From Coptis chinensis (Eukaryota > Streptophyta > Magnoliopsida > Ranunculales > Ranunculaceae), in contig CM027380.1 of NCBI GenBank assembly GCA_015680905.1, positions 11,798,001 through 11,862,000 on the forward strand: DNA of 64,000 bases, written 5' to 3'. A model generated the notes under the pieces. It did not search any database, was not told where the DNA came from, and saw only the letters and a program-made list of their open reading frames with translations. The translations under genes and the position numbers were made by a program. This document shows positions 1-64,000 of the stretch, piece after piece; within the stretch, counting starts at the first letter, position 1, and every line of letters begins with the position of its first letter.

Positions 1-538
1 AAAATGTGTTCAATACTTGGTAAGATTGTTCTAAGAAAACCATGTTGTGCTTGTAGCTGAAACTTTGCTAATAAATCGGAAATTGAAACCAGGGAGAAAG
101 GAGGAGGTTAATAAGAAGAAAAGGTGAAACAACGATTGAAAGGAAGTAAATAAACATTTTGCAATGCTCTGGTGATGAATAGGAGCAAGTTGGTAATACA
201 CCAATTGATGGGAAATAAACACCACCATATGAGGAATAATGTGAGAAGAATCTCATGAGATTTATTAAAGTTGAGTCAAGGAGTTACTAGGAAATTTATT
301 GATGGAGATAGATAATTTGCACTACAACTGATTTTTGAAGAAGAAGCTAGATGAGAAAACGTACGGACATTACCATTAGACGCCCACGTCTTAAGCCTAA
401 CTCATTAATACAAACCAATTATTATAAATTAAAACAACCGTTATTAGCTTAAATGCTTAATCACTATTGAACTAAATGACATTTATTTATTTAACTCCAC
501 TTTTGAAGCCTAACTAATGGAAGAGAGTAACCTTTGAT
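1..538. other. AT-rich stretch without recognisable gene
   Basis: Open frames here are short, lack motifs and look like chance. No transposon terminus, RNA gene or splice-bounded exon could be recognised. It borders a satellite array on the right. Confidence 0.5.
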
Positions 539-1260
539 GCCAATTTACCTTAATTCATTTTTGCATTAAAAATGATTAATATTGCCTTAACCCAAATGGA
601 AATGTTTTATTGATTCATTTTTGCATTAAAGATAATTGATTTAATTTTGCACTAACCCAAATAAAAACGTTTAAAGATGATTAAATTTGCATTAACCCAA
701 ATGGAAATATTTTATTGATTAATTTTGCACTAACCCAAATAGAAACGTTTAAAGATGATTAAATTTGCATTAACCCAAATGGAAACGTTTTATTGATTAA
801 TTTTTGCATTATAGATTATTGATTTAATTTTGCAGTAACCCAAATGGAAACGTTTAAAGATGATTAAATTTGCATTAACCCAAATGGAAATGTTTTATTG
901 ATTAATTTGTGCAGTAAAGATAATTGATTTAATTTTACACTAACCCAAATTGAAACGTTTAAAGATGATTAAATTTGCATTAACCCAAATGAAAACATTT
1001 TATTGATTAATTTTTGCATTATAGATTATTGATTTAATTTTGTACTAACCCAAATGGAAACGTTTAAAGATGATTAAATTTGCATTAATCCAAATGGAAA
1101 CGTTTTATTGATTAATTTTTGCAGTAAAGATAATTAATTTAATTTTGCACTAACCCAAATAGAAATGTCTAAAGATGATTAAATTTGCATTAACCTAAAT
1201 GGAAACGTTTTATTGATTAATTTTTGCATTATAGATTATTGATTTAATTTTGCATTAAAG
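539..1260. repeat. 105-bp tandem repeat array (about 6-7 copies)
   Basis: The phrase AAAGATGATTAAATTTGC recurs at about 673, 751, 856, 961, 1066 and 1171. Four successive spacings are exactly 105 bp and one short unit is 78 bp. Each unit contains two related halves of about 52 bp, each built on TAACCCAAATGGAAACGTTT, so the monomer looks like an old dimer. There is no coding potential. It ends where a Helitron 5' terminus begins. Confidence 0.9.
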
Positions 1261-1363
1261 GTTGAGAAGATATCAATGCAAATCCCCACGCACATCTAAC
1301 TCATATCCCAAGACGATCCCTACCACCCTTTGTCCTCCCATTTTTTTTTTTTATTATAATAGA
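1261..1363 (-). mobile_element. Helitron 5' terminus (end of a neighbouring element)
   Basis: Read on the minus strand, this starts TCTATTATAATAAAA and then matches, with differences, the 5' end of the element at 7034 (shared pyrimidine-rich ACCAC..CTTTGTC..CCATTTT text on the plus strand). The matching 3' CTAG end was not found to the left, so the element is truncated, overrun by the satellite, or extends beyond the window. It abuts the next Helitron's CTAG without a spacer. Confidence 0.6.
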
Positions 1364-2453
1364 CTAGGTATCACCCGTGCCTATGGCACGATTTGTTATG
1401 AGATGCTTATTATGTTGTTTGTGTCATTAATCTTAGTACACCCAAATATTTTCAAATGTGTGGCCTATATGGGAATTTGTAGACATTTTATTTTGAACCT
1501 AGTGGTTGTTTATTATGTGGATGTCTGTATGTGGTGGTGTCTCATACCAAAAAAAATTGTGCCTTTTGATAGTTAGAGCCTTCGCCATCTATCTTACAAT
1601 AAAACGTTGATTTGGTACGGTTATGCAATTTCACTTTTTTCTAAATGCATATACTATTTTATTTCTGGTTACAAAGCTGAAAGCTAAATTGTAATGAACT
1701 GAACATTTGATATGTGCAAAATAATTTGATTAGTCTGACATGAATGATAGTTGGGGTATGTAAATTGTACCTAATCATTATTATAGAGTCTATACATAAA
1801 TTTTTGGGAAGGAAATGAACAAAAACAATTGAAAGTCTATTAAGGAAAAAAAAAATTGACATGGACGTTGTCCTCTACCCATAGTTCACGATTTCGGAAT
1901 ATTTTGAAGTCCAACAAATCCATAAACCGGAATTCCACCCCTAATTCCACCATATTCTGAGTACATTCCGAAATTCCATATTTTTCCCCTTGAACCGGAA
2001 TTCCGAATTTCCGAGTACATTCCGAGAATTCAGCTAAAATCACTAACTATGCCTCTACTATGCCTTCAACACTTTTTGATGAGCTTGTTCATAACTTGAT
2101 AGACAACCATACAAAGCATTGTCTAGTACATCAATCGTGGAAAAATGTTAAACAATCACCGCTTTCTCGAGTGATGGGCACATAATAAATATTGATTTTC
2201 AAGACAACCTTCTAATCTTCAAAATAAAATTACATTGAGTAGTCTGAGCACATTGTGAGCCATATTATCAAGTAAAATGACACACTCACATAACCAAATG
2301 ATAGATATGAATAAACTACTTGATTAAGGCAAAACCTTATTAGGAATATAAAAGAAAGTTTGTTTAGTTGTTTTCAAGGCTATCGTTTCCTATGGAATTG
2401 GATTTGAAAATATAATTCCAATACTTACAATTTCAAGTAGTTAAAATTCCTAA

Positions 2454-2959
2454 GAGCATCTTTAGGTGGTAGTATCACCTCCAAATTTCTTCAAATTTGC
2501 TTCCAAATCTCGGAATTTCGTAGAAAACCAACTCTAGGTGGAAGCAAAATCCGATTGTATCACCTGTCTAGCCGCATCCGTGGAAGCAAATTTGGGATTT
2601 CATATGCGGATGCGGCGCGACAGTGGCACTCCTAATGTCGCCCAAACTTTTTTTTTTTTACTTTGATCAACACACCACGCCATTACTAATGTCTCGCGCT
2701 ATTGCCAATGTTAAGTGTTTTTTTTTTAATTTGGTGCGACAGTGGGAATGTCGCGTGGGTTTTCTTTTTTAATTTTTTTTTAACTTGGGGCGATAGTGGT
2801 AATGGCATGCAACATTACTAATGGCACACGTGGTAGACTCTACATACATATTTGCGTCTGATATTTGCGACCACCTAGAGTTGGTCAAAATTTGAGGATA
2901 CTTTATTCAAATTTCACCCTCAAACTTGCAGGTGATACCACCACCACCAAGAGATGCTC
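2454..2959. mobile_element. MITE, PIF/Harbinger-like (TAA target duplication)
   Basis: The ends are inverted repeats of about 28 bp with a few mismatches: left GAGCATCTTTAGGTGG and the matching inverted right end ...GATGCTC. TAA flanks both sides (2451-2453 and 2960-2962), the target-site duplication typical of PIF/Harbinger. It is 506 bp with no transposase, and its interior has GCG-rich stretches and poly-T runs. It lies inside the larger Helitron. Confidence 0.8.
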
Positions 2960-2962
2960 TAA

Positions 2963-4740
2963 ATATATGTAAATCTCAAGTTTCTGCCCCCTTATAGAAA
3001 CTTACAATTCCTTAACTTTGGGGATTTGAGATTTCTATTCTAGTGTAGAAAAAGTTACCAAATAGGGCGATTCTTAATTTTCGAAAATATATTATAATCC
3101 TAGTTGCCAAACACACCCATAGAGTTACTTTTCATGAGATAAAATCTAGTAATTACAGTTTTCTCTTCGTAGCCTGAACCTCATTGAAATATTGAATTAG
3201 CGGAACCAGTTCTTTTCTTTGCATGTTTTTCAAATGTGTTTAATTACTCAAAGTAAAAGACTACATGCCATAAGAATGTTGCAAACATGCAAAATACAAA
3301 ACATTCCTAAATTGACTGGATAAAAATAATTATGAAAATTCATCGTGCCTTAACTTTCTTTGGTAACTGAGATAACAAACCCTCTTCACCAAGCAAGTGC
3401 TTCAACAAAAATAGACTACGACATCGAGCACATGAGTTTACTTCTCAAGTCAGTTATCATGCAAAACAAATTACTGAAGCTTTAACCGAAACCCTGAAAA
3501 TTCAACCCCAAAATTAATAACATTACAAAGTCATTCCACCATTATTAACGGGTTAATTATCCCCACTAAAATAACTCTTCTTTTACATAAAGGCATAACT
3601 AAAATATTATGTGAAGTTGGTATATTTCTTCAGCACCACTGCAGATCTGGGATGATGTCCATTGGCTCACATACAACTGGAGCACAGGTCTTGGCTGTTA
3701 CACCCTCTCTTTGATAAATGGAACATTTTCACCCAAGAAAAGTTAAAAATTAAGCATCAGTAACAGATAATATGTGAAAGTGCGTGACCTGGGAACACTT
3801 TCCAACATACTTACCTTTTTCATTTCTAGTTGTTAATTTCAAAAGTCAATTAGGAAGTCTAATGAGGTCTTGACACACCAAGTCTGCACAATCCTTCACA
3901 ACTGTCTTTGTAAGCGTCACTTACCATTGGAGTCTAGAAATATACAAAACGACATGCAACTATGTCAGAATAAAGAAAAATCAATTGAATGCATATCAAC
4001 TCGAGATAGGGGGTGGGTTGGGTGTCTAGAACACCAATCTTTCTTGTTTTTCACTGAAGCATCCCGCATCACATATAAACTCAAAAAGCTATCCATGTCG
4101 GTTAGTGTTAGTACAACCTCCATTGAATTAGAAGCAGCAAAAAAGCTAAACTTAGTTGTCATTTCTTCTAATATACTCGCACACCTAGTGTATTTAACAC
4201 CTTGGTGACCCGTGGTTTATAAAAGTAAGATTGAGCACACATACTACATCATAAGTTCTCAATAATATTGTAGTACTAATAGTCGAGAACACCACGAAAA
4301 CAAAAAATCTATGAAAACCTTTGATTCCTATAATGGTATTTACGAAATGTACGTAAGCAGAAAACACACAACAATCTGCATTAGTTTTATTAGTTATCCA
4401 AGTTAAACGATGCAATCTAAAACCATTTTGCAACCAGAAATAAGGCTTGCACCGTTTCATTCAAACTGAAATAGTTGAATTTGAAATTAAAATATGAAAT
4501 GAAAATGAAAATTAAACTTACCAAACGTGATCATGAATTGGAATTGTATAATTGTATCATTAATAAAAATTAAAATTAAAATTAAAAAATGAAAGACTAT
4601 TGCAAGTACCAAATTTAATTAAATACTTAAATTGGAATCAAGATTTGCCTAATAAACAATGACTGTAAAAAATTTCAAGAAATTGACGAAGATATAAAGA
4701 CTTGTACAATGGTATTGGCCTTGCAATTAAGTATGTATGT
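2963..4740 (-). other. Helitron interior with possible exon scraps, unidentified
   Basis: No complete gene. On the minus strand a short open segment ending at a stop at 3630 reads ...CAPVVCEPMDIIPDLQWC and looks like a protein C-terminus. A further open segment at 3965-4162 contains VVLTLTDMDSFLSLYVMRD. They share the orientation of the Helitron and of the GAUT-like exon at 5688-5838, so they may be captured exons, but I recognise no family. About 4480-4620 is A-rich low-complexity sequence. Confidence 0.25.
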
Positions 4741-4769
4741 ATGTATGTGAATATGGATATGATAGGGCA

Positions 4770-5048
4770 ACATGATAGTGCAACACCCATGGTGGAGAAG
4801 TAAATAGTGGGATTTAATTTGATAGTGCAACATATGTTGCAGAGTTAGATTTGATAATGCAACACCCATGTTGGAAGAGGTGCTTTGATGGGATTCGACA
4901 TGTTGCAGTGAGATTTGATAGTGCAACACCCATGTTGCAAAGGTAAATAGTGTGATTTGATAGTGCAACATCCATGTTACAGTGATATTTGTTAGTGCAA
5001 CATCCATGTTGCAGAGATAAATTGACACTACAACATGAATGTTGCACT
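4770..5048. repeat. Tandem array of a short palindrome (GCAACA..ATGTTGC)
   Basis: At least six repeats of a near-palindrome, GCAACACCCATGTTGC with variants (GCAACATATGTTGC, GCAACATCCATGTTAC), are spaced about 30-65 bp apart, usually preceded by TTTGATAGT. The last copy is in inverted form (ACAACATGAATGTTGC). Unit length varies. No cas genes or unique spacers are present and the locus is nuclear plant DNA. Confidence 0.8.
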
Positions 5049-5508
5049 GCCACGTCAATTTGTTCACAATAGCTTGTTCAAAGTTGTTTGTTCATATAGA
5101 ACAACTCAAAATGAACACACTCCTTGCTTAAGAACCAATGGAACCCATAAGCCCACCATAACGGTCTAACTGGATTCCCTTATAAACTAATTATCCCTCA
5201 CCCTTTGTCCCTCTGACTCTCAGAGAATTTCTAGCGATAGAATAAATTTGTAAATTTGTCTTTCGTTACTCATTAGGCAGACCGTATTGAATATAATAAG
5301 AGTTTTAGTCCCCCACGATTCATCTCATGTCATCGCTATTGAACTTTAACAAACCTAAATAGAAACTCAGATTTCTGAATCATCATAGAAAATAGATTCA
5401 AACTTCCATGAGCTAAAATTAAATAATTTAGTTGACCAAATTCCAATATATAGTGATAAGTAATATAAATTTTAACTAAGATAAAAACAAACAACAAAAT
5501 GGATTTAA
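5049..5508. other. Non-coding stretch
   Basis: I see no gene or transposon terminus. If the GAUT-like exon to the right came from a normal gene, this would be intron or downstream sequence carried with it. Confidence 0.35.
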
Positions 5509-5517
5509 AAAAAATAA

Positions 5518-5670
5518 GGGTTAGATAGACTTACCCCCCCATTACTAGTTACCAATTAGTGTTACCCCATTTTCAAAAATATTAGTGATTACCCCCCCAT
5601 TTCATCTGAAAAAAAATAAAAAAAATCATCTCCGTTGGATCTTGCAATTGGGGGTAAGTCTAACTAACCC
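5518..5670. mobile_element. 153-bp MITE with 9-bp target duplication (MULE-like)
   Basis: Inverted repeats of about 21 bp with one mismatch: left GGGTTAGATAGACTTACCCC, right the inverse with GTTAGTTAG. The nine bases on each side are identical (AAAAAATAA at 5509-5517 and 5671-5679). A 9-bp duplication points to Mutator-like elements, but the target is A-rich so an 8-bp hAT-type duplication is not excluded. There is no coding capacity. It sits in the intron just after the splice donor of the GAUT-like exon. Confidence 0.75.
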
Positions 5671-5687
5671 AAAAAATAAAAACTTAC

Positions 5688-5838
5688 TGTAATGGGATGT
5701 TCAATCTTCTCTTGATGATTATGATGAACAACAAAGAGAAGTAAAGCAGCAATTGAAAACAATATAAATAAACCCCAGATCCAATTAGAAAACCTCCTTC
5801 TAACTGGGCGCCGATACTTTGCCTGCCCGTATCCGCAT
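5688..5838 (-). pseudogene. Captured first exon of a GAUT10/11-like galacturonosyltransferase
   Basis: GAUT proteins are Golgi type II membrane glycosyltransferases of pectin synthesis; GAUT10/11-like members start with a short basic stretch then a signal anchor. On the minus strand one frame gives YRRPVRRRFSNWIW followed by about 17 hydrophobic residues (GLFILFSIAALLLFVV) and HHNHQEKIEHPIT, and ends at a perfect GTAAGT splice donor (intron begins at 5687). The expected start, ATGCGG at 5838, is one base out of frame with this reading, so the exon is frameshifted. No following GAUT exon was recognised, so only an N-terminal piece appears to have been carried. It shares orientation with the surrounding Helitron. 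Family assignment is from recalled sequence and needs a protein search. Confidence 0.6.
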
Positions 5839-7034
5839 CTTCAAAGAATCCATTTCCACCAATTCACAACCAAATCATAATATATAAACGACCCATTGCT
5901 TAGTTTTCATTAAAAAAAACGCTCATTGGGGTAATTTTGTATTGCAACAATAATGTTTTAAAGTCTTTAAAAGAGAGAGACAAAGAAGGAAGGAATATGG
6001 GAGTGTTTGAAGTTGTTTCTATGTCTGCTTGGAAGAGAAAATATTTTTAATTGGGCTCGTTTTTTTATATATATATTTTTTACCAAGGCTTTAATAATAT
6101 AATAAGAGGTTATTATGGTATTAGAAAGTTCACTGGTAGCACTGAACGGACATAAAAAAACATGGACAAAATGGCGTTGCTAGATTACCTGAGACGTTGC
6201 TAGATTTGAGAGGGAGAATAGATGCATGATTGCTATCACCGACGATTGAAGAGCATTTTCTCAAAACTTTTGAACAAACACCAATAACAGACGTTAGTAA
6301 AGCACACAAACTAAATTTGCTATCAAGGCAATTAAGAAAATACACAAAAATTTGCACTTCGACTAAAAACAATAGACAAAGGATTATAATTAATACTGAG
6401 AAAATGAAGAGAACCCCAAACAAAATGAAGTAGAAATAATGAGAAAGATATAGCAAGTAAAAGTAAATTGATCAGGGACGACATTAAAAACCAGATTGAT
6501 GTGATGACACAACCTTCCTTTCATTTGAGAAGTAAAACAAACAAAAAAATAGTAACAATTTATAGAGGTGGAGAAAACATAAAACCAGGGAGGAGGTGAA
6601 GAGGCCCACTACTTTCAATGTATTTTTTTAATGGAGGAGTTACACAAAAATTAAGTGAAGGAGATGAATGTAGCCGTTTATTCTAAAGAGGTGGAGACGT
6701 TTTTTTTTTTTTTTTAGAAGGGGGAGAACGGTTGGTTTGGTTTATAAGGATTAGATTCTTTTTAATAACAACCTTGAAAGCTCATTAAGGTCTTAAACCA
6801 AAGAGAATTAATTAGAGGGCGAAAGTGTATTTGAAAGATATCTATTGGTTCATGATAACTCTTAATTCATTTATAGAGCATTTACTTCACTAAATAAACC
6901 TTTTAAGTTTCATTGAGAATTATCTTCAAAGAGGTTTCAAAATGCTCTAGACCGTACACGTGTCTCCATCCAACATAGATCCCCACAAAATCTTCACCAC
7001 TCTTTGTCTATCCATTTTGTTTTATTATAATAGA
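5839..7034 (-). other. Helitron 5' region, mostly non-coding
   Basis: AT-rich sequence leading to the Helitron 5' terminus. A minus-strand open segment at about 6130-6300 (VLRKCSSIVGDSNHASILPLK) runs to a possible splice donor and could be another captured exon; its origin is unknown. A run of about 18 T lies near 6700. Confidence 0.3.
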
Positions 7035-7650
7035 TATATCTTACAAAATCTCCATTTTTCTCAACACCTTCCTAAAGAGAATGAATTTGTGGACATAAAC
7101 TAAAAACCCTGTCCATAGGACATCAAAAGTTTTTTTTTTTTTTTTTTTTAAAATAAAACATGATTCCTATCTACTATTTTAAATTTATATTTACTTCATT
7201 CCTATCTACTATTTTTCTTTTATAAAACGAAATTTCAACATTTTCAAATTGAAATTTTCGATTAGATTTCAATATATTCTAAAATCGAAATTTATGAATA
7301 TTTGCATTTTTTTTTTTAAAAATTGTGATTATTGGAAATCAATATAGATGTTTATTTTAACATGGCAACTTAATATTCAAGTTGAACATTTTCAAATCAA
7401 AATTTTGGAATAAATTTCAATATATTCTAAATACGAACTTTAACAAAAATAGTTTTGGGATTGGAAATCGATATAGTGTTAATTTTAAATGGTAACTTAA
7501 TATTCGAGTTGAAAATGTTTACCTTTTAATTTTTTTCGTACGATTAACAAATTCAAAATTGAATTTTTCTAAAAAGGTTAAAAAGTAAAATAAATTTGAA
7601 ATTATGGGAAAAAAAAATTGAATCCAATCCACACTCATGGAGCACTATAT
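7035..7650. other. AT-rich stretch without recognisable gene
   Basis: It holds a ~21-T run near 7140, short open frames only, and a locally repeated phrase (AAATTTCAATATATTCTAAA) at about 7265 and 7410 suggesting an old ~150-bp duplication. No termini identified. Confidence 0.4.
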
Positions 7651-7654
7651 ATAA

Positions 7655-7955
7655 AAATGAGGGGGTCTGATGAACAGTATTTTGGTGTATGTCCCAAGAC
7701 AGTTTTGTCATTTCATGTTTTTTTAATTTTTTGTCTTTAGTAAGGGTAAAATGGTACTTTTGACGTCTATTAAATTATTTTAAAAATTAATGGGTCCTAC
7801 ATGTTTGGAAAAAGTAGATGGAAAAACAATAATTACATGATTTTTAAAGTCTTAAAAAAACCAAAAGTGATGACATAACGGTAATTATGTGGTTGTTAAA
7901 GTTTAAAAAAAAACAGTGGTAGGGCAAAGCCGTAATAGTGTCCGCACGCTTTTTA
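7655..7955 (+). repeat. Dispersed repeat, diverged copy of 13112-13345
   Basis: It shares an ordered series of phrases with 13112-13345 and 40438-40670: GTCCCAA..TTTGTCATTT, GTCTTT(T)GTAAGGGTA, CATGTTTGGAAAAAGT, AATTA..ATTTTC/TAAAGTC and CATAA(C/T)GGTAATTAT. Identity is clearly lower than between the two duplication units, so this is an older member of an unnamed non-coding family. Confidence 0.65.
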
Positions 7956-7956
7956 T

Positions 7957-8285
7957 CCTTATGACCTTAAATAAGTACTAAATCTAAAACACCCATAACT
8001 TCACCTACAAAATGATTTAAAACCTAATCTTTTGTATATATGATCTACTAACTATAAAGAACATATCTACAAAAATTCAACTCGTTTGACATCTCAGGAC
8101 TATTAGATATTTTTTCAAAAGTGAACAACAATTTTTATCTAAGTTAGAGGATATCAAACGAGTTGAATTTTTGTAGAGATGTTCTTTATGGTTAGTAGAT
8201 CATAACACAAAAGATTAGGTTTTAAATCATTTTGTAGGTGAAGTTGTGGGTGTTTTAGATTTGGTCCTTATTTAAGGTCCTTTTA
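7957..8285. mobile_element. Foldback element with ~130-bp arms
   Basis: The left arm (about 7970-8100) and right arm (about 8148-8282) are inverted copies with only a few mismatches, separated by about 50 bp. The outer ends read GACCTTAAATAAG and CTTATTTAAGGTC. A transcript would fold into a long hairpin. Non-coding; a foldback MITE is the simplest reading. No convincing target duplication was seen. Confidence 0.75.
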
Positions 8286-8309
8286 AGAGTCGGGCTGTAT
8301 ATATATATG

Positions 8310-8675
8310 ATACAATCTACTGGATATAGTGGGCTGTCAAGATAATATGTCCATTTAAGCTGTCAAGGTAGCCAGCCTATATATATACAGTCCAGCTCTC
8401 TAAAGGACGTCCTTAAACGGACTTGGCTAAAAAAACAAAATTATGTATGATAGAATATTCTTAAAAATACTATGTCATAATGATTTTGGTTTTAAACCAT
8501 CTTATATATAATTTTGTTACATATATATATGTCATTTGTTATACCCATTCTCATATATAATTTTGTTTTTTTTGCCAAGTCCATTTAAGGACGTCCTTCA
8601 GAGAGTCGGGCTATATATATATATAGGCTACCTTGACAGCTTAAATTGACATATTATCTTGACAGCCCGCCGCAT
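8310..8675. repeat. Two nested inverted repeats
   Basis: Outer arms: GGGCTGTCAAGATAATATGT near 8330, continuing to TAGCCAGCCTATATATATA, is inverted at about 8615-8670. Inner arms: CTCTCTAAAGGACGTCC near 8395 is inverted at about 8588-8612. The outer right arm overlaps the left terminus of the putative large TIR element. The two palindromes nest inside each other, suggesting one small element inserted in another or a single foldback element. Confidence 0.65.
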
Positions 8676-9308
8676 CCATTAGATTGTAGATAATCCAACG
8701 CCCAGATCTTGATCTAATTTAACAAATGAACTAGAGAGGGGGGTAACTTAATCATTTGACTTTCTATTATCAAATTTGATTAGGAAAATAAAAACCCACG
8801 ACCCCTCTTCTTCATTCCTCCTAACAAAACCCAACCAGGCGAGAGTTTGACCAAACCAAACATATAACTAGAAGCAAACATGGTTAAGAAGAAAGAACAA
8901 GGGAAGAATCTAATAGAAATCCTACTAGGAACTTCAAGAAGACCATGTTGTGGGAACAATTCTCTCCCTCTCTCTCTTCTTCCATGAACTGGTTCACCCC
9001 ACCATTGAGAAGAAAAAAGCACGGACGAGCAAAGAAAACCTTTTTTACCATCATTAAAAAGTTTGTCTTTTTTCAAATCTTGAAGATGAGAAGACCATAT
9101 CACGCATACAGTAAAGAGACTTGTTTCACTTGTAAAAGTGTAAGAATTTCTATAACAAATAACAAAGATCATTGGATGAACAAGGTTACGTCCATGTAGG
9201 CTTAATTTTTTTTGCTAATGGTAATTGGTTGTATTGATAGTAAAAATGAAATAATGTTACATTATATGTTAGTGAGAACCTTAAGTAGGCTCTCCAACAT
9301 TACAAGAG

Positions 9309-10064
9309 TTAAAACAGAAATCGAAAATATGTCGAATGAGGGCTTTCCACCCTATGCACAAAAGTAGGCCTGTTCGACCACCATTGATTCACTCCTTCAA
9401 GCAACATTACTCCTCTCTTAGCACACTGGTTGGAAGCAAAGTTTACTTCCCTCCAAGTGCTTGTGAGAATGATGTTAGCTTTATGCTTCACTCGGTTCCA
9501 TTGTGATCGAACTTTCCTTTTGCTTTGATAAAAACATAAATTTATTTGATTGAAGAGACCGAATGTTGACTTTAAATGAATGTTATCTCTTTGGAAGGCT
9601 TTAACTGTAGCGGTGGAATCTGACTCAACCCATATGCAACTTGCACCCATGTTTATGGCCTTTTCAATTCCATGCACTATAGCTTTCGACTCAGCAACAT
9701 AGCTTGTAGTGCTGCCAAGCCCTCTAATGTATGTTCCAATAACTTCACATGTGTGTGTCCTTAGGACTACCCCCTAGCCAGTAGGGCCTGGGTTTCCTCT
9801 TGCATAGCTATCGGTGTTGAGTTTGAGCACATTAAGAGATGGAGCAATACAGTAACATTCCAAGCACCTTGGTGCTCTCCTGAGCTTGTTAGATAGACAT
9901 AGAGCATGCAGAGTTGCTAGGTTCTGAGTTGTGTTATCCATAGAGTGAAAAGCTAGCTCATGAGCTCTCTTAATTGATTTCTTTACCTGAATCTGTATAT
10001 GGGCTTCATTGATTCTGCCATCTTCATACAAAATTTTGTTTCTTGTTTTCCAAATAGCAACCAA
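9309..10064 (-). pseudogene. LINE RNase H domain and linker
   Basis: Minus strand: a linker with VAIWKTRNKILYEDGRIN (typical of the zf-RVT to RNase H junction) is followed by LKLNTDSYARGNPGPTG, matching the first acidic motif of plant LINE RNase H. A second open segment has WVESDSTATVKAF, a conserved RNase H block, and NFASNQCAKRGV near the end. The enzyme would remove RNA from the RNA:DNA hybrid during integration. A frameshift at about 9680-9775 separates the halves. Only copy 1 has this domain, because the tandem-duplication breakpoint lies at 10045. Confidence 0.7.
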
Positions 10065-10749
10065 GCATGCAATAGATGCAGCAGATCAGATGTCCTTAAT
10101 GAGAGGGCTTCTAGCCTTGCATGCAATCAACATATCGTTCATAGTTCTGACGGGCTCCCGAATTTGAAACCAATCCTGTATTTTCTACCATTGTTTTTGT
10201 TCGACCGTGCAACCAAAGAATAGGTGCTTTTGAGTTTCTTCATGATTTTGGCACATGCAACACCTTGACACAATTTTAAAGCCTTTTCCTTTGAGCTTGT
10301 CATCTGTATGCATCACCCCCTGTAAAATCTTCCAGCCAATGCCTTTGATGCTAGGGTGTACCTATAGAAAAGTATTCCAAGTCTTAATTTTCTTGTTTCT
10401 AATAGCTTTGAAGGCAGATTTCACACTGAATTTACCACTTGTTACAGGCAACCTGACTCGGGAATTGGCCTGATTAGAGTTGGGTGCTTGCAAATGACTT
10501 GTATTCACTCCAACACTGATAAGGATCTCACTCAGCTCAGGAGAGAATTGTCATTGATTGTCCTCAATACATGCACTCAACTTGGACCTGCATTGCCTCC
10601 AAAAGGATGCATTCATGTTTATGACATTAGAAAGAGCATTGTTTCCTGTCCAGTTGTCCTTCCACAAATTTATTCTGGCTCCATTCCCTATGATCCAATC
10701 GATGTGTGGTTTGGCTTCTTAGCCCACCTCATTTCGACCATATAGTGGA

Positions 10750-11960
10750 TCGCTTATAAGTAGTCCACTCACCTAATATGTTAGTGTACTTCCCTCTCAT
10801 ATAGCATGCCCAATCATTTTCATCATTCAATAGGCTCCAAGCCATTTTAAGAAGCATCGAGAGATTGATTTCCTTAAGCTTTCTCAAACCCAATCCACCC
10901 TCCTCTTTAGGACTTGCATGTTTTATCCCATCTCAAAGTCATGAGCTTCCTTTCTGAGGGATTCCCTGACCAAATGAAGTTTCTTATTATCTTTTCACAT
11001 TCTTTTAAGGAGGTCATAGGCCATTTGTATATAGCCATGTTGTGCACTCGGATGCTATTTAGTACGTGCTTGACTAGTATCACCCTTCTTTGAAAAGATA
11101 GCATTTGCCAGCCCCTAGCTTGATGCCTTCAATCTGATTTTATCAACCAGTGGAGCAAGTGCCGCCTTTGTGATTCTACCTGTGAGAATAGGAACTCTAA
11201 GATACTTCTCAGGTAAGCATCCTTCTGCTTGAATGTCTAGTAGTTTCGTAGTTGCTTCCCTCCTTATAGTTGTCATTGGGCTGAGAAAGATCTTACATTT
11301 TTCTTTATTGATGTATTGCCCTGCGGAATGTTGATGCTTGTCTAAAAGATCTAGCAGATTCTTAAGGTACCTCTTGTTAGCATTACAAAAAAGAAATATG
11401 TCATCGGCAAAAATTAGGTGAGATGGGCTTACATAGCTTTCATGAGTTGTCATTCTCTTTACTTTGTTATTTCTGATGAGCCAATTTATCCCCTTGCTAA
11501 GACAGTCTTCCGCAAATGCAAAGAGAAGTGGTGAGAGGGGGTCACCTTTACTGAGACCCCTAGTTGCTTTGAAATAACCTTGTGGCCCTCCCTTGATCAT
11601 GATTGAGATACAATTGTTAGTGATTGCCCCTTAAATCCATGATATCCATGTCTGTGAGAAGCCAAATCTAGCAAGCACTGACCATAAGAAGCTCTCATCC
11701 AGTGTATCAAAGGCTTGAGAGATATCAAGCTTCATAGCTATACTGCCTCCATGCCTTTTAATCTTGAGTTCATTGATCATTTTTTATGCTAATCCGATAG
11801 CTTGATGGGAACTCCTATTAGTGATAAAGCCATATTATCTTGTTCCTTCGAGATAACCCTTGCAGCAATAGGTGCCAGTCTTACTGCTAAGATTTTTGTA
11901 ATAACCTTGTAAGAGAAATTTGAAAGACAAATAGGTCTGAACCTGCAAAGTTGAGACCTA
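10750..11960 (-). pseudogene. LINE reverse transcriptase region (copy 1)
   Basis: RT converts LINE RNA to cDNA at the nicked target. Visible blocks: RPICLSNFSYKVITKILA (finger) near 11900, LSKGDPLSPLLFAFA near 11540, the catalytic box FADDIFLFCN near 11405 and NKEKCKIFLSP near 11300. The thumb and connector (SFQRRVILVKHVLNSI, NFIWSGNPSERKL) follow at 11104-10907. The FADD pair supplies two of the catalytic aspartates. Frameshifts and stops split it; the duplicate at 29809-30939 keeps one open frame of 376 codons over the same region, so some breaks postdate the duplication or are sequence errors. Confidence 0.75.
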
Positions 11961-12690
11961 TTGATTAATTGGGGGTTAAGTCCATTAGCTCACAAGAACA
12001 ATTTTGTAGATAATTGGGGGTTTAAAGTAATGTTCATGTAATGGCTAGTATGAGTTTTTGGGATTTATCAAATTTATCCTTATTAAATTCAAGCTTCCTA
12101 GCCGTATTGTCAAAAAACAATTTGTAAGTAACAGAGTTGTAGTTTGAATTGCATAACAGAAACACAATAAACAACAAATAGATAGCTTCACTTCTCAATT
12201 CCCAATTGGCCAATTTCCTAAAATTTAATGACCGCCCAATTTAATCAACAACCAATTAAATGTGAAAATCAAGGTGTGGTACACATAGTAACAAAGAGCT
12301 AAAGACATTTAATAAAAAAAAAATGGTTTCCACTGTCGAGAGCTTGAGCTTCTTCTTCGAAATCAGAAATGGGTTTATATTTTCAAAAATTTCTTTGCCT
12401 CGTTTAACTTTTTTTTTGTTAGGAGAGAAGAGTGATGTTTTAGTGTTGATTTCGAGAGAGTTCTTCAAGTTCTTGTCTGGGTGGGTCATGTTGGGAGAGA
12501 TGGAGTGACGAAAGAGGGAAGGAGGAGATCGAGTCCGGTAGTTTTTGGGTTGAATTTTAACAAAAGAAGGTAAAATGACAAAATTACCCTTGATTTTCCA
12601 AGATCTAGACGTTAGATAGGTTAAAATTTAATGGATGTGGTGAGCTGTCAAGATGAGCGGTAAAAATAGTCTGTCAAAAAAAAAAAAAAA
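11961..12690. other. Unidentified sequence up to right arm of TIR element
   Basis: Both strands have short open frames at 12256-12508, overlapping antisense to each other, with no recognised motif. From about 12410 on, the DNA is the right inverted arm of the putative TIR element. An A run of about 15 ends it at 12690. Repeated at about 31200-31945. Confidence 0.4.
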
Positions 12691-12759
12691 GAGACCATAC
12701 TCTTGCTCTTCTTTTTTTTCCCCTCTCTCTAATTGTGTCCACACATTTCAAAGTCTTTG

Positions 12760-12789
12760 CTCACATGTATAACATGTGCTTTTTGCTAG
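12760..12789 (+). mobile_element. Helitron 3' terminus (plus strand)
   Basis: A perfect 6-bp hairpin, CACATG/CATGTG with a 5-base loop, is followed by CTTTTTGCTAG and a host T. That is the standard Helitron 3' end. No convincing 5' TC end was found upstream, so the body is undefined. Duplicate terminus ends at 32045. Confidence 0.65.
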
Positions 12790-12804
12790 TATATATATAT
12801 ATAT

Positions 12805-13110
12805 GGAGGGGTTCTATAGACATTTTATCTTGACACGTAAACAAATTCAAAATCGTTAGGGCATTTATAAGTTTTGGATTAAACTAATATTTTGTAGATA
12901 TAGTCTCCTAACTATTCTAAATATTGTCACAAATAATGAAAAAAATAAAAAATTTCTAAACTTGCCAAATATAGTATAAAAAATGGTGAAAATGAATGGT
13001 CCACAATTAACCAAATTTTGAAAATTATTAACTACATTTGGCAATTTTGAAAATTTTTAATTGTTTTGATTATTTGTAATGATGTTTAGAATAGTTAGAA
13101 TATTATATAT
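12805..13110. mobile_element. Foldback MITE, copy 1
   Basis: The left half (CTAACTATTCTAAATATTGTC near 12907) and right half (GATGTTTAGAATAGTTAG near 13081) are inverted copies around a centre with AAATGGTGAAAATGAATGG. It belongs to the same family as 22133-22530 and is duplicated at 32055-32365. Non-coding. In the duplicate an 8-kb Helitron sits at its right edge. Confidence 0.7.
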
Positions 13111-13111
13111 A

Positions 13112-13345
13112 TATGGTGTTCGTCCCAATTTTGTCATTTTACACTTTTGTAATTTTTTTATTATTTTTTAGTCTTTTGTAAGGGTAGAATTATATTTTCA
13201 TTGTTTGTTAAATTATTTTTAAAAGTAGTTAGTTCTGCATGTTTGGAAAAAGTGGATGGTATAACAGTAATTATGTAATTTTCAAAGTCCTAAAAACAGC
13301 CAATGGCATAATGGTAATTATTTACTTAAAGTCTTAAACAGAAAA
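13112..13345 (+). repeat. Dispersed repeat (copy in unit 1)
   Basis: Near-identical to 40438-40670 by tandem duplication and more distantly related to 7655-7955. Non-coding; ends undefined. Confidence 0.65.
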
Positions 13346-13603
13346 ATAGTGGGCCATGTTGATGATGACAGTGCATGTATAATGTGTTCTGCTCGATACA
13401 AACGTACAAACAAAAGCTCGTGGGTCCATGAAGAACCGCCCAGTTAGCCAAATCAATTGCCCTGGAGTTGGCAAATAGGCAAATTGCCCTGCTCCAATTA
13501 AACCGAGTTGGCTTGTAAATCAAAAGTTCGTTGGCAAATACATACGTAACATAAACTTATAAAAATTAAAAGAGTCAAATGCTCCAATTAAACCATCAAA
13601 TAT

Positions 13604-16600
13604 CTTCCACGTCAATAATAAAGCAAGTTTTATATATAATGTATATTACCTTTTTACCCCTAAAACATAATAACTATTACAATTGTATTTAGCCAACTAT
13701 CTTGTAATTTGAGATAGAAATTGGAGACAAAACTATCAAAAGGGTAGCAAACGAATTTGCCATGCCCAAATGACTCACTTGCCTACGTCGTATTCGCATT
13801 ACTAGTCTTAGGCACGTGGTTCCCACGTCGCTCTCTCTCACGTGGTTCTAACGTCTCTCTCTCTTTTTTTTATCAGTTTTATGGTCTATCTGAAGGGAAA
13901 AAAAAACAACAACAACACTTGGATTGCCAGTTGAGTATCGAAAGGGTATGAGATGAAATTAAGGATGACCGTGAACTGTATTTGTCACTGGAGAACTCTT
14001 TAAAGTCATTAGACAAATGGATATGTGGCATTTGTCTTTGCATCCATGCTCTTGGTATACCGTGTCGTCATCTAGATGATACCATAGAACCACCTGCTTT
14101 GATGGAGAGTGGAGAACTCACATGTGTCATTGTGGGCATACCACAGCCGCCTCCTAATATAAGCCCAACACTATGGATCTTACACTCATGACACACAGGA
14201 GTAACGGTGATACCCCTAATCCGCTTGGTGTTGCTTCACATCTTGATGAGACGTTATTTTATAGTGCATTTTGTATACTTTTTCGTACTGTGAAAAGTAT
14301 ACCACGTGCTTGTCGTTTGGCTTTTTCTGGTGCACAGAAATCTGCTCTCTAGGGTATTACGGCTGACCCTGGTTCAGTTATGCCTTGGGTTCGTCTCCTT
14401 CTTCTACCGTGCTGCACTCTGCAAGTTTTTCAATCACAGAATCGTCAGGAACATCATTCTGGTACTAGAAAAAACCTTCAGCAGAAATAGATTATCCATG
14501 CTTTGACGACATTGAATGAGCCTGGTGGGATGTTTCGTCTTTTAGAATCTATAATAGAGCCTTCTTCAATCCAGTCAACCAGGAAATTTATCCCCACTTA
14601 GAATGTGCGTCGATGCTTACAGAAAATTGATGATGGACATTTTGCTGCAGCGGTAAAAGTGTTGTCATCATCAGGGGTTGTATCCAATACTGCGGAGACT
14701 GTACATGCATTAAAGGAGAAACACCGATCGATTAAACCACCGTGAGACCAATTGTTCCTCTTGATGAGCCCCCTTTATTGGTAGAAAGAGACACATTATT
14801 GTCATGCATTAAGTCGTTTTCGAAAGGCACTTCTTGTGGTCGTGATGGTCCCTGGGCTCAGCACTTGTTAGATGTCATGAGTGGTGCTGCAGCTACGCCT
14901 ATATCGTCGACTTGTTAGATGCCTTGACTCATGTAGTGAATTTTTTGTTACAGGGACGATGTCCCACCCGTTAAGCGGAATTCATAGCGAGTACTCCACT
15001 TATTACCCCACTCCTTAAGCCGGATAATAGCATTCGTCCGATAGCTGTGGGTATGGTTTGGCGACGTCTTGTGTTCCAAGATTGTAATGAAAGGAATTTC
15101 CAAAGACGCGGTGGGGGTACTTGCATGATTTTCAATATGGGGTCGGGTGTCCCCGGTGGAGCAGAGAGGCGATTTTGCATCTTCGTCAATCGTATGGTAT
15201 ATGCTAACGGTGATAGTGCATCTCTTTCTATGTTGCTAATAGATTTTCAGAATGCCTTTAACATGGTTAATCGAACTACTATGTTAAGAGAGGTTCGCAT
15301 TTGTTACCCCGCCATTGCTCCTTGAGTCGAGTATTTATATTGTCAGCCTGTGAGATTATACTTGGGGGATGATTACATATGGTCTGCTTCTGGGGTTCAG
15401 CAAGGTGATCCTTTAGGTCCCTTTCTCTTTGCACTTGTGTTGCACCCTCTGATCCTACAAATCCAATCCAGTTGTCAGTTATTGCTCCAGGCTTGGTACT
15501 TAGATGACGGGACTCTGATTGAGGATATAGAATATGTGGCAACAGCTCTGCGTATGATTCAGGAAGAAGGACCCTCTTATGGGTTGGTTCTTAATGTGGC
15601 TAAGACTGAGATATTTTGGCCATCACTAGATCCATGTCGTTCCACTCCCGGTCTCTTTCCTTCAGATTTATCTCGTTCTCAGATGTGGGTCAGGTTGCTT
15701 GAAAAGGAAGTCAGCACTGATTCTTCTTTTGTCATGAGTCTTGCTCGCAAGTGTGTTGAAAAGGTTATGACTTCGATTGACCGTTTAGCTGCATTGGAGG
15801 ATCCACAGTGTGAGTTTAGCACTCTTACGAGTTTGTGTTGGGCTCTCCAAGTTAGTCTTTGCAATTCACACTTGTCCACCATCATTTTTTAGGGATGCAG
15901 CTAAGACTTTTGATCAGCACCTTCGCATAGTTCTGCAGGGTATTATAGTTTCTAATGGTCCTGGCTTCGGAGATTTGTAGTGGCGTTTAACGACACTTCC
16001 ATTACGCCTTGGCGGGTTAGGTATCTATTGTGCATTTGATAAATCTGCTTTTGCTTTTGTGGCCTCCTATTTTCAAACTTTAGAGCTTCAAAACCACATT
16101 CTTAGGGATTGTGGTTCAGTGCCTATAGGTGAGATCCTTGATGATGCTACCAGTGCATTGCGTCTCTGTCTTCCTGATTTTGACCTTGATTCTTTGGTTG
16201 TGAATGTTACTGTCCCCTCAAAAAGTTAGTCTTGAGAGGGTGTTTGAGTTATCTGCTCGTCAAAAAGCAGTCATGGGATGCTTGCAGTCGGAACATGCAA
16301 AAGATTTTCTGCTTGCTATTCTGATTGAGGGACTTAGATAGCGTATGCCACAGGTGGAGTATTGTGCGATTCTCCGATACCGTATTATGATTCTTCTGTA
16401 CCCTGATGGTGGTCTTTGCCCTGCATGCAAAAATAGTATATTAGATGCTTATGGGGACCATGCAGCACATTGCAAATATTTTTTGGGTTTTAAATACCGA
16501 ATGATCATGTTAGAGACATTTTGTGTAATGCATTTTGGAGGGCTAGAATATAAGTGAAGAAAGAAGCTCCTGTTAACTTTCTCACTAATCCAAATAAGGG

Positions 16601-17136
16601 CAGATCGACACTTCGGCATACGGATGTCTTGATTTACAGTTGGTATGAGGCAAAATATGCATGTGTTGATGTGACTGGAGTCTCTCCGTTAGTAGGGTTG
16701 GGGAATGGTGACTTTGAAGTGGGAGAAGCAGCTAAAAGAGCAGCGACAAGAAAGATGGAGAAACATGAGGAAGCTTGCAGGGCTAACCAGCATTGTTTCA
16801 TTCTGTTTAGTTTCGACACTTTTGATTTCTTGAAACAACAGTCTGTTGAGCTCCTTAAGAGATTTAAGAAAGTTATGGACGGTAATGTTATGAGAGCTGG
16901 TTCTAATGAGTTTGTATTTATAAGGAAATGATTTGTTATTCATGAAAGAATTTGCGGCGCAGCTTGTTACACGCTTGTCCTAATTATTTGTAAAATTCGT
17001 TATCAGTATAAATAAAAAACAGTAAACAAAACCAACTGAAATGACCACGTGTTATGAAATCATTAAGGGCAAAACCACAAAATCGATAGATAGCTCCATC
17101 GGCTCACTCGTCCACACCACTTATAAGTAGTAGAGA
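13604..17136 (-). mobile_element. Helitron carrying an LDDGTL-type non-LTR element, left end lost (unit 1)
   Basis: The right boundary is a classic Helitron 5' terminus on the minus strand (TCTCTACTACTTATAAGTGG, first base at 17136, plus-strand T next). In unit 2 the left boundary is a CTAG end at 41005. In unit 1 that end and 279 bp around it are missing between two copies of CAAATAT (13597-13603), so this copy has lost its 3' hairpin. Most of the body is the non-LTR element on the opposite strand. Confidence 0.65.
13930..16990 (+). pseudogene. Non-LTR retroelement ORF, LDDGTL-type RT with putative restriction-like endonuclease (copy 1)
   Basis: Order on the plus strand: an N-terminal Cys/His segment (CGICLCIHALGIPCRH) near 14020; a pre-RT region with FSKGTSCGRDGP near 14820; RT blocks LLKPDNSIRPIAVGMVWRRL near 15015, LLIDFQNAFNMVNRT near 15230, GVQQGDPLGP at 15392 and the catalytic box YLDDGTL near 15497; then a thumb region (LPLRLGGLGIYCAF near 16000). 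The C-terminus has C-X2-C-X10-H-X3-C (GLCPACK at about 16408), then DVLIYSW and ACVDVTGVSP near 16623 and 16659. The C-terminal finger plus D...D layout resembles the restriction-like endonuclease of R2-type elements rather than the AP endonuclease of L1. Several frameshifts and stops break it. RT assignment is firm; endonuclease type is inference. Confidence 0.7.
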
Positions 17137-18341
17137 TAAGGTAGAATAGATTTCGTCACAGACCACAATTAAAACCTATATCCATACCGTATTAGATTTT
17201 TATAAGGGGGACAGTTTGTCATTATTATCTTTTATCATTTTAAACCATAGGCTTAAATTAGGTTGACTCAGTTGTCAGCTGACTGCCATGGGCCCAAATG
17301 CCCAATGGCCGAAAGTAAATGGGGGCGACTACACCACATGGTCCAGCACAAAAAAACCATCCGAAGTCGATTGTGATTGCCTGGTTTAGAGAGAAAAAAC
17401 AAGAGAGAGGAGATAGAAAGAGAGTTTGAGTTGTTATTTTATTTTTATCAACCAATCAGTAAATAGCAAATGAATGGGACTTGGATTTTTTTTAATTCAA
17501 ACTTTGGATCTGCGTTTTAGTTCTATCCAAAGTAAATAGCAAAAATGAATGGGACCAGCCATAACATTATGGGTTATGCCGTAAAATCTGAGCACAATTC
17601 AAACTAGTGGAGCCCACAAATAACAAACTAAGCATTCAAGCTGGTGGCAACGTTTAAAAGAGTCCAAAGTAATTACCGTCCAAAGTAGGATTGCTCTTAT
17701 CTCGAGCTTCAAGCGTGATATTTTTACAATTAAAGGGAGTTAAAGAAGTAAAGAGGCACACAAAAAACCATAAAAAACACCTAAAGATTCTCCCTCTTTT
17801 CTCCGGAACACGTCTTTTTTTTCTGGTAACTATGAACTTTCCTGTCTTCTCTTCATATTATGTGATGGCCAATTGTAAACCGTTGTTGTCAGATTGACAA
17901 ATCTCAGTTTCTTATCATCGGTTTAGACTCAATGTATAATACTCTTGTTATACCAAATTTGAGATTAAATTTGAGATTCAAACTAATATTGCATCAATCT
18001 AATCAGTGCAATCTTTTGTAAGAATAAAAGAATGTTGATTAAAATTTGTGTGGGTATTTGTAAGAAGAGGATTTTGAATTGGATAGTTACTAAATAAATA
18101 TCAAATTGTTCATTTGCCAAAAAATGCCGCACTCGTTTGTTATTTTGGCTTGATCATAAAAGTTTTCTCTCTTATTAGGTTGGCCACATCAGATTTGTTT
18201 TTTCGTGTACAACCCACCCAATCTTTGAGCTAAGCTGTCTATTTGGATGGTTACAATAGTAAAGAACGATCTCTCCTAATCATTTGCCAAGTTAAAAATG
18301 TTTATTATACTTCATATTAATGGCGTGTATATATATATATA
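17137..18341. other. Spacer between Helitron and Helitron array, no gene seen
   Basis: Short open frames only. A TATA(T) run precedes the array. Duplicate at 44681-45876 is nearly identical except for small indels, including a ~30-bp tandem doubling near 45400 in unit 2. Confidence 0.45.
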
Positions 18342-20753
18342 CTAGAAAGTATACCCGTGCATATGCACCAGCTATTTTAAAATTTTACTTAACAATCATA
18401 ACTATACATATATAAATTTTCTAACAAATCGTGATTCCTATTTTTGTCGCTAACCTGTTTTAATTTCCTAACAAATTGGTTTAATTAAGTTTTAAAAACC
18501 CATTTTTTAATTGGGAGAGAGATCCCGTTTTAATTTAAAAGTGTGATTTCCGTTTCTAATAGGAGAATGATTCTAGTTTTAATTAGAAGTGTTAGATTTT
18601 TCTTTTTCTATAGGAGAGAAATTTCCATTATAATAGGAGAAAGATTTCCGTTTTAATTAGAAGTACTAAAATTTATCTTTCAATAGGAAGAATTCTCGTT
18701 TTAATAGGAATTGATGATGTGGAATTTTAAGAGAGCTAGAAAAATACCCATTGTGGGAGCTTTAATATTAAGATATATATATATACTAGCTTGTAAGCCC
18801 GTGCACAATTCTAACTCTTTTGTAAATATTTATATTTTTTTTAGAAAATTGGGACTACCGTTTTAATCGCTAACCCGTTTTAATTTTTTAACAAATTGTT
18901 TTAAATTAAGTTTTAAAAACCCATTTTTTTCAATTGGGAGAGAGATTCTGTTTTAATAGGAGAACGATTTCCGTTTTAATTAGATACGTTAGATTTTCGC
19001 TTAATTTTCAATAGGAGAGAAATTCTCATTTTAATAGGAGAAGGATTTCCGCTTTAATTAAAAGTGCTAAAATTTCTTTTAATAGGAGAAGAATTCACGT
19101 TATAATATAAGAGAAATTCCTATTTTTCAAATATGAGAGAAATTCTCGTTTTAATAGGAGATGACGTGGAATTTTAATAAAGCTCGAAAAATACCCCTTG
19201 TGGGAGCTTTAATATTAAGACTAGAAAGTAGACTAAAGAAAGCATAATCGAGACCGCTCTTTTAAAAAACTTGTTCAACAATCGTAACTATATATATATA
19301 ACAAATATATATGATTCATGTTTTATATATTGCTAACTTGTTTTAATTTCTCAACAAATTAATTTAATTAAGTTTTAAAAACTCGTTTTTTAACTGAGAG
19401 AGATACCGTTTTAATAAGAGAATTATTCATGTTTTAATCAGAAATACTAGAATTTCTTTTTTCTAATAGATGAAAAATTTCCGTTTTAATAGGAGAATGA
19501 TTCATGTTTTAATTAGAAGTGCCTAAAAAAAAATCAATAAGAGAGGAATTCCAATTTTAATAGGAAATGATGATGTTGAATTTTAATAAAGCTCGAAAAA
19601 TACCCCATATGGGAGCTTTAATATTAAGATACTAGCTTGTAGGCCCGTGCATATGCACTGACACTTTTGAAAACATTTAGATTTTTTTAGAAAAATGGAA
19701 CCATTGTCTTAGTCAACAAATTATTTTTAATTAAATTTTAATTAAGTTTTAAAAACCCGTTTTTTCAATTGAGAGAGAAATTCTGTTTTAATAGGAAAAG
19801 GATTCCCGTTTTAAATAGAAGTGCTAGAATTTGTTTTAATAGGAGAATAATTCCCATTATAATAGGAGAAGAATTCCCTTTGTAAAAAAAAATCACTTTT
19901 CAAATATGAGAGAAATTTATGTTTTAATAGGAGATGACATGGAATTTTAATAGAGCTCGAAAAATACCTTTATGGGAACTTTAATATTAAGACTAGCTTG
20001 TAGGCCCGTGCATACGCATCGGCTCTTTTGAAAATATTTTAATTTTTTTAGAAAATTAGGACTACCATTTTAGTCGCTAATGCGTTTTAATTTTCTAACA
20101 AATTGTTTTAATTAAGTTTTTAAAAACCTGTTTTTTTCAATTGGGAGAGAGATCATATTTTAATAGGAGAATAATTCCCGTTTTATTTAGATATGCTAGA
20201 TTTTCCCTTTTCAATAGGGGAGAAATTCCCATTTTAATAGGAGAATGATTCCCGCTTTAATTAGAAGTGCTATAATTTGTTTTAATAGGAGATGATGTGG
20301 AATTTTAATAGAGCTCAAAATTATATTTTTTTTAGAAAATTGGGACTACCGTTTAGTTGCTAACCCGTTTTAATTTTCTAACAAATTGTTTTAAATTAAA
20401 TTTTAAAAACCTGTTTTTTCAATTGGGAGAGAGATTCTGTTTTAATAGGAGAATTATTTCCGTTTTAATTAGATACACTAGATTTTCGCTTAATTTTCAA
20501 TAGGAGAGAAATTCTCATTTTAATAGGAGAAAGATTTCTGCTTTAATTAAAAGTGTTAGAATTTGTTTTAATAAGAGAAGAAAATAGAAGAGAAATTTTC
20601 ATTTTTCAAATAGGAGAGAAATTCTTATTTTAATAGGAGATGACGTTGAAATTTAATAGAGCTCGAAAAATACCCCTTGTGGGAGCTTTAATATTAAGAT
20701 ATAGACTATAAAGTAGACCCGTGCATACGCACCGGCTCTTTTAAAAACTTACT

Positions 20754-20811
<58 letters not shown>

Positions 20812-22112
20812 TTAATAAATAAATTGATTCATGTTTTCGCCGCTAACTAACTCGTTTTAATTTCTCAACAAATTATTTTAATTAAGTTTTAAAAACCCAT
20901 TTTTTAATTGGGGGAGAGATACCGTTTTAATAAGAGAATGATTCATATTTTAATCAGAAGTGCTAGAATTTTTTTTTTCTAATAGATGAAGAATTTCCAT
21001 TTTAATAGGAGAATGATTCATGTTTTAATTAGAAGTGTCTAAAATAAAATTCAATAGGAGAGGAATTCTCGTTTTAATAGGAGATGATGATGTGGAATTT
21101 TAATAGAGCTCGGAAAAAGACCCCATGTGGGAGCTTTAATATTAAGACTAGTTTGTAGGCTCGTGCATACGCACCGGCTATTTTGAAAACATTTAGATTT
21201 TTTTTTAGAAAATTGAGGCTATCGTTTTAGTCGCTAACACGTTTTAATTTTTCTAGCAAATTGTTTTAAATTAAGTTTTAAAAACCCATTTTTTCAATTG
21301 GGAGAGAGATTCTATTTTAATAGGAGAACGATTCTCGTTTTAATTAGATATCCTAGATTTTTCCCTTAATTTTCAATAGAGAGGAATTCCAATTTTAATA
21401 GGAGAATGATTCCTTCTTTAATTAGAAATGTTAGAATTCTCATTTTAATAGGCGAATAATTCTCGTTATAGTAAAAGATGAATTCCCGTTATAAAAAAAG
21501 ATTTCCGTTTTTTAAATAGGAGAGAAATTTCGGTTTTGATGATGTGGAATTTTAATAGAACTTGAAAAATACTTCCGTGGGAGCTTTAACCCATGCATAC
21601 GTACTGACTCTTTTAAAAACTTGTTCAACAATCATAACTATACATATATAAATTTTCTAACAAATCGTGATTCATGTTTTCGTCGTTAACCCATTTTAAT
21701 TTCTTAACAAATTATTTTAATCAAGTCTTAAAAACCCGTTTTAATTTCTCAACAAATTATTTTAATCAAGTCTTAAAATCCCATTTTAATTTCTCAATAA
21801 ATTATTTTAATTAAGTTTTTAAAACCCATTTTTTAATTAAGGGATGGATCCCGTTTTTAATTTAGAAGTGTGATTCTTATTTTTAATAGGAGAAGAATTT
21901 TCGTTTTAATTAGAAGTGTTAGATTTTTCTTTTTCTATAGAGGAGGAATTTTCATTATAATAGGAGAAAGATTCCCGTTTTAATTAAAAGTGTTATTTAT
22001 TTATTTATTTTTTTTTTCAATATGAGAAGAATTCTCGTTTTAATAGGAGTTGATGATGTGGAATTTTAATAGAGCTAGAAAAATATCCTTTGTGGGAGCT
22101 TTAATATTAAGA
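18342..22112 (-). mobile_element. Tandem array of ~9 Helitron-like units (copy 1)
   Basis: Units of about 360-435 bp, all in one orientation. Read on the minus strand, each begins TCTTAATATTAAAGCTCC and ends with a GCCGGTGC-GTAT-GCACGGGC hairpin (one mismatch) plus CTACAAGCTAG. Unit starts on the plus strand are at 18342, 18786, 19221, 19632, 19993, 20706 and 21148, plus fused units starting near 20318 and 21590. At 19220/19221, 19992/19993 and 21147/21148 the CTAG of one unit directly joins the TC of the next; others have 2-12 bp TA-rich spacers. Internally the units contain repeats of TTTTAATAGGAGAA..ATTC. No coding capacity. Confidence 0.85.
20757..20808. repeat. (TA)n microsatellite inside a Helitron-like unit
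   Basis: About 26 TA dinucleotides. The corresponding place in unit 2 (near 48330) has only about five, so it expanded or contracted after the duplication. Confidence 0.9.
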
Positions 22113-22132
22113 TATATATATATATATAACCG

Positions 22133-22530
22133 CAATTAATGCGAAAAACATGTAAACAAACTCAAAATCGTTAGGACATTTATAGGTTTTAGATTAGGCT
22201 AATTTTTTTGTAGATATGATCTCCTAACTATTCTAAACATTATCATAAATAATCAAAATAATTAAAATTTTCTAAACTTGTCAAATATAGTATTAAAAAT
22301 GGTGAAAATGAATGGTCTACAATTAGCCAACTTTTTTAATTTGTTGACGACATTGGATGGAATTATAAGTTTTAGATTTGAATAATTTTTTATGATAATG
22401 TTTTAAATAGTTGGAAGATCATATGTACTAAAAAATAGCCAAATCTATAACTTAGAAATGTCTTAAAAATCATGAGTTTGTTTACGTATTTTTCTAATAT
22501 ATGTTCCTATAAACCTTCCCATATATAAAA
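22133..22530. mobile_element. Foldback MITE, longer family member (unit 1)
   Basis: The left end (AAAAACATGTAAACAAACTC) is inverted at the right end (GAGTTTGTTTACGTATTTTT near 22475), and the inner parts (CCTAACTATTCTAAACATTATC against GATAATGTTTTAAATAGTTGG) also pair. Central phrase AAATGGTGAAAATGAATGG is shared with 12805-13110. Non-coding. Duplicate at 49706-50093. Confidence 0.75.
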
Positions 22531-23316
22531 GGAGTAGTGTTAGACCGACCTACTTTTTAGACCTACTATTGCGACTCAATATTTAGATAACGTTGATTTG
22601 CATTGCAATACATACGAACATGTATCTCTATGTAAATCAACGATTTGCATTAGTGGGTCTGTGTATCATTACTGATATATAAGTTGGTGTGGATTTAGAA
22701 ATTTATTTTAGAGAAGGAAATATAGGCGTTTGCAATTTCGAATTTCGATTCAATTAGAAGAAAAGTGGGTGTTTGCAATTTCTAATTTCGAATTCGATTA
22801 TGTTAATTTAATTTTAGGGAGATAGTTGTAAAACCTTTTGGTTTGTTAATATATTATAACTAATTAATGTAGGGAGGTGGTGCTATATAATTCAAATGGA
22901 GAGATTAAAAATACATTGCCTCGAAATTAAAGGGGGTTCTGAAAGGTCGGCAATCTAATAGTGCAGTGTAGAGAAGGTAGTCTTAAAAAACGTAAAACAA
23001 ATCAACAAAAAACACAACTTATGTAACTCGCCAATTAAAAACAACTTTGTACCCTGAGCAGTTAAAATTGGTTTGGTTTTTTGAGCGATTAAGGGTGATT
23101 AATCGGTGATTTTATCGGATTTTAATCGGATGCACATCTAGCATTTTCAAAATATATAATCGGATAATCATATCAAACATTTCAAAAGAGTTAACTGATC
23201 GAAATGCAACACAAAATATCAAATTCTCATAATCGCATCCAACCAACTCAATTTTGAGTACTACAAAGATGTTAATTATGTTAAAATTTTAAAAGAATAA
23301 GAGAAGAGAGAAGAAA
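22531..23316. other. Spacer before gene-bearing Helitron, no gene seen
   Basis: AT-rich with short local duplications (GTTTGCAATTTC..AATTTCGA occurs twice near 22730-22795). No termini or exons recognised. Confidence 0.4.
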
Positions 23317-23592
23317 TCTAATATAACAAGGGAGGGAAGTTTTATGACCAACGGTTGGGATTCAGTTTGAGGGAGGATAAATCTAGGGTTGCCATGCCTC
23401 CACGTGGATTAGGAATTAATAATAAAGCTTAATTGTGAAAACCCTTCGTCCCTTGGTTCTCACTTAAGAAAAGAAACCCAAAGGTTTTTCAAAACAGCGA
23501 AAACATTTTGGTTTTCCTTCGTTATTTCTTCCTCCACCTCTTATCTGTGGGTGTTCTCGATTCTCAACTCTTCATTTTCGTGCACCAAACCA
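23317..23592 (+). other. Helitron 5' end with leader-exon-like sequence and splice donor
   Basis: The Helitron 5' terminal ~80 bp is followed by a pyrimidine-rich stretch (CTTCCTCCACCTCTTATC) resembling a plant 5' UTR, ending CACCAAACCAG|GTACC, a plausible splice donor at about 23592. The terminal segment is repeated at about 25110-25190 with differences. No start codon in good context is evident before the donor. Confidence 0.4.
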
Positions 23593-24660
23593 GGTACCTT
23601 CTCCATATCTCTTCGAAATCATCTTGCTTAATCATCTTATTCTGTTTATTTTTATTTTTATTGTTCTTTTGTGTGTTTGTGTGTGTTTGCAAATTCAATC
23701 ATATTATTTAGCAAATTATTATTATTATTCCATATTCACATTTTTAAGGATTTGAGAATTATCTGGCCAGAAGAAAAGGTTTAAAAGAGTTATGGATGAG
23801 GCTTTTCTCCCTTCGATAGATCTGACAAAGCTTTCGTGGAGCATTTATTGACGTTGCTTAAATGAAAGTCTTGCTTCTCCATACAAAGCGGACGGGACCC
23901 CTCCACTGATTCGTTTGAATACATCATATAATAAACAAGGGTAGATTGGTTGACAACACCTCCAAGCAAGAGGGACTAGGCCAGAACCAATTACCACCGA
24001 TCAAATGAGTGAACTTTCTCTTCTTGGGTCTATTCATTTGGCATTGTCCTAGGAGCGAAAGCCTTTCCTTCTCCATCTCACTACTTGAAGGAATAAGATT
24101 TAGTAACTGGATTAGATCACTTTACAATAGATATGGCACCTCCATCTCTTTGTTCATTCACCACCTTTAACCCGATTTTTGCATGATATATCATATCGAT
24201 TGCCCCTCATCGCACCACCTATCTTCGGAAGTGAGATGCACAAAGATCTACACTGATTTGGGAATCGCAAAGACGACGCAGTGAGCACATCCAAGTCCGC
24301 GAATTGAACCTGCTGATATCGCGATCGGGCAGAGTGCCCAATTGGGCGAGAACATCCTTTTTCAGAACTATCACTTGCCCGGATTGAGATGATCTTACGA
24401 GGCTGCTACATTGGGAGTGGAATCAGCCAATTGTTTACTAATGCTATTGATATAAAGTTCTTTTTGTCAATTGTTCCACTGAGGGCCGATATGTTATTCA
24501 CTGTTAGGTCTTGGAAAATATATGATTTTCGTCATCTTAGAATATCTTAGAATATGGCTACTTAAACTCTAACACATAAATTTGTCTTCTTCTTCTTATT
24601 TATTGAATTATCAAACTTCCATTGTTTTTTATTTTTGACTTATCACATTGTTTGCATTCT
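23593..24660 (+). other. Intron-like and unidentified sequence
   Basis: T-rich intron-like DNA, then about 23780-24480 of higher GC content than its surroundings with no open frame longer than about 35 codons. In the unit 2 copy a short readable piece (SAIEPADIASAECPQLDENI) occurs near 51860. Origin unknown; an organelle-derived insert was considered but not supported. Confidence 0.3.
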
Positions 24661-24751
24661 TAGCTTACTCTGCGGATGAAGTGGATTCAATCACCAAGGA
24701 TATTCGTAATTCTGTCAAGCAGAAGAAAAACAAAGATGCTTATTCTCTCGA
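24661..24751 (+). pseudogene. Unidentified captured exon
   Basis: A T-rich tract ending TTCTTAG is followed by an open segment reading AYSADEVDSITKDIRNSVKQ and KKNKDAYSLE, then a near-perfect donor, GAG|GTAAGTCTC. Splice signals on both sides make it a credible exon of about 91 nt. I do not recognise the protein. In unit 2 (about 52230-52317) the middle of the reading differs strongly over a few bases. Confidence 0.45.
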
Positions 24752-26277
24752 GGTAAGTCTCTTTCCTTTAGGCGCATGTTTGATTGCTCTTCAAAGTAAT
24801 CAAATTTACTTTTGGATTTTTTTTTTGTGATCACTGGCTTTATTCCTTATAGTGATTAGACCATTTTACCTGTTCATGTTGTTAATATTTGTTCATCCTA
24901 TCATTTTGAGGTAATGTAGTGCAGTTTCAAACCTTTATTTGTTTGTGTGCAAAAAGAACTCACAACCTTCTTGCTTTTAAAAGTTATGTTCACGACAGTA
25001 CGACTGGCAATAATAATGAACAGTACGACTGGCAAAAAAAAAAAAAAAACCTTTTGTTTTTGTCAGTTTTATTTATTTTAAGGTTTGTGATTCCGATCAA
25101 TTCAACATATTTAATATAACAAGGGAGGGAAGTTTTAAGACCAACGGCTGGGATTCAATATGAGAGGGTATAAATCGAGGGTCAAAACCGAAGACATGTG
25201 TAAAATTAAAAAAAATAATTAGCGAGGGGGAATTAATTTGAGAAATAAATCGCCCGAGTATTAATTATGAAATTAAACAAAAAAAAAAAAAAACCTAATT
25301 AAGCCCTCTCAATTCTCCACTTTACATCTCAAAAAAAAAAAAAAAAAAAAACCATCGTTCTCTCTCTCTCTCCAAATTGACCTTTCGAAAATAAAAAAAT
25401 TAATTGGGACTTAATGTGAAAACCTCTTGGGTTCTCTCTCCCTCCACCTCCACCTCTCAATTTAATTGGGAGTCATAATTGTGAAGACCCATTCGCTATC
25501 TCTCCCGGTCTCCCCCACCCCTTAGTGAAGAAATGTGAAAATTTCTTATCTATCCAGCTTTGGGTTCGATCTAATTTTATAGGTATTAAATCATATGTCT
25601 TCTTCTTATTCCAAATAACAAGAGTCTATGTTTTTTTTCCCACCGCTACTTCTACTCCTCTCTGGGTTTTACACCAATCTTCTTCCACTTACTAATAATT
25701 ATTATCCATGGAGTGAAATACATAAATCATGGTAATTAGTATAGATTTCTCTATTTAGAAAGCCTTGAATACTTTGTATTTATGCATTTAGATAGTAGTT
25801 TCTGTTCTCGGGCAAATTTTTAGTAATATAGGATTCCAGTAATTAGCAAGACTTAATCTCCTAGAATTTAGAGTGGTATAAGAATTAGTATCCGTGGGAT
25901 CTAAAAAAGGAAAACTACGTCAAGTACAGGCTCTCTCGATTCTCTATCCTATAAATAATGGTGGGGTTTGCCCGAGATATAATTTATTAATTACTAATTA
26001 GATTTCTTTGTTTCATCGTTGATTTTTGATTGGTTGGCAGGCAGGATTGAGGTATCTATCTCCATCAGAGAGATGGAGGATGGTTGTTTTGAACTCCCAA
26101 AACATGTTTGGTCATAACTGCAGAATGTGTTGTTTTGATGAATTGGTGAAAAATTGTGTTCACACTACTCTTTACAGTTGTAACTCCCTAAATGTAATTT
26201 GTTAGGACTTAGAAGACCAAGAGTTTCAAAATGGGAATTTACACTATCTAAATGATAATTTTGTGTAGAATTATATA
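24752..26277 (+). other. Intron-like sequence and internal copy of Helitron 5' end
   Basis: It contains the second copy of the Helitron 5' sequence (TTAATATAACAAGGGAGGG, about 25110), A runs near 25030, 25280 and 25340, and a CT-rich leader-like tract (25355-25520). An acceptor-like GGCAG at about 26040 is followed by AGLRYLSPSERWRMVVLNSQ, which could be another exon start; unassigned. Confidence 0.35.
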
Positions 26278-26425
26278 ATGAGCTTATTTGAAAATTCTGG
26301 TTTCTGTATGGAATATAATAGGTACCCTAAAAAAATGAAGGAGCACATTGAGAATATATGTCCTGTGTGCTGTGGAAATTGCAATTTGCAAGGCTTGCTT
26401 GCGAGCGAATATAGTGGTGATGTGG
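26278..26425 (+). pseudogene. JMJ25-like (KDM3-type) histone demethylase fragment, RING-like Cys segment
   Basis: The reading FCMEYNRYPKKMKEHIENIC then PVCCGNCNLQGLL resembles the second half of the RING-like zinc finger that precedes the JmjC domain in plant JMJ25/IBM1-type H3K9 demethylases (pattern YP.M.....I...CP.C...CNC..CL). Only about 30 residues are comparable and the last CNCxxCL cysteines are altered (CNLQGLL), so it cannot be functional. A similar but shorter, altered copy is at about 53839-53990. The match is from memory of the family. Confidence 0.4.
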
Positions 26426-26628
26426 ATTTTTACTTTTTGCTTCTGTTACTTTTTAATTTCTGGTAATAATTTTTGGAGAATACCAACATACTATTTGTGT
26501 ACAGTCCAGATGTGAGGACCCAATCCAAATGTCAAACTTCAATGGCTCCTCTTCTCCTCCGACTTTTTGCACAAGTGGACAGAATTTCCGTGTAAAATAC
26601 ATTGAACTTTTTCTAAATGCCTCCACAG

Positions 26629-26739
26629 GATATGTCAGATTATGATGATGTAAGATATTGTTGTTCTGGAGCTGATGTTTGCTTAGAATGCTGGCCACTA
26701 ATGACCATTGCTATTAAAGTGATTGATACTGCACTTAGA
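26629..26739 (+). pseudogene. DNA primase small subunit exon (captured)
   Basis: The eukaryotic primase small subunit (PRIM1/POLA3 type) makes RNA primers with DNA polymerase alpha. After an acceptor-like CTCCACAG the 37-codon frame reads [18 protein letters not shown] then [19 protein letters not shown], matching the conserved primase core that contains the zinc-binding CC...C..C motif and follows the catalytic DxD region. Downstream the frame diverges and stops (CLGADDFA*); a short RGxxHC-like remnant may occur near 26812. Only this exon is recognisable, so it is a fragment. The identical protein segment is at 54192-54302. Confidence 0.8.
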
Positions 26740-27023
26740 TGTTTGGGAGCTGATGATTTTGCGTAGACTATGTCTGAGAGATTAAATGTATATCTCTGCA
26801 GTTTGTCATGCATAGAGGTCCATTGCAGTAGAGAACATACACTACCTTCATGGACTCAATCGACTTCCTTGGTTGTATATGGTTATTGTTATTCTCTGAA
26901 TGTTGCCATTTAGCGTTCTTAAATTTTTTTCTATTGTTTTAGTGAATTAATGGAGTAGGTTGTATTGGACTATCATTTATAGATGTGTTTACCATTTTTA
27001 ATGATTTGGTTTTGAATGTATAG

Positions 27024-27112
27024 TTACTTTGGAAAAACAGACTGCGGTGGAATTGCACCAAGAGAGGTTACGAGAGTCGTCGCTTCACACACAAAGAGCT
27101 GAGGAAGTCGAG
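27024..27112 (+). pseudogene. Unidentified captured exon, coiled-coil-like
   Basis: An acceptor-like GAATGTATAG and a GAG|GTATTT donor bound 89 nt. The frame offset by two bases is fully open and reads TLEKQTAVELHQERLRESSL then HTQRAEEVE, charged and helix-forming. The source gene is not recognised. Duplicate at 54587-54675 is identical as far as I can read. Confidence 0.4.
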
Positions 27113-28936
27113 GTATTTTTTCCCCTAATATATACATTTGTTTTCCCATTGCGCTTCATATAATCATATTGTTTGTAGTACTTAGATTTGTTATGGCAAC
27201 ATATAACATTTTAATATCTAAGATTGTTCAGTTTTAAACCTATCTACTTTATATGCATGGGCATGGTTAAAGTTAATGAATTAAGCACAACCTAATAAGA
27301 TCCAACACCCATTGTGTCAAAACATTTGAGTTAGTAACATAATGAGGTTGTTCGCAATCTGATAGAATTTCCCTTTCAAAGAGTGATATACTCGAAGTGT
27401 CCGAGGCCATGTTTTCGAAAATCCAAGTACTCAAGGTATTGAGGCCTAAGTGTCAGCGTGTACGTGAAATTGAGTTGTTTTAGATTAATTTGTCTACTAA
27501 AAGCTCACAATAATTCTCTGGAGTTTGTATTTGTTTTTCTTTTGTGTGTGTGCTGAAAGCAAGGGTTCCAAAAAAAAAAAAGGTTTTACATATATTACTC
27601 CAATGCACTGATATGCAGAGACCATATCACTGCTCTGTCCACTAGGAAGAGTAGATTGGTTAGCAGCCTTTAAGGGAACATTATAAGGTCATTGATTATA
27701 CCAGCAGATTGTTGTGAAGTTCATTGTAATGCATGGATATGAATTTTTATGGTATATAGGTTGGGATTTAACTTAAGTTTTGATTCTCCCTATCTTTGTT
27801 AGTGCTTCTGAGTCATTATTTATGAGGTTGGGTTCAGGTGGAGTTCTTTTTGATGCAACCTGTTGCCGTGGTAACATTATCCTTTTTTATTTTGTTATGC
27901 TATGTCAAAAGACCATCTTTATGTATGACCAAGAAGTGGTTTGGTTAAACAAAGTTGACAACAGTGAATGTACTATGTGGTTTCAATATTTGTGCTATCA
28001 TAGATGTCTACTATCATATTTGTGCTAGAATTCAAATTATACAAATTTTAATTCGTAGCTAGATTTCAACTGAAAACAAGTTTGGTGTATATCAAAAACC
28101 GTTGTTAAACCATTTGAAGTTATTAGAAAGAGATGATCATATATGAGATTGATGGGTCAAATATAGACACTACACATGTATTCCATGACATTGGTATTAT
28201 GTCTATCATTGTGTTACCATAGTGTGATATGCAGTGCAAGGAACAACGTTACCTTCTTAATTTAGCTATGAGTATGACACAAAGAAAAATTTTCTTTTAT
28301 ACATAATTTGGAGGTTTCGAGTGTTTTATCATTAGTTTCTCATGTGTGATTATTTTATGCACGTGTACTTTGCGTAGTTCGTGGTGATTTTCATGAAAGA
28401 ATACCCAATGCACATATCTTGGCATTTATGCACAACAATGACAACTGGATGTTAGGGCCATATATGTTTTTTTTTTTTTTTTTTTTTTTTTCTCCAACGG
28501 ACAAACAAGTAAGTAGAGGGTAAAGTCTCGGGGAGGAGGCTAGGCTTTGATTGAACCAAACAAATAACTAATACCTCGGATGGTTTGTGAGCCTACTTTT
28601 TTTTTTCTTTTTTCTTTGTATAGTTTAATTTTTTGTACAGGTTCACTCTCATTTGTGATTTTGTGTGGTATGGAAGTTTTCAGTTTATCATTCCATCCAA
28701 ATGAACCCACCCCAATTTTAGTAAGTGCAACTCGATTTAATAAATGGGTTCCAAATCTCCCACAACATGGAGTAATCGTTCGTTGCAATATTGGCCAAAT
28801 ACAACTATTTGATACTCAAGAACATAGTGTTTTACCTACAAAAGAAAAAACGAAAAGAACAGAGTGTTTTTCTATTGATTTTTTCAGTTGAGATTTTTCA
28901 AAGACATTTCGTGCCGAAGACACGGGCATTACCTAG
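27113..28936 (+). other. Helitron 3' half, intron-like, with one open segment
   Basis: Mostly AT-rich intron-like DNA and a ~26-T run at about 28470. Near 28670-28870 a frame reads MEVFSLSFHPNEPTPILVSA and continues for about 70 codons; it is also open in unit 2. No family recognised. Confidence 0.35.
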
Positions 28937-29302
28937 TAATATATATTAGAGAGATAATACAAGAATTTGTATATTTAACTTTTGTTAAAGAAGAGAAAAT
29001 GAATAAATTCTTAGCTTAGTATGTTGATTACGTTTTTTTATTATTAATCTGGTATAAAAGTCTAATTTGTTAGTTTTTGTTAATTTAAGTATTTTTTTAG
29101 TGAGGAATTGATATTTTCAGTATTAATCAGTCAATTTAGTGATTAAATCGAGTTAGTTAGAAAAATTAAAAAATCAGTAAAAAAATAATCGTTTTACAAG
29201 AGATATGCGATTAATCGGTAGTCAGTCGATTAGTCGTGATAGCATGGATTGTACCACAAATCAGACTAGAAAACGTATGAACCTAAAAGTACTGTACCAC
29301 AA
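28937..29302. other. Right edge of duplication unit 1, no gene seen
   Basis: AT-rich spacer that includes the phrase ATGAACCTAAAAGTACT next to the junction. In the unit 2 context (56750-56820) this phrase occurs twice about 45 bp apart. Confidence 0.45.
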
Positions 29303-29304
29303 GT

Positions 29305-31200
29305 TTTCCAAATAGCAACCAAGCATGCAATAGATGCAGCAGATCAGATGTCCTTAATGAGAGGGCTTCTAGCCTTGCATGCAATCAACATATCGTTCAT
29401 AGTTCTGACGGGCTCCCGAATTTGAAACCAATCCTGTATTTTCTACCATTGTTTTTGTTCGACCGTGCAACCAAAGAATAGGTGCTTTTGAGTTTCTTCA
29501 TGATTTTGGCACATGCAACACCTTGACACAATTTTAAAGCCTTTTCCTTTGAGCTTGTCATCTGTATGCATCACCCCCTGTAAAATCTTCCAGCCAATGC
29601 CTTTGATGCTAGGGTGTACCTATAGAAAAGTATTCCAAGTCTTAATTTTCTTGTTTCTAATAGCTTTGAAAGCAGATTTCACACTGAATTTACCACTTGT
29701 TACAGGCAACCTGACTCGGGAATTGGCCTGATTAGAGTTGGGTGCTTGCAAATGACTTATATTCACTCCAACACTGATAAGGATCTCACTCAGCTCAGGA
29801 GAGAATTGTCATTGATTGTCCTCAATACATGCACTCAACTTGGACCTGCATTGCCTCCAAAAGGATGCATTCATGTCTATGACATCAGAAAGAGCATTGT
29901 TTCCTGTCCAGTTGTCCTTCCACAAATTTATTCTGGCTCCATTCCCTATGATCCAATCGATGTATGGTTTGGCTTCTTCTAGCGCCCACCTCATTCCTGA
30001 CCATATAGTGGACTGCTTATAAGTAGTCCACTCACCTAATATGTTAGTGTACTTCCCTCTCATATAGCATGCCCAATCATTTTCATCATTCAATAGGCTC
30101 CAAGCCATTTTAAGAAGCATCGAGAGATTGATTTCCTTAAGCTTTCTCAAACCCAATCCACCCTCCTCTTTAGGCTTGCATGTTTTATCCCATCTCAAAG
30201 TCATGAGCTTCCTTTCTGAGGGATTCCCTGACCAAATGAAGTTTCTTATTATCTTTTCACATTCTTTTAAGGAGGTCACAGGCCATTTGTATATAGCCAT
30301 GTTGTGCACTCGGATGCTATTTAGTACGTGCTTGACTAGTATCACCCTTCTTTGAAAAGATAGCATTTGCCCAGCCCAGCTTGATGCCTTCAATCTGATT
30401 TTATCAACCAGTGGAGCAAGTGCCGCCTTTGTGATTCTACCTGTGAGAATAGGAACTCTAAGATACTTCTCAGGTAAGCATCCTTCTTGAATGTCTAGTA
30501 GTTTCGTAGTTGCTTCCCTCCTTATAGTTGTCATTGGGCTGAGAAAGATCTTACATTTTTCTTTATTGATGTATTGCCCTGCGGAATGTTGATGCTTGTC
30601 TAAAAGATCTAGCAGATTCTTAAGGTACCTCTTGTTAGCATTACAAAAAAGAAATATGTCATCGGCAAACATTAGGTGAGATGGGCTTACATAGCTTTCA
30701 TGAGTTGTCATTCTCTTTACTTTGTTATTTTCGATGAGCCAATTTATCCCCTTGCTAAGGCAGTCTTCCGCCAAATGCAAAGAGAAGTGGTGAGAGGGGG
30801 TCACCTTTCTTGAGACCCTAGTTGCTTTGAAATAACCTTGTGGCCCTCCCTTGATCATGATTGAGATACAATTGTTAGTGATTGCCCTTAAATCCATGAT
30901 ATCCACGCGTCGTGAGAAGCCAAATCTAGCAAGCACCATTATAAGAAGCTCTCATCCAGTGTATCAAAGGCTTGAGAGATATCAAGCTTCATAGCTATAC
31001 GCCTCCATGCCTTTTAATCTTGAGTTCATTGATCATTTTTATGCTAATCCGATAGCTTGATGGGAACTCCTATTAGTGATAAAGCCATATTATCTTGTTC
31101 CTTCGAGATAACCCTTGCGGCAATAATGCCAGTCTTCTTATCGCTAAGATTTTTGTAATAACCTTGTAAGAGAAATTTGAAAGACAAATAGGTCCGAACA
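29305..31200 (-). pseudogene. L1-like LINE copy 2, cut at the duplication junction
   Basis: The second copy of the LINE RT and zf-RVT region. It lacks the RNase H because the duplicated segment starts inside the LINE. One minus-strand frame is open for 376 codons (30939-29809), containing FADDIFLFCN, the thumb region and a zf-RVT-like tail (WIIGNGARINLWKDNW). It is more intact than copy 1 over this stretch, although a few small frame changes remain upstream (RVSRKVTPSHHF where the RT block should read LSKGDPLSP). Confidence 0.75.
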
Positions 31201-32011
31201 CGCAAAGTTGAGACCTATTGATTAATTGGGGGTTAAGTCCATTAGCTCACAAGAACAATTTTGTAGATAATTGGGGGTTTAAAGTAATGTTCATGTAATG
31301 GCTAGTATGAGTTTTTGGGATTTATCAAATTTATCCTTATTAAATTCAAGCTTCCTAGCCGTATTGTCAAAAAACAATTTGTAAGTAACAGAGTTGTAGT
31401 TTGAATTGCATAACAGAAACACACTAAACAACAAATAGATAGCTTCACTTCTCAATTCCCAATTGGCCAATTTCCTAAAATTTAATGACCGCCCAATTTA
31501 ATCAACAACCAATTAAATGTGAAAATCAAGGTGTGGTACACATAGTAACAAAGAGCTAAAGACATTTAATAAAAAAAAAATGGTTTCCACTGTCGAGAGC
31601 TTGAGCTTCTTCTTCGAAATCAGAAATGGGTTTATATTTTCAAAAATTTCTTTGCCTCGTTTAACTTTTTTTTTGTTAGGAGAGAAGAGTGATGTTTTAG
31701 TGTTGATTTCGAGAGAGTTCTTCAAGTTCTCGTCTGGGTGGGTCATGTTGGGAGAGATGGAGTGACGAAAGAGGGAAGGAGGAGATCGAGTCCGGTAGTT
31801 TTGGGTTGAATTTTAACAAAGAAGGTAAAATGACAAAATTACCCTTGATTTTCCAAGATCTAGACGTTAGATAGGTTAAAATTTAATGGATGTGGTGAGC
31901 TGTCAAGATGAGCGGTAAAAATAGTCTGTCAAAAAAAAAAAAAAAAGAGACCATACTCTTGCTCTTCTTTTTTTTCCCCTCTCTCTAATTGTGTCCACAC
32001 ATTTCAAAGTC
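31201..32011. other. Copy of 11961-12760, no gene recognised
   Basis: Same short overlapping open frames as unit 1 and the right arm of the putative TIR element. Only minor differences from unit 1. Confidence 0.4.
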
Positions 32012-32015
32012 TTTG

Positions 32016-32045
32016 CTCACATGTATAACATGTGCTTTTTGCTAG
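32016..32045 (+). mobile_element. Helitron 3' terminus (copy of 12760-12789)
   Basis: Same CACATG/CATGTG hairpin and CTAG end, followed by T. Confidence 0.65.
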
Positions 32046-32054
32046 TATATATAT

Positions 32055-32365
32055 ATAGGGAGGGGTTCTATAGACATTTTATCTTGACACGTAAACAAAT
32101 TCAAAATCGTTAGGGTATTTATAAGTTTTGGATTAAGCTAATATTTTGTAGATATAGTCTCCTAACTATTCTAAATATTGTCACAAATAATGAAAAAAAT
32201 AAAAAATTTCTAAACTTGCCAAATATAGTATAAAAAATGGTGAAAATGAATAGTCTACAATTAGCCAAATTTTGGAAATTATTAACTACATTTGGCAATT
32301 TTGAAAATTTTTAATTGTTTTGATTATTTGTAATGATGTTTAGAATAGTTAGAAGATTATATATA
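32055..32365. mobile_element. Foldback MITE copy with Helitron at its edge
   Basis: Copy of 12805-13110. Its TATATA tail at 32365 is where the large Helitron is inserted. Confidence 0.7.
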
Positions 32366-32448
32366 CTAGCAAACATGCACGCTCGATGAGCGTGCTATGC
32401 AGAGTGCTGCTGCGTTCAGTAGTTACCGGCTTAGACTATTATTTTCCA

Positions 32449-33060
32449 AATGTTCATTTGCAATTACATTTTCCAAATGATTTAATTACTTGATGGCCTG
32501 TTAGGACCCAAAATCCAGAAGTGCATACTGATGGTGCCATAACAATGCAATATCCATGGATACTATTAAAAACACACTAACAATAACACACTATATACAT
32601 AACACAACAACAAAATAGCAGAAAAAGAATACAGTCTGTACAGAGTTCATTTGCAATTACATTTTCCAAATGATTTAATTATTTGATGGCCTGTTAGGAC
32701 CCAAAATCCAGAAGTGCATACTGATGGTGCCAGAACAATGCAATATCCGTGGATACTATCCATCAGTTGTCCCTGTATAAAAAAAAAAACACACTAACAA
32801 TAACACTATATACATAACACAACAACAAAACAGCAGAAAAAGAATACACTCTGTACAGAGTTCAGTCACGTCAATTTATATTGTGTCCTGCAGCAAAAAA
32901 CAATAGGCACATATAAGTTTAGTAGGATGAAACCTATACATAACACAACAACAAAACAGCAGAAAAAGAATACAGTCTGTACAGAGTTCAGTCACGTCAA
33001 TTTATATTGTGTCCTGCAGCAAAAACAATAGGCACATATAAGTTTAGTAGGATGAAACCT
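32449..33060. repeat. Helitron 3' subterminal tandem duplications
   Basis: A ~195-215 bp block (starting TTCATTTGCAATTACATTTT and containing CCAGAAGTGCATACTGATGG) occurs at about 32452 and 32645. Its last part with TTCAGTCACGTCAATTTATA is repeated again about 129 bp later (32861 and 32990). Non-coding, between the helicase stop and the 3' hairpin. Confidence 0.8.
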
Positions 33061-33133
33061 TGAGACTGTTAAATGGACAATTTTAAATGTATATACCAAG
33101 TACTTACCAGTAAGAGAGCAATGTGATAGAAGA

Positions 33134-34716
33134 TCATGATCTGGAGTTTGTTAGCATGTTACACGATCGGAGGACGTCTTTGTAGACGACATTCCTTGTG
33201 AAAGTTCCAGAGTAGCCTCTTATGCTTCCTTTTTTAACCATTATTTTAGTTGTGCTCTTAGACACGCCTTGGGAGAGAGCAACATAGAGCTGCCCATGGT
33301 CGAAAACATGGTCTGGTAAATAAGTTCCTACATGAGGAATGGTCTGTCCCTGTGATTTGTGTATTGTTAAAGCAAATCCAAGATGAATTGGAAACTGTTT
33401 CCGAGTGAAATCGAACGCTAGCTTGAGATCGTCTGATGCTTTCATAGGAATTCGATGTATGAAGGTTGGTTTACCACGGTGAGTTACAGTTAGAATATCA
33501 GCATAGATTACATTTGGTAGGAAAGCACGGCAGAGTAGTCTGGTTCCATTGCACAATCCATTAGCGGGATTGATATTTCGGAGGAGAATTACTGGAGCTC
33601 CTAGTTTTAGAGTCAGCTTGTGTGGTGGCAGACTGCCTGTAGATATAGAATTCAGAAATTCTTGTTGATATAAATTCCTCGGGTCATTGGCAACAGAATC
33701 AAATGAGTAGTACGTTTGTTCTTCTCCTGGGAACACATGAATGACGTCCTCATTAAGCTTATCAACATACTCATTGGTTAGTGTAAGTAGTGCCCTTTGA
33801 GCGATGTAATCCGACTGATGAGCGTAATCACACAAAGAAGGGAAGATCTCAGATATTAAACTGGACAGTGAATGCTCGTCCTCCCATGGAATGAGAATGT
33901 CATCTGAAACTTTAATAATATCATCGACAATGCAAGGTTCAGTACCATCACCTATGTGTAACAGCAACTCTGAGAAGGATGGATCCGTCCTAGCTCGCAT
34001 ATTTTCAGTAAGATGAATCACTTTAACACTTGACCAGAGTTTAGAATTTGTTATGCATGCATCAATCTTTTGTGCAATAGTACCATGAGGCACGACAGGG
34101 AGTACTTGCCGGAAGTCTCCACCTAGTACAAAAAATTTCCACCAAAAGGTAGATCAGAGTCATTAATATCTTTTAGTGTTCTGTCCAGAGCCTCAAAAGC
34201 ATGACGATGTGTCATTGTTGCTTCATCCCAAATAAAGAGACTTGTTTGACATAGCAGTTTAGCAAGAGGAGATTCTTTACGCACCCTACATGTTGATTCT
34301 GCAAACGTCGGTACTGGGATCTTAAACCTTGAGTGAGCTGTACGACCCCCAGGTAACATGGTTGCTGCAAGACCCGAAGTTGACGTTGCAATGGCAATGT
34401 ACCCATGATTTCTTAAGTATGCTAAAACTGAACGATATAAAAATGTCTTCCCTGTTCCGCCAGGACCATCAATGAAGTAGACCGAGCTCTCATTACGCAC
34501 AACTGAATTGACAATGGTCTGGAATGCATGTAATTGAGAAGTGTTCAGCTTATCGACAGATGAAAGGTCCTCTGACGGTATGTGCACTGACATTTCTTCC
34601 TCAATTAATCTCGTTAATTTGGAATGGTCATCGTTGTTATCTGTAAAAGATGGCAAGTCATATTCAGAGATCCTTTTTCCATTATCAGCCAAATAGGAAT
34701 CAATCTCTTTAAGCAA
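33134..34716 (-). pseudogene. Helitron PIF1-like helicase domain
   Basis: The C-terminal half of the RepHel protein, a superfamily 1B 5'-3' DNA helicase that unwinds donor DNA during rolling-circle transposition. Visible motifs: Walker A GPGGTGKT at about 34444-34467, Walker B FIWDEATMTHRHAFEALD near 34230, and C-terminal LGFALTIHKSQGQTIPHV and GQLYVALSQGVS near 33370-33270, all typical of plant Helitron helicases. One extra T in a T run near 34127 shifts the frame between GGNFF and VLGGDFRQVLP, so the domain is split in two open frames. A stop separates it from the Rep part near 34720. Confidence 0.9.
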
Positions 34717-34734
34717 ATGATTGAGTAGGTGATT

Positions 34735-36590
34735 TCAGTTGCTTGAAGAAGGATAGTCCTCAATCATGAATGAATATAACTCATCCCATAACCGGCGAAC
34801 ACCCACGGGATTGCAATATATCAATATGGAACTAAACATTTTTCTTAAAGCTGAAGGCATATGTATAGCAGTAGCTTCCAGTAAGGACTCCCGTATCGCT
34901 TCATCATGTTCAAGTAGGCCTCGTTGTTCAGCGGCTTCCTTGAAAGTCAGGTATTGTGTAGAGCCAACGGTTTTCAGATCATCAAATGAGGTAGGTCCTC
35001 TCACATGATTCAGAAGAAGCCTGAGATAATATTTCTCAGTGTCAGACGGGTGTGCAGTGCGCAATCTACCAATGACTTTTAGGTGGCTTTTTCTTGGGCG
35101 CCATTGGTTTAACGACTTGTTCCATGTATAATGCTCAGGAAATTCTCTGTAGAGGTACTGCCTTGCATCTGCATCAATGCGATTAATTCGGAAAAACTCA
35201 GTTAACATGGTGCGGGAGTTTTTTTCATCAGCTAGAAGTTCTCGAACATCTTGATCTTCAGAGAAGAGGACATGGTGCATATTCTCAAGGTGGACTTGTA
35301 GAGCATAAACAGCGGGGTACAATCTATTAAGAGGGAATCTGAAGATTCTCCAAAGAGATTCTTGCAGACACACCCACCGTGCATCTAGAAACTTACGGAT
35401 TTCATCATGGTCATGTGGGGAATGAGAGTTGACTTCCAAAGACACACGATCAGATCCTTTGTACACATATTTGTACGAATATTTTACTGATTTGACTGTA
35501 GCACACACCTCCACATTGATGTGACCAGTCATACTTTATCAGCAGCCAGGGGTTATATGGGACAACCCATCTATTGCCAACAGGTATTTCGTTGTCTAGA
35601 TAAACAACTCGACCATCATCACGTCTTTGGTATATAGGATATGTATCAGTCCCCCGTAGAGTAACTGGTGCAAACTCTTTTGGAAACCTCTTTTTACACA
35701 CACCCATTTTTCATACAAACACAGTCAGGATTTAATAATCCGCAAGGACCATGGATCATGTGCTTCATTACTATGCCGTATAACACTGGTTCGGTGACGG
35801 GATCAGGAATTTCAGCACGAACAATTTTGTCATAATCATCAGGATTTATAAGATTGTCGGCGTCGTCGAATATTATGAGCATATGAGCGTGTGGTAGACC
35901 ACGTTTCTGAAATTCAATAACATGTACGTATGCAGCAACTTTTCCCAAAATCCCCTTTTTGAATAAATCTTTTTCAACTCCTCACATTTTTCATGAAAAA
36001 CTCTTGTGGTGACATCAGGTCTATCTTGTGCTAGTTGGCCAGCACGAACTCCTCTTTTAATCTCCTCCCAATTAGGATTGCAAGTCATGGTTAAGAATAT
36101 GTCAGGCTTCCCAAATTTCTGAACCAGAGCCATAGCATCATGATACCTTTCATGCATATCGTGGACTTCCAATGTAAGATGACGGTAATATTGTTTTTCG
36201 CCCGATGTTTGCTAAATGAGAAAATGAAAATAAAAACAATTACAATGATTAACAGCTAGGATATAATATATAGAATGAATAAGAAGTTGAGTAAAATAAA
36301 TAAATAAATAATAAAACGAAATAAAATAAAGATGTTTAACTGTTTTTGCATTCGTTTCTCCTGCATGCATACAGATCCTGTAGACCTTGGTATAACTTCA
36401 TTTCGTATAGTATCTTTGATTTGTCACGAAAAATATCTTAGTTTGCTGAATTGAGATTTTCACATACATATCAACAACATATTCTTGTAAAAGTCACCCA
36501 CCTCTAAGTAATATCGAAGTTAATTGATTATCCGGATCTTAAAAAAATAAATAAATAATGCATATGTAAAAAATATAGAATCCAAACACA

Positions 36591-36644
<54 letters not shown>

Positions 36645-37585
36645 AAACAAAAAACAAAAAATAAAAAATTGGACGACATATCATGGTATTGTTGGAATCA
36701 AATAACCTGGAGCATGTAACAATAATATTCTCGACAACTGATTCGTTGTGCATCGTCGCTGAATATATGAAGATCCCATCCAAAATTTCCATATGGATGC
36801 AATAATGGATATTGAAGCGGGTCGTAAAAGCCAGCAGTGTCAGGGACATTGAGGAGTTCACCAGTCGTTGCCTCGACAATAATACCTCGTTCACTTCTTT
36901 CGGTTGGCTCCTCACCCCCAACTAAAATAGCTGCTACTTGAGAAGACGTTGGCAATGCGTAGTGATGTCGGTCAGTGGGATGTTCCTTTATATGTAAGCG
37001 GATGTCATGTAGATTATAGGATTGAGCAATTCGACGAAGTGTATGAACATAAGGGTTATGGCGGTCAAGGACACTCTGTATAATTGATAAAATCTTCGGA
37101 TTCAGTAAATCATTTTCAGCTCGTCGGTAGGCGATCTCATGTTCGATGTCATTACATACATCTCAGAGGAACCGTGGTCGATGCCCTAATTGAGGTAGAA
37201 GACCGCCAATCCTGTGGTAGATGGCCCCTTGGGCACGGTAAGTATAGATCCCACGTCTCCCAGTTGCTAAATTTTCGTCTAGGTGGACTCCCATGGAAGT
37301 GAAGGAGAAAACATGGTTATAATACCGTATATTCTGTCTAAAGTGGACACCATCAAGTGATTGCGTGGTATACAGATACATAAACTCTGGGGGTGCTTAC
37401 ACAAATGGAAGGCAAATTTTACCGCGAATACAGCAGAAAACATCGGTCTCAGACGGAAACAATTTAGCATTACAATGCTTACATGTCAGCATGTCTGATA
37501 TATAGAAGCGCTGAAGATTGGCGGTGTTTGCAATATCCCTTGCACAGTTGTGAAAAGATTGTTGAGCTCTCGGCATTCTGTTCAA
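34735..37585 (-). pseudogene. Helitron Rep (HUH endonuclease) region
   Basis: The Rep part nicks and joins DNA strands. In minus-strand order: a Cys-rich zinc-finger-like segment (CKHCNAKLFPSETDVFCC) at 37480; FRQNIRYYNHVFSFTSMGV and LYHR-like IYHRIGGLLP near 37330-37190; YDPLQYPLLHPYG near 36820; KPDIFLTMTCNPNW near 36110; the HUH motif GLPHAHML at about 35900-35878; and the catalytic tyrosine block KYSYKYVYKG near 35481-35455. Key residues are present, but the frame changes several times (for example around 35950, 35700 and 35530). Two AT-rich introns are likely (36538-36706 and 36212-36340); the exon between them also contains stops. Confidence 0.85.
36538..36706 (-). other. Probable intron in the Helitron Rep gene, with (CA)n/(TA)n
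   Basis: Minus strand: CTCCAG|GTTATT donor after YYCYMLQ and TTTTTTTAAG|ATCCGG acceptor before IR.DNQLTSILLRG. Removing it restores the usual order ...MLQIRPDN.SILLRG of Rep proteins. The (CA)n and (TA)n tracts at about 36595-36645 lie inside it. Confidence 0.6.
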
Positions 37586-39199
37586 TATATGTGGATTCTC
37601 AAAGCATGTCCAACAGAAGGAATCTCTTGACCTGGGAAAGACATTAAAATATACATCCGACTTAATGATTGAGCAATTTGATGGAGGTAATGAAAATATT
37701 CATATATATGCATAACGTCATGTAACAATACCTTTAACGTCATTCATGAAATTAATATCACTGTCACCAAGAATGCCATTATCATAGCCATCAACATTAT
37801 ATTTGTGTAGTGCAATTGGCACGACATTACCTATTTGCGATACGTATATCAAACTAAATTGAGAATTCATAATATGAAAAAAATAAAAAAAATAATAGAG
37901 TAATAATAATAATAATAATAATTACATACCTATATCAATTTGCAAAGTCCTTTGAGTAAGGTTTAGAGCAGCAGATAAAGGCCGATTACTAAGTCTATTT
38001 ACTTCCATTTGTACATGTTGCCGCATACGGTTGAGGACATCTTCCATGTTTATAATAGGGGTAGAATGAACAGAGTCGTGACAGACTGAATTTAAGATTA
38101 GGGTATTATTAAAAGAAAAAAACAAATTATGTTAAAAATATCAACCAAATAAGCATACTTTTACCAGCATTTCCACCATGGTTACATGAGTTTTGAACAC
38201 CCTTGTCGTGTGAGGTACCTGAGATTCCCGATACCGAAGCAGCAAATGTCGTGCTATGTTCATAATCATGGTCTGTCATATAACATGGATGGTGTAAGAT
38301 AACATAGTAGAAGGAACAGATTATTGTCGGATTGAATATATGTTAATTGTATTAGCAAACAAAAAACAAAACAGATTTAAAATTAGTTAAATGCAGAAAT
38401 AAGGCGAGTAAATGTTATGTTACCAGTATCAACACCATGGCTACATGAAACCTGAACATCCTGATCATGCGAAGCAGAAAGTGTCGTGCAATGAGCGTTG
38501 GGTTCCAACTTAGATATTTGGGAATGCGATTCTACACCATGCATTCTGTTTTTAAAATTTTGTAATAGCGGCGCTTGTCTCTCTTAACTTGAGACCTTTG
38601 ATCTTCGGACATTGTTTGTCTCGCCTATCGCGGACACGCAACGCGTTCGTTGATTTGACAGATTGCTCATCGCTCATGTTAAGAATTCTTCCCGTTTTCT
38701 TGACGCCAATAATCTCACCAGTAATGATTGGTTATCGCCCAAGACTGCGGTCCATTATTGTTTGAGAAATCTGAAAATTTAATAGAATGGGGAACTGAAT
38801 TGTATATTATTATCATTTGTTTATAGAGTGAGAATTAGAGTAGGAAAAAAAAATCGCTGAACCGGTATAGTTGGTGCAATTGAAGTAGTATGTTAAAGGC
38901 CAATTGAATAGGTAGAAAGTGTGAAGCACAATGAGACCTGAGAAAAGAAAGGTAATGAGCTCCTTATATTCAAACAAAAACAAACAAACGGGCAAAATTC
39001 TTTAAAACAAACAGATTTGAGAAACACGGAAATCCAACATCCTCAGTGAAAACCATGTATAACCAAGCTGCTAACTAATACAATTCTTTGCAAGACGAGA
39101 GGAGCATGTATATAAAATGTGGCGAGGTTATCTCAGCTGAATTTAAAATATGTCCCTATAAAGATTTCCTGTATTTAAAATAACGGTGGCTGAACTTAC
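37586..39199 (-). other. Helitron N-terminal/5' region, degenerate
   Basis: Minus-strand open pieces at 38125-37922 (MEDVLNRMRQHVQMEVNRLS) and near 38675-38600 (MSDEQSVKSTNALRVRDRRD) are probably the degenerate N-terminus of RepHel. A related phrase with CATGGTTACATGA..CCTGA recurs near 38180 and 38440, a small internal duplication. The rest is AT-rich and unassigned. Confidence 0.4.
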
Positions 39200-39270
39200 T
39201 GTGACGAAAACCATGTCAGCACCATCAACTGCTTCCTCAATAGATTGGGAAGAATAGTTGGAGAGAAGTC
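39200..39270 (-). pseudogene. FtsZ-like exon fragment captured by the Helitron
   Basis: Minus strand: QSIEEAVDGADMVFVT followed by a GTAAGT donor (intron starts at 39199). EAI..A..GADMVFVTAG is the conserved text just before the GTP-binding tubulin-signature loop of FtsZ, the plastid-division GTPase. Only about 16-20 residues match, upstream residues do not, and the glycine-rich loop exon is not found nearby. Short match; moderate confidence. Confidence 0.45.
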
Positions 39271-39771
39271 TAACCATATCATTGAGGAAGCAAACCCAAT
39301 GATATACTAATACAATGTCAAAATTAACTGATCCATCAATAGCGCCCTGATGATGGGTGTTGGGCAAAACAGAAAGCATTCTCATGTATAATGAACTATA
39401 ATAACGCACTCGAAAACCAATGGCTGAGAAGTCTTACTTCCATTTAGAAAATGATGATATATCCAATGGTAATAATTGTTATTTCCCCTTCATTTCACAA
39501 ACAAAAATGGTCATAATGTCTATAAGCAAGTTCTCAAAAGTGCCAATGCAACCATATATAACTTTCTAACTTTTCGACTTCCACATACCATTAGTACTAA
39601 AAAAGCAATACGAATTTCATCAAATGCCTAAACACACAGCCATTGAAAGTATTGAATCATAAGCAAAACTATCAAAAGCACTCCAATACATAAGTTCACA
39701 AAATTCATAACCACTAAACAAATTCAATCACAAATAAACCATATTTACAACAATACGTGACAAAAGGGTAC
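39271..39771 (-). other. Intron-like sequence between two captured exons
   Basis: AT-rich, short frames only. Lies downstream of the DUF2358 exon donor and upstream of the FtsZ-like piece on the minus strand. Confidence 0.4.
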
Positions 39772-39995
39772 CTATAAATATTGTAATTAAGATCTTTCGA
39801 GAACAACAAAGGCATGTCTTCACGAAGTGTCCTTACAGCTAATTCCAAATTAACATAAAAATCATTCCTTTCCTGTTTATTAACATCTTTTTTCTCTACT
39901 ACACTTGAAAGTAGTCCACCCTTATCTTGCAAACCTCCCTTTGGTGGTGTTTCAAGCTTTGTGAGTGGGAATGAAAAGATCCGAGACAACCCCAT
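39772..39995 (-). pseudogene. DUF2358-family first-exon fragment captured by the Helitron
   Basis: The minus-strand frame starts MGLSRIFSFPLTKLETPPKG and continues through QDKGGLLSSVVEKKDVNKQE and RTLREDMPLLFSKDLNYNIY to a donor TATAG|GTACCC. The block RTLRED.P.LF..DL.Y.IYR is the start of the DUF2358 (NTF2-like) domain of plant proteins of unknown function. The exon is uninterrupted and looks recently captured; the following exon (DDITF.DP.N) is absent. It lies near the Helitron's 5' end and in its orientation. Confidence 0.6.
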
Positions 39996-40437
39996 TTGCA
40001 GTTTGGCTATAATAAATCACCAAAGACTGAAAGAGGACGAAGAGGGAGAAGAGAAGCCAGAAGTGTCGAAAAGCAAAACCAAAGACTGGAAAGAGTTCAT
40101 GAAGAAAGGAGTGGAAGTTGAAAGATTTCAAGATTAATGGTAGTTAAGTGGGTATTAATGGTATTTAAGTGGGTATTAATGGCAAGATAACATCAAGGCG
40201 TACATTTTCAATATATAAGTGGATTTGGGTTTTATCCTGAATTTACATAAAACTCCTTTGTCTGTGTGTTGTGATTGAAGGGTATAAATAGAAATCAAAA
40301 ATTAAATGACGAAATAGTCCTTTTTTAAGACATTGAATAATATTTTTGTTTATTTAACCAGGGGTATTAGGTGGTAGAAAAAAGGCTGGTCTATTTTAAA
40401 ATGCCAGGTTAATTATGGTGTATTTTACTAATAGAGA
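39996..40437 (-). other. Helitron 5' terminal region
   Basis: Non-coding 5' end of the Helitron. It may include the promoter and leader of the captured DUF2358 gene. Ends in GA|T on the plus strand. Confidence 0.5.
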
Positions 40438-40670
40438 TATGGTGTTCGTCCCAATTTTGTCATTTTACACTTTTGTAATTTTTTTATTATTTTTTAGTCT
40501 TTTGTAAGGGTAGAATTATATTTTCATTGTTTGTTAAATTATTTTTAAAAGTAGTTAGTTCTGCATGTTTGGAAAAAGTGGATGGTATAACAGTAATTAT
40601 GTAATTTTCAAAGTCCTAAAAACAGCCAATGGCATAATGGTAATTATATACTTAAAATCTTAAACAGAAA
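40438..40670 (+). repeat. Dispersed repeat, copy of 13112-13345
   Basis: Starts exactly at the right edge of the large Helitron. Almost identical to unit 1. Confidence 0.7.
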
Positions 40671-41004
40671 AATAGTGGGCCATGTTGATGATGACAGTGC
40701 ATGTATAATGTGTTCTGCTCGATACAAACGTACAAACAAAAGCTCGTGGGTCCATGAAGAACCGCCCAGTTAGCCAAATCAATTGCCCTGGAGTTGGCAA
40801 ATAGGCAAATACATACGTAACATAAACTTAGAAAAATTAAAAGAGTCAAATGCTCCAATTAAACCATCAAATATTGGTCTCCAGCTCCACTTGTAGGCTT
40901 GTAGCTCACATCAAAAGTTCGTTGGTCCCCGTAAGTTACTGCCGTACCACACTATACTACGGACTTACGACGGGCTTATGACGTGATTAGATAAATTATA
41001 TATA
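40671..41004. other. Unit 2 flank with indels relative to unit 1
   Basis: Unit 2 lacks 55 bp found in unit 1 between two GGCAAAT copies (13478-13484 and 13533-13539). It has 279 bp (40875-41153) that unit 1 lacks between two CAAATAT copies. No gene seen. Confidence 0.7.
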
Positions 41005-44000
41005 CTAGTTTTGAGCAAGTGGCTACACATGTGTCTATGCCATAATTTAATTAGTATTTTGTTTTACCCTATCATATATTAATTATTAGAATATTATAAT
41101 CACAAATATCATATAATTTAAGATGCAAAATAGAGGTAGAATCGTCCAAATATCTTCCACGTCAATAATAAAGCAAGTTTTATTTATAATGTATATTACC
41201 TTTTTACCCCTAAAACATAATAACTATTACAATTGTATTTAGCCAACTATCTTGTAATTTGAGATAGAAATTGGAGACAAAACTGTCAAAAGGGTAGCAA
41301 ACGAATTTGCCATGCCCAAATGACTCACTTGCCTACGTCGTATTCGCATTACTAGTCTTAGGCACGTGGTTCCCACGTCGCTCTCTCTCACGTGGTTCTA
41401 ACGTCTCTCTCTCTTTTTTGATCAGTTTTATGGTCTATCTGAAGGGAAAAAAAACAACAACAACACTTGGATTGCCAGTTGAGTATCGAAAGGGTATGAG
41501 ATGAAATTAAGGATGACCGTGAACTGTATTTGTCACTAGAGAACTCTTTAAAGTCATTAGACAAATGGATATGTGGCATTTGTCTTTGCATCCATGCTCT
41601 TGGTATACCGTGTCGTCATCTAGATGATACCATAGAACCACCTGCTTTGATGGAGAGTGGAAAACTCACATGTGTCATTGTGGGCATACCACAGCCGCCT
41701 CCTAATATAAGCCTAACACTATGGATCTTACACTCATGACACACAGGAGTAACGGTGATACCCCTAATCCGCTTGGTGTTGCTTCACATCTTGATGAGAC
41801 GTTATTTGATAGTGCATTTTGTATACTTTTTCGTACTGTGAAAAGTATACCACGTGCTTGTCGTTTGGCTTTTTCTGGTGCACAGAAATCGCTCTCTAGG
41901 GTATTACGGTGACCACGGTTCGGTTATGCCTTGGGTTCGTCTCCTTCTTCTTCGCGGTCTTCGCGACTCGCAAGTTTTTTCAATCACGTAATCGTCCGGG
42001 AACATCATTCGGTACTAGAAAAACCTTCAAGTGAGAAATAGATTATCCATGCTTTGACGACATTAAATGAGCACGGTGGGATGTTTAGCGTCTTTTAGAA
42101 TCTATAATAGAGCCTTCAATCAATCCATCAACCAGGAAATTTATCCCCACTTAGAATGTGCGTCGATGCTTACAGAAAATTGATGATGGACATTTTGCTG
42201 CAGCGGTAAAAGTGTTGTCATCATCAGGGGTTGTATCCAATACTGCGGAGACTGTACATGCATTAAAGGAGAAACACCCGATGCGACAACCACCTGTGAG
42301 ACCAATTGTTCCTCTTGATGAGCCCCCTTTATTGGTAGAAAGAGACACATTATTGTCATGCATTAAGTCATTTTCGAAAGGCACTTCTTGTGGTCGTGAT
42401 GGTCCCTGGGCTCAGCACTTGTTAGATGTCATGAGTGGTGTTGCAGTAGCTATATCGTCTGACTTGTTAGATGCCTTGACTCATGTAGTGAATTTTTGTT
42501 ACAGGGACGATGTCCACAACCGTTAGCGGAATTCATAGCGAGTACTCCACTTATTACCCCACTCCTTAAGCCGGATAATAGCATTCGTCCGATAGCCGTA
42601 GGTATGGTTTGGCGACGTCTTGTGTTCCAAGATTGTAATGAAAGGAATTTCCAAAGATGCGGTGGGGTACTTGCATGATTTTCAATATGGGGTCGGTGTC
42701 CCTGGTGGAGCAGAGGCGATTTTGCATGCTGTCAATCGTATGGTATATGCTAACGGTGATAGTGCATCTCTTTCTATGTTACTAATAGATTTTCAGAATG
42801 CCTTTAACATGGTTAATCGAACTACTATGTTAAGAGAGGTTCGCATTCGTTACCCCGCCATTGCTCCTTGAGTCGAGTATTTATATTGTCAGCCTGTGAG
42901 ATTATACTTGGGGGATGATTACATATGGTCTGCTTCTGGGGTTCAGCAAGGTGATCCTTTAGGTCCCTTTCTCTTTGCACTTGTGTTGCACCCTCTGATC
43001 CTACAAATCCAATCCAGTTGTCAGTTATTGCTCCAGGCTTGGTACTTAGATGACGGGACTCTGATTCGGGATACAGAATAGGTGATAACAGCTCTGCGTA
43101 TGATTCAGGAAAAAAAGACCTTCTTATGGGTTGGTTCTTAATGTGGCTAAGATTGAGATATTTTGGCCATTACTAGATCCACGTCGTTCCACTCCCAGTC
43201 TTTTTCCTTCGTGATTTATCTCATTCCGGATGTGGGTCGAGGTTGCTTGAAAAGGCAACAAGATCGATTCTTCTTTTGTCATGAGTCTTGCTCGCAAGTG
43301 TGTTGAAAAGGTTATGACTTCGATTGACCGTTTAGCTGCATTGGAGGATCCACAGTGTGAGTTTAGCACTCTTACGAGCTTGTGTTGGGCTCTCCAAGTT
43401 AGTCTTTGCAATTCGCACTTGTCCACCATCATTTTTTAGGGATGCAGCTAAGACTTTTGATCAGCACCTTCGCATAATTCTGCAGGGTATTATAGTTTCT
43501 AATGGTCCTGGCTTCGGGGATTTGCAATGGCGTTTAACTTCACTTCCATTACGCCTTGGCGGGTTAGGTATCTATTGTGCATTTGATAAATCTGCTTTTG
43601 CTTTTGTGGCCTCCTATTTTCAGACTTTAGAGCTTCAAAACCACATTCTTAGGGGTTGTGGTTCAGTGCCTATAGGTGAGATCCTTGATGATGCTACCAG
43701 TGCATTGCGTCTCTGTCTTCCTGATTTTGACCTTGATTCTTTGGCTGTGAATGTTACTGTCCCCTCAAAAAGTTAGTCTTGAGAGGGTGTTTGAGTTATC
43801 TGCTCGTCAAAAAGCAGTCATGGGATGCTTGTAGTCGGAACATGCAAAAGATTTTCTGCTTGCTATTCTGATTGAGGGACTTGGACAGCGTATGCCACAG
43901 GTGGAGTATTGTGCGATTCTCCGATACCGTATTATGATTCCTCTGTACCCTGATGGTGGTCTTTGCCCTGCATGCAAAAATAGTATATTAGATGCTTATG

Positions 44001-44680
44001 GGGACCATGCAGCACATTGCAAACATTTTTTGGGTTTTAAATACCGAATGATCATGTTAGAGACATTTTGTGTAATGCATTTTGGAGGGCTGGAGTATAA
44101 GTGAAGAAAGAAGCTCCTGTTAACTTTCTCACTGATCCAAATAAGGGCAGATCGACACTTCGGCATGCGGATGTCTTGATTTACAGTTGGTATGAGGCAA
44201 AATATGCATGTGTTGATGTGATCGAGTCTCCGTTAGTAGGGTTGGGGAATGGTGACTTTTGAAGTGGGAGAAGCGACTAAAAAAGCGTGACAAGAAAGAT
44301 GGAGAAAACATGAGGAAGCTTGCTGGCTAACCAAAGATTGTTTTCATTCATTTAGTTTCGACACTTTTGATTTCTTGAAACAACAGTTTGTTGAGCTCCT
44401 CAAGAGATTTAAGAAAGTTATGGACGGTAATGTTATGATAGCTGGTTCTAATGCGTTTGTATTTATAAGGAAATGATTTGTTATTCAGAAAGAATTTGCG
44501 GCGCAGCTTGTTACACGCTTGTCCTAATTATTTGTAAAATTCGTTATCAGCATAAATAAAAAACAGTATACAAAACCAACTGAAATGACCACGTGTTATG
44601 AAATCATTAAGGGCAAAACCATAAAATCGATAGATAGCTCCATCGGCTCACTCGTCCACACCACTTATAAGTAGTAGAGA
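41005..44680 (-). mobile_element. Helitron carrying an LDDGTL-type non-LTR element (unit 2, both ends present)
   Basis: Minus-strand 5' end TCTCTACTACTTATAAGTGG at 44680. The 3' end at 41005 is an imperfect hairpin (TGGC..ACACA/TGTGT..GCCA), then 15 bases to CTAG. It is flanked by A (41004) and T (44681). 3676 bp, of which about 3 kb is the non-LTR element in opposite orientation. No Rep or helicase, so non-autonomous. Confidence 0.6.
41480..44480 (+). pseudogene. Non-LTR retroelement ORF with putative restriction-like endonuclease (copy 2)
   Basis: Copy of 13930-16990 by the tandem duplication. Blocks: CGICLCIHALGIPCRH near 41570; TVKSIPRACRLAFSGAQKSL near 41840, a conserved N-terminal segment better preserved here; FSKGTSCGRDGPWAQHLLD near 42370; YLHDFQYGVGVPGGAEAILH near 42680; GVQQGDPLGP near 42938; YLDDGTL near 43043; GLCPACK at about 43955. 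Frame breaks differ in part from copy 1. In particular the text around ACVDV near 44210 is altered here but readable in copy 1. Confidence 0.7.
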
Positions 44681-45876
44681 TAAGGTAGAATAGATTTCGT
44701 CACAGGCCAGAATTAAAACCTATATCCGTACCGTATTAGATTTTTATAAGGGGGACAGTTTGTCATTATTATCTTTTATCATTTTAAACCATAGGCTTAA
44801 ATTAGGTTGACTCAGTTGTCAGCTGACTGCCATGGGCCCAAATTCCCAATGGCCAAAAGTAAATGGGGGCGACTACACCACATGGTCCAGCACAAAAAAA
44901 CCATCCGAAGTCGATTGTGATTGGCTGGTTTAGAGAGAGAAAACAGGAGAGAGGAGATAGAAAGAGAGTTTGAGTTGTTATTTTATTTTTATCAACCAAT
45001 CAGAGTGAATTGGACGTTTTTTTTGTGCTGGTCTGCGTTTTAGTTCTATCCAAAGTAAATAGCAAATGAATGGGACCAGCCATAACATTATGGGTTATGC
45101 CGTAAAATCTGAGCACAATTCAAACTAGTGGAGCCCACAAATAACAAACTAAGCATTCAAGCTGGTGGCAACGTTTAAAAGAGTCCAAAGTAATTACCGT
45201 CCAAAGTAGGATTGCTCTTATCTCGAGCTTCCAATGTGGCTTTTACAATTAAAGGGAGTTAAAGAAGTAAAGAGGCACACAAAAAACCGTAAAAAACACC
45301 TAAAGATTCTCCCTCTTTTCTCCGGAACACGTCTTTTTTTTTCTGGTAACTATGAACTTTCCTGTCTTCTCTTCATATTATGTGATGGCCAATTGTAAAC
45401 CATATTATGTGATGGCCAATTGTAAACCGTTGTTGTCAGATTGACAAATCTCAGTTTCTTATCATCGGTTTAGACTCAATGTATAATACTCTTGTTATAC
45501 CAAATTTGAGATTCAAACTAATATTGCATCAATCTAATCAGTGCAATCTTTTGTAAGAATAAAAGAATGTTGATTAAAATTTGTGTGGGTATTTGTAAGA
45601 AGAGGATTTTGAATTGGATAGTTACTAAATAAATATCAGATTGTTCATTTGCCAAAAAATGCCGCACTCGTTTGTTATTTTGGCTTGATCATAAAAGTTT
45701 TCTCTCTTATTAGGTTGGCCACATCAGATTTGTTTTTTCGTGTACAACCCACCCAATCTTTGAGCTAAGCTGTCTATTTGGATGGTTACAATAGTAAAGA
45801 ACGATCTCTCCTAATCATTTGCCAAGTTAAAAATGTTTATTATACTTCATATTAATGGCGTGTATATATATATATA
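44681..45876. other. Spacer between Helitron and array (unit 2), no gene seen
   Basis: Copy of 17137-18341. It has a ~30-bp tandem doubling (CATATTATGTGATGGCCAAT) near 45380-45425 and a replaced ~60-bp stretch near 45000 relative to unit 1. Confidence 0.5.
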
Positions 45877-48800
45877 CTAGAAAGTATACCCGTGCATATG
45901 CACCAGCTATTTTAAAATTTTACTTAACAATCATAACTATACATATATAAATTTTCTAACAAATCGTGATTCCTATTTTTGTCGCTAACTTGTTTTAATT
46001 TCCTAACAAATTGGTTTAATTAAGTTTTAAAAACCCATTTTTTAATTGAGAGAGAGATCCCGTTTTAATTTAAAAGTGTGATTTCCGTTTCTAATAGGAG
46101 AATGATTCTAGTTTTAATTAGAAGTGTTAGATTTTTCTTTTTCTATAGAAGAGAAATTTCCATTATAATAGGAGAAAGATTCCCGTTTTAATTAGAAGTG
46201 CTAAAATTTATCTTTCAATAGGAAGAATTCTCGTTTTAATAGGAATTGATGATGTGGAATTTTAAGAGAGCTAGAAAAATACCCATTGTGGGAGCTTTAA
46301 TATTAAGATATATATATATACTAGCTTGTAAGCTCCCGTGCATACGCACCGACTCTTTTGAAAATATTTATATTTTTTTTAGAAAATTGGGACTACCGTT
46401 TTAATCGCTAACCCGTTTTAATTTTTTAACAAATTGTTTTAAATTAAGTTTTAAAAACCCATTTTTTTCAATTGGGAGAGAGATTCTGTTTTAATAGGAG
46501 AATGATTTCCGTTTTAATTAGATACGTTAGATTTTCGCTTAATTTTCAATAGGAGAGAAATTCTCATTTTAATAGGAGAAGGATTTCCGCTTTAATTAAA
46601 AGTGCTAAAATTTCTTTTAATAGGAGAAGAATTCACGTTATAATATAAGAGAAATTCCTATTTTTCAAATATGAGAGAAATTCTCGTTTTAATAGGAGAT
46701 GACGTGGAATTTTAATAAAGCTCGAAAAATACCCCTTGTGGGAGCTTTAATATTAAGACTAGAAAGTAGACTCGAGCATACGCACCGGCTCTTTTAAAAA
46801 CTTGTTCAACAATCGTAACTATATATATATAACAAATCGTGATTCATGTTTTCGTTGCTAACTTGTTTTAATTTCTCAACAAATTAATTTAATTAAGTTT
46901 TAAAAACTCGTTTTTTAACTGAGAGAGATACCGTTTTAATAAGAGAATTATTCATGTTTTAATCAGAAGTACTAGAATTTCTTTTTTCTAATAGATGAAA
47001 AATTTCCGTTTTAATAGGAGAATGATTCATGTTTTAATTAGAAGTGCCTAAAAAAAAATCAATAAGAGAGGAATTCCAATTTTAATAGGAAATGATGATG
47101 TTGAATTTTAATAAAGCTCGAAAAATACCCCATATGGGAGCTTTAATATTAATATACTAGCTTGTAGGCCCGTGCATATGCACTGACACTTTTGAAAACA
47201 TTTAGATTTTTTTAGAAAAATGGAACCATTGTCTTAGTCAACAAATTATTTTTAATTAAATTTTAATTAAGTTTTAAAAACCCGTTTTTTCAATTGAGAG
47301 AGAAATTATGTTTTAATAGGAAAAGGATTCTCGTTTTAAATAGAAGTGCTAGAATTTGTTTTAATAGGAGAATAATTCCCGTTATAATAGGAGAAGAATT
47401 CCCGTTGTAAAAAAAAATCACTTTTCAAATATGAGAGAAATTTATGTTTTAATAGGAGATGACATGGAATTTTAATAGAGCTCGAAAAATACCTTTATGG
47501 GAGCTTTAATATTAAGACTAGCTTGTAGGCCCGTGCATACGCATCGGCTCTTTTGAAAATATTTTAATTTTTTTAGAAAATTAGGACTACCATTTTAGTC
47601 GCTAATGCGTTTTAATTTTCTAACAAATTGTTTTAATTAAGTTTTTAAAAACCTTTTTTTTTCAATTGGGAGAGAGATCATATTTTAATAGGAGAATAAT
47701 TCCCGTTTTATTTAGATATGCTAGATTTTCCCTTTTCAATAGGGGAGAAATTTCCATTTTAATAGGAGAATGATTTCGCTTTAATTAGAAGTGTTATAAT
47801 TTGTTTTAATAGGAGAGGAATTCTCGTTAAAATAGGAGAGAAATTCCCGTTTTAATAGGAGATGATGTGGAATTTTAATAGAGCTCAAAATTATATTTTT
47901 TTTAGAAAATTGGGACTACCGTTTAGTTGCTAACCCGTTTTAATTTTCTAACAAATTGTTTTAAATTAAATTTTAAAAACCTGTTTTTTCAATTGGGAGA
48001 GATATTCTGTTTTAATAGGAGAATTATTTCCGTTTTAATTAGATACGCTAGATTTTCGCTTAATTTTCAATAGGAGAGAAATTCTCATTTTAATAGGAGA
48101 AAGATTTATGCTTTAATTAAAAGTGTTAGAATTTGTTTTAATAAGAGAAGAAAATAGAAGAGAAATTTTCGTTTTTCAAATAGGAGAGAAATTCTTATTT
48201 TAATAGGAGATGACGTTGAATTTTAATAGAGCTCGAAAAATACCCCTTGTGGGAGCTTTAATATTAAGATATAGACTATAAAGTAGACCCGTGCATACGC
48301 ACCGGCTCTTTTAAAAACTTACTCAATATATATATATAGTTTTTAATAAATCGTGATTCATGTTTTCGTCGCTAACTCGTTTTAATTTCTCAACAAATTA
48401 TTTTAATTAAGTTTTAAAAACCCATTTTTTAATTGGGGAGAGATACCGTTTTAATAAGAGAATGATTCATATTTTAATCAGAAGTGCTAGAATTTCTTTT
48501 TTTCTAATAGATGAAGAATTTCCATTTTAATAGGAGAATGATTCATGTTTTAATTAGAAGTGCCTAAAATAAAATTCAATAGGAGAGGAATTCTCGTTTT
48601 AATAGGAGATGATGATGTGGAATTTTAATAGAGCTTGAAAAAGACCCCATGTGGGAGCTTTAATATTAAGACTAGTTTGTAAGCCCGTGCATACGCACCG
48701 GCTATTTTGAAAACATTTAGATTTTTTTTAGAAAATTGAGGCTATCATTTTAGTCGCTAACACGTTTTAATTTTTCTAGCAAATTGTTTTAAATTAAGTT

Positions 48801-49620
48801 TTAAAAACCCATTTTTTCAATTGGGAGAGAGATTCTATTTTAATAGGAGAACGATTCTCGTTTTAATTAGATATCCTAGATTTTTTCCTTAATTTTCAAT
48901 AGAGAGGAATTCCAATTTTAATAGGAGAATGATTCCTTCTTTAATTAGAAATGTTAGAATTCTCATTTTAATAGGAGAATAATTCTTGTTATAGTAAGAG
49001 ATGAATTCCCGTTATAAAAAAAGATTTCCGTTTTTTAAATAGGAGAGAAATTTCGGTTTTGATGATGTGGAATTTTAATAGAGCTTGAAAAATACTTCCG
49101 TGGGAGCTTTAACCCATCCATACGTACCGACTCTTTTAAAAACTTGTTCAACAATCATAACTATACATATATAAATTTTCTAACAAATCGTGATTCATGT
49201 TTTCGTCGTTAACCCATTTTAATTTCTTAACAAATTATTTTAATCAAGTCTTAAAAACCCGTTTTAATTTCTCAACAAATTATTTTAATCAAGTCTTAAA
49301 ATCCCATTTTAATTTCTCAATAAATTATTTTAATTAAGTTTTTAAAACCCATTTTTTAATTAAGGGATGGATCCCGTTTTTAATTTAGAAGTGTGATTCT
49401 TATTTTTAATAGGAGAAGAATTTTCGTTTTAATTAGAAGTGTTAGATTTTTCTTTTTCTATAGAGGAGGAATTTTCATTATAATTGGAGAAAGATTCCCG
49501 TTTTAATTAAAAGTGTTATTTATTTATTTTTATTTTTTCAATATGAGAAGAATTCTCGTTTTAATAGGAGTTGATGATGTGGAATTTTAATAGAGCTAGA
49601 AAAATATCCTTTGTGGGGAG

Positions 49621-49622
<2 letters not shown>
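45877..49622 (-). mobile_element. Tandem array of ~9 Helitron-like units (copy 2)
   Basis: Copy of 18342-22112. Direct CTAG/TC joints are visible at 46758/46759, 47517/47518 and 48671/48672. One unit near 47820 keeps ~50 bp that unit 1 has lost, and several hairpins are better preserved here (CCCGTGCATACGCACCG where unit 1 is scrambled). The last unit's terminal TTAATATTAAGA is replaced by a long TA tract. Confidence 0.85.

Positions 49623-49702
<80 letters not shown>
49623..49702. repeat. (TA)n microsatellite, about 40 repeats
   Basis: Pure TA run replacing the end of the last Helitron-like unit. Unit 1 has only about eight TA at the same place (22113-22130). The IYIYIY reading frame through it is an artefact. 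Confidence 0.95.
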
Positions 49703-49705
<3 letters not shown>

Positions 49706-50093
49706 ATTAATGAAAAACATGTAAACAAACTCAAAATCGTTAGGACATTTATAGGTTTTAGATTAGGCTAATTTTTTTGTAGATATGATCTCCAAACTAT
49801 TCTAAACATTATCACAAATAATCAAAATAATTAAAATTTTCTAAACTTGTCAAATATTGTATTAAAAATGGTGAAAATGAATGGTCTACAATTAGCCAAC
49901 TTTTTTAATTTGTTGACGACATTGGATGGAATTATAAGTTTTAGATTTGAATAATTTTTTATGATAATGTTTTAAATAGTTGGAAGATCATATGTACTAA
50001 AAAATAGCCAAATCTATAACTTAGAAATGTCTTAAAAATCATGAGTTTGTTTACGTATTTTTCTAATATATGTTCCTATAAACCTTCCCATAT
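49706..50093. mobile_element. Foldback MITE (copy of 22133-22530)
   Basis: Same inverted ends and centre as the unit 1 copy, with few differences. Confidence 0.75.
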
Positions 50094-50885
50094 ATAAAAG
50101 GAGTAGTGTTAGACCGACCTACTTTTTAGACCTACTATTGCGACTCAATATTTAGATAACGTTGATTTGCATTGCAATACATACGAACATGTATCTCTAT
50201 GTAAATCAAAGATTTGCATTAGTGGGTCTGTGTATCATTACTGATATATAAGTTGGTGTGGATTTAGAAATTTATTTTAGAGAAGGAAATATAGGCGTTT
50301 GCAATTTCGAATTTCGATTCAATTAGAAGAAAAGTGGGTGTTTGCAATTTCTAATTTCGAATTCGATTATGTTAATTTAATTTTAGGGAGATAGTTGTAA
50401 AACCTTTTGGTTTGTTAATATATTATAACTAATTAATGTAGGGAGGTGGTGCTATATAATTCAAATGGAGAGATTAAAAATACATTGCCTCGAAATTAAA
50501 GGGGTTTAGAAGGTCGGCAATCTAATAGTGCAGTGTAGAGAAGGTAGTCTTAAAAAGCGTAAAACAAATCAACAAAAACACAACTTATGTAACTTCGCCA
50601 ATTAAAAACAACTTTGTACCTGGAAAGTTAAAAAAATTGGTTTGGTTTTTTGGGCGATTAAGGGTGATTAATCGGTGATTTTATCAGATTTTAATCGGAT
50701 GCACATCTAGCATTTTCAAAATATATAATCGGATAATCATATCAAACATTTCAAAAGAGTTAACTGATCGAAATGCAACACAAAATATCAAATTCTCATA
50801 ATCGCATCCAACCAACTCAATTTTGAGTACTACAAAGATGTTAATTATGTTAAAATTTTAAAAGAATAAGAGAAAAGAGAAGAAA
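50094..50885. other. Spacer (copy of 22531-23316), no gene seen
   Basis: Near-identical to unit 1 apart from clustered differences near 50500-50650. Confidence 0.45.
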
Positions 50886-52228
50886 TCTAATATAACAAGG
50901 GAGGGAAGTTTTATGACCAACGGTTGGGATTCAGTTTGAGGGAGGATAAATCTAGGGTCGCCATGCCTCCACGTGGATTAGGAATTAATAAGAAAGCTTA
51001 ATTGTGAAAACCTTTCGTCCCTTGGTTCTCACTTAAGAAAAGAAACCCAAAGGTTTTTCAAAACAGTGAAAACATTTTGGTTTTCCTTCGTTATTTCTTC
51101 CTCCACCTCTTATCTGTGGGTGTTCTCGATTCTCAACTCTTCATTTTCGTGCACCAAACCAGGTACCTTCTCCATATCTCTTCAAAATCATCTTGCTTAA
51201 TCATCTTATTCTGTTTATTTTTATTTTTATTGTTCTTTTGTGTGTTTGTGTGTGTTTGCAAATTCAATCATATTATTTAGCAAATTATTATTATTATTCC
51301 ATATTCACATTTTTAAGGATTTGAGAATTATCTGGCCAGAAGAAAAGGTTTAAAAGAGTTCACAGATGAGGCTTTTCTCCCTTCGATAGATCTGACAAAG
51401 CTTTCGTGGAGCATTTATTGACGTTGCTTAAATGAAAGTCTTGCTTCTCCATACAAAGCGGACGGGACCCCTCCACTGATTCGTTTGAATACATCATATA
51501 ATAAACAAGGGTAGATTGGTTGACAACACCTCCAAGCAAGAGGGACTAGGCCAGAACCAATTACCACCGATCAAATGAGTGAACTTTCTCTTCTTGGGTC
51601 TATTCATTTGGCATTGTCCTAGGAGCAGAAAGCCTTTCCTTCTCCATCTCACTACTTGAAGGAATAAGATTTAGTAACTGGATTAGATCACTTTACAATA
51701 GATATGGCACCTCCATCTCTTTGTTCATTCACCACCTTTAACCGATTTTGCGTATATCATATCGATTGCCCCTTACTGCACCACCTATCTTTCAGAAGTG
51801 AGATGCACAAAGATCTACACTGATTTGGGAATCGCAGCACGACGAGTGAGCACATCCAAGTCCGCAATTGAACCTGCTGATATCGCATCGGCAGAGTGCC
51901 CACAGCTGGACGAGAACATCCTTTTTCAGAACCATCACTTGCCCGGATTGAGATGATCTTACGAGGCTGCTACATTGGGAGTGGAATCAGCCAATTGTTT
52001 ACTAATGCTATTGATATAAAGTTCTTTTTGTCAATTGTTCCAATCGAGGGGCGATATGTTATTCTTTGTTAGGTCTTGGAAAATATATGATTTTCGTCAT
52101 CTTAGAATATCTTAGAATATGGCTACTTAAACTCTAACACATAAATTTGTCTTCTTCTTCTTATTTATTGAATTATCAAACTTCCATTGTTTTTTATTTT
52201 TGACTTATCACATTGTTTGCATTCTTAG

Positions 52229-52318
52229 CTTACTCTGCGGATGAAGTGGATTCAATCACTAAGGATATTAAGTAATTTCAAGCGAGGAAAGAAAACAAAG
52301 ATGCTTATTCTCTCGAGG
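52229..52318 (+). pseudogene. Unidentified captured exon (copy 2)
   Basis: Copy of 24661-24751. It starts AYSADEVDSITKDI, then differs from unit 1 over about 30 bases so that the frame is lost before the GAG|GTAAGTCTC donor. Confidence 0.4.
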
Positions 52319-53838
52319 TAAGTCTCTTAAGCTGTTTACTTTCCTTTAGGCGCATGTTTGATTGCTCTTCAAAGTAATCAAATTTACTTTTGGATTTTTT
52401 TTTTGTGATCACTGGCTTTATTCCTTATAGTGATTAGACCATTTTACCTGTTCATGTTGTTAATATTTGTTCATCCTATCATTTTGAGGTAATGTAGTGC
52501 AGTTTCAAACCTTTATTTGTTTGTGTGCAAAAAGAACTCACAACCTTCTTGCTTTTAAAAGTTATGTTCACGGCAAGATGCGGTGGCAATAATAATGAAG
52601 CGATGAGTGGCAAAAAAAAAAACCTTTTGTTTTTGTCAGTTTTATTTATTTTAAGGTTTGTGATTCCGATCAATTCAACATATTTAATATAACAAGGGAG
52701 GGAAGTTTTAAGACCAACGGCTGGGATTCAATATGAGAGGGTATAAATCGAGGGTCAAAACCGAAGACATGTGTAAAATTAAAAAAAATAATTAGCGAGG
52801 GGGAATTAATTTGAGAAATAAATCGCCCGAGTATTAATTATGAAATTAAAAAAAAAAAAAAAAGCCTTAAGCCCTCTCAATTCTCTACTTTACATCCCCT
52901 AAAAAAAAAAAAACCATCGTTCTCTCTCTCTCTCTCCAAATTGACCTTTCGAAAATAAAAAAATTAATTGGGACTTAATGTGAAAACCTCTTGGGTTCTC
53001 TCTCCCTCCACCTCCACCTCTCAATTTAATTGGGAGTCATAATTGTGAAGACCCATTCGCTATCTCTCCCGGTCTCCCCCACCCCTTAGTGAAGAAACGT
53101 GAAAATTTCTTATCTATCCAGCTTTGGGTTCGATCTAATTTTACAGGTATTAAATCATATGTCTTCTTCTTATTCCAAATAACAAGAGTCTATGTTTTTT
53201 TTCCCACCGCTACTTCTACTCCTCTCTGGGTTTTACACCAATCTTCTTCCACTTACTAATAATTCTTATCCATGGAGTGAAATACATAAATCATGGTAAT
53301 TAGTAAAGATTTCTCTATTTAGAAAGCCTTGAAAACTTTGTATTTATGCATTTAGATAGTAGTTTCTATTCTCGGGCAAATTTTTAGTAATATAGGATTC
53401 CAGTAATTAGCAAGACTTAATCTCCTAGAATTTAGAGTGGTATAAAAATTAGTATCCGTGGACGAAAAGGAAACTACGTCAAGTACAAGGCTCTCTCTGA
53501 TTCTCTATCCTATAAATAATGGTGGGGGTTTGCCCGAGATATAGCTGTTAATTACTAATTAGATTTCTTTGTTTCATCAGTGATTTTTTTATTGGTTGGC
53601 AGGCAGGATTGAGGTATCTATCTCCATCAGAGAGATGGAGGATGGTTGTTTTGAACTCCCAAAACATGTTTGGTCATAACTGCAGAATGTGTTGTTTTGA
53701 TGAATTGGTGAAAAATTGTGTTCACACTACTCTTTCTGATTGTAACTCCCTAAATGTAATTTGTTAGGACTTAGAAGACCAAGAGTTTCAAAATGGGAAT
53801 TTACACTATCTAAATGATAATTTTGTGTAGAATTATAT

Positions 53839-53990
53839 AATGAGCTTATTTGAAAATTCTGGTTTTACGTATGGAAATACTTGGTACCCTAAAAAATGAA
53901 GGAGCACATTGAGAATATATGTCCTGTGTCTTTGTGGAAATTGCAATTTGCAAGGCTTGCTTTTGGCGAATATAGTGGTGGTGTGGACTT
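53839..53990 (+). pseudogene. JMJ25-like fragment (copy 2)
   Basis: Copy of 26278-26425. IENIC and GNCNLQGLL remain readable but not in one frame because of indels around 53875 and 53930 relative to unit 1. Confidence 0.35.
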
Positions 53991-54191
53991 TTACTTTTTG
54001 CTTACATTACTTTTTAATTTCTGGTAATAATTTTTTGGAGAATACCAACATACTATTTGTGTACAGTCCAAATGTGAGGACCCAATCCAAATGTCAAACT
54101 TCAATGGCTCCTCTTCTCCTCCGACTTTTTGCACAAGTGGACAGAATTTCCGTGTAAAATACATTGAACTTTTTCTAAATGCCTCCCGGGG

Positions 54192-54302
54192 GATATGTCG
54201 GATTATGATGATGTAAGATATTGTTGTTCTGGAGCTGATGTTTGCTTAGAATGCTGGCCACTAATGACCATTGCTATTAAAGTGATTGATACTACACTTA
54301 GA
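54192..54302 (+). pseudogene. DNA primase small subunit exon (copy 2)
   Basis: The same 37-codon open segment as 26629-26739, with the Cys motif [13 protein letters not shown] intact. The acceptor-like AG seen in unit 1 is changed here (CCTCCCGGGG instead of CCTCCACAG), so splicing into it would be lost if the difference is real. Confidence 0.8.
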
Positions 54303-54586
54303 TGTTTGGGAGCTGATGATTTTGCGTAGACTATGTCTGAGAGATTATATGTATATCTCTGCAGTTTGTCATGCATAGAGGTCCATTGCAGTAGAGAACA
54401 TACACTACCTTCATGGACTCAATCGACTTCCTTGGTTGTATATGGTTATTGTTATTCTCTGAATTTTGCCATTTAGCGTTCTTAAATTTTTTTCTATCGT
54501 TTTAGTGAATTAATGGAGTAGGTTGTATTAGACTATCGTTTATAGATGTGTTTACCATTTTTAATGATTTGGTTTTGAATGTATAG

Positions 54587-54675
54587 TTACTTTGGAAAAA
54601 CAGACTGCGGTGGAATTGCACCAAGAGAGGTTACGAGAGTCGTCGCTTCACACACAAAGAGCTGAGGAAGTCGAG
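54587..54675 (+). pseudogene. Unidentified captured exon, coiled-coil-like (copy 2)
   Basis: Same 89 nt, same splice-like borders and same reading as 27024-27112. Confidence 0.4.
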
Positions 54676-56419
54676 GTATTTTTTCCCCTAATATATACAT
54701 TTGTTTTCCCATTGCGCTTCATATAATCATATTGTTTGTAGTACTTAGATTTGTTATGGCAACATATAACATTTTAATATCTAAGATTGTTCAGTTTTAA
54801 ACCTATCTACTTTATATGCATGGGCATGGTTAAAGTTAATGAATTAAGCACAACCTAATAAGATCTAACACCCATTGTGTCAAAACATTTGAGTTAGTAA
54901 CATAATGAGGTTGTTCGCAATCTGATAGAATTTCCCTTTCAAAGAGTGATATACTTTCGAAGTGTCCGAGGCCATGTTTTGAAAATCCAAGTACTCAAGG
55001 TATTGAGGCCCACAAGTAATGTAATGAAATTGAGTTGTTTTAGATTAATTTGTCTACTAAAAGCTCACAATAATTCTCTGGAGTTTGTATTTGTTTTTCT
55101 TTTGTGTGTGTGCTGAAAGCAAGGGTTCCAAAAAAAAAAAAAAATACATATATTACTCCAATGCACTGATATGCAGAGACCATATCACTACTCTGTCCAC
55201 TAGGAAGAGTAGATTGGTTAGCAGCCTTTAAGGGAACATTATAAGGTCATTGATTATACCAGCAGATTGTTGTGAAGTTCATTGTAATGCATGGATATGA
55301 ATTTTTATGGTATATAGGTTGGGATTTAACTTAAGTTTTGATTCTCCCTATCTTTGTTAGTGCTTCTGAGTCATTATTTATGAGGTTGGGTTCAGGTGGA
55401 GTTCTTTTTGATGCAACCTGTTGCCGTGGTAACATTATCCTTTTTTATTTTGTTATGCTATGTCAAAAGACCATCTTTATGTATGACCAAGAAGTGGTTT
55501 GGTTAAACAAAGTTGACAACAGTGAATGTACTATGTGGTTTCAATATTTGTGCTATCATAGATGTCTACTATCATATTTATGCTAGAATTCAAATTATAC
55601 AAATTTTAATTCGTAGCTAGATTTCAACTGAAAACAAGTTTGGTGTATATCAAAAACCGTTGTTAAACCATTTGAAGTTATTAGAAAGAGATGATCATAT
55701 ATGAGATTGATGGGTCAAATATAGACACTCCACATGTATTCCATTATGTCATCATTGGTTACCATAGTGTGATGCAAGGAATCTTCTTAATTTAGCTATG
55801 AGTATGACCAAAGAAAAATTTTCTTTTTATACATAATTTGGAGGTTTCGAAAGTGTTTTATCATTAGTTTCTCATGTGTGATTACGTTACTGATTTTCAT
55901 TAATACCCAATGCTATATCTTGGCATTTATGCACAACAATGACAGCTGGATGTTGGGCCATATATGTTTTTTTTTTCTCTCCAACAGACAAACAGTAAGT
56001 AGAGGGTAAAGTCTCTGCAGGAGGCTAGGCTTTGATTGAACCAAACAAATAACTAATACCTCAGATGGTTTGTGAGCCTACTTTTATTTTTCTTTTTCTT
56101 TGTATAGTTTAATTTTTGTACAGGTTCACTCTCATTTGTGATTTTGTGTGGTATGGAAGTTTTCAGTTTATCATTCCATCCAAATGAACCCACCCCAATT
56201 TTAGTAAGTGCAACTCGATTTAATAAATGGGTTCCAAATCTCCCACAACATGGAGTAATCGTTCGTTGCAATATTGGCCAAATACAACTATTTGATACTC
56301 AAGAACATAGTGTTTTACCTACAAAAAAAAAAACGAAAAGAACAGAGTGTTTTTCTATTGATTTTTTCAGTTGAGATTTTTCAAAGACATTCCGTGCCGA
56401 AGACACGGGCATTACCTAG

Positions 56420-57097
56420 TAATATATATTAGAGAGATAATACAAGAATTTGTATATTTAACTTTTGTTAAAGAAGAGAAAATGAATAAATTCTTAGCTT
56501 AGTATGTTGATTACGTTTTTTTATTATTAATCTGGTATAAAAGTCTAATTTGTTAGTTTTTGTTAATTTAAGTATTTTTTTAGTGAGGAACTGATATTTT
56601 CAGTATTAATCAGTCAATTTAGTGATTAAATCGAGTTAGTTAGAAAAATTAAAAAATCAGTAAAAAAATAATCGTTTTACAAGAGATATCCGATTAATCG
56701 GTAGTCAGTCGATTAGTCGTGATAGCATGGATTGTACCACAAATCAGACTAGAAAACCTATGAACCTAAAAGTACTATACCACAAGTCAGACAAAGAAAC
56801 GTATGAACCTAAAAGTACTCTAGAAAAAAATCAAACAAAAACAAAATCTTGATGGAGCCCACTAGCTGTTAAAAACAAGAGGGTACCACAAATCAAGTCA
56901 GTCAATTAAGAAAAAGTATCGATCTTCCTCGTAGTTTTCCTTTACACAAATGCATAAAAAAAACGTGGGCCAGGCAAACAACTAACAAAGCAGCAGTTGC
57001 AAAAGGAGAGAAACACAAAGAGACTTGTATAGCTAACATTAACAATTGGAAAAGGTTACGGACATTGGACAACAACAATGCCATGATTGATTAGACG
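56420..57097. other. End of duplication and unique flank, no gene seen
   Basis: The duplication ends at 56786. ATGAACCTAAAAGTACT occurs near 56760 and 56805. The unique part to 57097 has short open frames only. Confidence 0.45.
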
Positions 57098-57443
57098 TAG
57101 TGGCGGAGCCAGGAAAGTAAGTGAGGGTGAGCCAGCCAGACAAAAACTAAGCATACAAAATAATAAAATAATAAAAATATATATATTATATATATTAATG
57201 TATTAGAAAAAAAAATCAAATCTAAACAAGTACTTGTTCATAGTAGTTCTTGGCGGTCTTCTTTTTCGTCGTTCTTTTTCATTTTCTGGAAGCGTTGTAA
57301 GATCAACTCAGTATCAATGTTATCAAAAACTTCTTTTTTAATGTATGTTATTAAATAATCATTCAACCATTTATCCGCCATCCGATTGCACAGACGATTC
57401 TTTATGATATTTATAGTAGAAAATGCTCTCTCCACAGTGGCAG
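57098..57443 (-). mobile_element. hAT element 3' end, interrupted by a Ty3/gypsy insertion
   Basis: The left terminus TAGTGGCGGAGCCAGG resembles the TIR of a common plant hAT group (Tip100-like, TAGTGGCGGAGCC). On the minus strand the transposase C-terminus follows inward. The rest of the hAT should lie beyond the retroelement, outside the window. Target duplication cannot be checked. Confidence 0.6.
57238..57443 (-). pseudogene. hAT transposase C-terminus (hATC dimerisation motif)
   Basis: Minus strand: ATVERAFSTINIIKNRLCNR, then MADKWLNDYLITYIKKEVFD and NIDTELILQRFQKMK, ending at a stop at 57238. This is the C-terminal end of plant TTF-type zinc-finger/hAT transposases; (A/S)TVERxFS is the core of the hATC dimerisation region. 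The frame is open right up to the retroelement edge, so the insertion hit a then-coding transposase. Confidence 0.8.
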
Positions 57444-57444
57444 T

Positions 57445-58935
57445 TGATAAGCACCCAAAAGTGTATTATGAAACCTCATTTAGACATATAAATTTGATTA
57501 ATTATGTGTTTAATAATTATGAAATAAATATGTTTACATACTTTTGTAGGTATTCGCAGTAAACATGAAAATATTGGTTAAACCTGCGATAAAGCACGGG
57601 GAACGATGTATATATGAATTCTTCCAAATCCGCACAGAAGCACCAAACTTCCGAAGCTCCTACCTCTTGAACCAGGACTCCGAATGCGACAAGTGAGCTG
57701 CTCAGACAATCAGGGTGATGAACTCTACACTAGGCAGGAAGTTGTAAAATTGCCCAAAGACCGGACCGCCCATGGGATCGCACACATGGACCCATTATCG
57801 CGGCCCACAAGATTGGATGAGTCATCAATCATGGAGCATGTCAAGACAAAAATAATAAATTATTGGTGCAAAATTGACACCTTGCATGTAATTAATTAGA
57901 TTAGGTGTTAATAGTGAAAAAAAAAATGCAAGGTGTCACTTTGTTTTAATGTGGTGGATAAAAATGAAGTAAATGTGGTTTGATGTTTCACATGGGAAGA
58001 AATGAGATTTCTCTCAAATGGAGAAAAAAACAAAACAAAGGGGGGACACTCCATTTACTCCCTTGATTTCTTTTCCTTACCTTGTATTATTTTAGTTTCT
58101 TAGTCTTAGATTTTTATTTAGTTTTTATTTTGGTAAGAAATAGCTTGTAATAGTTTTAATGGAGGAAACCTTGTGTTCCTCTTGAAAAATTCTAACTTCT
58201 TCATGTAAGTGAGTATATAAATAAATAGTTTTATTCATTTTCTTCTCTCTCTCTCTTGCTTTTTACATTCCACACTTGTTTTAGTGTTCTCCCAAGGATC
58301 ATGAGCTAACTTTTCCCTTTTTGGGGAGTTAATAAAACTCATGTGAGGGAAAATCTTTGTTGTTTGGTTTAGTAAGTTGTTTAGGAACAACAACTAGACC
58401 TACATCCTATCCCAAAATGATAGTTGGTGTAGTGTCTAGTTAGGGATCAAAGTGATGAGCTTAGAGATAAGTCATTGCTTTGGTTCCACATGCTAGCATG
58501 TATGAGTTTAGAGATGAGTCATATATGTTAGGGATCAAGTTTTCTTTTATTAGGACTTGTCTATGAGTTCTAGGAAGATAATAATGAACTTATTAAAATC
58601 AAATAACAAAGGTTATCTTTACATGAGGAGGATTAACTCTCCACCTTTGTTTGTAGTAAAATTTTATTGTGTCTTAGTTGCATGATTTTTGTAACTTAAT
58701 GTTTTTAATTTTTGTGTAGTAAAAAAACCAAGTATTTAATATTAATATAATCATATTTAAACTTACTCACTAGTTCCCTAAAGAGTAAAACAACCAAGTT
58801 GTAGTTTGTCCTAATCTTTAGGTTGGTTCGAATCCTTACTCCAACTATATGAACACGAAGATCGTGAGTAAGGAAAAACTTTGAATTCGCACTTTCGCCA
58901 AAGAAGAGAAGCAATTCTCTAACATAGCAAAAAGG
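57445..58935 (+). repeat. 5' LTR of the Ty3/gypsy fossil
   Basis: From TGATAAGCACCC to roughly 58930, about 1.5 kb; the exact CA end is uncertain. A TATA-like TATATAAATAAATAG at about 58212 could be its promoter. Confidence 0.6.
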
Positions 58936-58947
58936 TAAATATCAAAA

Positions 58948-58965
58948 TGGCGCCACTGCCGTTCT
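58948..58965 (+). promoter_or_regulatory. Primer-binding site, tRNA-Asp-like
   Basis: TGGCGCCACTGCCG matches the start of the plant tRNA-Asp-complementary site used by Tat/Athila elements (TGGCGCCGTTGCCGGGG) with differences. Confidence 0.55.
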
Positions 58966-60700
58966 AAAGGCATAGGACTTGTGCTATATATTGGAATTTG
59001 CTCCAAAGGGAAACCCCCCTCTCATCCTCCCTTATTTTTTGCTGTTTTTCCGTTTTTTTTTTATTTCTTCGTCGTCGCCAAACAAACAACCTGACCTCTT
59101 TCGAATTTTTGGTTGTACTACCAGGGACAAAAAGTTAGGACCGGGAAAGTAAACTACACAAGATTCTAAGGTTTCTATGAAAAGTTGAACTCATTATGGA
59201 ATAATCGACACGCGTGTGCGATACTGGACTCACGTCCGCAGGTGTAACCCGCATCTGCAGGTGTATTTTCTCTTTTGCTGCTCCTATTCTACCTCCAACA
59301 TCCTCTGATAAATCCTGATCCATATCCAGGCCTAACTCTCTGGAACTGTGACATAAAATTCGAATATCTTCTGGGATTAATTACGTTGACGGATTGAAAC
59401 GTCTATTTCATTTCTTTGGCGGACTTGCAGGAAGCAACAGGTTCCAAATTTTTACTATTTTTGCATGATTGCCATGTACGTAGTTATTATGTGCTAATTT
59501 ATGGATTATTATTTACGTGTTAGCCTAGAAATATGCATGAATCATGTTAATATACCTGTAAATATTTCTATACGATTAACTGGGCATGAATTGCATCTTA
59601 ATGTATATATACATATAAATGGTATTGTTTTGCATGGTTATCTGTCTTTCTACTTATAAGTGTCTATTGTTGCATGTTTAGTATTTCTCTATGTATAAGT
59701 ACACGTCTTGTATAATACTTCGATTTTGTCAAGAAAGAGGAGAACATTCCAACGAGGGTTAAAATCTAAGTTGGATAAGTTGTTTCTAAACCCTACGGGG
59801 TGAAGCTGCTCTCTATATGACACTCGCAATCTCAATGAGTATTGCCGAAATCATTTTATTATGCAATACAAGAGTCGTATTTTAGTCTATGTATAATACG
59901 TTGCATGTTTAGTTTTAGCATTGTCTTATTTATATACGTACGTATACTATATTTGCATGATACTGTATTTAGATACGTATGAGTGATTCAAATTTGCCTG
60001 TTACTGTTGATATATGTCTACGTATGTAATATCGATCTACAAATTAGCGTATATATATGTATTACTGATGTATATTTTCATGTGCATATAGAAGTATTTA
60101 TCGATGATACAACCTTGCTTATTCGTATAGCTATACATATGAGTAGAGTATCTTCACATGCTAATGCATCTAGTATTGTATGAGTAGATCGTATTTGCAT
60201 GCTTGTATTTTCATCCTTGCATAAATCTTAAAAAAAAAAAAAAAAAAATTAATTAAGAACGACCTTGCATAAATTTTAATTCCATAAATCTTAATCATAA
60301 TCATATTCCAACGGTGTCTAGGAAACTTGAAAGATTGAGGTTACTTAATTAGAACCGTGCTTGCATGGAAAGCCTCCCTCATATCTCTCTTGTGACCTGG
60401 CTGTTGGTTTATGCACACGTATTCTTAGCTTCACTGCTACTTTAGCAGCAGCTTAGGCCTACGTTGTTACACTCTAATGCTTTAAGATAATAATACAATT
60501 CAACTAATAAGAAGTTCCTTCTGTAAATTAGATCTAATTTTATGCTTGCATGAGATTAAAGTCTGGTTCCACTAAAGAATTTGAACATACCTATCATCGA
60601 AGAAAATACGATAAGCAATTGTGTAAGTTCTCACTTAAAAATTGTTCTTCTTCTGTTAATTACCTTCATCAAGTTCCTTCGTCGCTATTAACTTTTGTAG
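58966..60700 (+). other. Long leader of the Ty3/gypsy fossil
   Basis: AT-rich, no coding signal; includes a ~20-A run near 60230. Long leaders are usual in this branch. Confidence 0.5.
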
Positions 60701-60702
60701 TT

Positions 60703-61666
60703 ATGGCTGACGATCCTCCACCAGCTGAGAAGCCCCTGTCGGACTTCTATACTGCATTACAGGAAGGACCTTCTTCCTGCATCAAACTTGAGGACATTGT
60801 CGGTGATTTTCGTATCCCACCAAACATTTTTAGTTTGTTACCTGTGTACCATGGTTTGGATCACGAAAAACCATACAATCATCTTCGTAGGCTTCAACAA
60901 GTGGCCACAACATTTCACCATCCAGCTGTCTCTAAGGAACAACTCTTGCTTCGGCTATTTCCATTCACCTTAGCAGAAAAAGCGTCAATTTGGCTTGCAG
61001 GACAACAACCACAATCCATAGACACATGGAATAAACTTGTTCAAGCTTTCATGCTTCATTTTTACACTCAAAAGAAAACTACTGAAATGCTTCAGAAAAT
61101 TCAATTCTTTCATCAAAATCCTCATGAATCGTTTACGGAAGCATGGAGTCGCTTTACTGATCTTCTTTTAGAATGTCCTTATCACCAACTAGACAAAGTC
61201 GTCCTTGTCCGTTCCTTCTTTAATGGACTTTCTGATCATCAAAAAGAAACTCTTGATATAATGAACGGTGGTTGCTTCATGGACAAAGGAGTTATTGAAG
61301 CATATATTTTTTCTTGAAAAACAAGCGAAAAAAGGTACACACTGGGGTAACACTGAGCCGTCTAGATCATCAAAGGATACTGTAACAAAGGCTACATCTA
61401 TTTTTAAGGTAAAATCCGATCCTGAATTAAAAAATTTGATAGAATCGCTAACTAAAAAAGTAGATGCCCTTGCAGTTCAAGTAAACGATCAACTCCCAAA
61501 ACAGGTCATGAACGTTGACACATCCCCATGTGTTCTTTGTCTTAGTCCTGACCATCTTGATGCTTATTGTCCCTTGTTATATGCCTCCCCTTCTCAACCA
61601 TCAGAAGAGGCATGTGCATTCAACATTCCTAATGCACCTTGGCGACAACATCCAAATTTCGATTAG
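60703..61666 (+). pseudogene. gag-like region (fossil)
   Basis: Starts MADDPPPAEKPLSDFY. The Retrotrans_gag core is recognisable (LPVYHGLDHEKPYNHLRRL, LRLFPFTLAEKASIWLAGQ, ESFTEAWSRFTDLLLECPYH), followed by a zinc-knuckle-like C-X2-C-X4-H-X4-C (CVLCLSPDHLDAYC) near 61530. Would have formed the structural core. Part of a broken element. Confidence 0.85.
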
Positions 61667-62629
61667 CGCCAGAATAACCAACAGTTAGGGGCTCCTCCAG
61701 GTTTCGCTAATCCACCTATTCGACCAACCAACAACTTTATTCCATACCGCCAAGGCAATAATCAACAATACCAACAAAGTCATAATCATTTTCAAAATAC
61801 TTTGGATGCTAACTATCAAACCAACCGTAGCCTTGTTCCAACCAATCCAAATCCTAACTATAATCAACAACTTCTCAGCAATAATCGTGATCTAGTACCT
61901 GTTGCACAACCTGCGCCACTCATTACGGATAGGACAAGTGAGACTTTCTTAGCTTACATGAACCAACAATCTCAAATTTTAACGTCTATCTAACAATCAC
62001 TTCAACAATTGGCGCAAGAAAAGAGTTAGAAAGGCGTGTTTTCTGGACAAGCAATTCAAACCTTAAGCCGACAAAACCGCGCCTTTGAACTCACCAATGC
62101 ACCGGGTACAAGTACTCCCCAACCAAGGTGAGGTGCACGCAATCACTACTCTTCGATCTGGAAAACTGTAGACAATCAAATCATTATGCGGATGATCAAC
62201 CAAAGGAATCCGACGGTTCAAATGAATCTATTTTCAATAATGAACCTACGAAAGATTCACCAAATACAACAAAGTCAACATCTCAGAATTTAGGAAACAA
62301 GCAAGCAGACCCCTTTGCAAAATTCCACCCTAAGGCACCGTTTCATGCACGCTTGGCAAAGAATAAACCTGATGAGAATTTTGTTGAAATTCGAGAGACT
62401 TTTCAGAATTTGACAATCAACTTACCTTTTCTCGACACCTTAAAACTATTGCCAAAACATGCAAAATTTCTGAAAGATATGTGCACCACAAAAAGGAGAA
62501 CTAATGTTCCTCAACAAGCGTTCCTCACCGAACAGTTTCCATCCATCACCGAACACAATGGTATAGTCAAATACAAGGACCACGGTAGACCCAGCGGTTC
62601 CATGCACCTTAGGTGACAAATATCACGAC

Positions 62630-62892
62630 TCTTCAGACTACTAGACCTAGAAGCTAGTGTGAACTTACTTCTATATTACTTATTTAAGCAACTAGGTCTT
62701 CATGAGATGAAACCCACCACCATGACTCTACAGTTAGCCGATCATTCCATTAAGTATCTAAAAGGAATTGTGGAAAACGTCCTTGTAAAAGTCCAAGACT
62801 TTTTCTATCCTGTCGACTTTGTTATTTTGGATACTAAAGTTGCATGTGATTCCATTCCTATCATCTTAGGATCCGTTCCTAGCAACTGCTAA
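62630..62892 (+). pseudogene. Aspartic-protease-like region (fossil)
   Basis: Text LYYLFKQLGLHEMKPTTMTL and GIVENVLVKVQDFFYPVDFV corresponds to the retropepsin region of Tat/Athila-type polyproteins. The stretch 61667-62629 between it and gag is proline/asparagine-rich linker-like sequence. Confidence 0.7.
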
Positions 62893-63379
62893 TGCTCTTA
62901 TTAACTATAGGGATGGTTCCATGACCATGTCCTTCGGAAATCTTTCGGTCGAGATAAATGTGTTCAAGGTGATGAAACAAATTCCAGAGCCTAACATTGA
63001 TGGTGAGGTGAACAGGGTTGATAGCATTGTGCAAGAGTATTTAACAAACATTTTTCCTGAAGATGAAGTATACCAATTTCTTTCCTTTAGCGATTCTGAA
63101 TTTGAGGATGATGATTATACACAAGAAGTAAACGAATTATTAGAGTCAATACCATTATTTGACCCTACGACCGTGATGTCCAGCAAATTGGAAGAACCTC
63201 AAATACATTTTACTCTATGGACGATGACTTTCCTCAAGAATCTTTAATACCCCTCCACCCATACGACTTAAAACCTCTTCCTTCAGAATTAAAATACGTA
63301 CATCTTGATCTAGATGGTAGTCATCCAATTATTATATCATCAATTGAGTAATTGACTGATGATCAAGAGTCCAGTTTAA

Positions 63380-64000
63380 TAGATGTCATTCAACAACACC
63401 GTTCTGCTATTGGATGGTCCCTCGATGACATTAAGGGCATTGACCCTAATGTATGCACCCATCGCATACATCTTGAAGAAAATGCTAAGACGTCACGTGA
63501 ACCGCAGCGTCGTCTAAACCCAACAATGAAAGATGTGGTACGGGAGGAAGTTTTAAGATTACTCGATGCAGGAATTATTTACCCTATATCCGATAGTATT
63601 TGGGTGAGTCCAGTATACATTGTTCCAAATAAATCTGGCATTACAGTTGTGTGCAATGATAAAGATGAATGCATCTCCGCTCGTATTCCAATGAAATGGC
63701 GAATATGCATTGACTATCGCAAACTTAATGCAGTAACTCGTAAGGATCACTTTCCACTGCCCTTCATCGATCAGATGCTTGAATGGTTAGCCGGTCATGC
63801 GTATTACTGTTTTCTTGATGGTTATTTAGGATATTTTCAGATAGTCATAGATCCTGCTGATCAAGAAAAGACTACATTCACCTGTCCTTTTGGTATATTT
63901 GCATATAAACGAATGCCTTTCGGCCTTTGCAATGCACCTGGTACTTTCCAACGCTGCATGCTTCACATTTTCAGTGATATGGTTGAACGTTTTATGGAAG
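63380..64000 (+). pseudogene. Reverse-transcriptase region (fossil, runs off window)
   Basis: Contains KDVVREEVLRLLDAGIIYPI, WRICIDYRKLNAVTRKDHFP and FAYKRMPFGLCNAPGTFQRC, the N-terminal RT blocks of Ty3/gypsy elements. The catalytic YxDD block would lie just beyond 64000. Part of a broken element. Confidence 0.9.

Follow-up and report, generated by a model that had tools for sequence, protein, structure and literature searches.

How do short Helitron-like units come to stand head to tail, with the CTAG that ends one followed at once by the TC of the next: by rolling-circle replication past the terminator, or by repeated insertion of new copies into old ones? The question was raised by a 64,000-nucleotide stretch of Coptis chinensis DNA (here called the window), for which a sequence-only reading had offered the same choice. 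That choice was well framed, and serial insertion is favored, but new copies usually land elsewhere than in the T of an element's TC, the target that had been supposed. With a probability of about 0.82, the arrays were produced by repeated, orientation-locked insertion at one spot in the 5' ends of resident elements, and they are not rolling-circle concatemers.

The array in question (A1) consists of nine non-autonomous Helitron units of two subtypes, A and B, and occupies 18342-22112, from the first CTAG at 18342 to the end of the last unit at 22112; all units lie head to tail on the minus strand, in agreement with the extent, unit number, and single orientation given in the sequence-only reading. 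Units with both ends present were 361 to 442 bp long. In coordinate order, the units were the following: u1 (18342-18773; subtype A, with 3' end ACTTTCTAG and a (TA)n 3' flank); u2 (18786-19220; subtype B, with 3' end ACAAGCTAG); u3 (19221-19629; subtype A, with a hairpin region unlike that of its counterpart in a second array, A2); u4 (19632-19992; subtype B); u5 (19993-20318; subtype B, its 5' end removed by a deletion common to A1 and A2); u6 (20319-20699; body of subtype B, its 3' end removed by the same deletion); u7 (20706-21147; subtype A, with CTAG mutated to ATAG); u8 (21148-21589; subtype B, with the 5' tip deleted); and u9 (21590-22112, 523 bp; body of subtype A, with the 3' tip deleted and a (TA)8 5' flank).

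Six joints were legible, and two, at about 20318 and about 21589, had been destroyed by deletion. Three of the legible joints, J2 (19217-19224), J4 (19989-19996), and J7 (21144-21151), all on the minus strand, read exactly CTAG|TCTTAATATT, with boundaries at 19220/19221, 19992/19993, and 21147/21148, where CTAG followed directly by TC had been reported. The other three carried linkers: J1, (TA)6 at 18774-18785 between the CTAG of u2 and the TCTTAATATT of u1; J3, TA at 19630-19631, reading CTAG|TATCTTAATATT; and J6, TCTATA on the element (minus) strand at 20700-20705, reading ATAG|TCTATATCTTAATATT with a complete outer 5' end. With breakpoints counted from the outer 5' end, J2, J4, and J7 are -6 joints, J3 is a -4 joint, and J6 is a 0 joint. 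J2 of A1 is missing from our joint listing, in which its A2 counterpart is present, because the 3' end of u3 is altered in A1. Boundaries away from TC and CTAG, which would have counted against the sequence-only reading, occur only in part, some joints carrying a linker or beginning at a different A|T step.

A1 lies in the first copy (10045-29303, about 19.3 kb) of a direct tandem segmental duplication, the second copy of which (29304-56787) is longer mainly because of an 8-kb Helitron insertion. The second copy contains array A2 (45877-49623, minus strand), with nine units and joints as in A1; the two arrays are 97.3 to 97.5% identical in two long aligned pieces and 96.3% identical in the middle piece. 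The inserted element, a Rep/Pif1-helicase Helitron (32366-40430, minus strand; 5' TCTCTATTAG..., 3' hairpin and CTAG), sits between the arrays and between A and T, and its unoccupied site is present at 13105-13111 in the first copy. Its ends differ from those of the array units, and no coding partner sharing the units' 3' end was found in the window. Rep-domain Helitrons are abundant in the genome, with at least 157 matches. The duplication of the array with its flanks, the intervening Rep/helicase Helitron, and a 5' end apparently lying 6 bp further out (see below) had all been missed in the sequence-only reading.

The units belong to a family of canonical, non-autonomous Helitrons with the 5' end TCTATATCTTAATATTAAAGC and a 3' end composed of a hairpin and CTAG, and family members occur across the 936-Mb genome, both solitary and in arrays. 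The earlier identification as Helitrons was upheld at both ends and in the insertion pattern: most sampled single copies start with the TC-initial sequence TCTATATCTTAATATT, with 453 exact outer ends genome-wide; the 3' end has the CTRR form (CTAG), with a hairpin that stops 11 nt before the element end; and insertion took place between A and T with no duplication of the target, as seen in the empty sites of the L014/L015 array described below, in the A that precedes a lone TCTATA-like hexamer in 13 of 17 cases, as expected of an element edge, and in 3' flanks that are mostly T. The 3' hairpin of subtype B had a DNA folding energy of -7.8 kcal/mol (z = -2.6), and that of A1 u1 was weak (z = -1.25). 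Single copies flanked by A and T, whose absence the sequence-only reading had named first among the grounds for giving up its account, are present in the genome, so that ground falls away. Going by these single copies, the true 5' end appears to lie 6 bp outside the inner TC, at TCTATATCTTAATATT; with the element starting there, CTAG|TCTTAATATT would represent insertion into an A|T step within a resident's 5' end and not end-to-end joining.

The genome-wide distribution of joints showed where insertions had occurred. Exact joints numbered 415 at -6, 37 at -4, and 19 at the outer end, and the T|A steps at -3 and -5 together had none in the exact-match search, nor did the reversed control strings give any match; among the steps searched, joints were thus found only at A|T. 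The T of an element's TC, proposed earlier as a landing site, is therefore not the usual one, with 19 exact outer joints against 415 at the A|T six bases inside the 5' end. A 19-bp joint string accounted for the 415 genome matches and its reversed control for none, so the joints are not due to chance; random insertion would be expected to give about 0.004 joints, assuming 870 copies and a frequency of 0.33 each for A and T. All pattern counts are of exact matches and hence miss diverged copies. No exact head-to-head joint was found at the -6 site in the genome, although AT is symmetric. At 415, the exact -6 joints come close in number to the 453 exact outer ends, so insertion into its own kind looks like a main outcome for this family. 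Three sampled joints started at a C|T step, and in at least eight further joints the 3' ends were, by eye, those of other Helitron families, with orientation unchanged.

One such insertion was seen before and after the event. Loci L014 and L015 are segmental duplicates, 97.4% identical over 2.5 kb of 3' flank and 97.0% identical at the unit start. L015 reads TCTATATCTATCTATA|TCTTAATATT, that is, TCTATA|TCTTAATATT, and in L014 a different Helitron of 4,127 bp (TCCTTAGATATATATT...GACGGGTTCGAAAACTAG) stands exactly at the position of the bar; when joined, the L014 flanks align to L015 across the insertion point at 516 of 558 positions. The left flank is a dispersed repeat, 87% identical between the loci against 97% on the right, and the left side therefore rests on position and the common TCTATATCTATCTATA. 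The incoming element in this sole before/after pair is a foreign Helitron and not a family member. Unoccupied paralogous sites were also recovered: all 11 that were fetched, of 41 matches to the left-flank repeat, read ...CTATA|TTTTCTTTGAATG, with TCTATA|T in 8 and ACTATA|T in 3. Relative to these, L015 has an extra TCTA plus TCTATA (10 bp) and two units.

Kinship among units was compared across sampled loci: 60 had been chosen from the first listed places of 296 exact 3' ends, and 40 were obtained, a sample biased toward copies whose 3' end is intact. A bias toward arrays applies to L003 and L005-L008, which were picked by likeness to a two-unit query; L001, L002, and L004 were omitted because they duplicate other stretches. 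Before the kinship test, seven of 108 units were set aside, namely those of L015 and of one copy of the duplicated window array. Array mates were unrelated: same-subtype identity was 0.863 within loci (77 pairs) against 0.874 for copies from different loci, a within-locus identity at least as high arose in 90% of 500 label shuffles, and the nearest relative lay in the same locus for 4 of 70 units, against 3.0 expected. The near-equal copies that the sequence-only reading had taken as the mark of a concatemer were therefore absent. Its mark of serial insertion, a gradient with the youngest unit at one end, was likewise not found with either of two distance measures, the 5' unit being the younger in 22 of 50 joints (P = 0.70) and 24 of 50 joints (P = 0.39). 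On average, neighboring units gave no sign of having moved together (mean and correlation reached in 32% and 26% of shuffles, respectively); the best single pair of neighboring pairs, at 0.932, was nearly unusual, being reached in 6% of shuffles.

A second TCTATA, the scar that insertion at -6 would leave, was present at 96 of 453 outer ends. It was associated with a downstream joint within a 1,200-bp limit (10 of 19 versus 16 of 81; Fisher P = 0.0055) and not significantly within 800 bp (6 of 19 versus 14 of 81; P = 0.14), with coordinates in both tests transferred by hand from pattern-match lists. An initial ladder test on broader criteria did not reach significance (Mann-Whitney P = 0.12; Spearman P = 0.17); its count took TATATA as a scar because one mismatch was allowed. 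A stricter, hand-sorted count gave scars in 8 of 17 arrays and 0 of 11 singles (Fisher P = 0.008), and since the sorting was made after the data had been seen, the test for a downstream joint is preferred. Some arrays were short of predicted scars, with five -6 joints and one TCTATA in L003, two and one in L016, and one and one in L032. Recombination between units also reshapes arrays, about one unit being gone at L050 relative to L051.

Arrays would accordingly lengthen as a fresh copy, or a different Helitron, enters an A|T step within a resident's 5' end, usually at TCTATA|TCTTAATATT and sometimes at TCTA|TATCTT or at the outer A|TCTATA. The newcomer would come to lie upstream of the resident in the same orientation; the joint CTAG|TCTTAATATT would result, and the TCTATA of the resident would often stay behind as a scar. 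Most same-family joints probably arose by insertion into resident 5' ends in this way. Why the site is hot and orientation locked is more of a guess: the Rep transposase may recognize and nick the resident's 5' end, so that the usual starting end would double as a landing site. Tentatively, and at clearly less than even odds, we propose that the resident 5' end is itself a target, at which a nicking Rep protein lets an incoming strand join; arrays would then extend upstream in one orientation only, and Helitrons of whatever family that Rep serves could land there.

A rolling-circle concatemer, formed by replication past the 3' terminator or repeatedly round a circle and then integrated as a multimer, would explain head-to-tail joints in a single orientation, and Helraiser circles do join TC directly to CTAG, according to the accessible part of PMC5876387. 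It predicts CTAG|TCTATATCTT joints, however, of which there are 19 exact cases, and not the 415 that stop 6 bp short; it also predicts closely related array mates, contrary to the kinship comparison, and it leaves the joints with other families' 3' ends unexplained. It is strongly disfavored and, in our estimate, highly improbable. Circles joined at the inner TC might instead recombine by homology with a resident, giving head-to-tail dimers, mosaic units, and a single TCTATA. This would account for the orientation lock and for the one-TCTATA arrays (L003, L016, and L032), but not for foreign Helitrons at the identical base, for -4 and 0 joints, or for TCTATA ladders tied to joints, and we regard it as quite unlikely.

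One-TCTATA arrays would also follow if the element began at the inner TC and had a target preference for TCTATA|T, regenerated with each insertion so that the spot is reused, and the sole known empty site, being TCTATA|T in 8 of the 11 fetched copies, fits such a preference. Against it, the filled site has 10 bp beyond the empty site, A precedes the lone hexamer as at an element edge, and a copy in L029 has TCTATATCTT straight after CCTA in the interior of another unit; this reading is unlikely. An ordinary satellite, produced through tandem duplication by unequal crossing-over, would be in keeping with the unit lost at L050 and with the likeness of u2/u6 and u3/u7 in the window (92 to 93% and 86 to 90%). 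Same-subtype units from one locus are no more alike than those from different loci, however, the supposed repeat pairs differ in their joints (J2 is -6 and J6 is 0), u4/u8 are only 79% identical, and A1 and A2 have kept equal unit numbers, all of which make a satellite very improbable. A period of about 1.5 kb, with units 2 to 4 resembling units 6 to 8, was considered as a block duplication and was rejected because of the same differences in joints and in u4/u8.

In bats and plants, Helitron units arranged in tandem have been ascribed to rolling-circle replication (Pritham and Feschotte 2007; Xiong 2016; via the accessible parts of PMC5876387, PMC2267711, and PMC5148889), and head-to-tail arrays are cited as support for rolling-circle multimers in the portion of PMC5876387 consulted. 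Those arrays, compared by description only, resemble the Coptis arrays in their head-to-tail units, whereas the Coptis mates are not each other's nearest relatives, and end-to-end joints are in the minority. A published argument, as reported in the available text of PMC2267711, holds that independent insertion should leave a host A between CTAG and TC. In the Coptis family, insertion at A|T keeps the A upstream yet yields CTAG|TC, and the unlike units and the before/after locus point to insertion. If the resident 5' end is indeed the target, tandem arrays read as evidence of rolling-circle replication would often be logs of landings, with TCTATA scars counting them. Joints of this kind make Helitron target choice testable from sequence alone.

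The 6-bp internal landing site seems undescribed in the open-access literature, of which parts were consulted short of a full survey. Helitron self-insertion has been proposed in Fusarium and Metarhizium (PMC5148889), with newcomers entering the 5' end of another Helitron or landing next to it and with extra 5' termini; there the cases are few, the Helitrons are non-canonical, and the passages available describe no fixed site or orientation rule. Nested maize Helitrons with several termini (PMC3288121) likewise lie in or near other Helitrons, but no preferred base and no short-unit arrays are described in the excerpted text. The wheat Helitron Xuan-Feng (PMC13286980) shares canonical ends, AT insertion, and circles; it is an active family, with no tandem self-insertion described in the sections at hand. 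A further parallel is a published Helitron pair with CTAG joined to TC, for which, in the part of the account available, both models were weighed and consecutive insertions were favored over tandem repeats on the basis of unlike units and presence or absence among lines. That case comprises one pair of unsettled insertion order joined at the TC end, whereas the C. chinensis family offers hundreds of joints, mostly 6 bp inside the 5' end, together with a before/after pair.

The array at 18342-22112 consists of nine units, which share a single orientation on the minus strand, in agreement with the sequence-only reading, which had counted about nine Helitron-like units running in the same direction. 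Intact units started with TCTTAATATTAAAGC, with the exception of the fourth unit (u4) of this array copy (A1), which has AAAGT, and ended in a short hairpin region followed by CTAG or a one-base variant. By 3' end, the units fell into subtype A (ACTTTCTAG or ACTTTATAG; u1, u3, and u7, with u9 assigned by its body) and subtype B (ACAAGCTAG or ACAAACTAG; u2, u4, u5, and u8, with u6 assigned by its body). The unit bodies are made of ~23-bp repeats of the TTTTAATAGGAGAATGATTCCCG type, whose number varies among units. In element orientation, with a slash marking the breakpoint, the joints read CTAG/TCTT (J2, J4, and J7), CTAG/TA/TCTT (J3), CTAG/(TA)6/TCTT (J1), and ATAG/TCTATA/TCTT (J6); J5 and J8 are deleted.

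The entire array is included in a ~19.3-kb direct tandem segmental duplication (10045-29303 and 29304-56787; aligned pieces 95.7 to 98.9% identical), and its second copy, A2 (45877-49623), has the identical set of nine units and joints. The two copies were 97.3 to 97.5% identical over long aligned pieces and 96.3% over a short middle piece, whereas subtype mates inside one array were only 78 to 93% (B pairs) or 78 to 90% (A pairs) identical; judged from these identities, the array appears to predate the duplication by a wide margin. Since then, the number of units has stayed unchanged in both copies. At 49623-49702, (TA)40 replaces the 5' tip of u9 in A2, where A1 has (TA)8; this TA tract at the array edge is a fast-changing microsatellite. 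The second duplication copy also contains an 8,065-bp Helitron encoding Rep and Pif1 helicase (32366-40430, minus strand; Pfam PF14214, PF05970, and PF21530), inserted at an A/T step within a TA tract without target duplication; the first copy has the uninterrupted empty site, to which the flanks, once joined, align at 97.3% over 600 bp. The ends of this Helitron, TCTCTATTAGTAAAATACACC and GCACGCTCATCGAGCGTGCATGTTTGCTAG, are unlike those of the array units, so that it is at most a possible partner for them, and its coding region is broken across several frames (introns or damage). Other features of the window were tandem repeats of ~105 bp and related periods (566-1258), apparently unrelated to the array; a ~317-bp stretch matching its own reverse complement at 87% (7963-8279); and open reading frames resembling, by eye, a LINE reverse transcriptase (29809-30951, minus strand) and an LTR-retrotransposon gag region (60538-63247, plus strand).

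The 27-bp 3' end had 296 exact occurrences in the 936-Mb genome. Our sample comprised 40 loci, taken in genome order from the listed places of this 3' end, and five of the eight loci from an earlier similarity search; a profile scan found units there both as singles and in arrays. In most first units at these loci, TCTATA precedes the TC at which the sequence-only reading had set the 5' end, and a lone TCTATA-like hexamer (one mismatch allowed) was preceded by A in 13 of 17 instances, by G in 2, and by T in 2. Among 102 exact cores in the joined data set, which counts both window copies, TCTATA lay upstream in 27, 52 were at CTAG-type joints broken 6 bases into the outer 5' end (-6; TCTATA/TCTT), 0 and -4 joints accounted for 5 each, 6 followed TATATA, and 7 were other. 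We take TCTATATCTTAATATTAAAGC to be the true 5' end of the element. One locus (L029, 2584-3108 on the element strand) has one 3' end and two 5' ends 72 bp apart, the second start, TCTATATCTT, directly following the CCTA of the first.

The A/T steps along TCTATATCTTAATATT fall at 0 (with the host A), -4, -6, -12, and -14. Exact genome-wide counts, which covered 0, -4, -6, -3, and -5, gave 19 CTAG joints at 0, 37 at -4, and 415 at -6, with none at the T/A steps -3 and -5; reversed-control patterns had no match genome-wide. A -12 joint, CTAG/TATTAAAG, is present at sampled locus L048. For 111 strictly recognizable 3' ends in the sample, the next 5' end lay at offset 0, 4, 6, or 8 in 1, 5, 42, and 3 cases, respectively, and 60 had none; the three at offset 8, a C/T step, may reflect variant residents. 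The joints are most likely insertions at A/T steps. In L046, the 3' end of a unit near 4405 (element strand) stops within the hairpin loop (CCGGTGCGTA) and abuts TCTTAATATT; this may be a truncated element at the same -6 site.

Insertion was most directly visible at L014 and L015, ~150 kb apart on C1, which carry the same two units and are 97.4% identical over 2.5 kb of 3' flank. The L015 site reads ...CACAAATTATCTATATCTATCTATA/TCTTAATATT. In L014, the unit is preceded by ...CCCGTTCGTAAGACGGGTTCGAAAACTAG, and the left flank of L015 is located 4.1 kb upstream, reading ...CATCTATATCTATCTATA/TCCTTAGATATATATT (locus L049). Because the joined L014 flanks align with L015 across the breakpoint (516/558), a 4,127-bp Helitron of another kind inserted in L014 precisely at -6 and with the orientation of the unit. 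A caveat is that the left flank belongs to a dispersed repeat and is only 87% identical in the two loci, compared with 97% for the unit start and the far 3' flank; its assignment in L014 rests on position and a common 16-base ladder. All 11 further copies examined, of 41 matches to this repeat, read ...CTATA/TTTTCTTTGAATG (TCTATA in 8 and ACTATA in 3), and TTTTCTTTGAATG flanks the L015 array on its 3' side; the likely order is thus empty site, two units, segmental duplication, and foreign Helitron. Besides the hexamer of the host itself, the filled L015 site contains TCTA and TCTATA, roughly as predicted for two nested insertions (three hexamers less TA), which favors TCTATA as part of the element.

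In 45 of the 415 -6 joints, the thirteenth base before CTAG was other than A. Among these 45, the only ones inspected for their 3' ends, eight had, by eye, ends unlike the family (GGGTTGCATGGCTAG twice, GGTCCAAAATCTAG twice, and CCGGGTATAATACCTAG, for example), all in the same orientation, and we judge these to be probable members of other Helitron families. The L014 joint is a ninth case.

A concatemer or satellite would be expected to give the opposite of the kinship observed among 101 of the 108 units. Within loci, same-subtype identity was 0.863 (77 pairs), against 0.874 between loci, the within-locus value being reached or exceeded by 90% of 500 label shuffles, and 4 of 70 units had their nearest relative within their own locus (expected, 3.0). 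On average, neighboring pairs did not recur elsewhere as pairs beyond chance (mean, 0.8847 versus 0.8839 for shuffled partners; reached by 32% of 300 shuffles), and the best single case was reached by 6% of shuffles. The age gradient proposed as a mark of serial insertion did not appear: the upstream unit was younger in 22 of 50 comparisons (P = 0.70) and, by a second measure, in 24 of 50 (P = 0.39). Unit ages may lie too close together to be resolved with ~400 bp, or insertion may sometimes occur elsewhere than at the front.

Insertion at -6 would leave TCTATA ahead of the newcomer, and 96 of 453 outer ends carried such a second exact TCTATA. For the first 100 outer ends listed, there was an exact -6 joint 150 to 1,200 bp downstream in 10 of 19 with this scar versus 16 of 81 without (Fisher P = 0.0055); with an 800-bp limit, the figures were 6 of 19 versus 14 of 81 (P = 0.14). 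Several arrays (L003, L016, and L032) have too few scars, which could reflect short-repeat shrinkage, an inner-TC start of the newcomers, or the rival models. L050 and L051 (C4, 21.85 and 22.26 Mb) are duplicate arrays 0.4 Mb apart, 96% identical over 1.1 kb, with one unit more in L051. The first 120 bp of the fourth L050 unit match the fourth L051 unit at 95% and the fifth at 86%, and its remainder matches the fifth at 96%; this unit is a fusion, and arrays also shrink. L051 is bordered by a Helitron 3' end much like that at L014.

Random insertion at AT steps predicts ~0.004 joints among 870 copies, and the -6 site is therefore targeted. No head-to-head joint was found genome-wide with a pattern allowing 0 to 8 intervening bases, which is strong but not absolute evidence, since short inverted repeats are sometimes unstable. 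As AT reads identically on both strands, a plain sequence preference would permit both orientations, yet joints occur in one alone; polarity must therefore be set by the 5' end of the resident. The Rep protein, an HUH enzyme, recognizes and nicks the Helitron 5' end to start transposition. On the simplest idea, extended from what is known of HUH enzymes, Rep would also nick the resident's 5' end ahead of the incoming strand. The -6 site is preferred over the outer TC, the usual start of new copies.

In the parts of the literature covered by our search, consecutive insertion was already favored for one maize pair (PMC2267711), and insertion into 5' ends was offered as one option (PMC5148889). 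To the literature covered by this search, the Coptis chinensis data add a fixed internal site, an orientation lock seen genome-wide, array units that are unrelated to one another, and a before-and-after locus.
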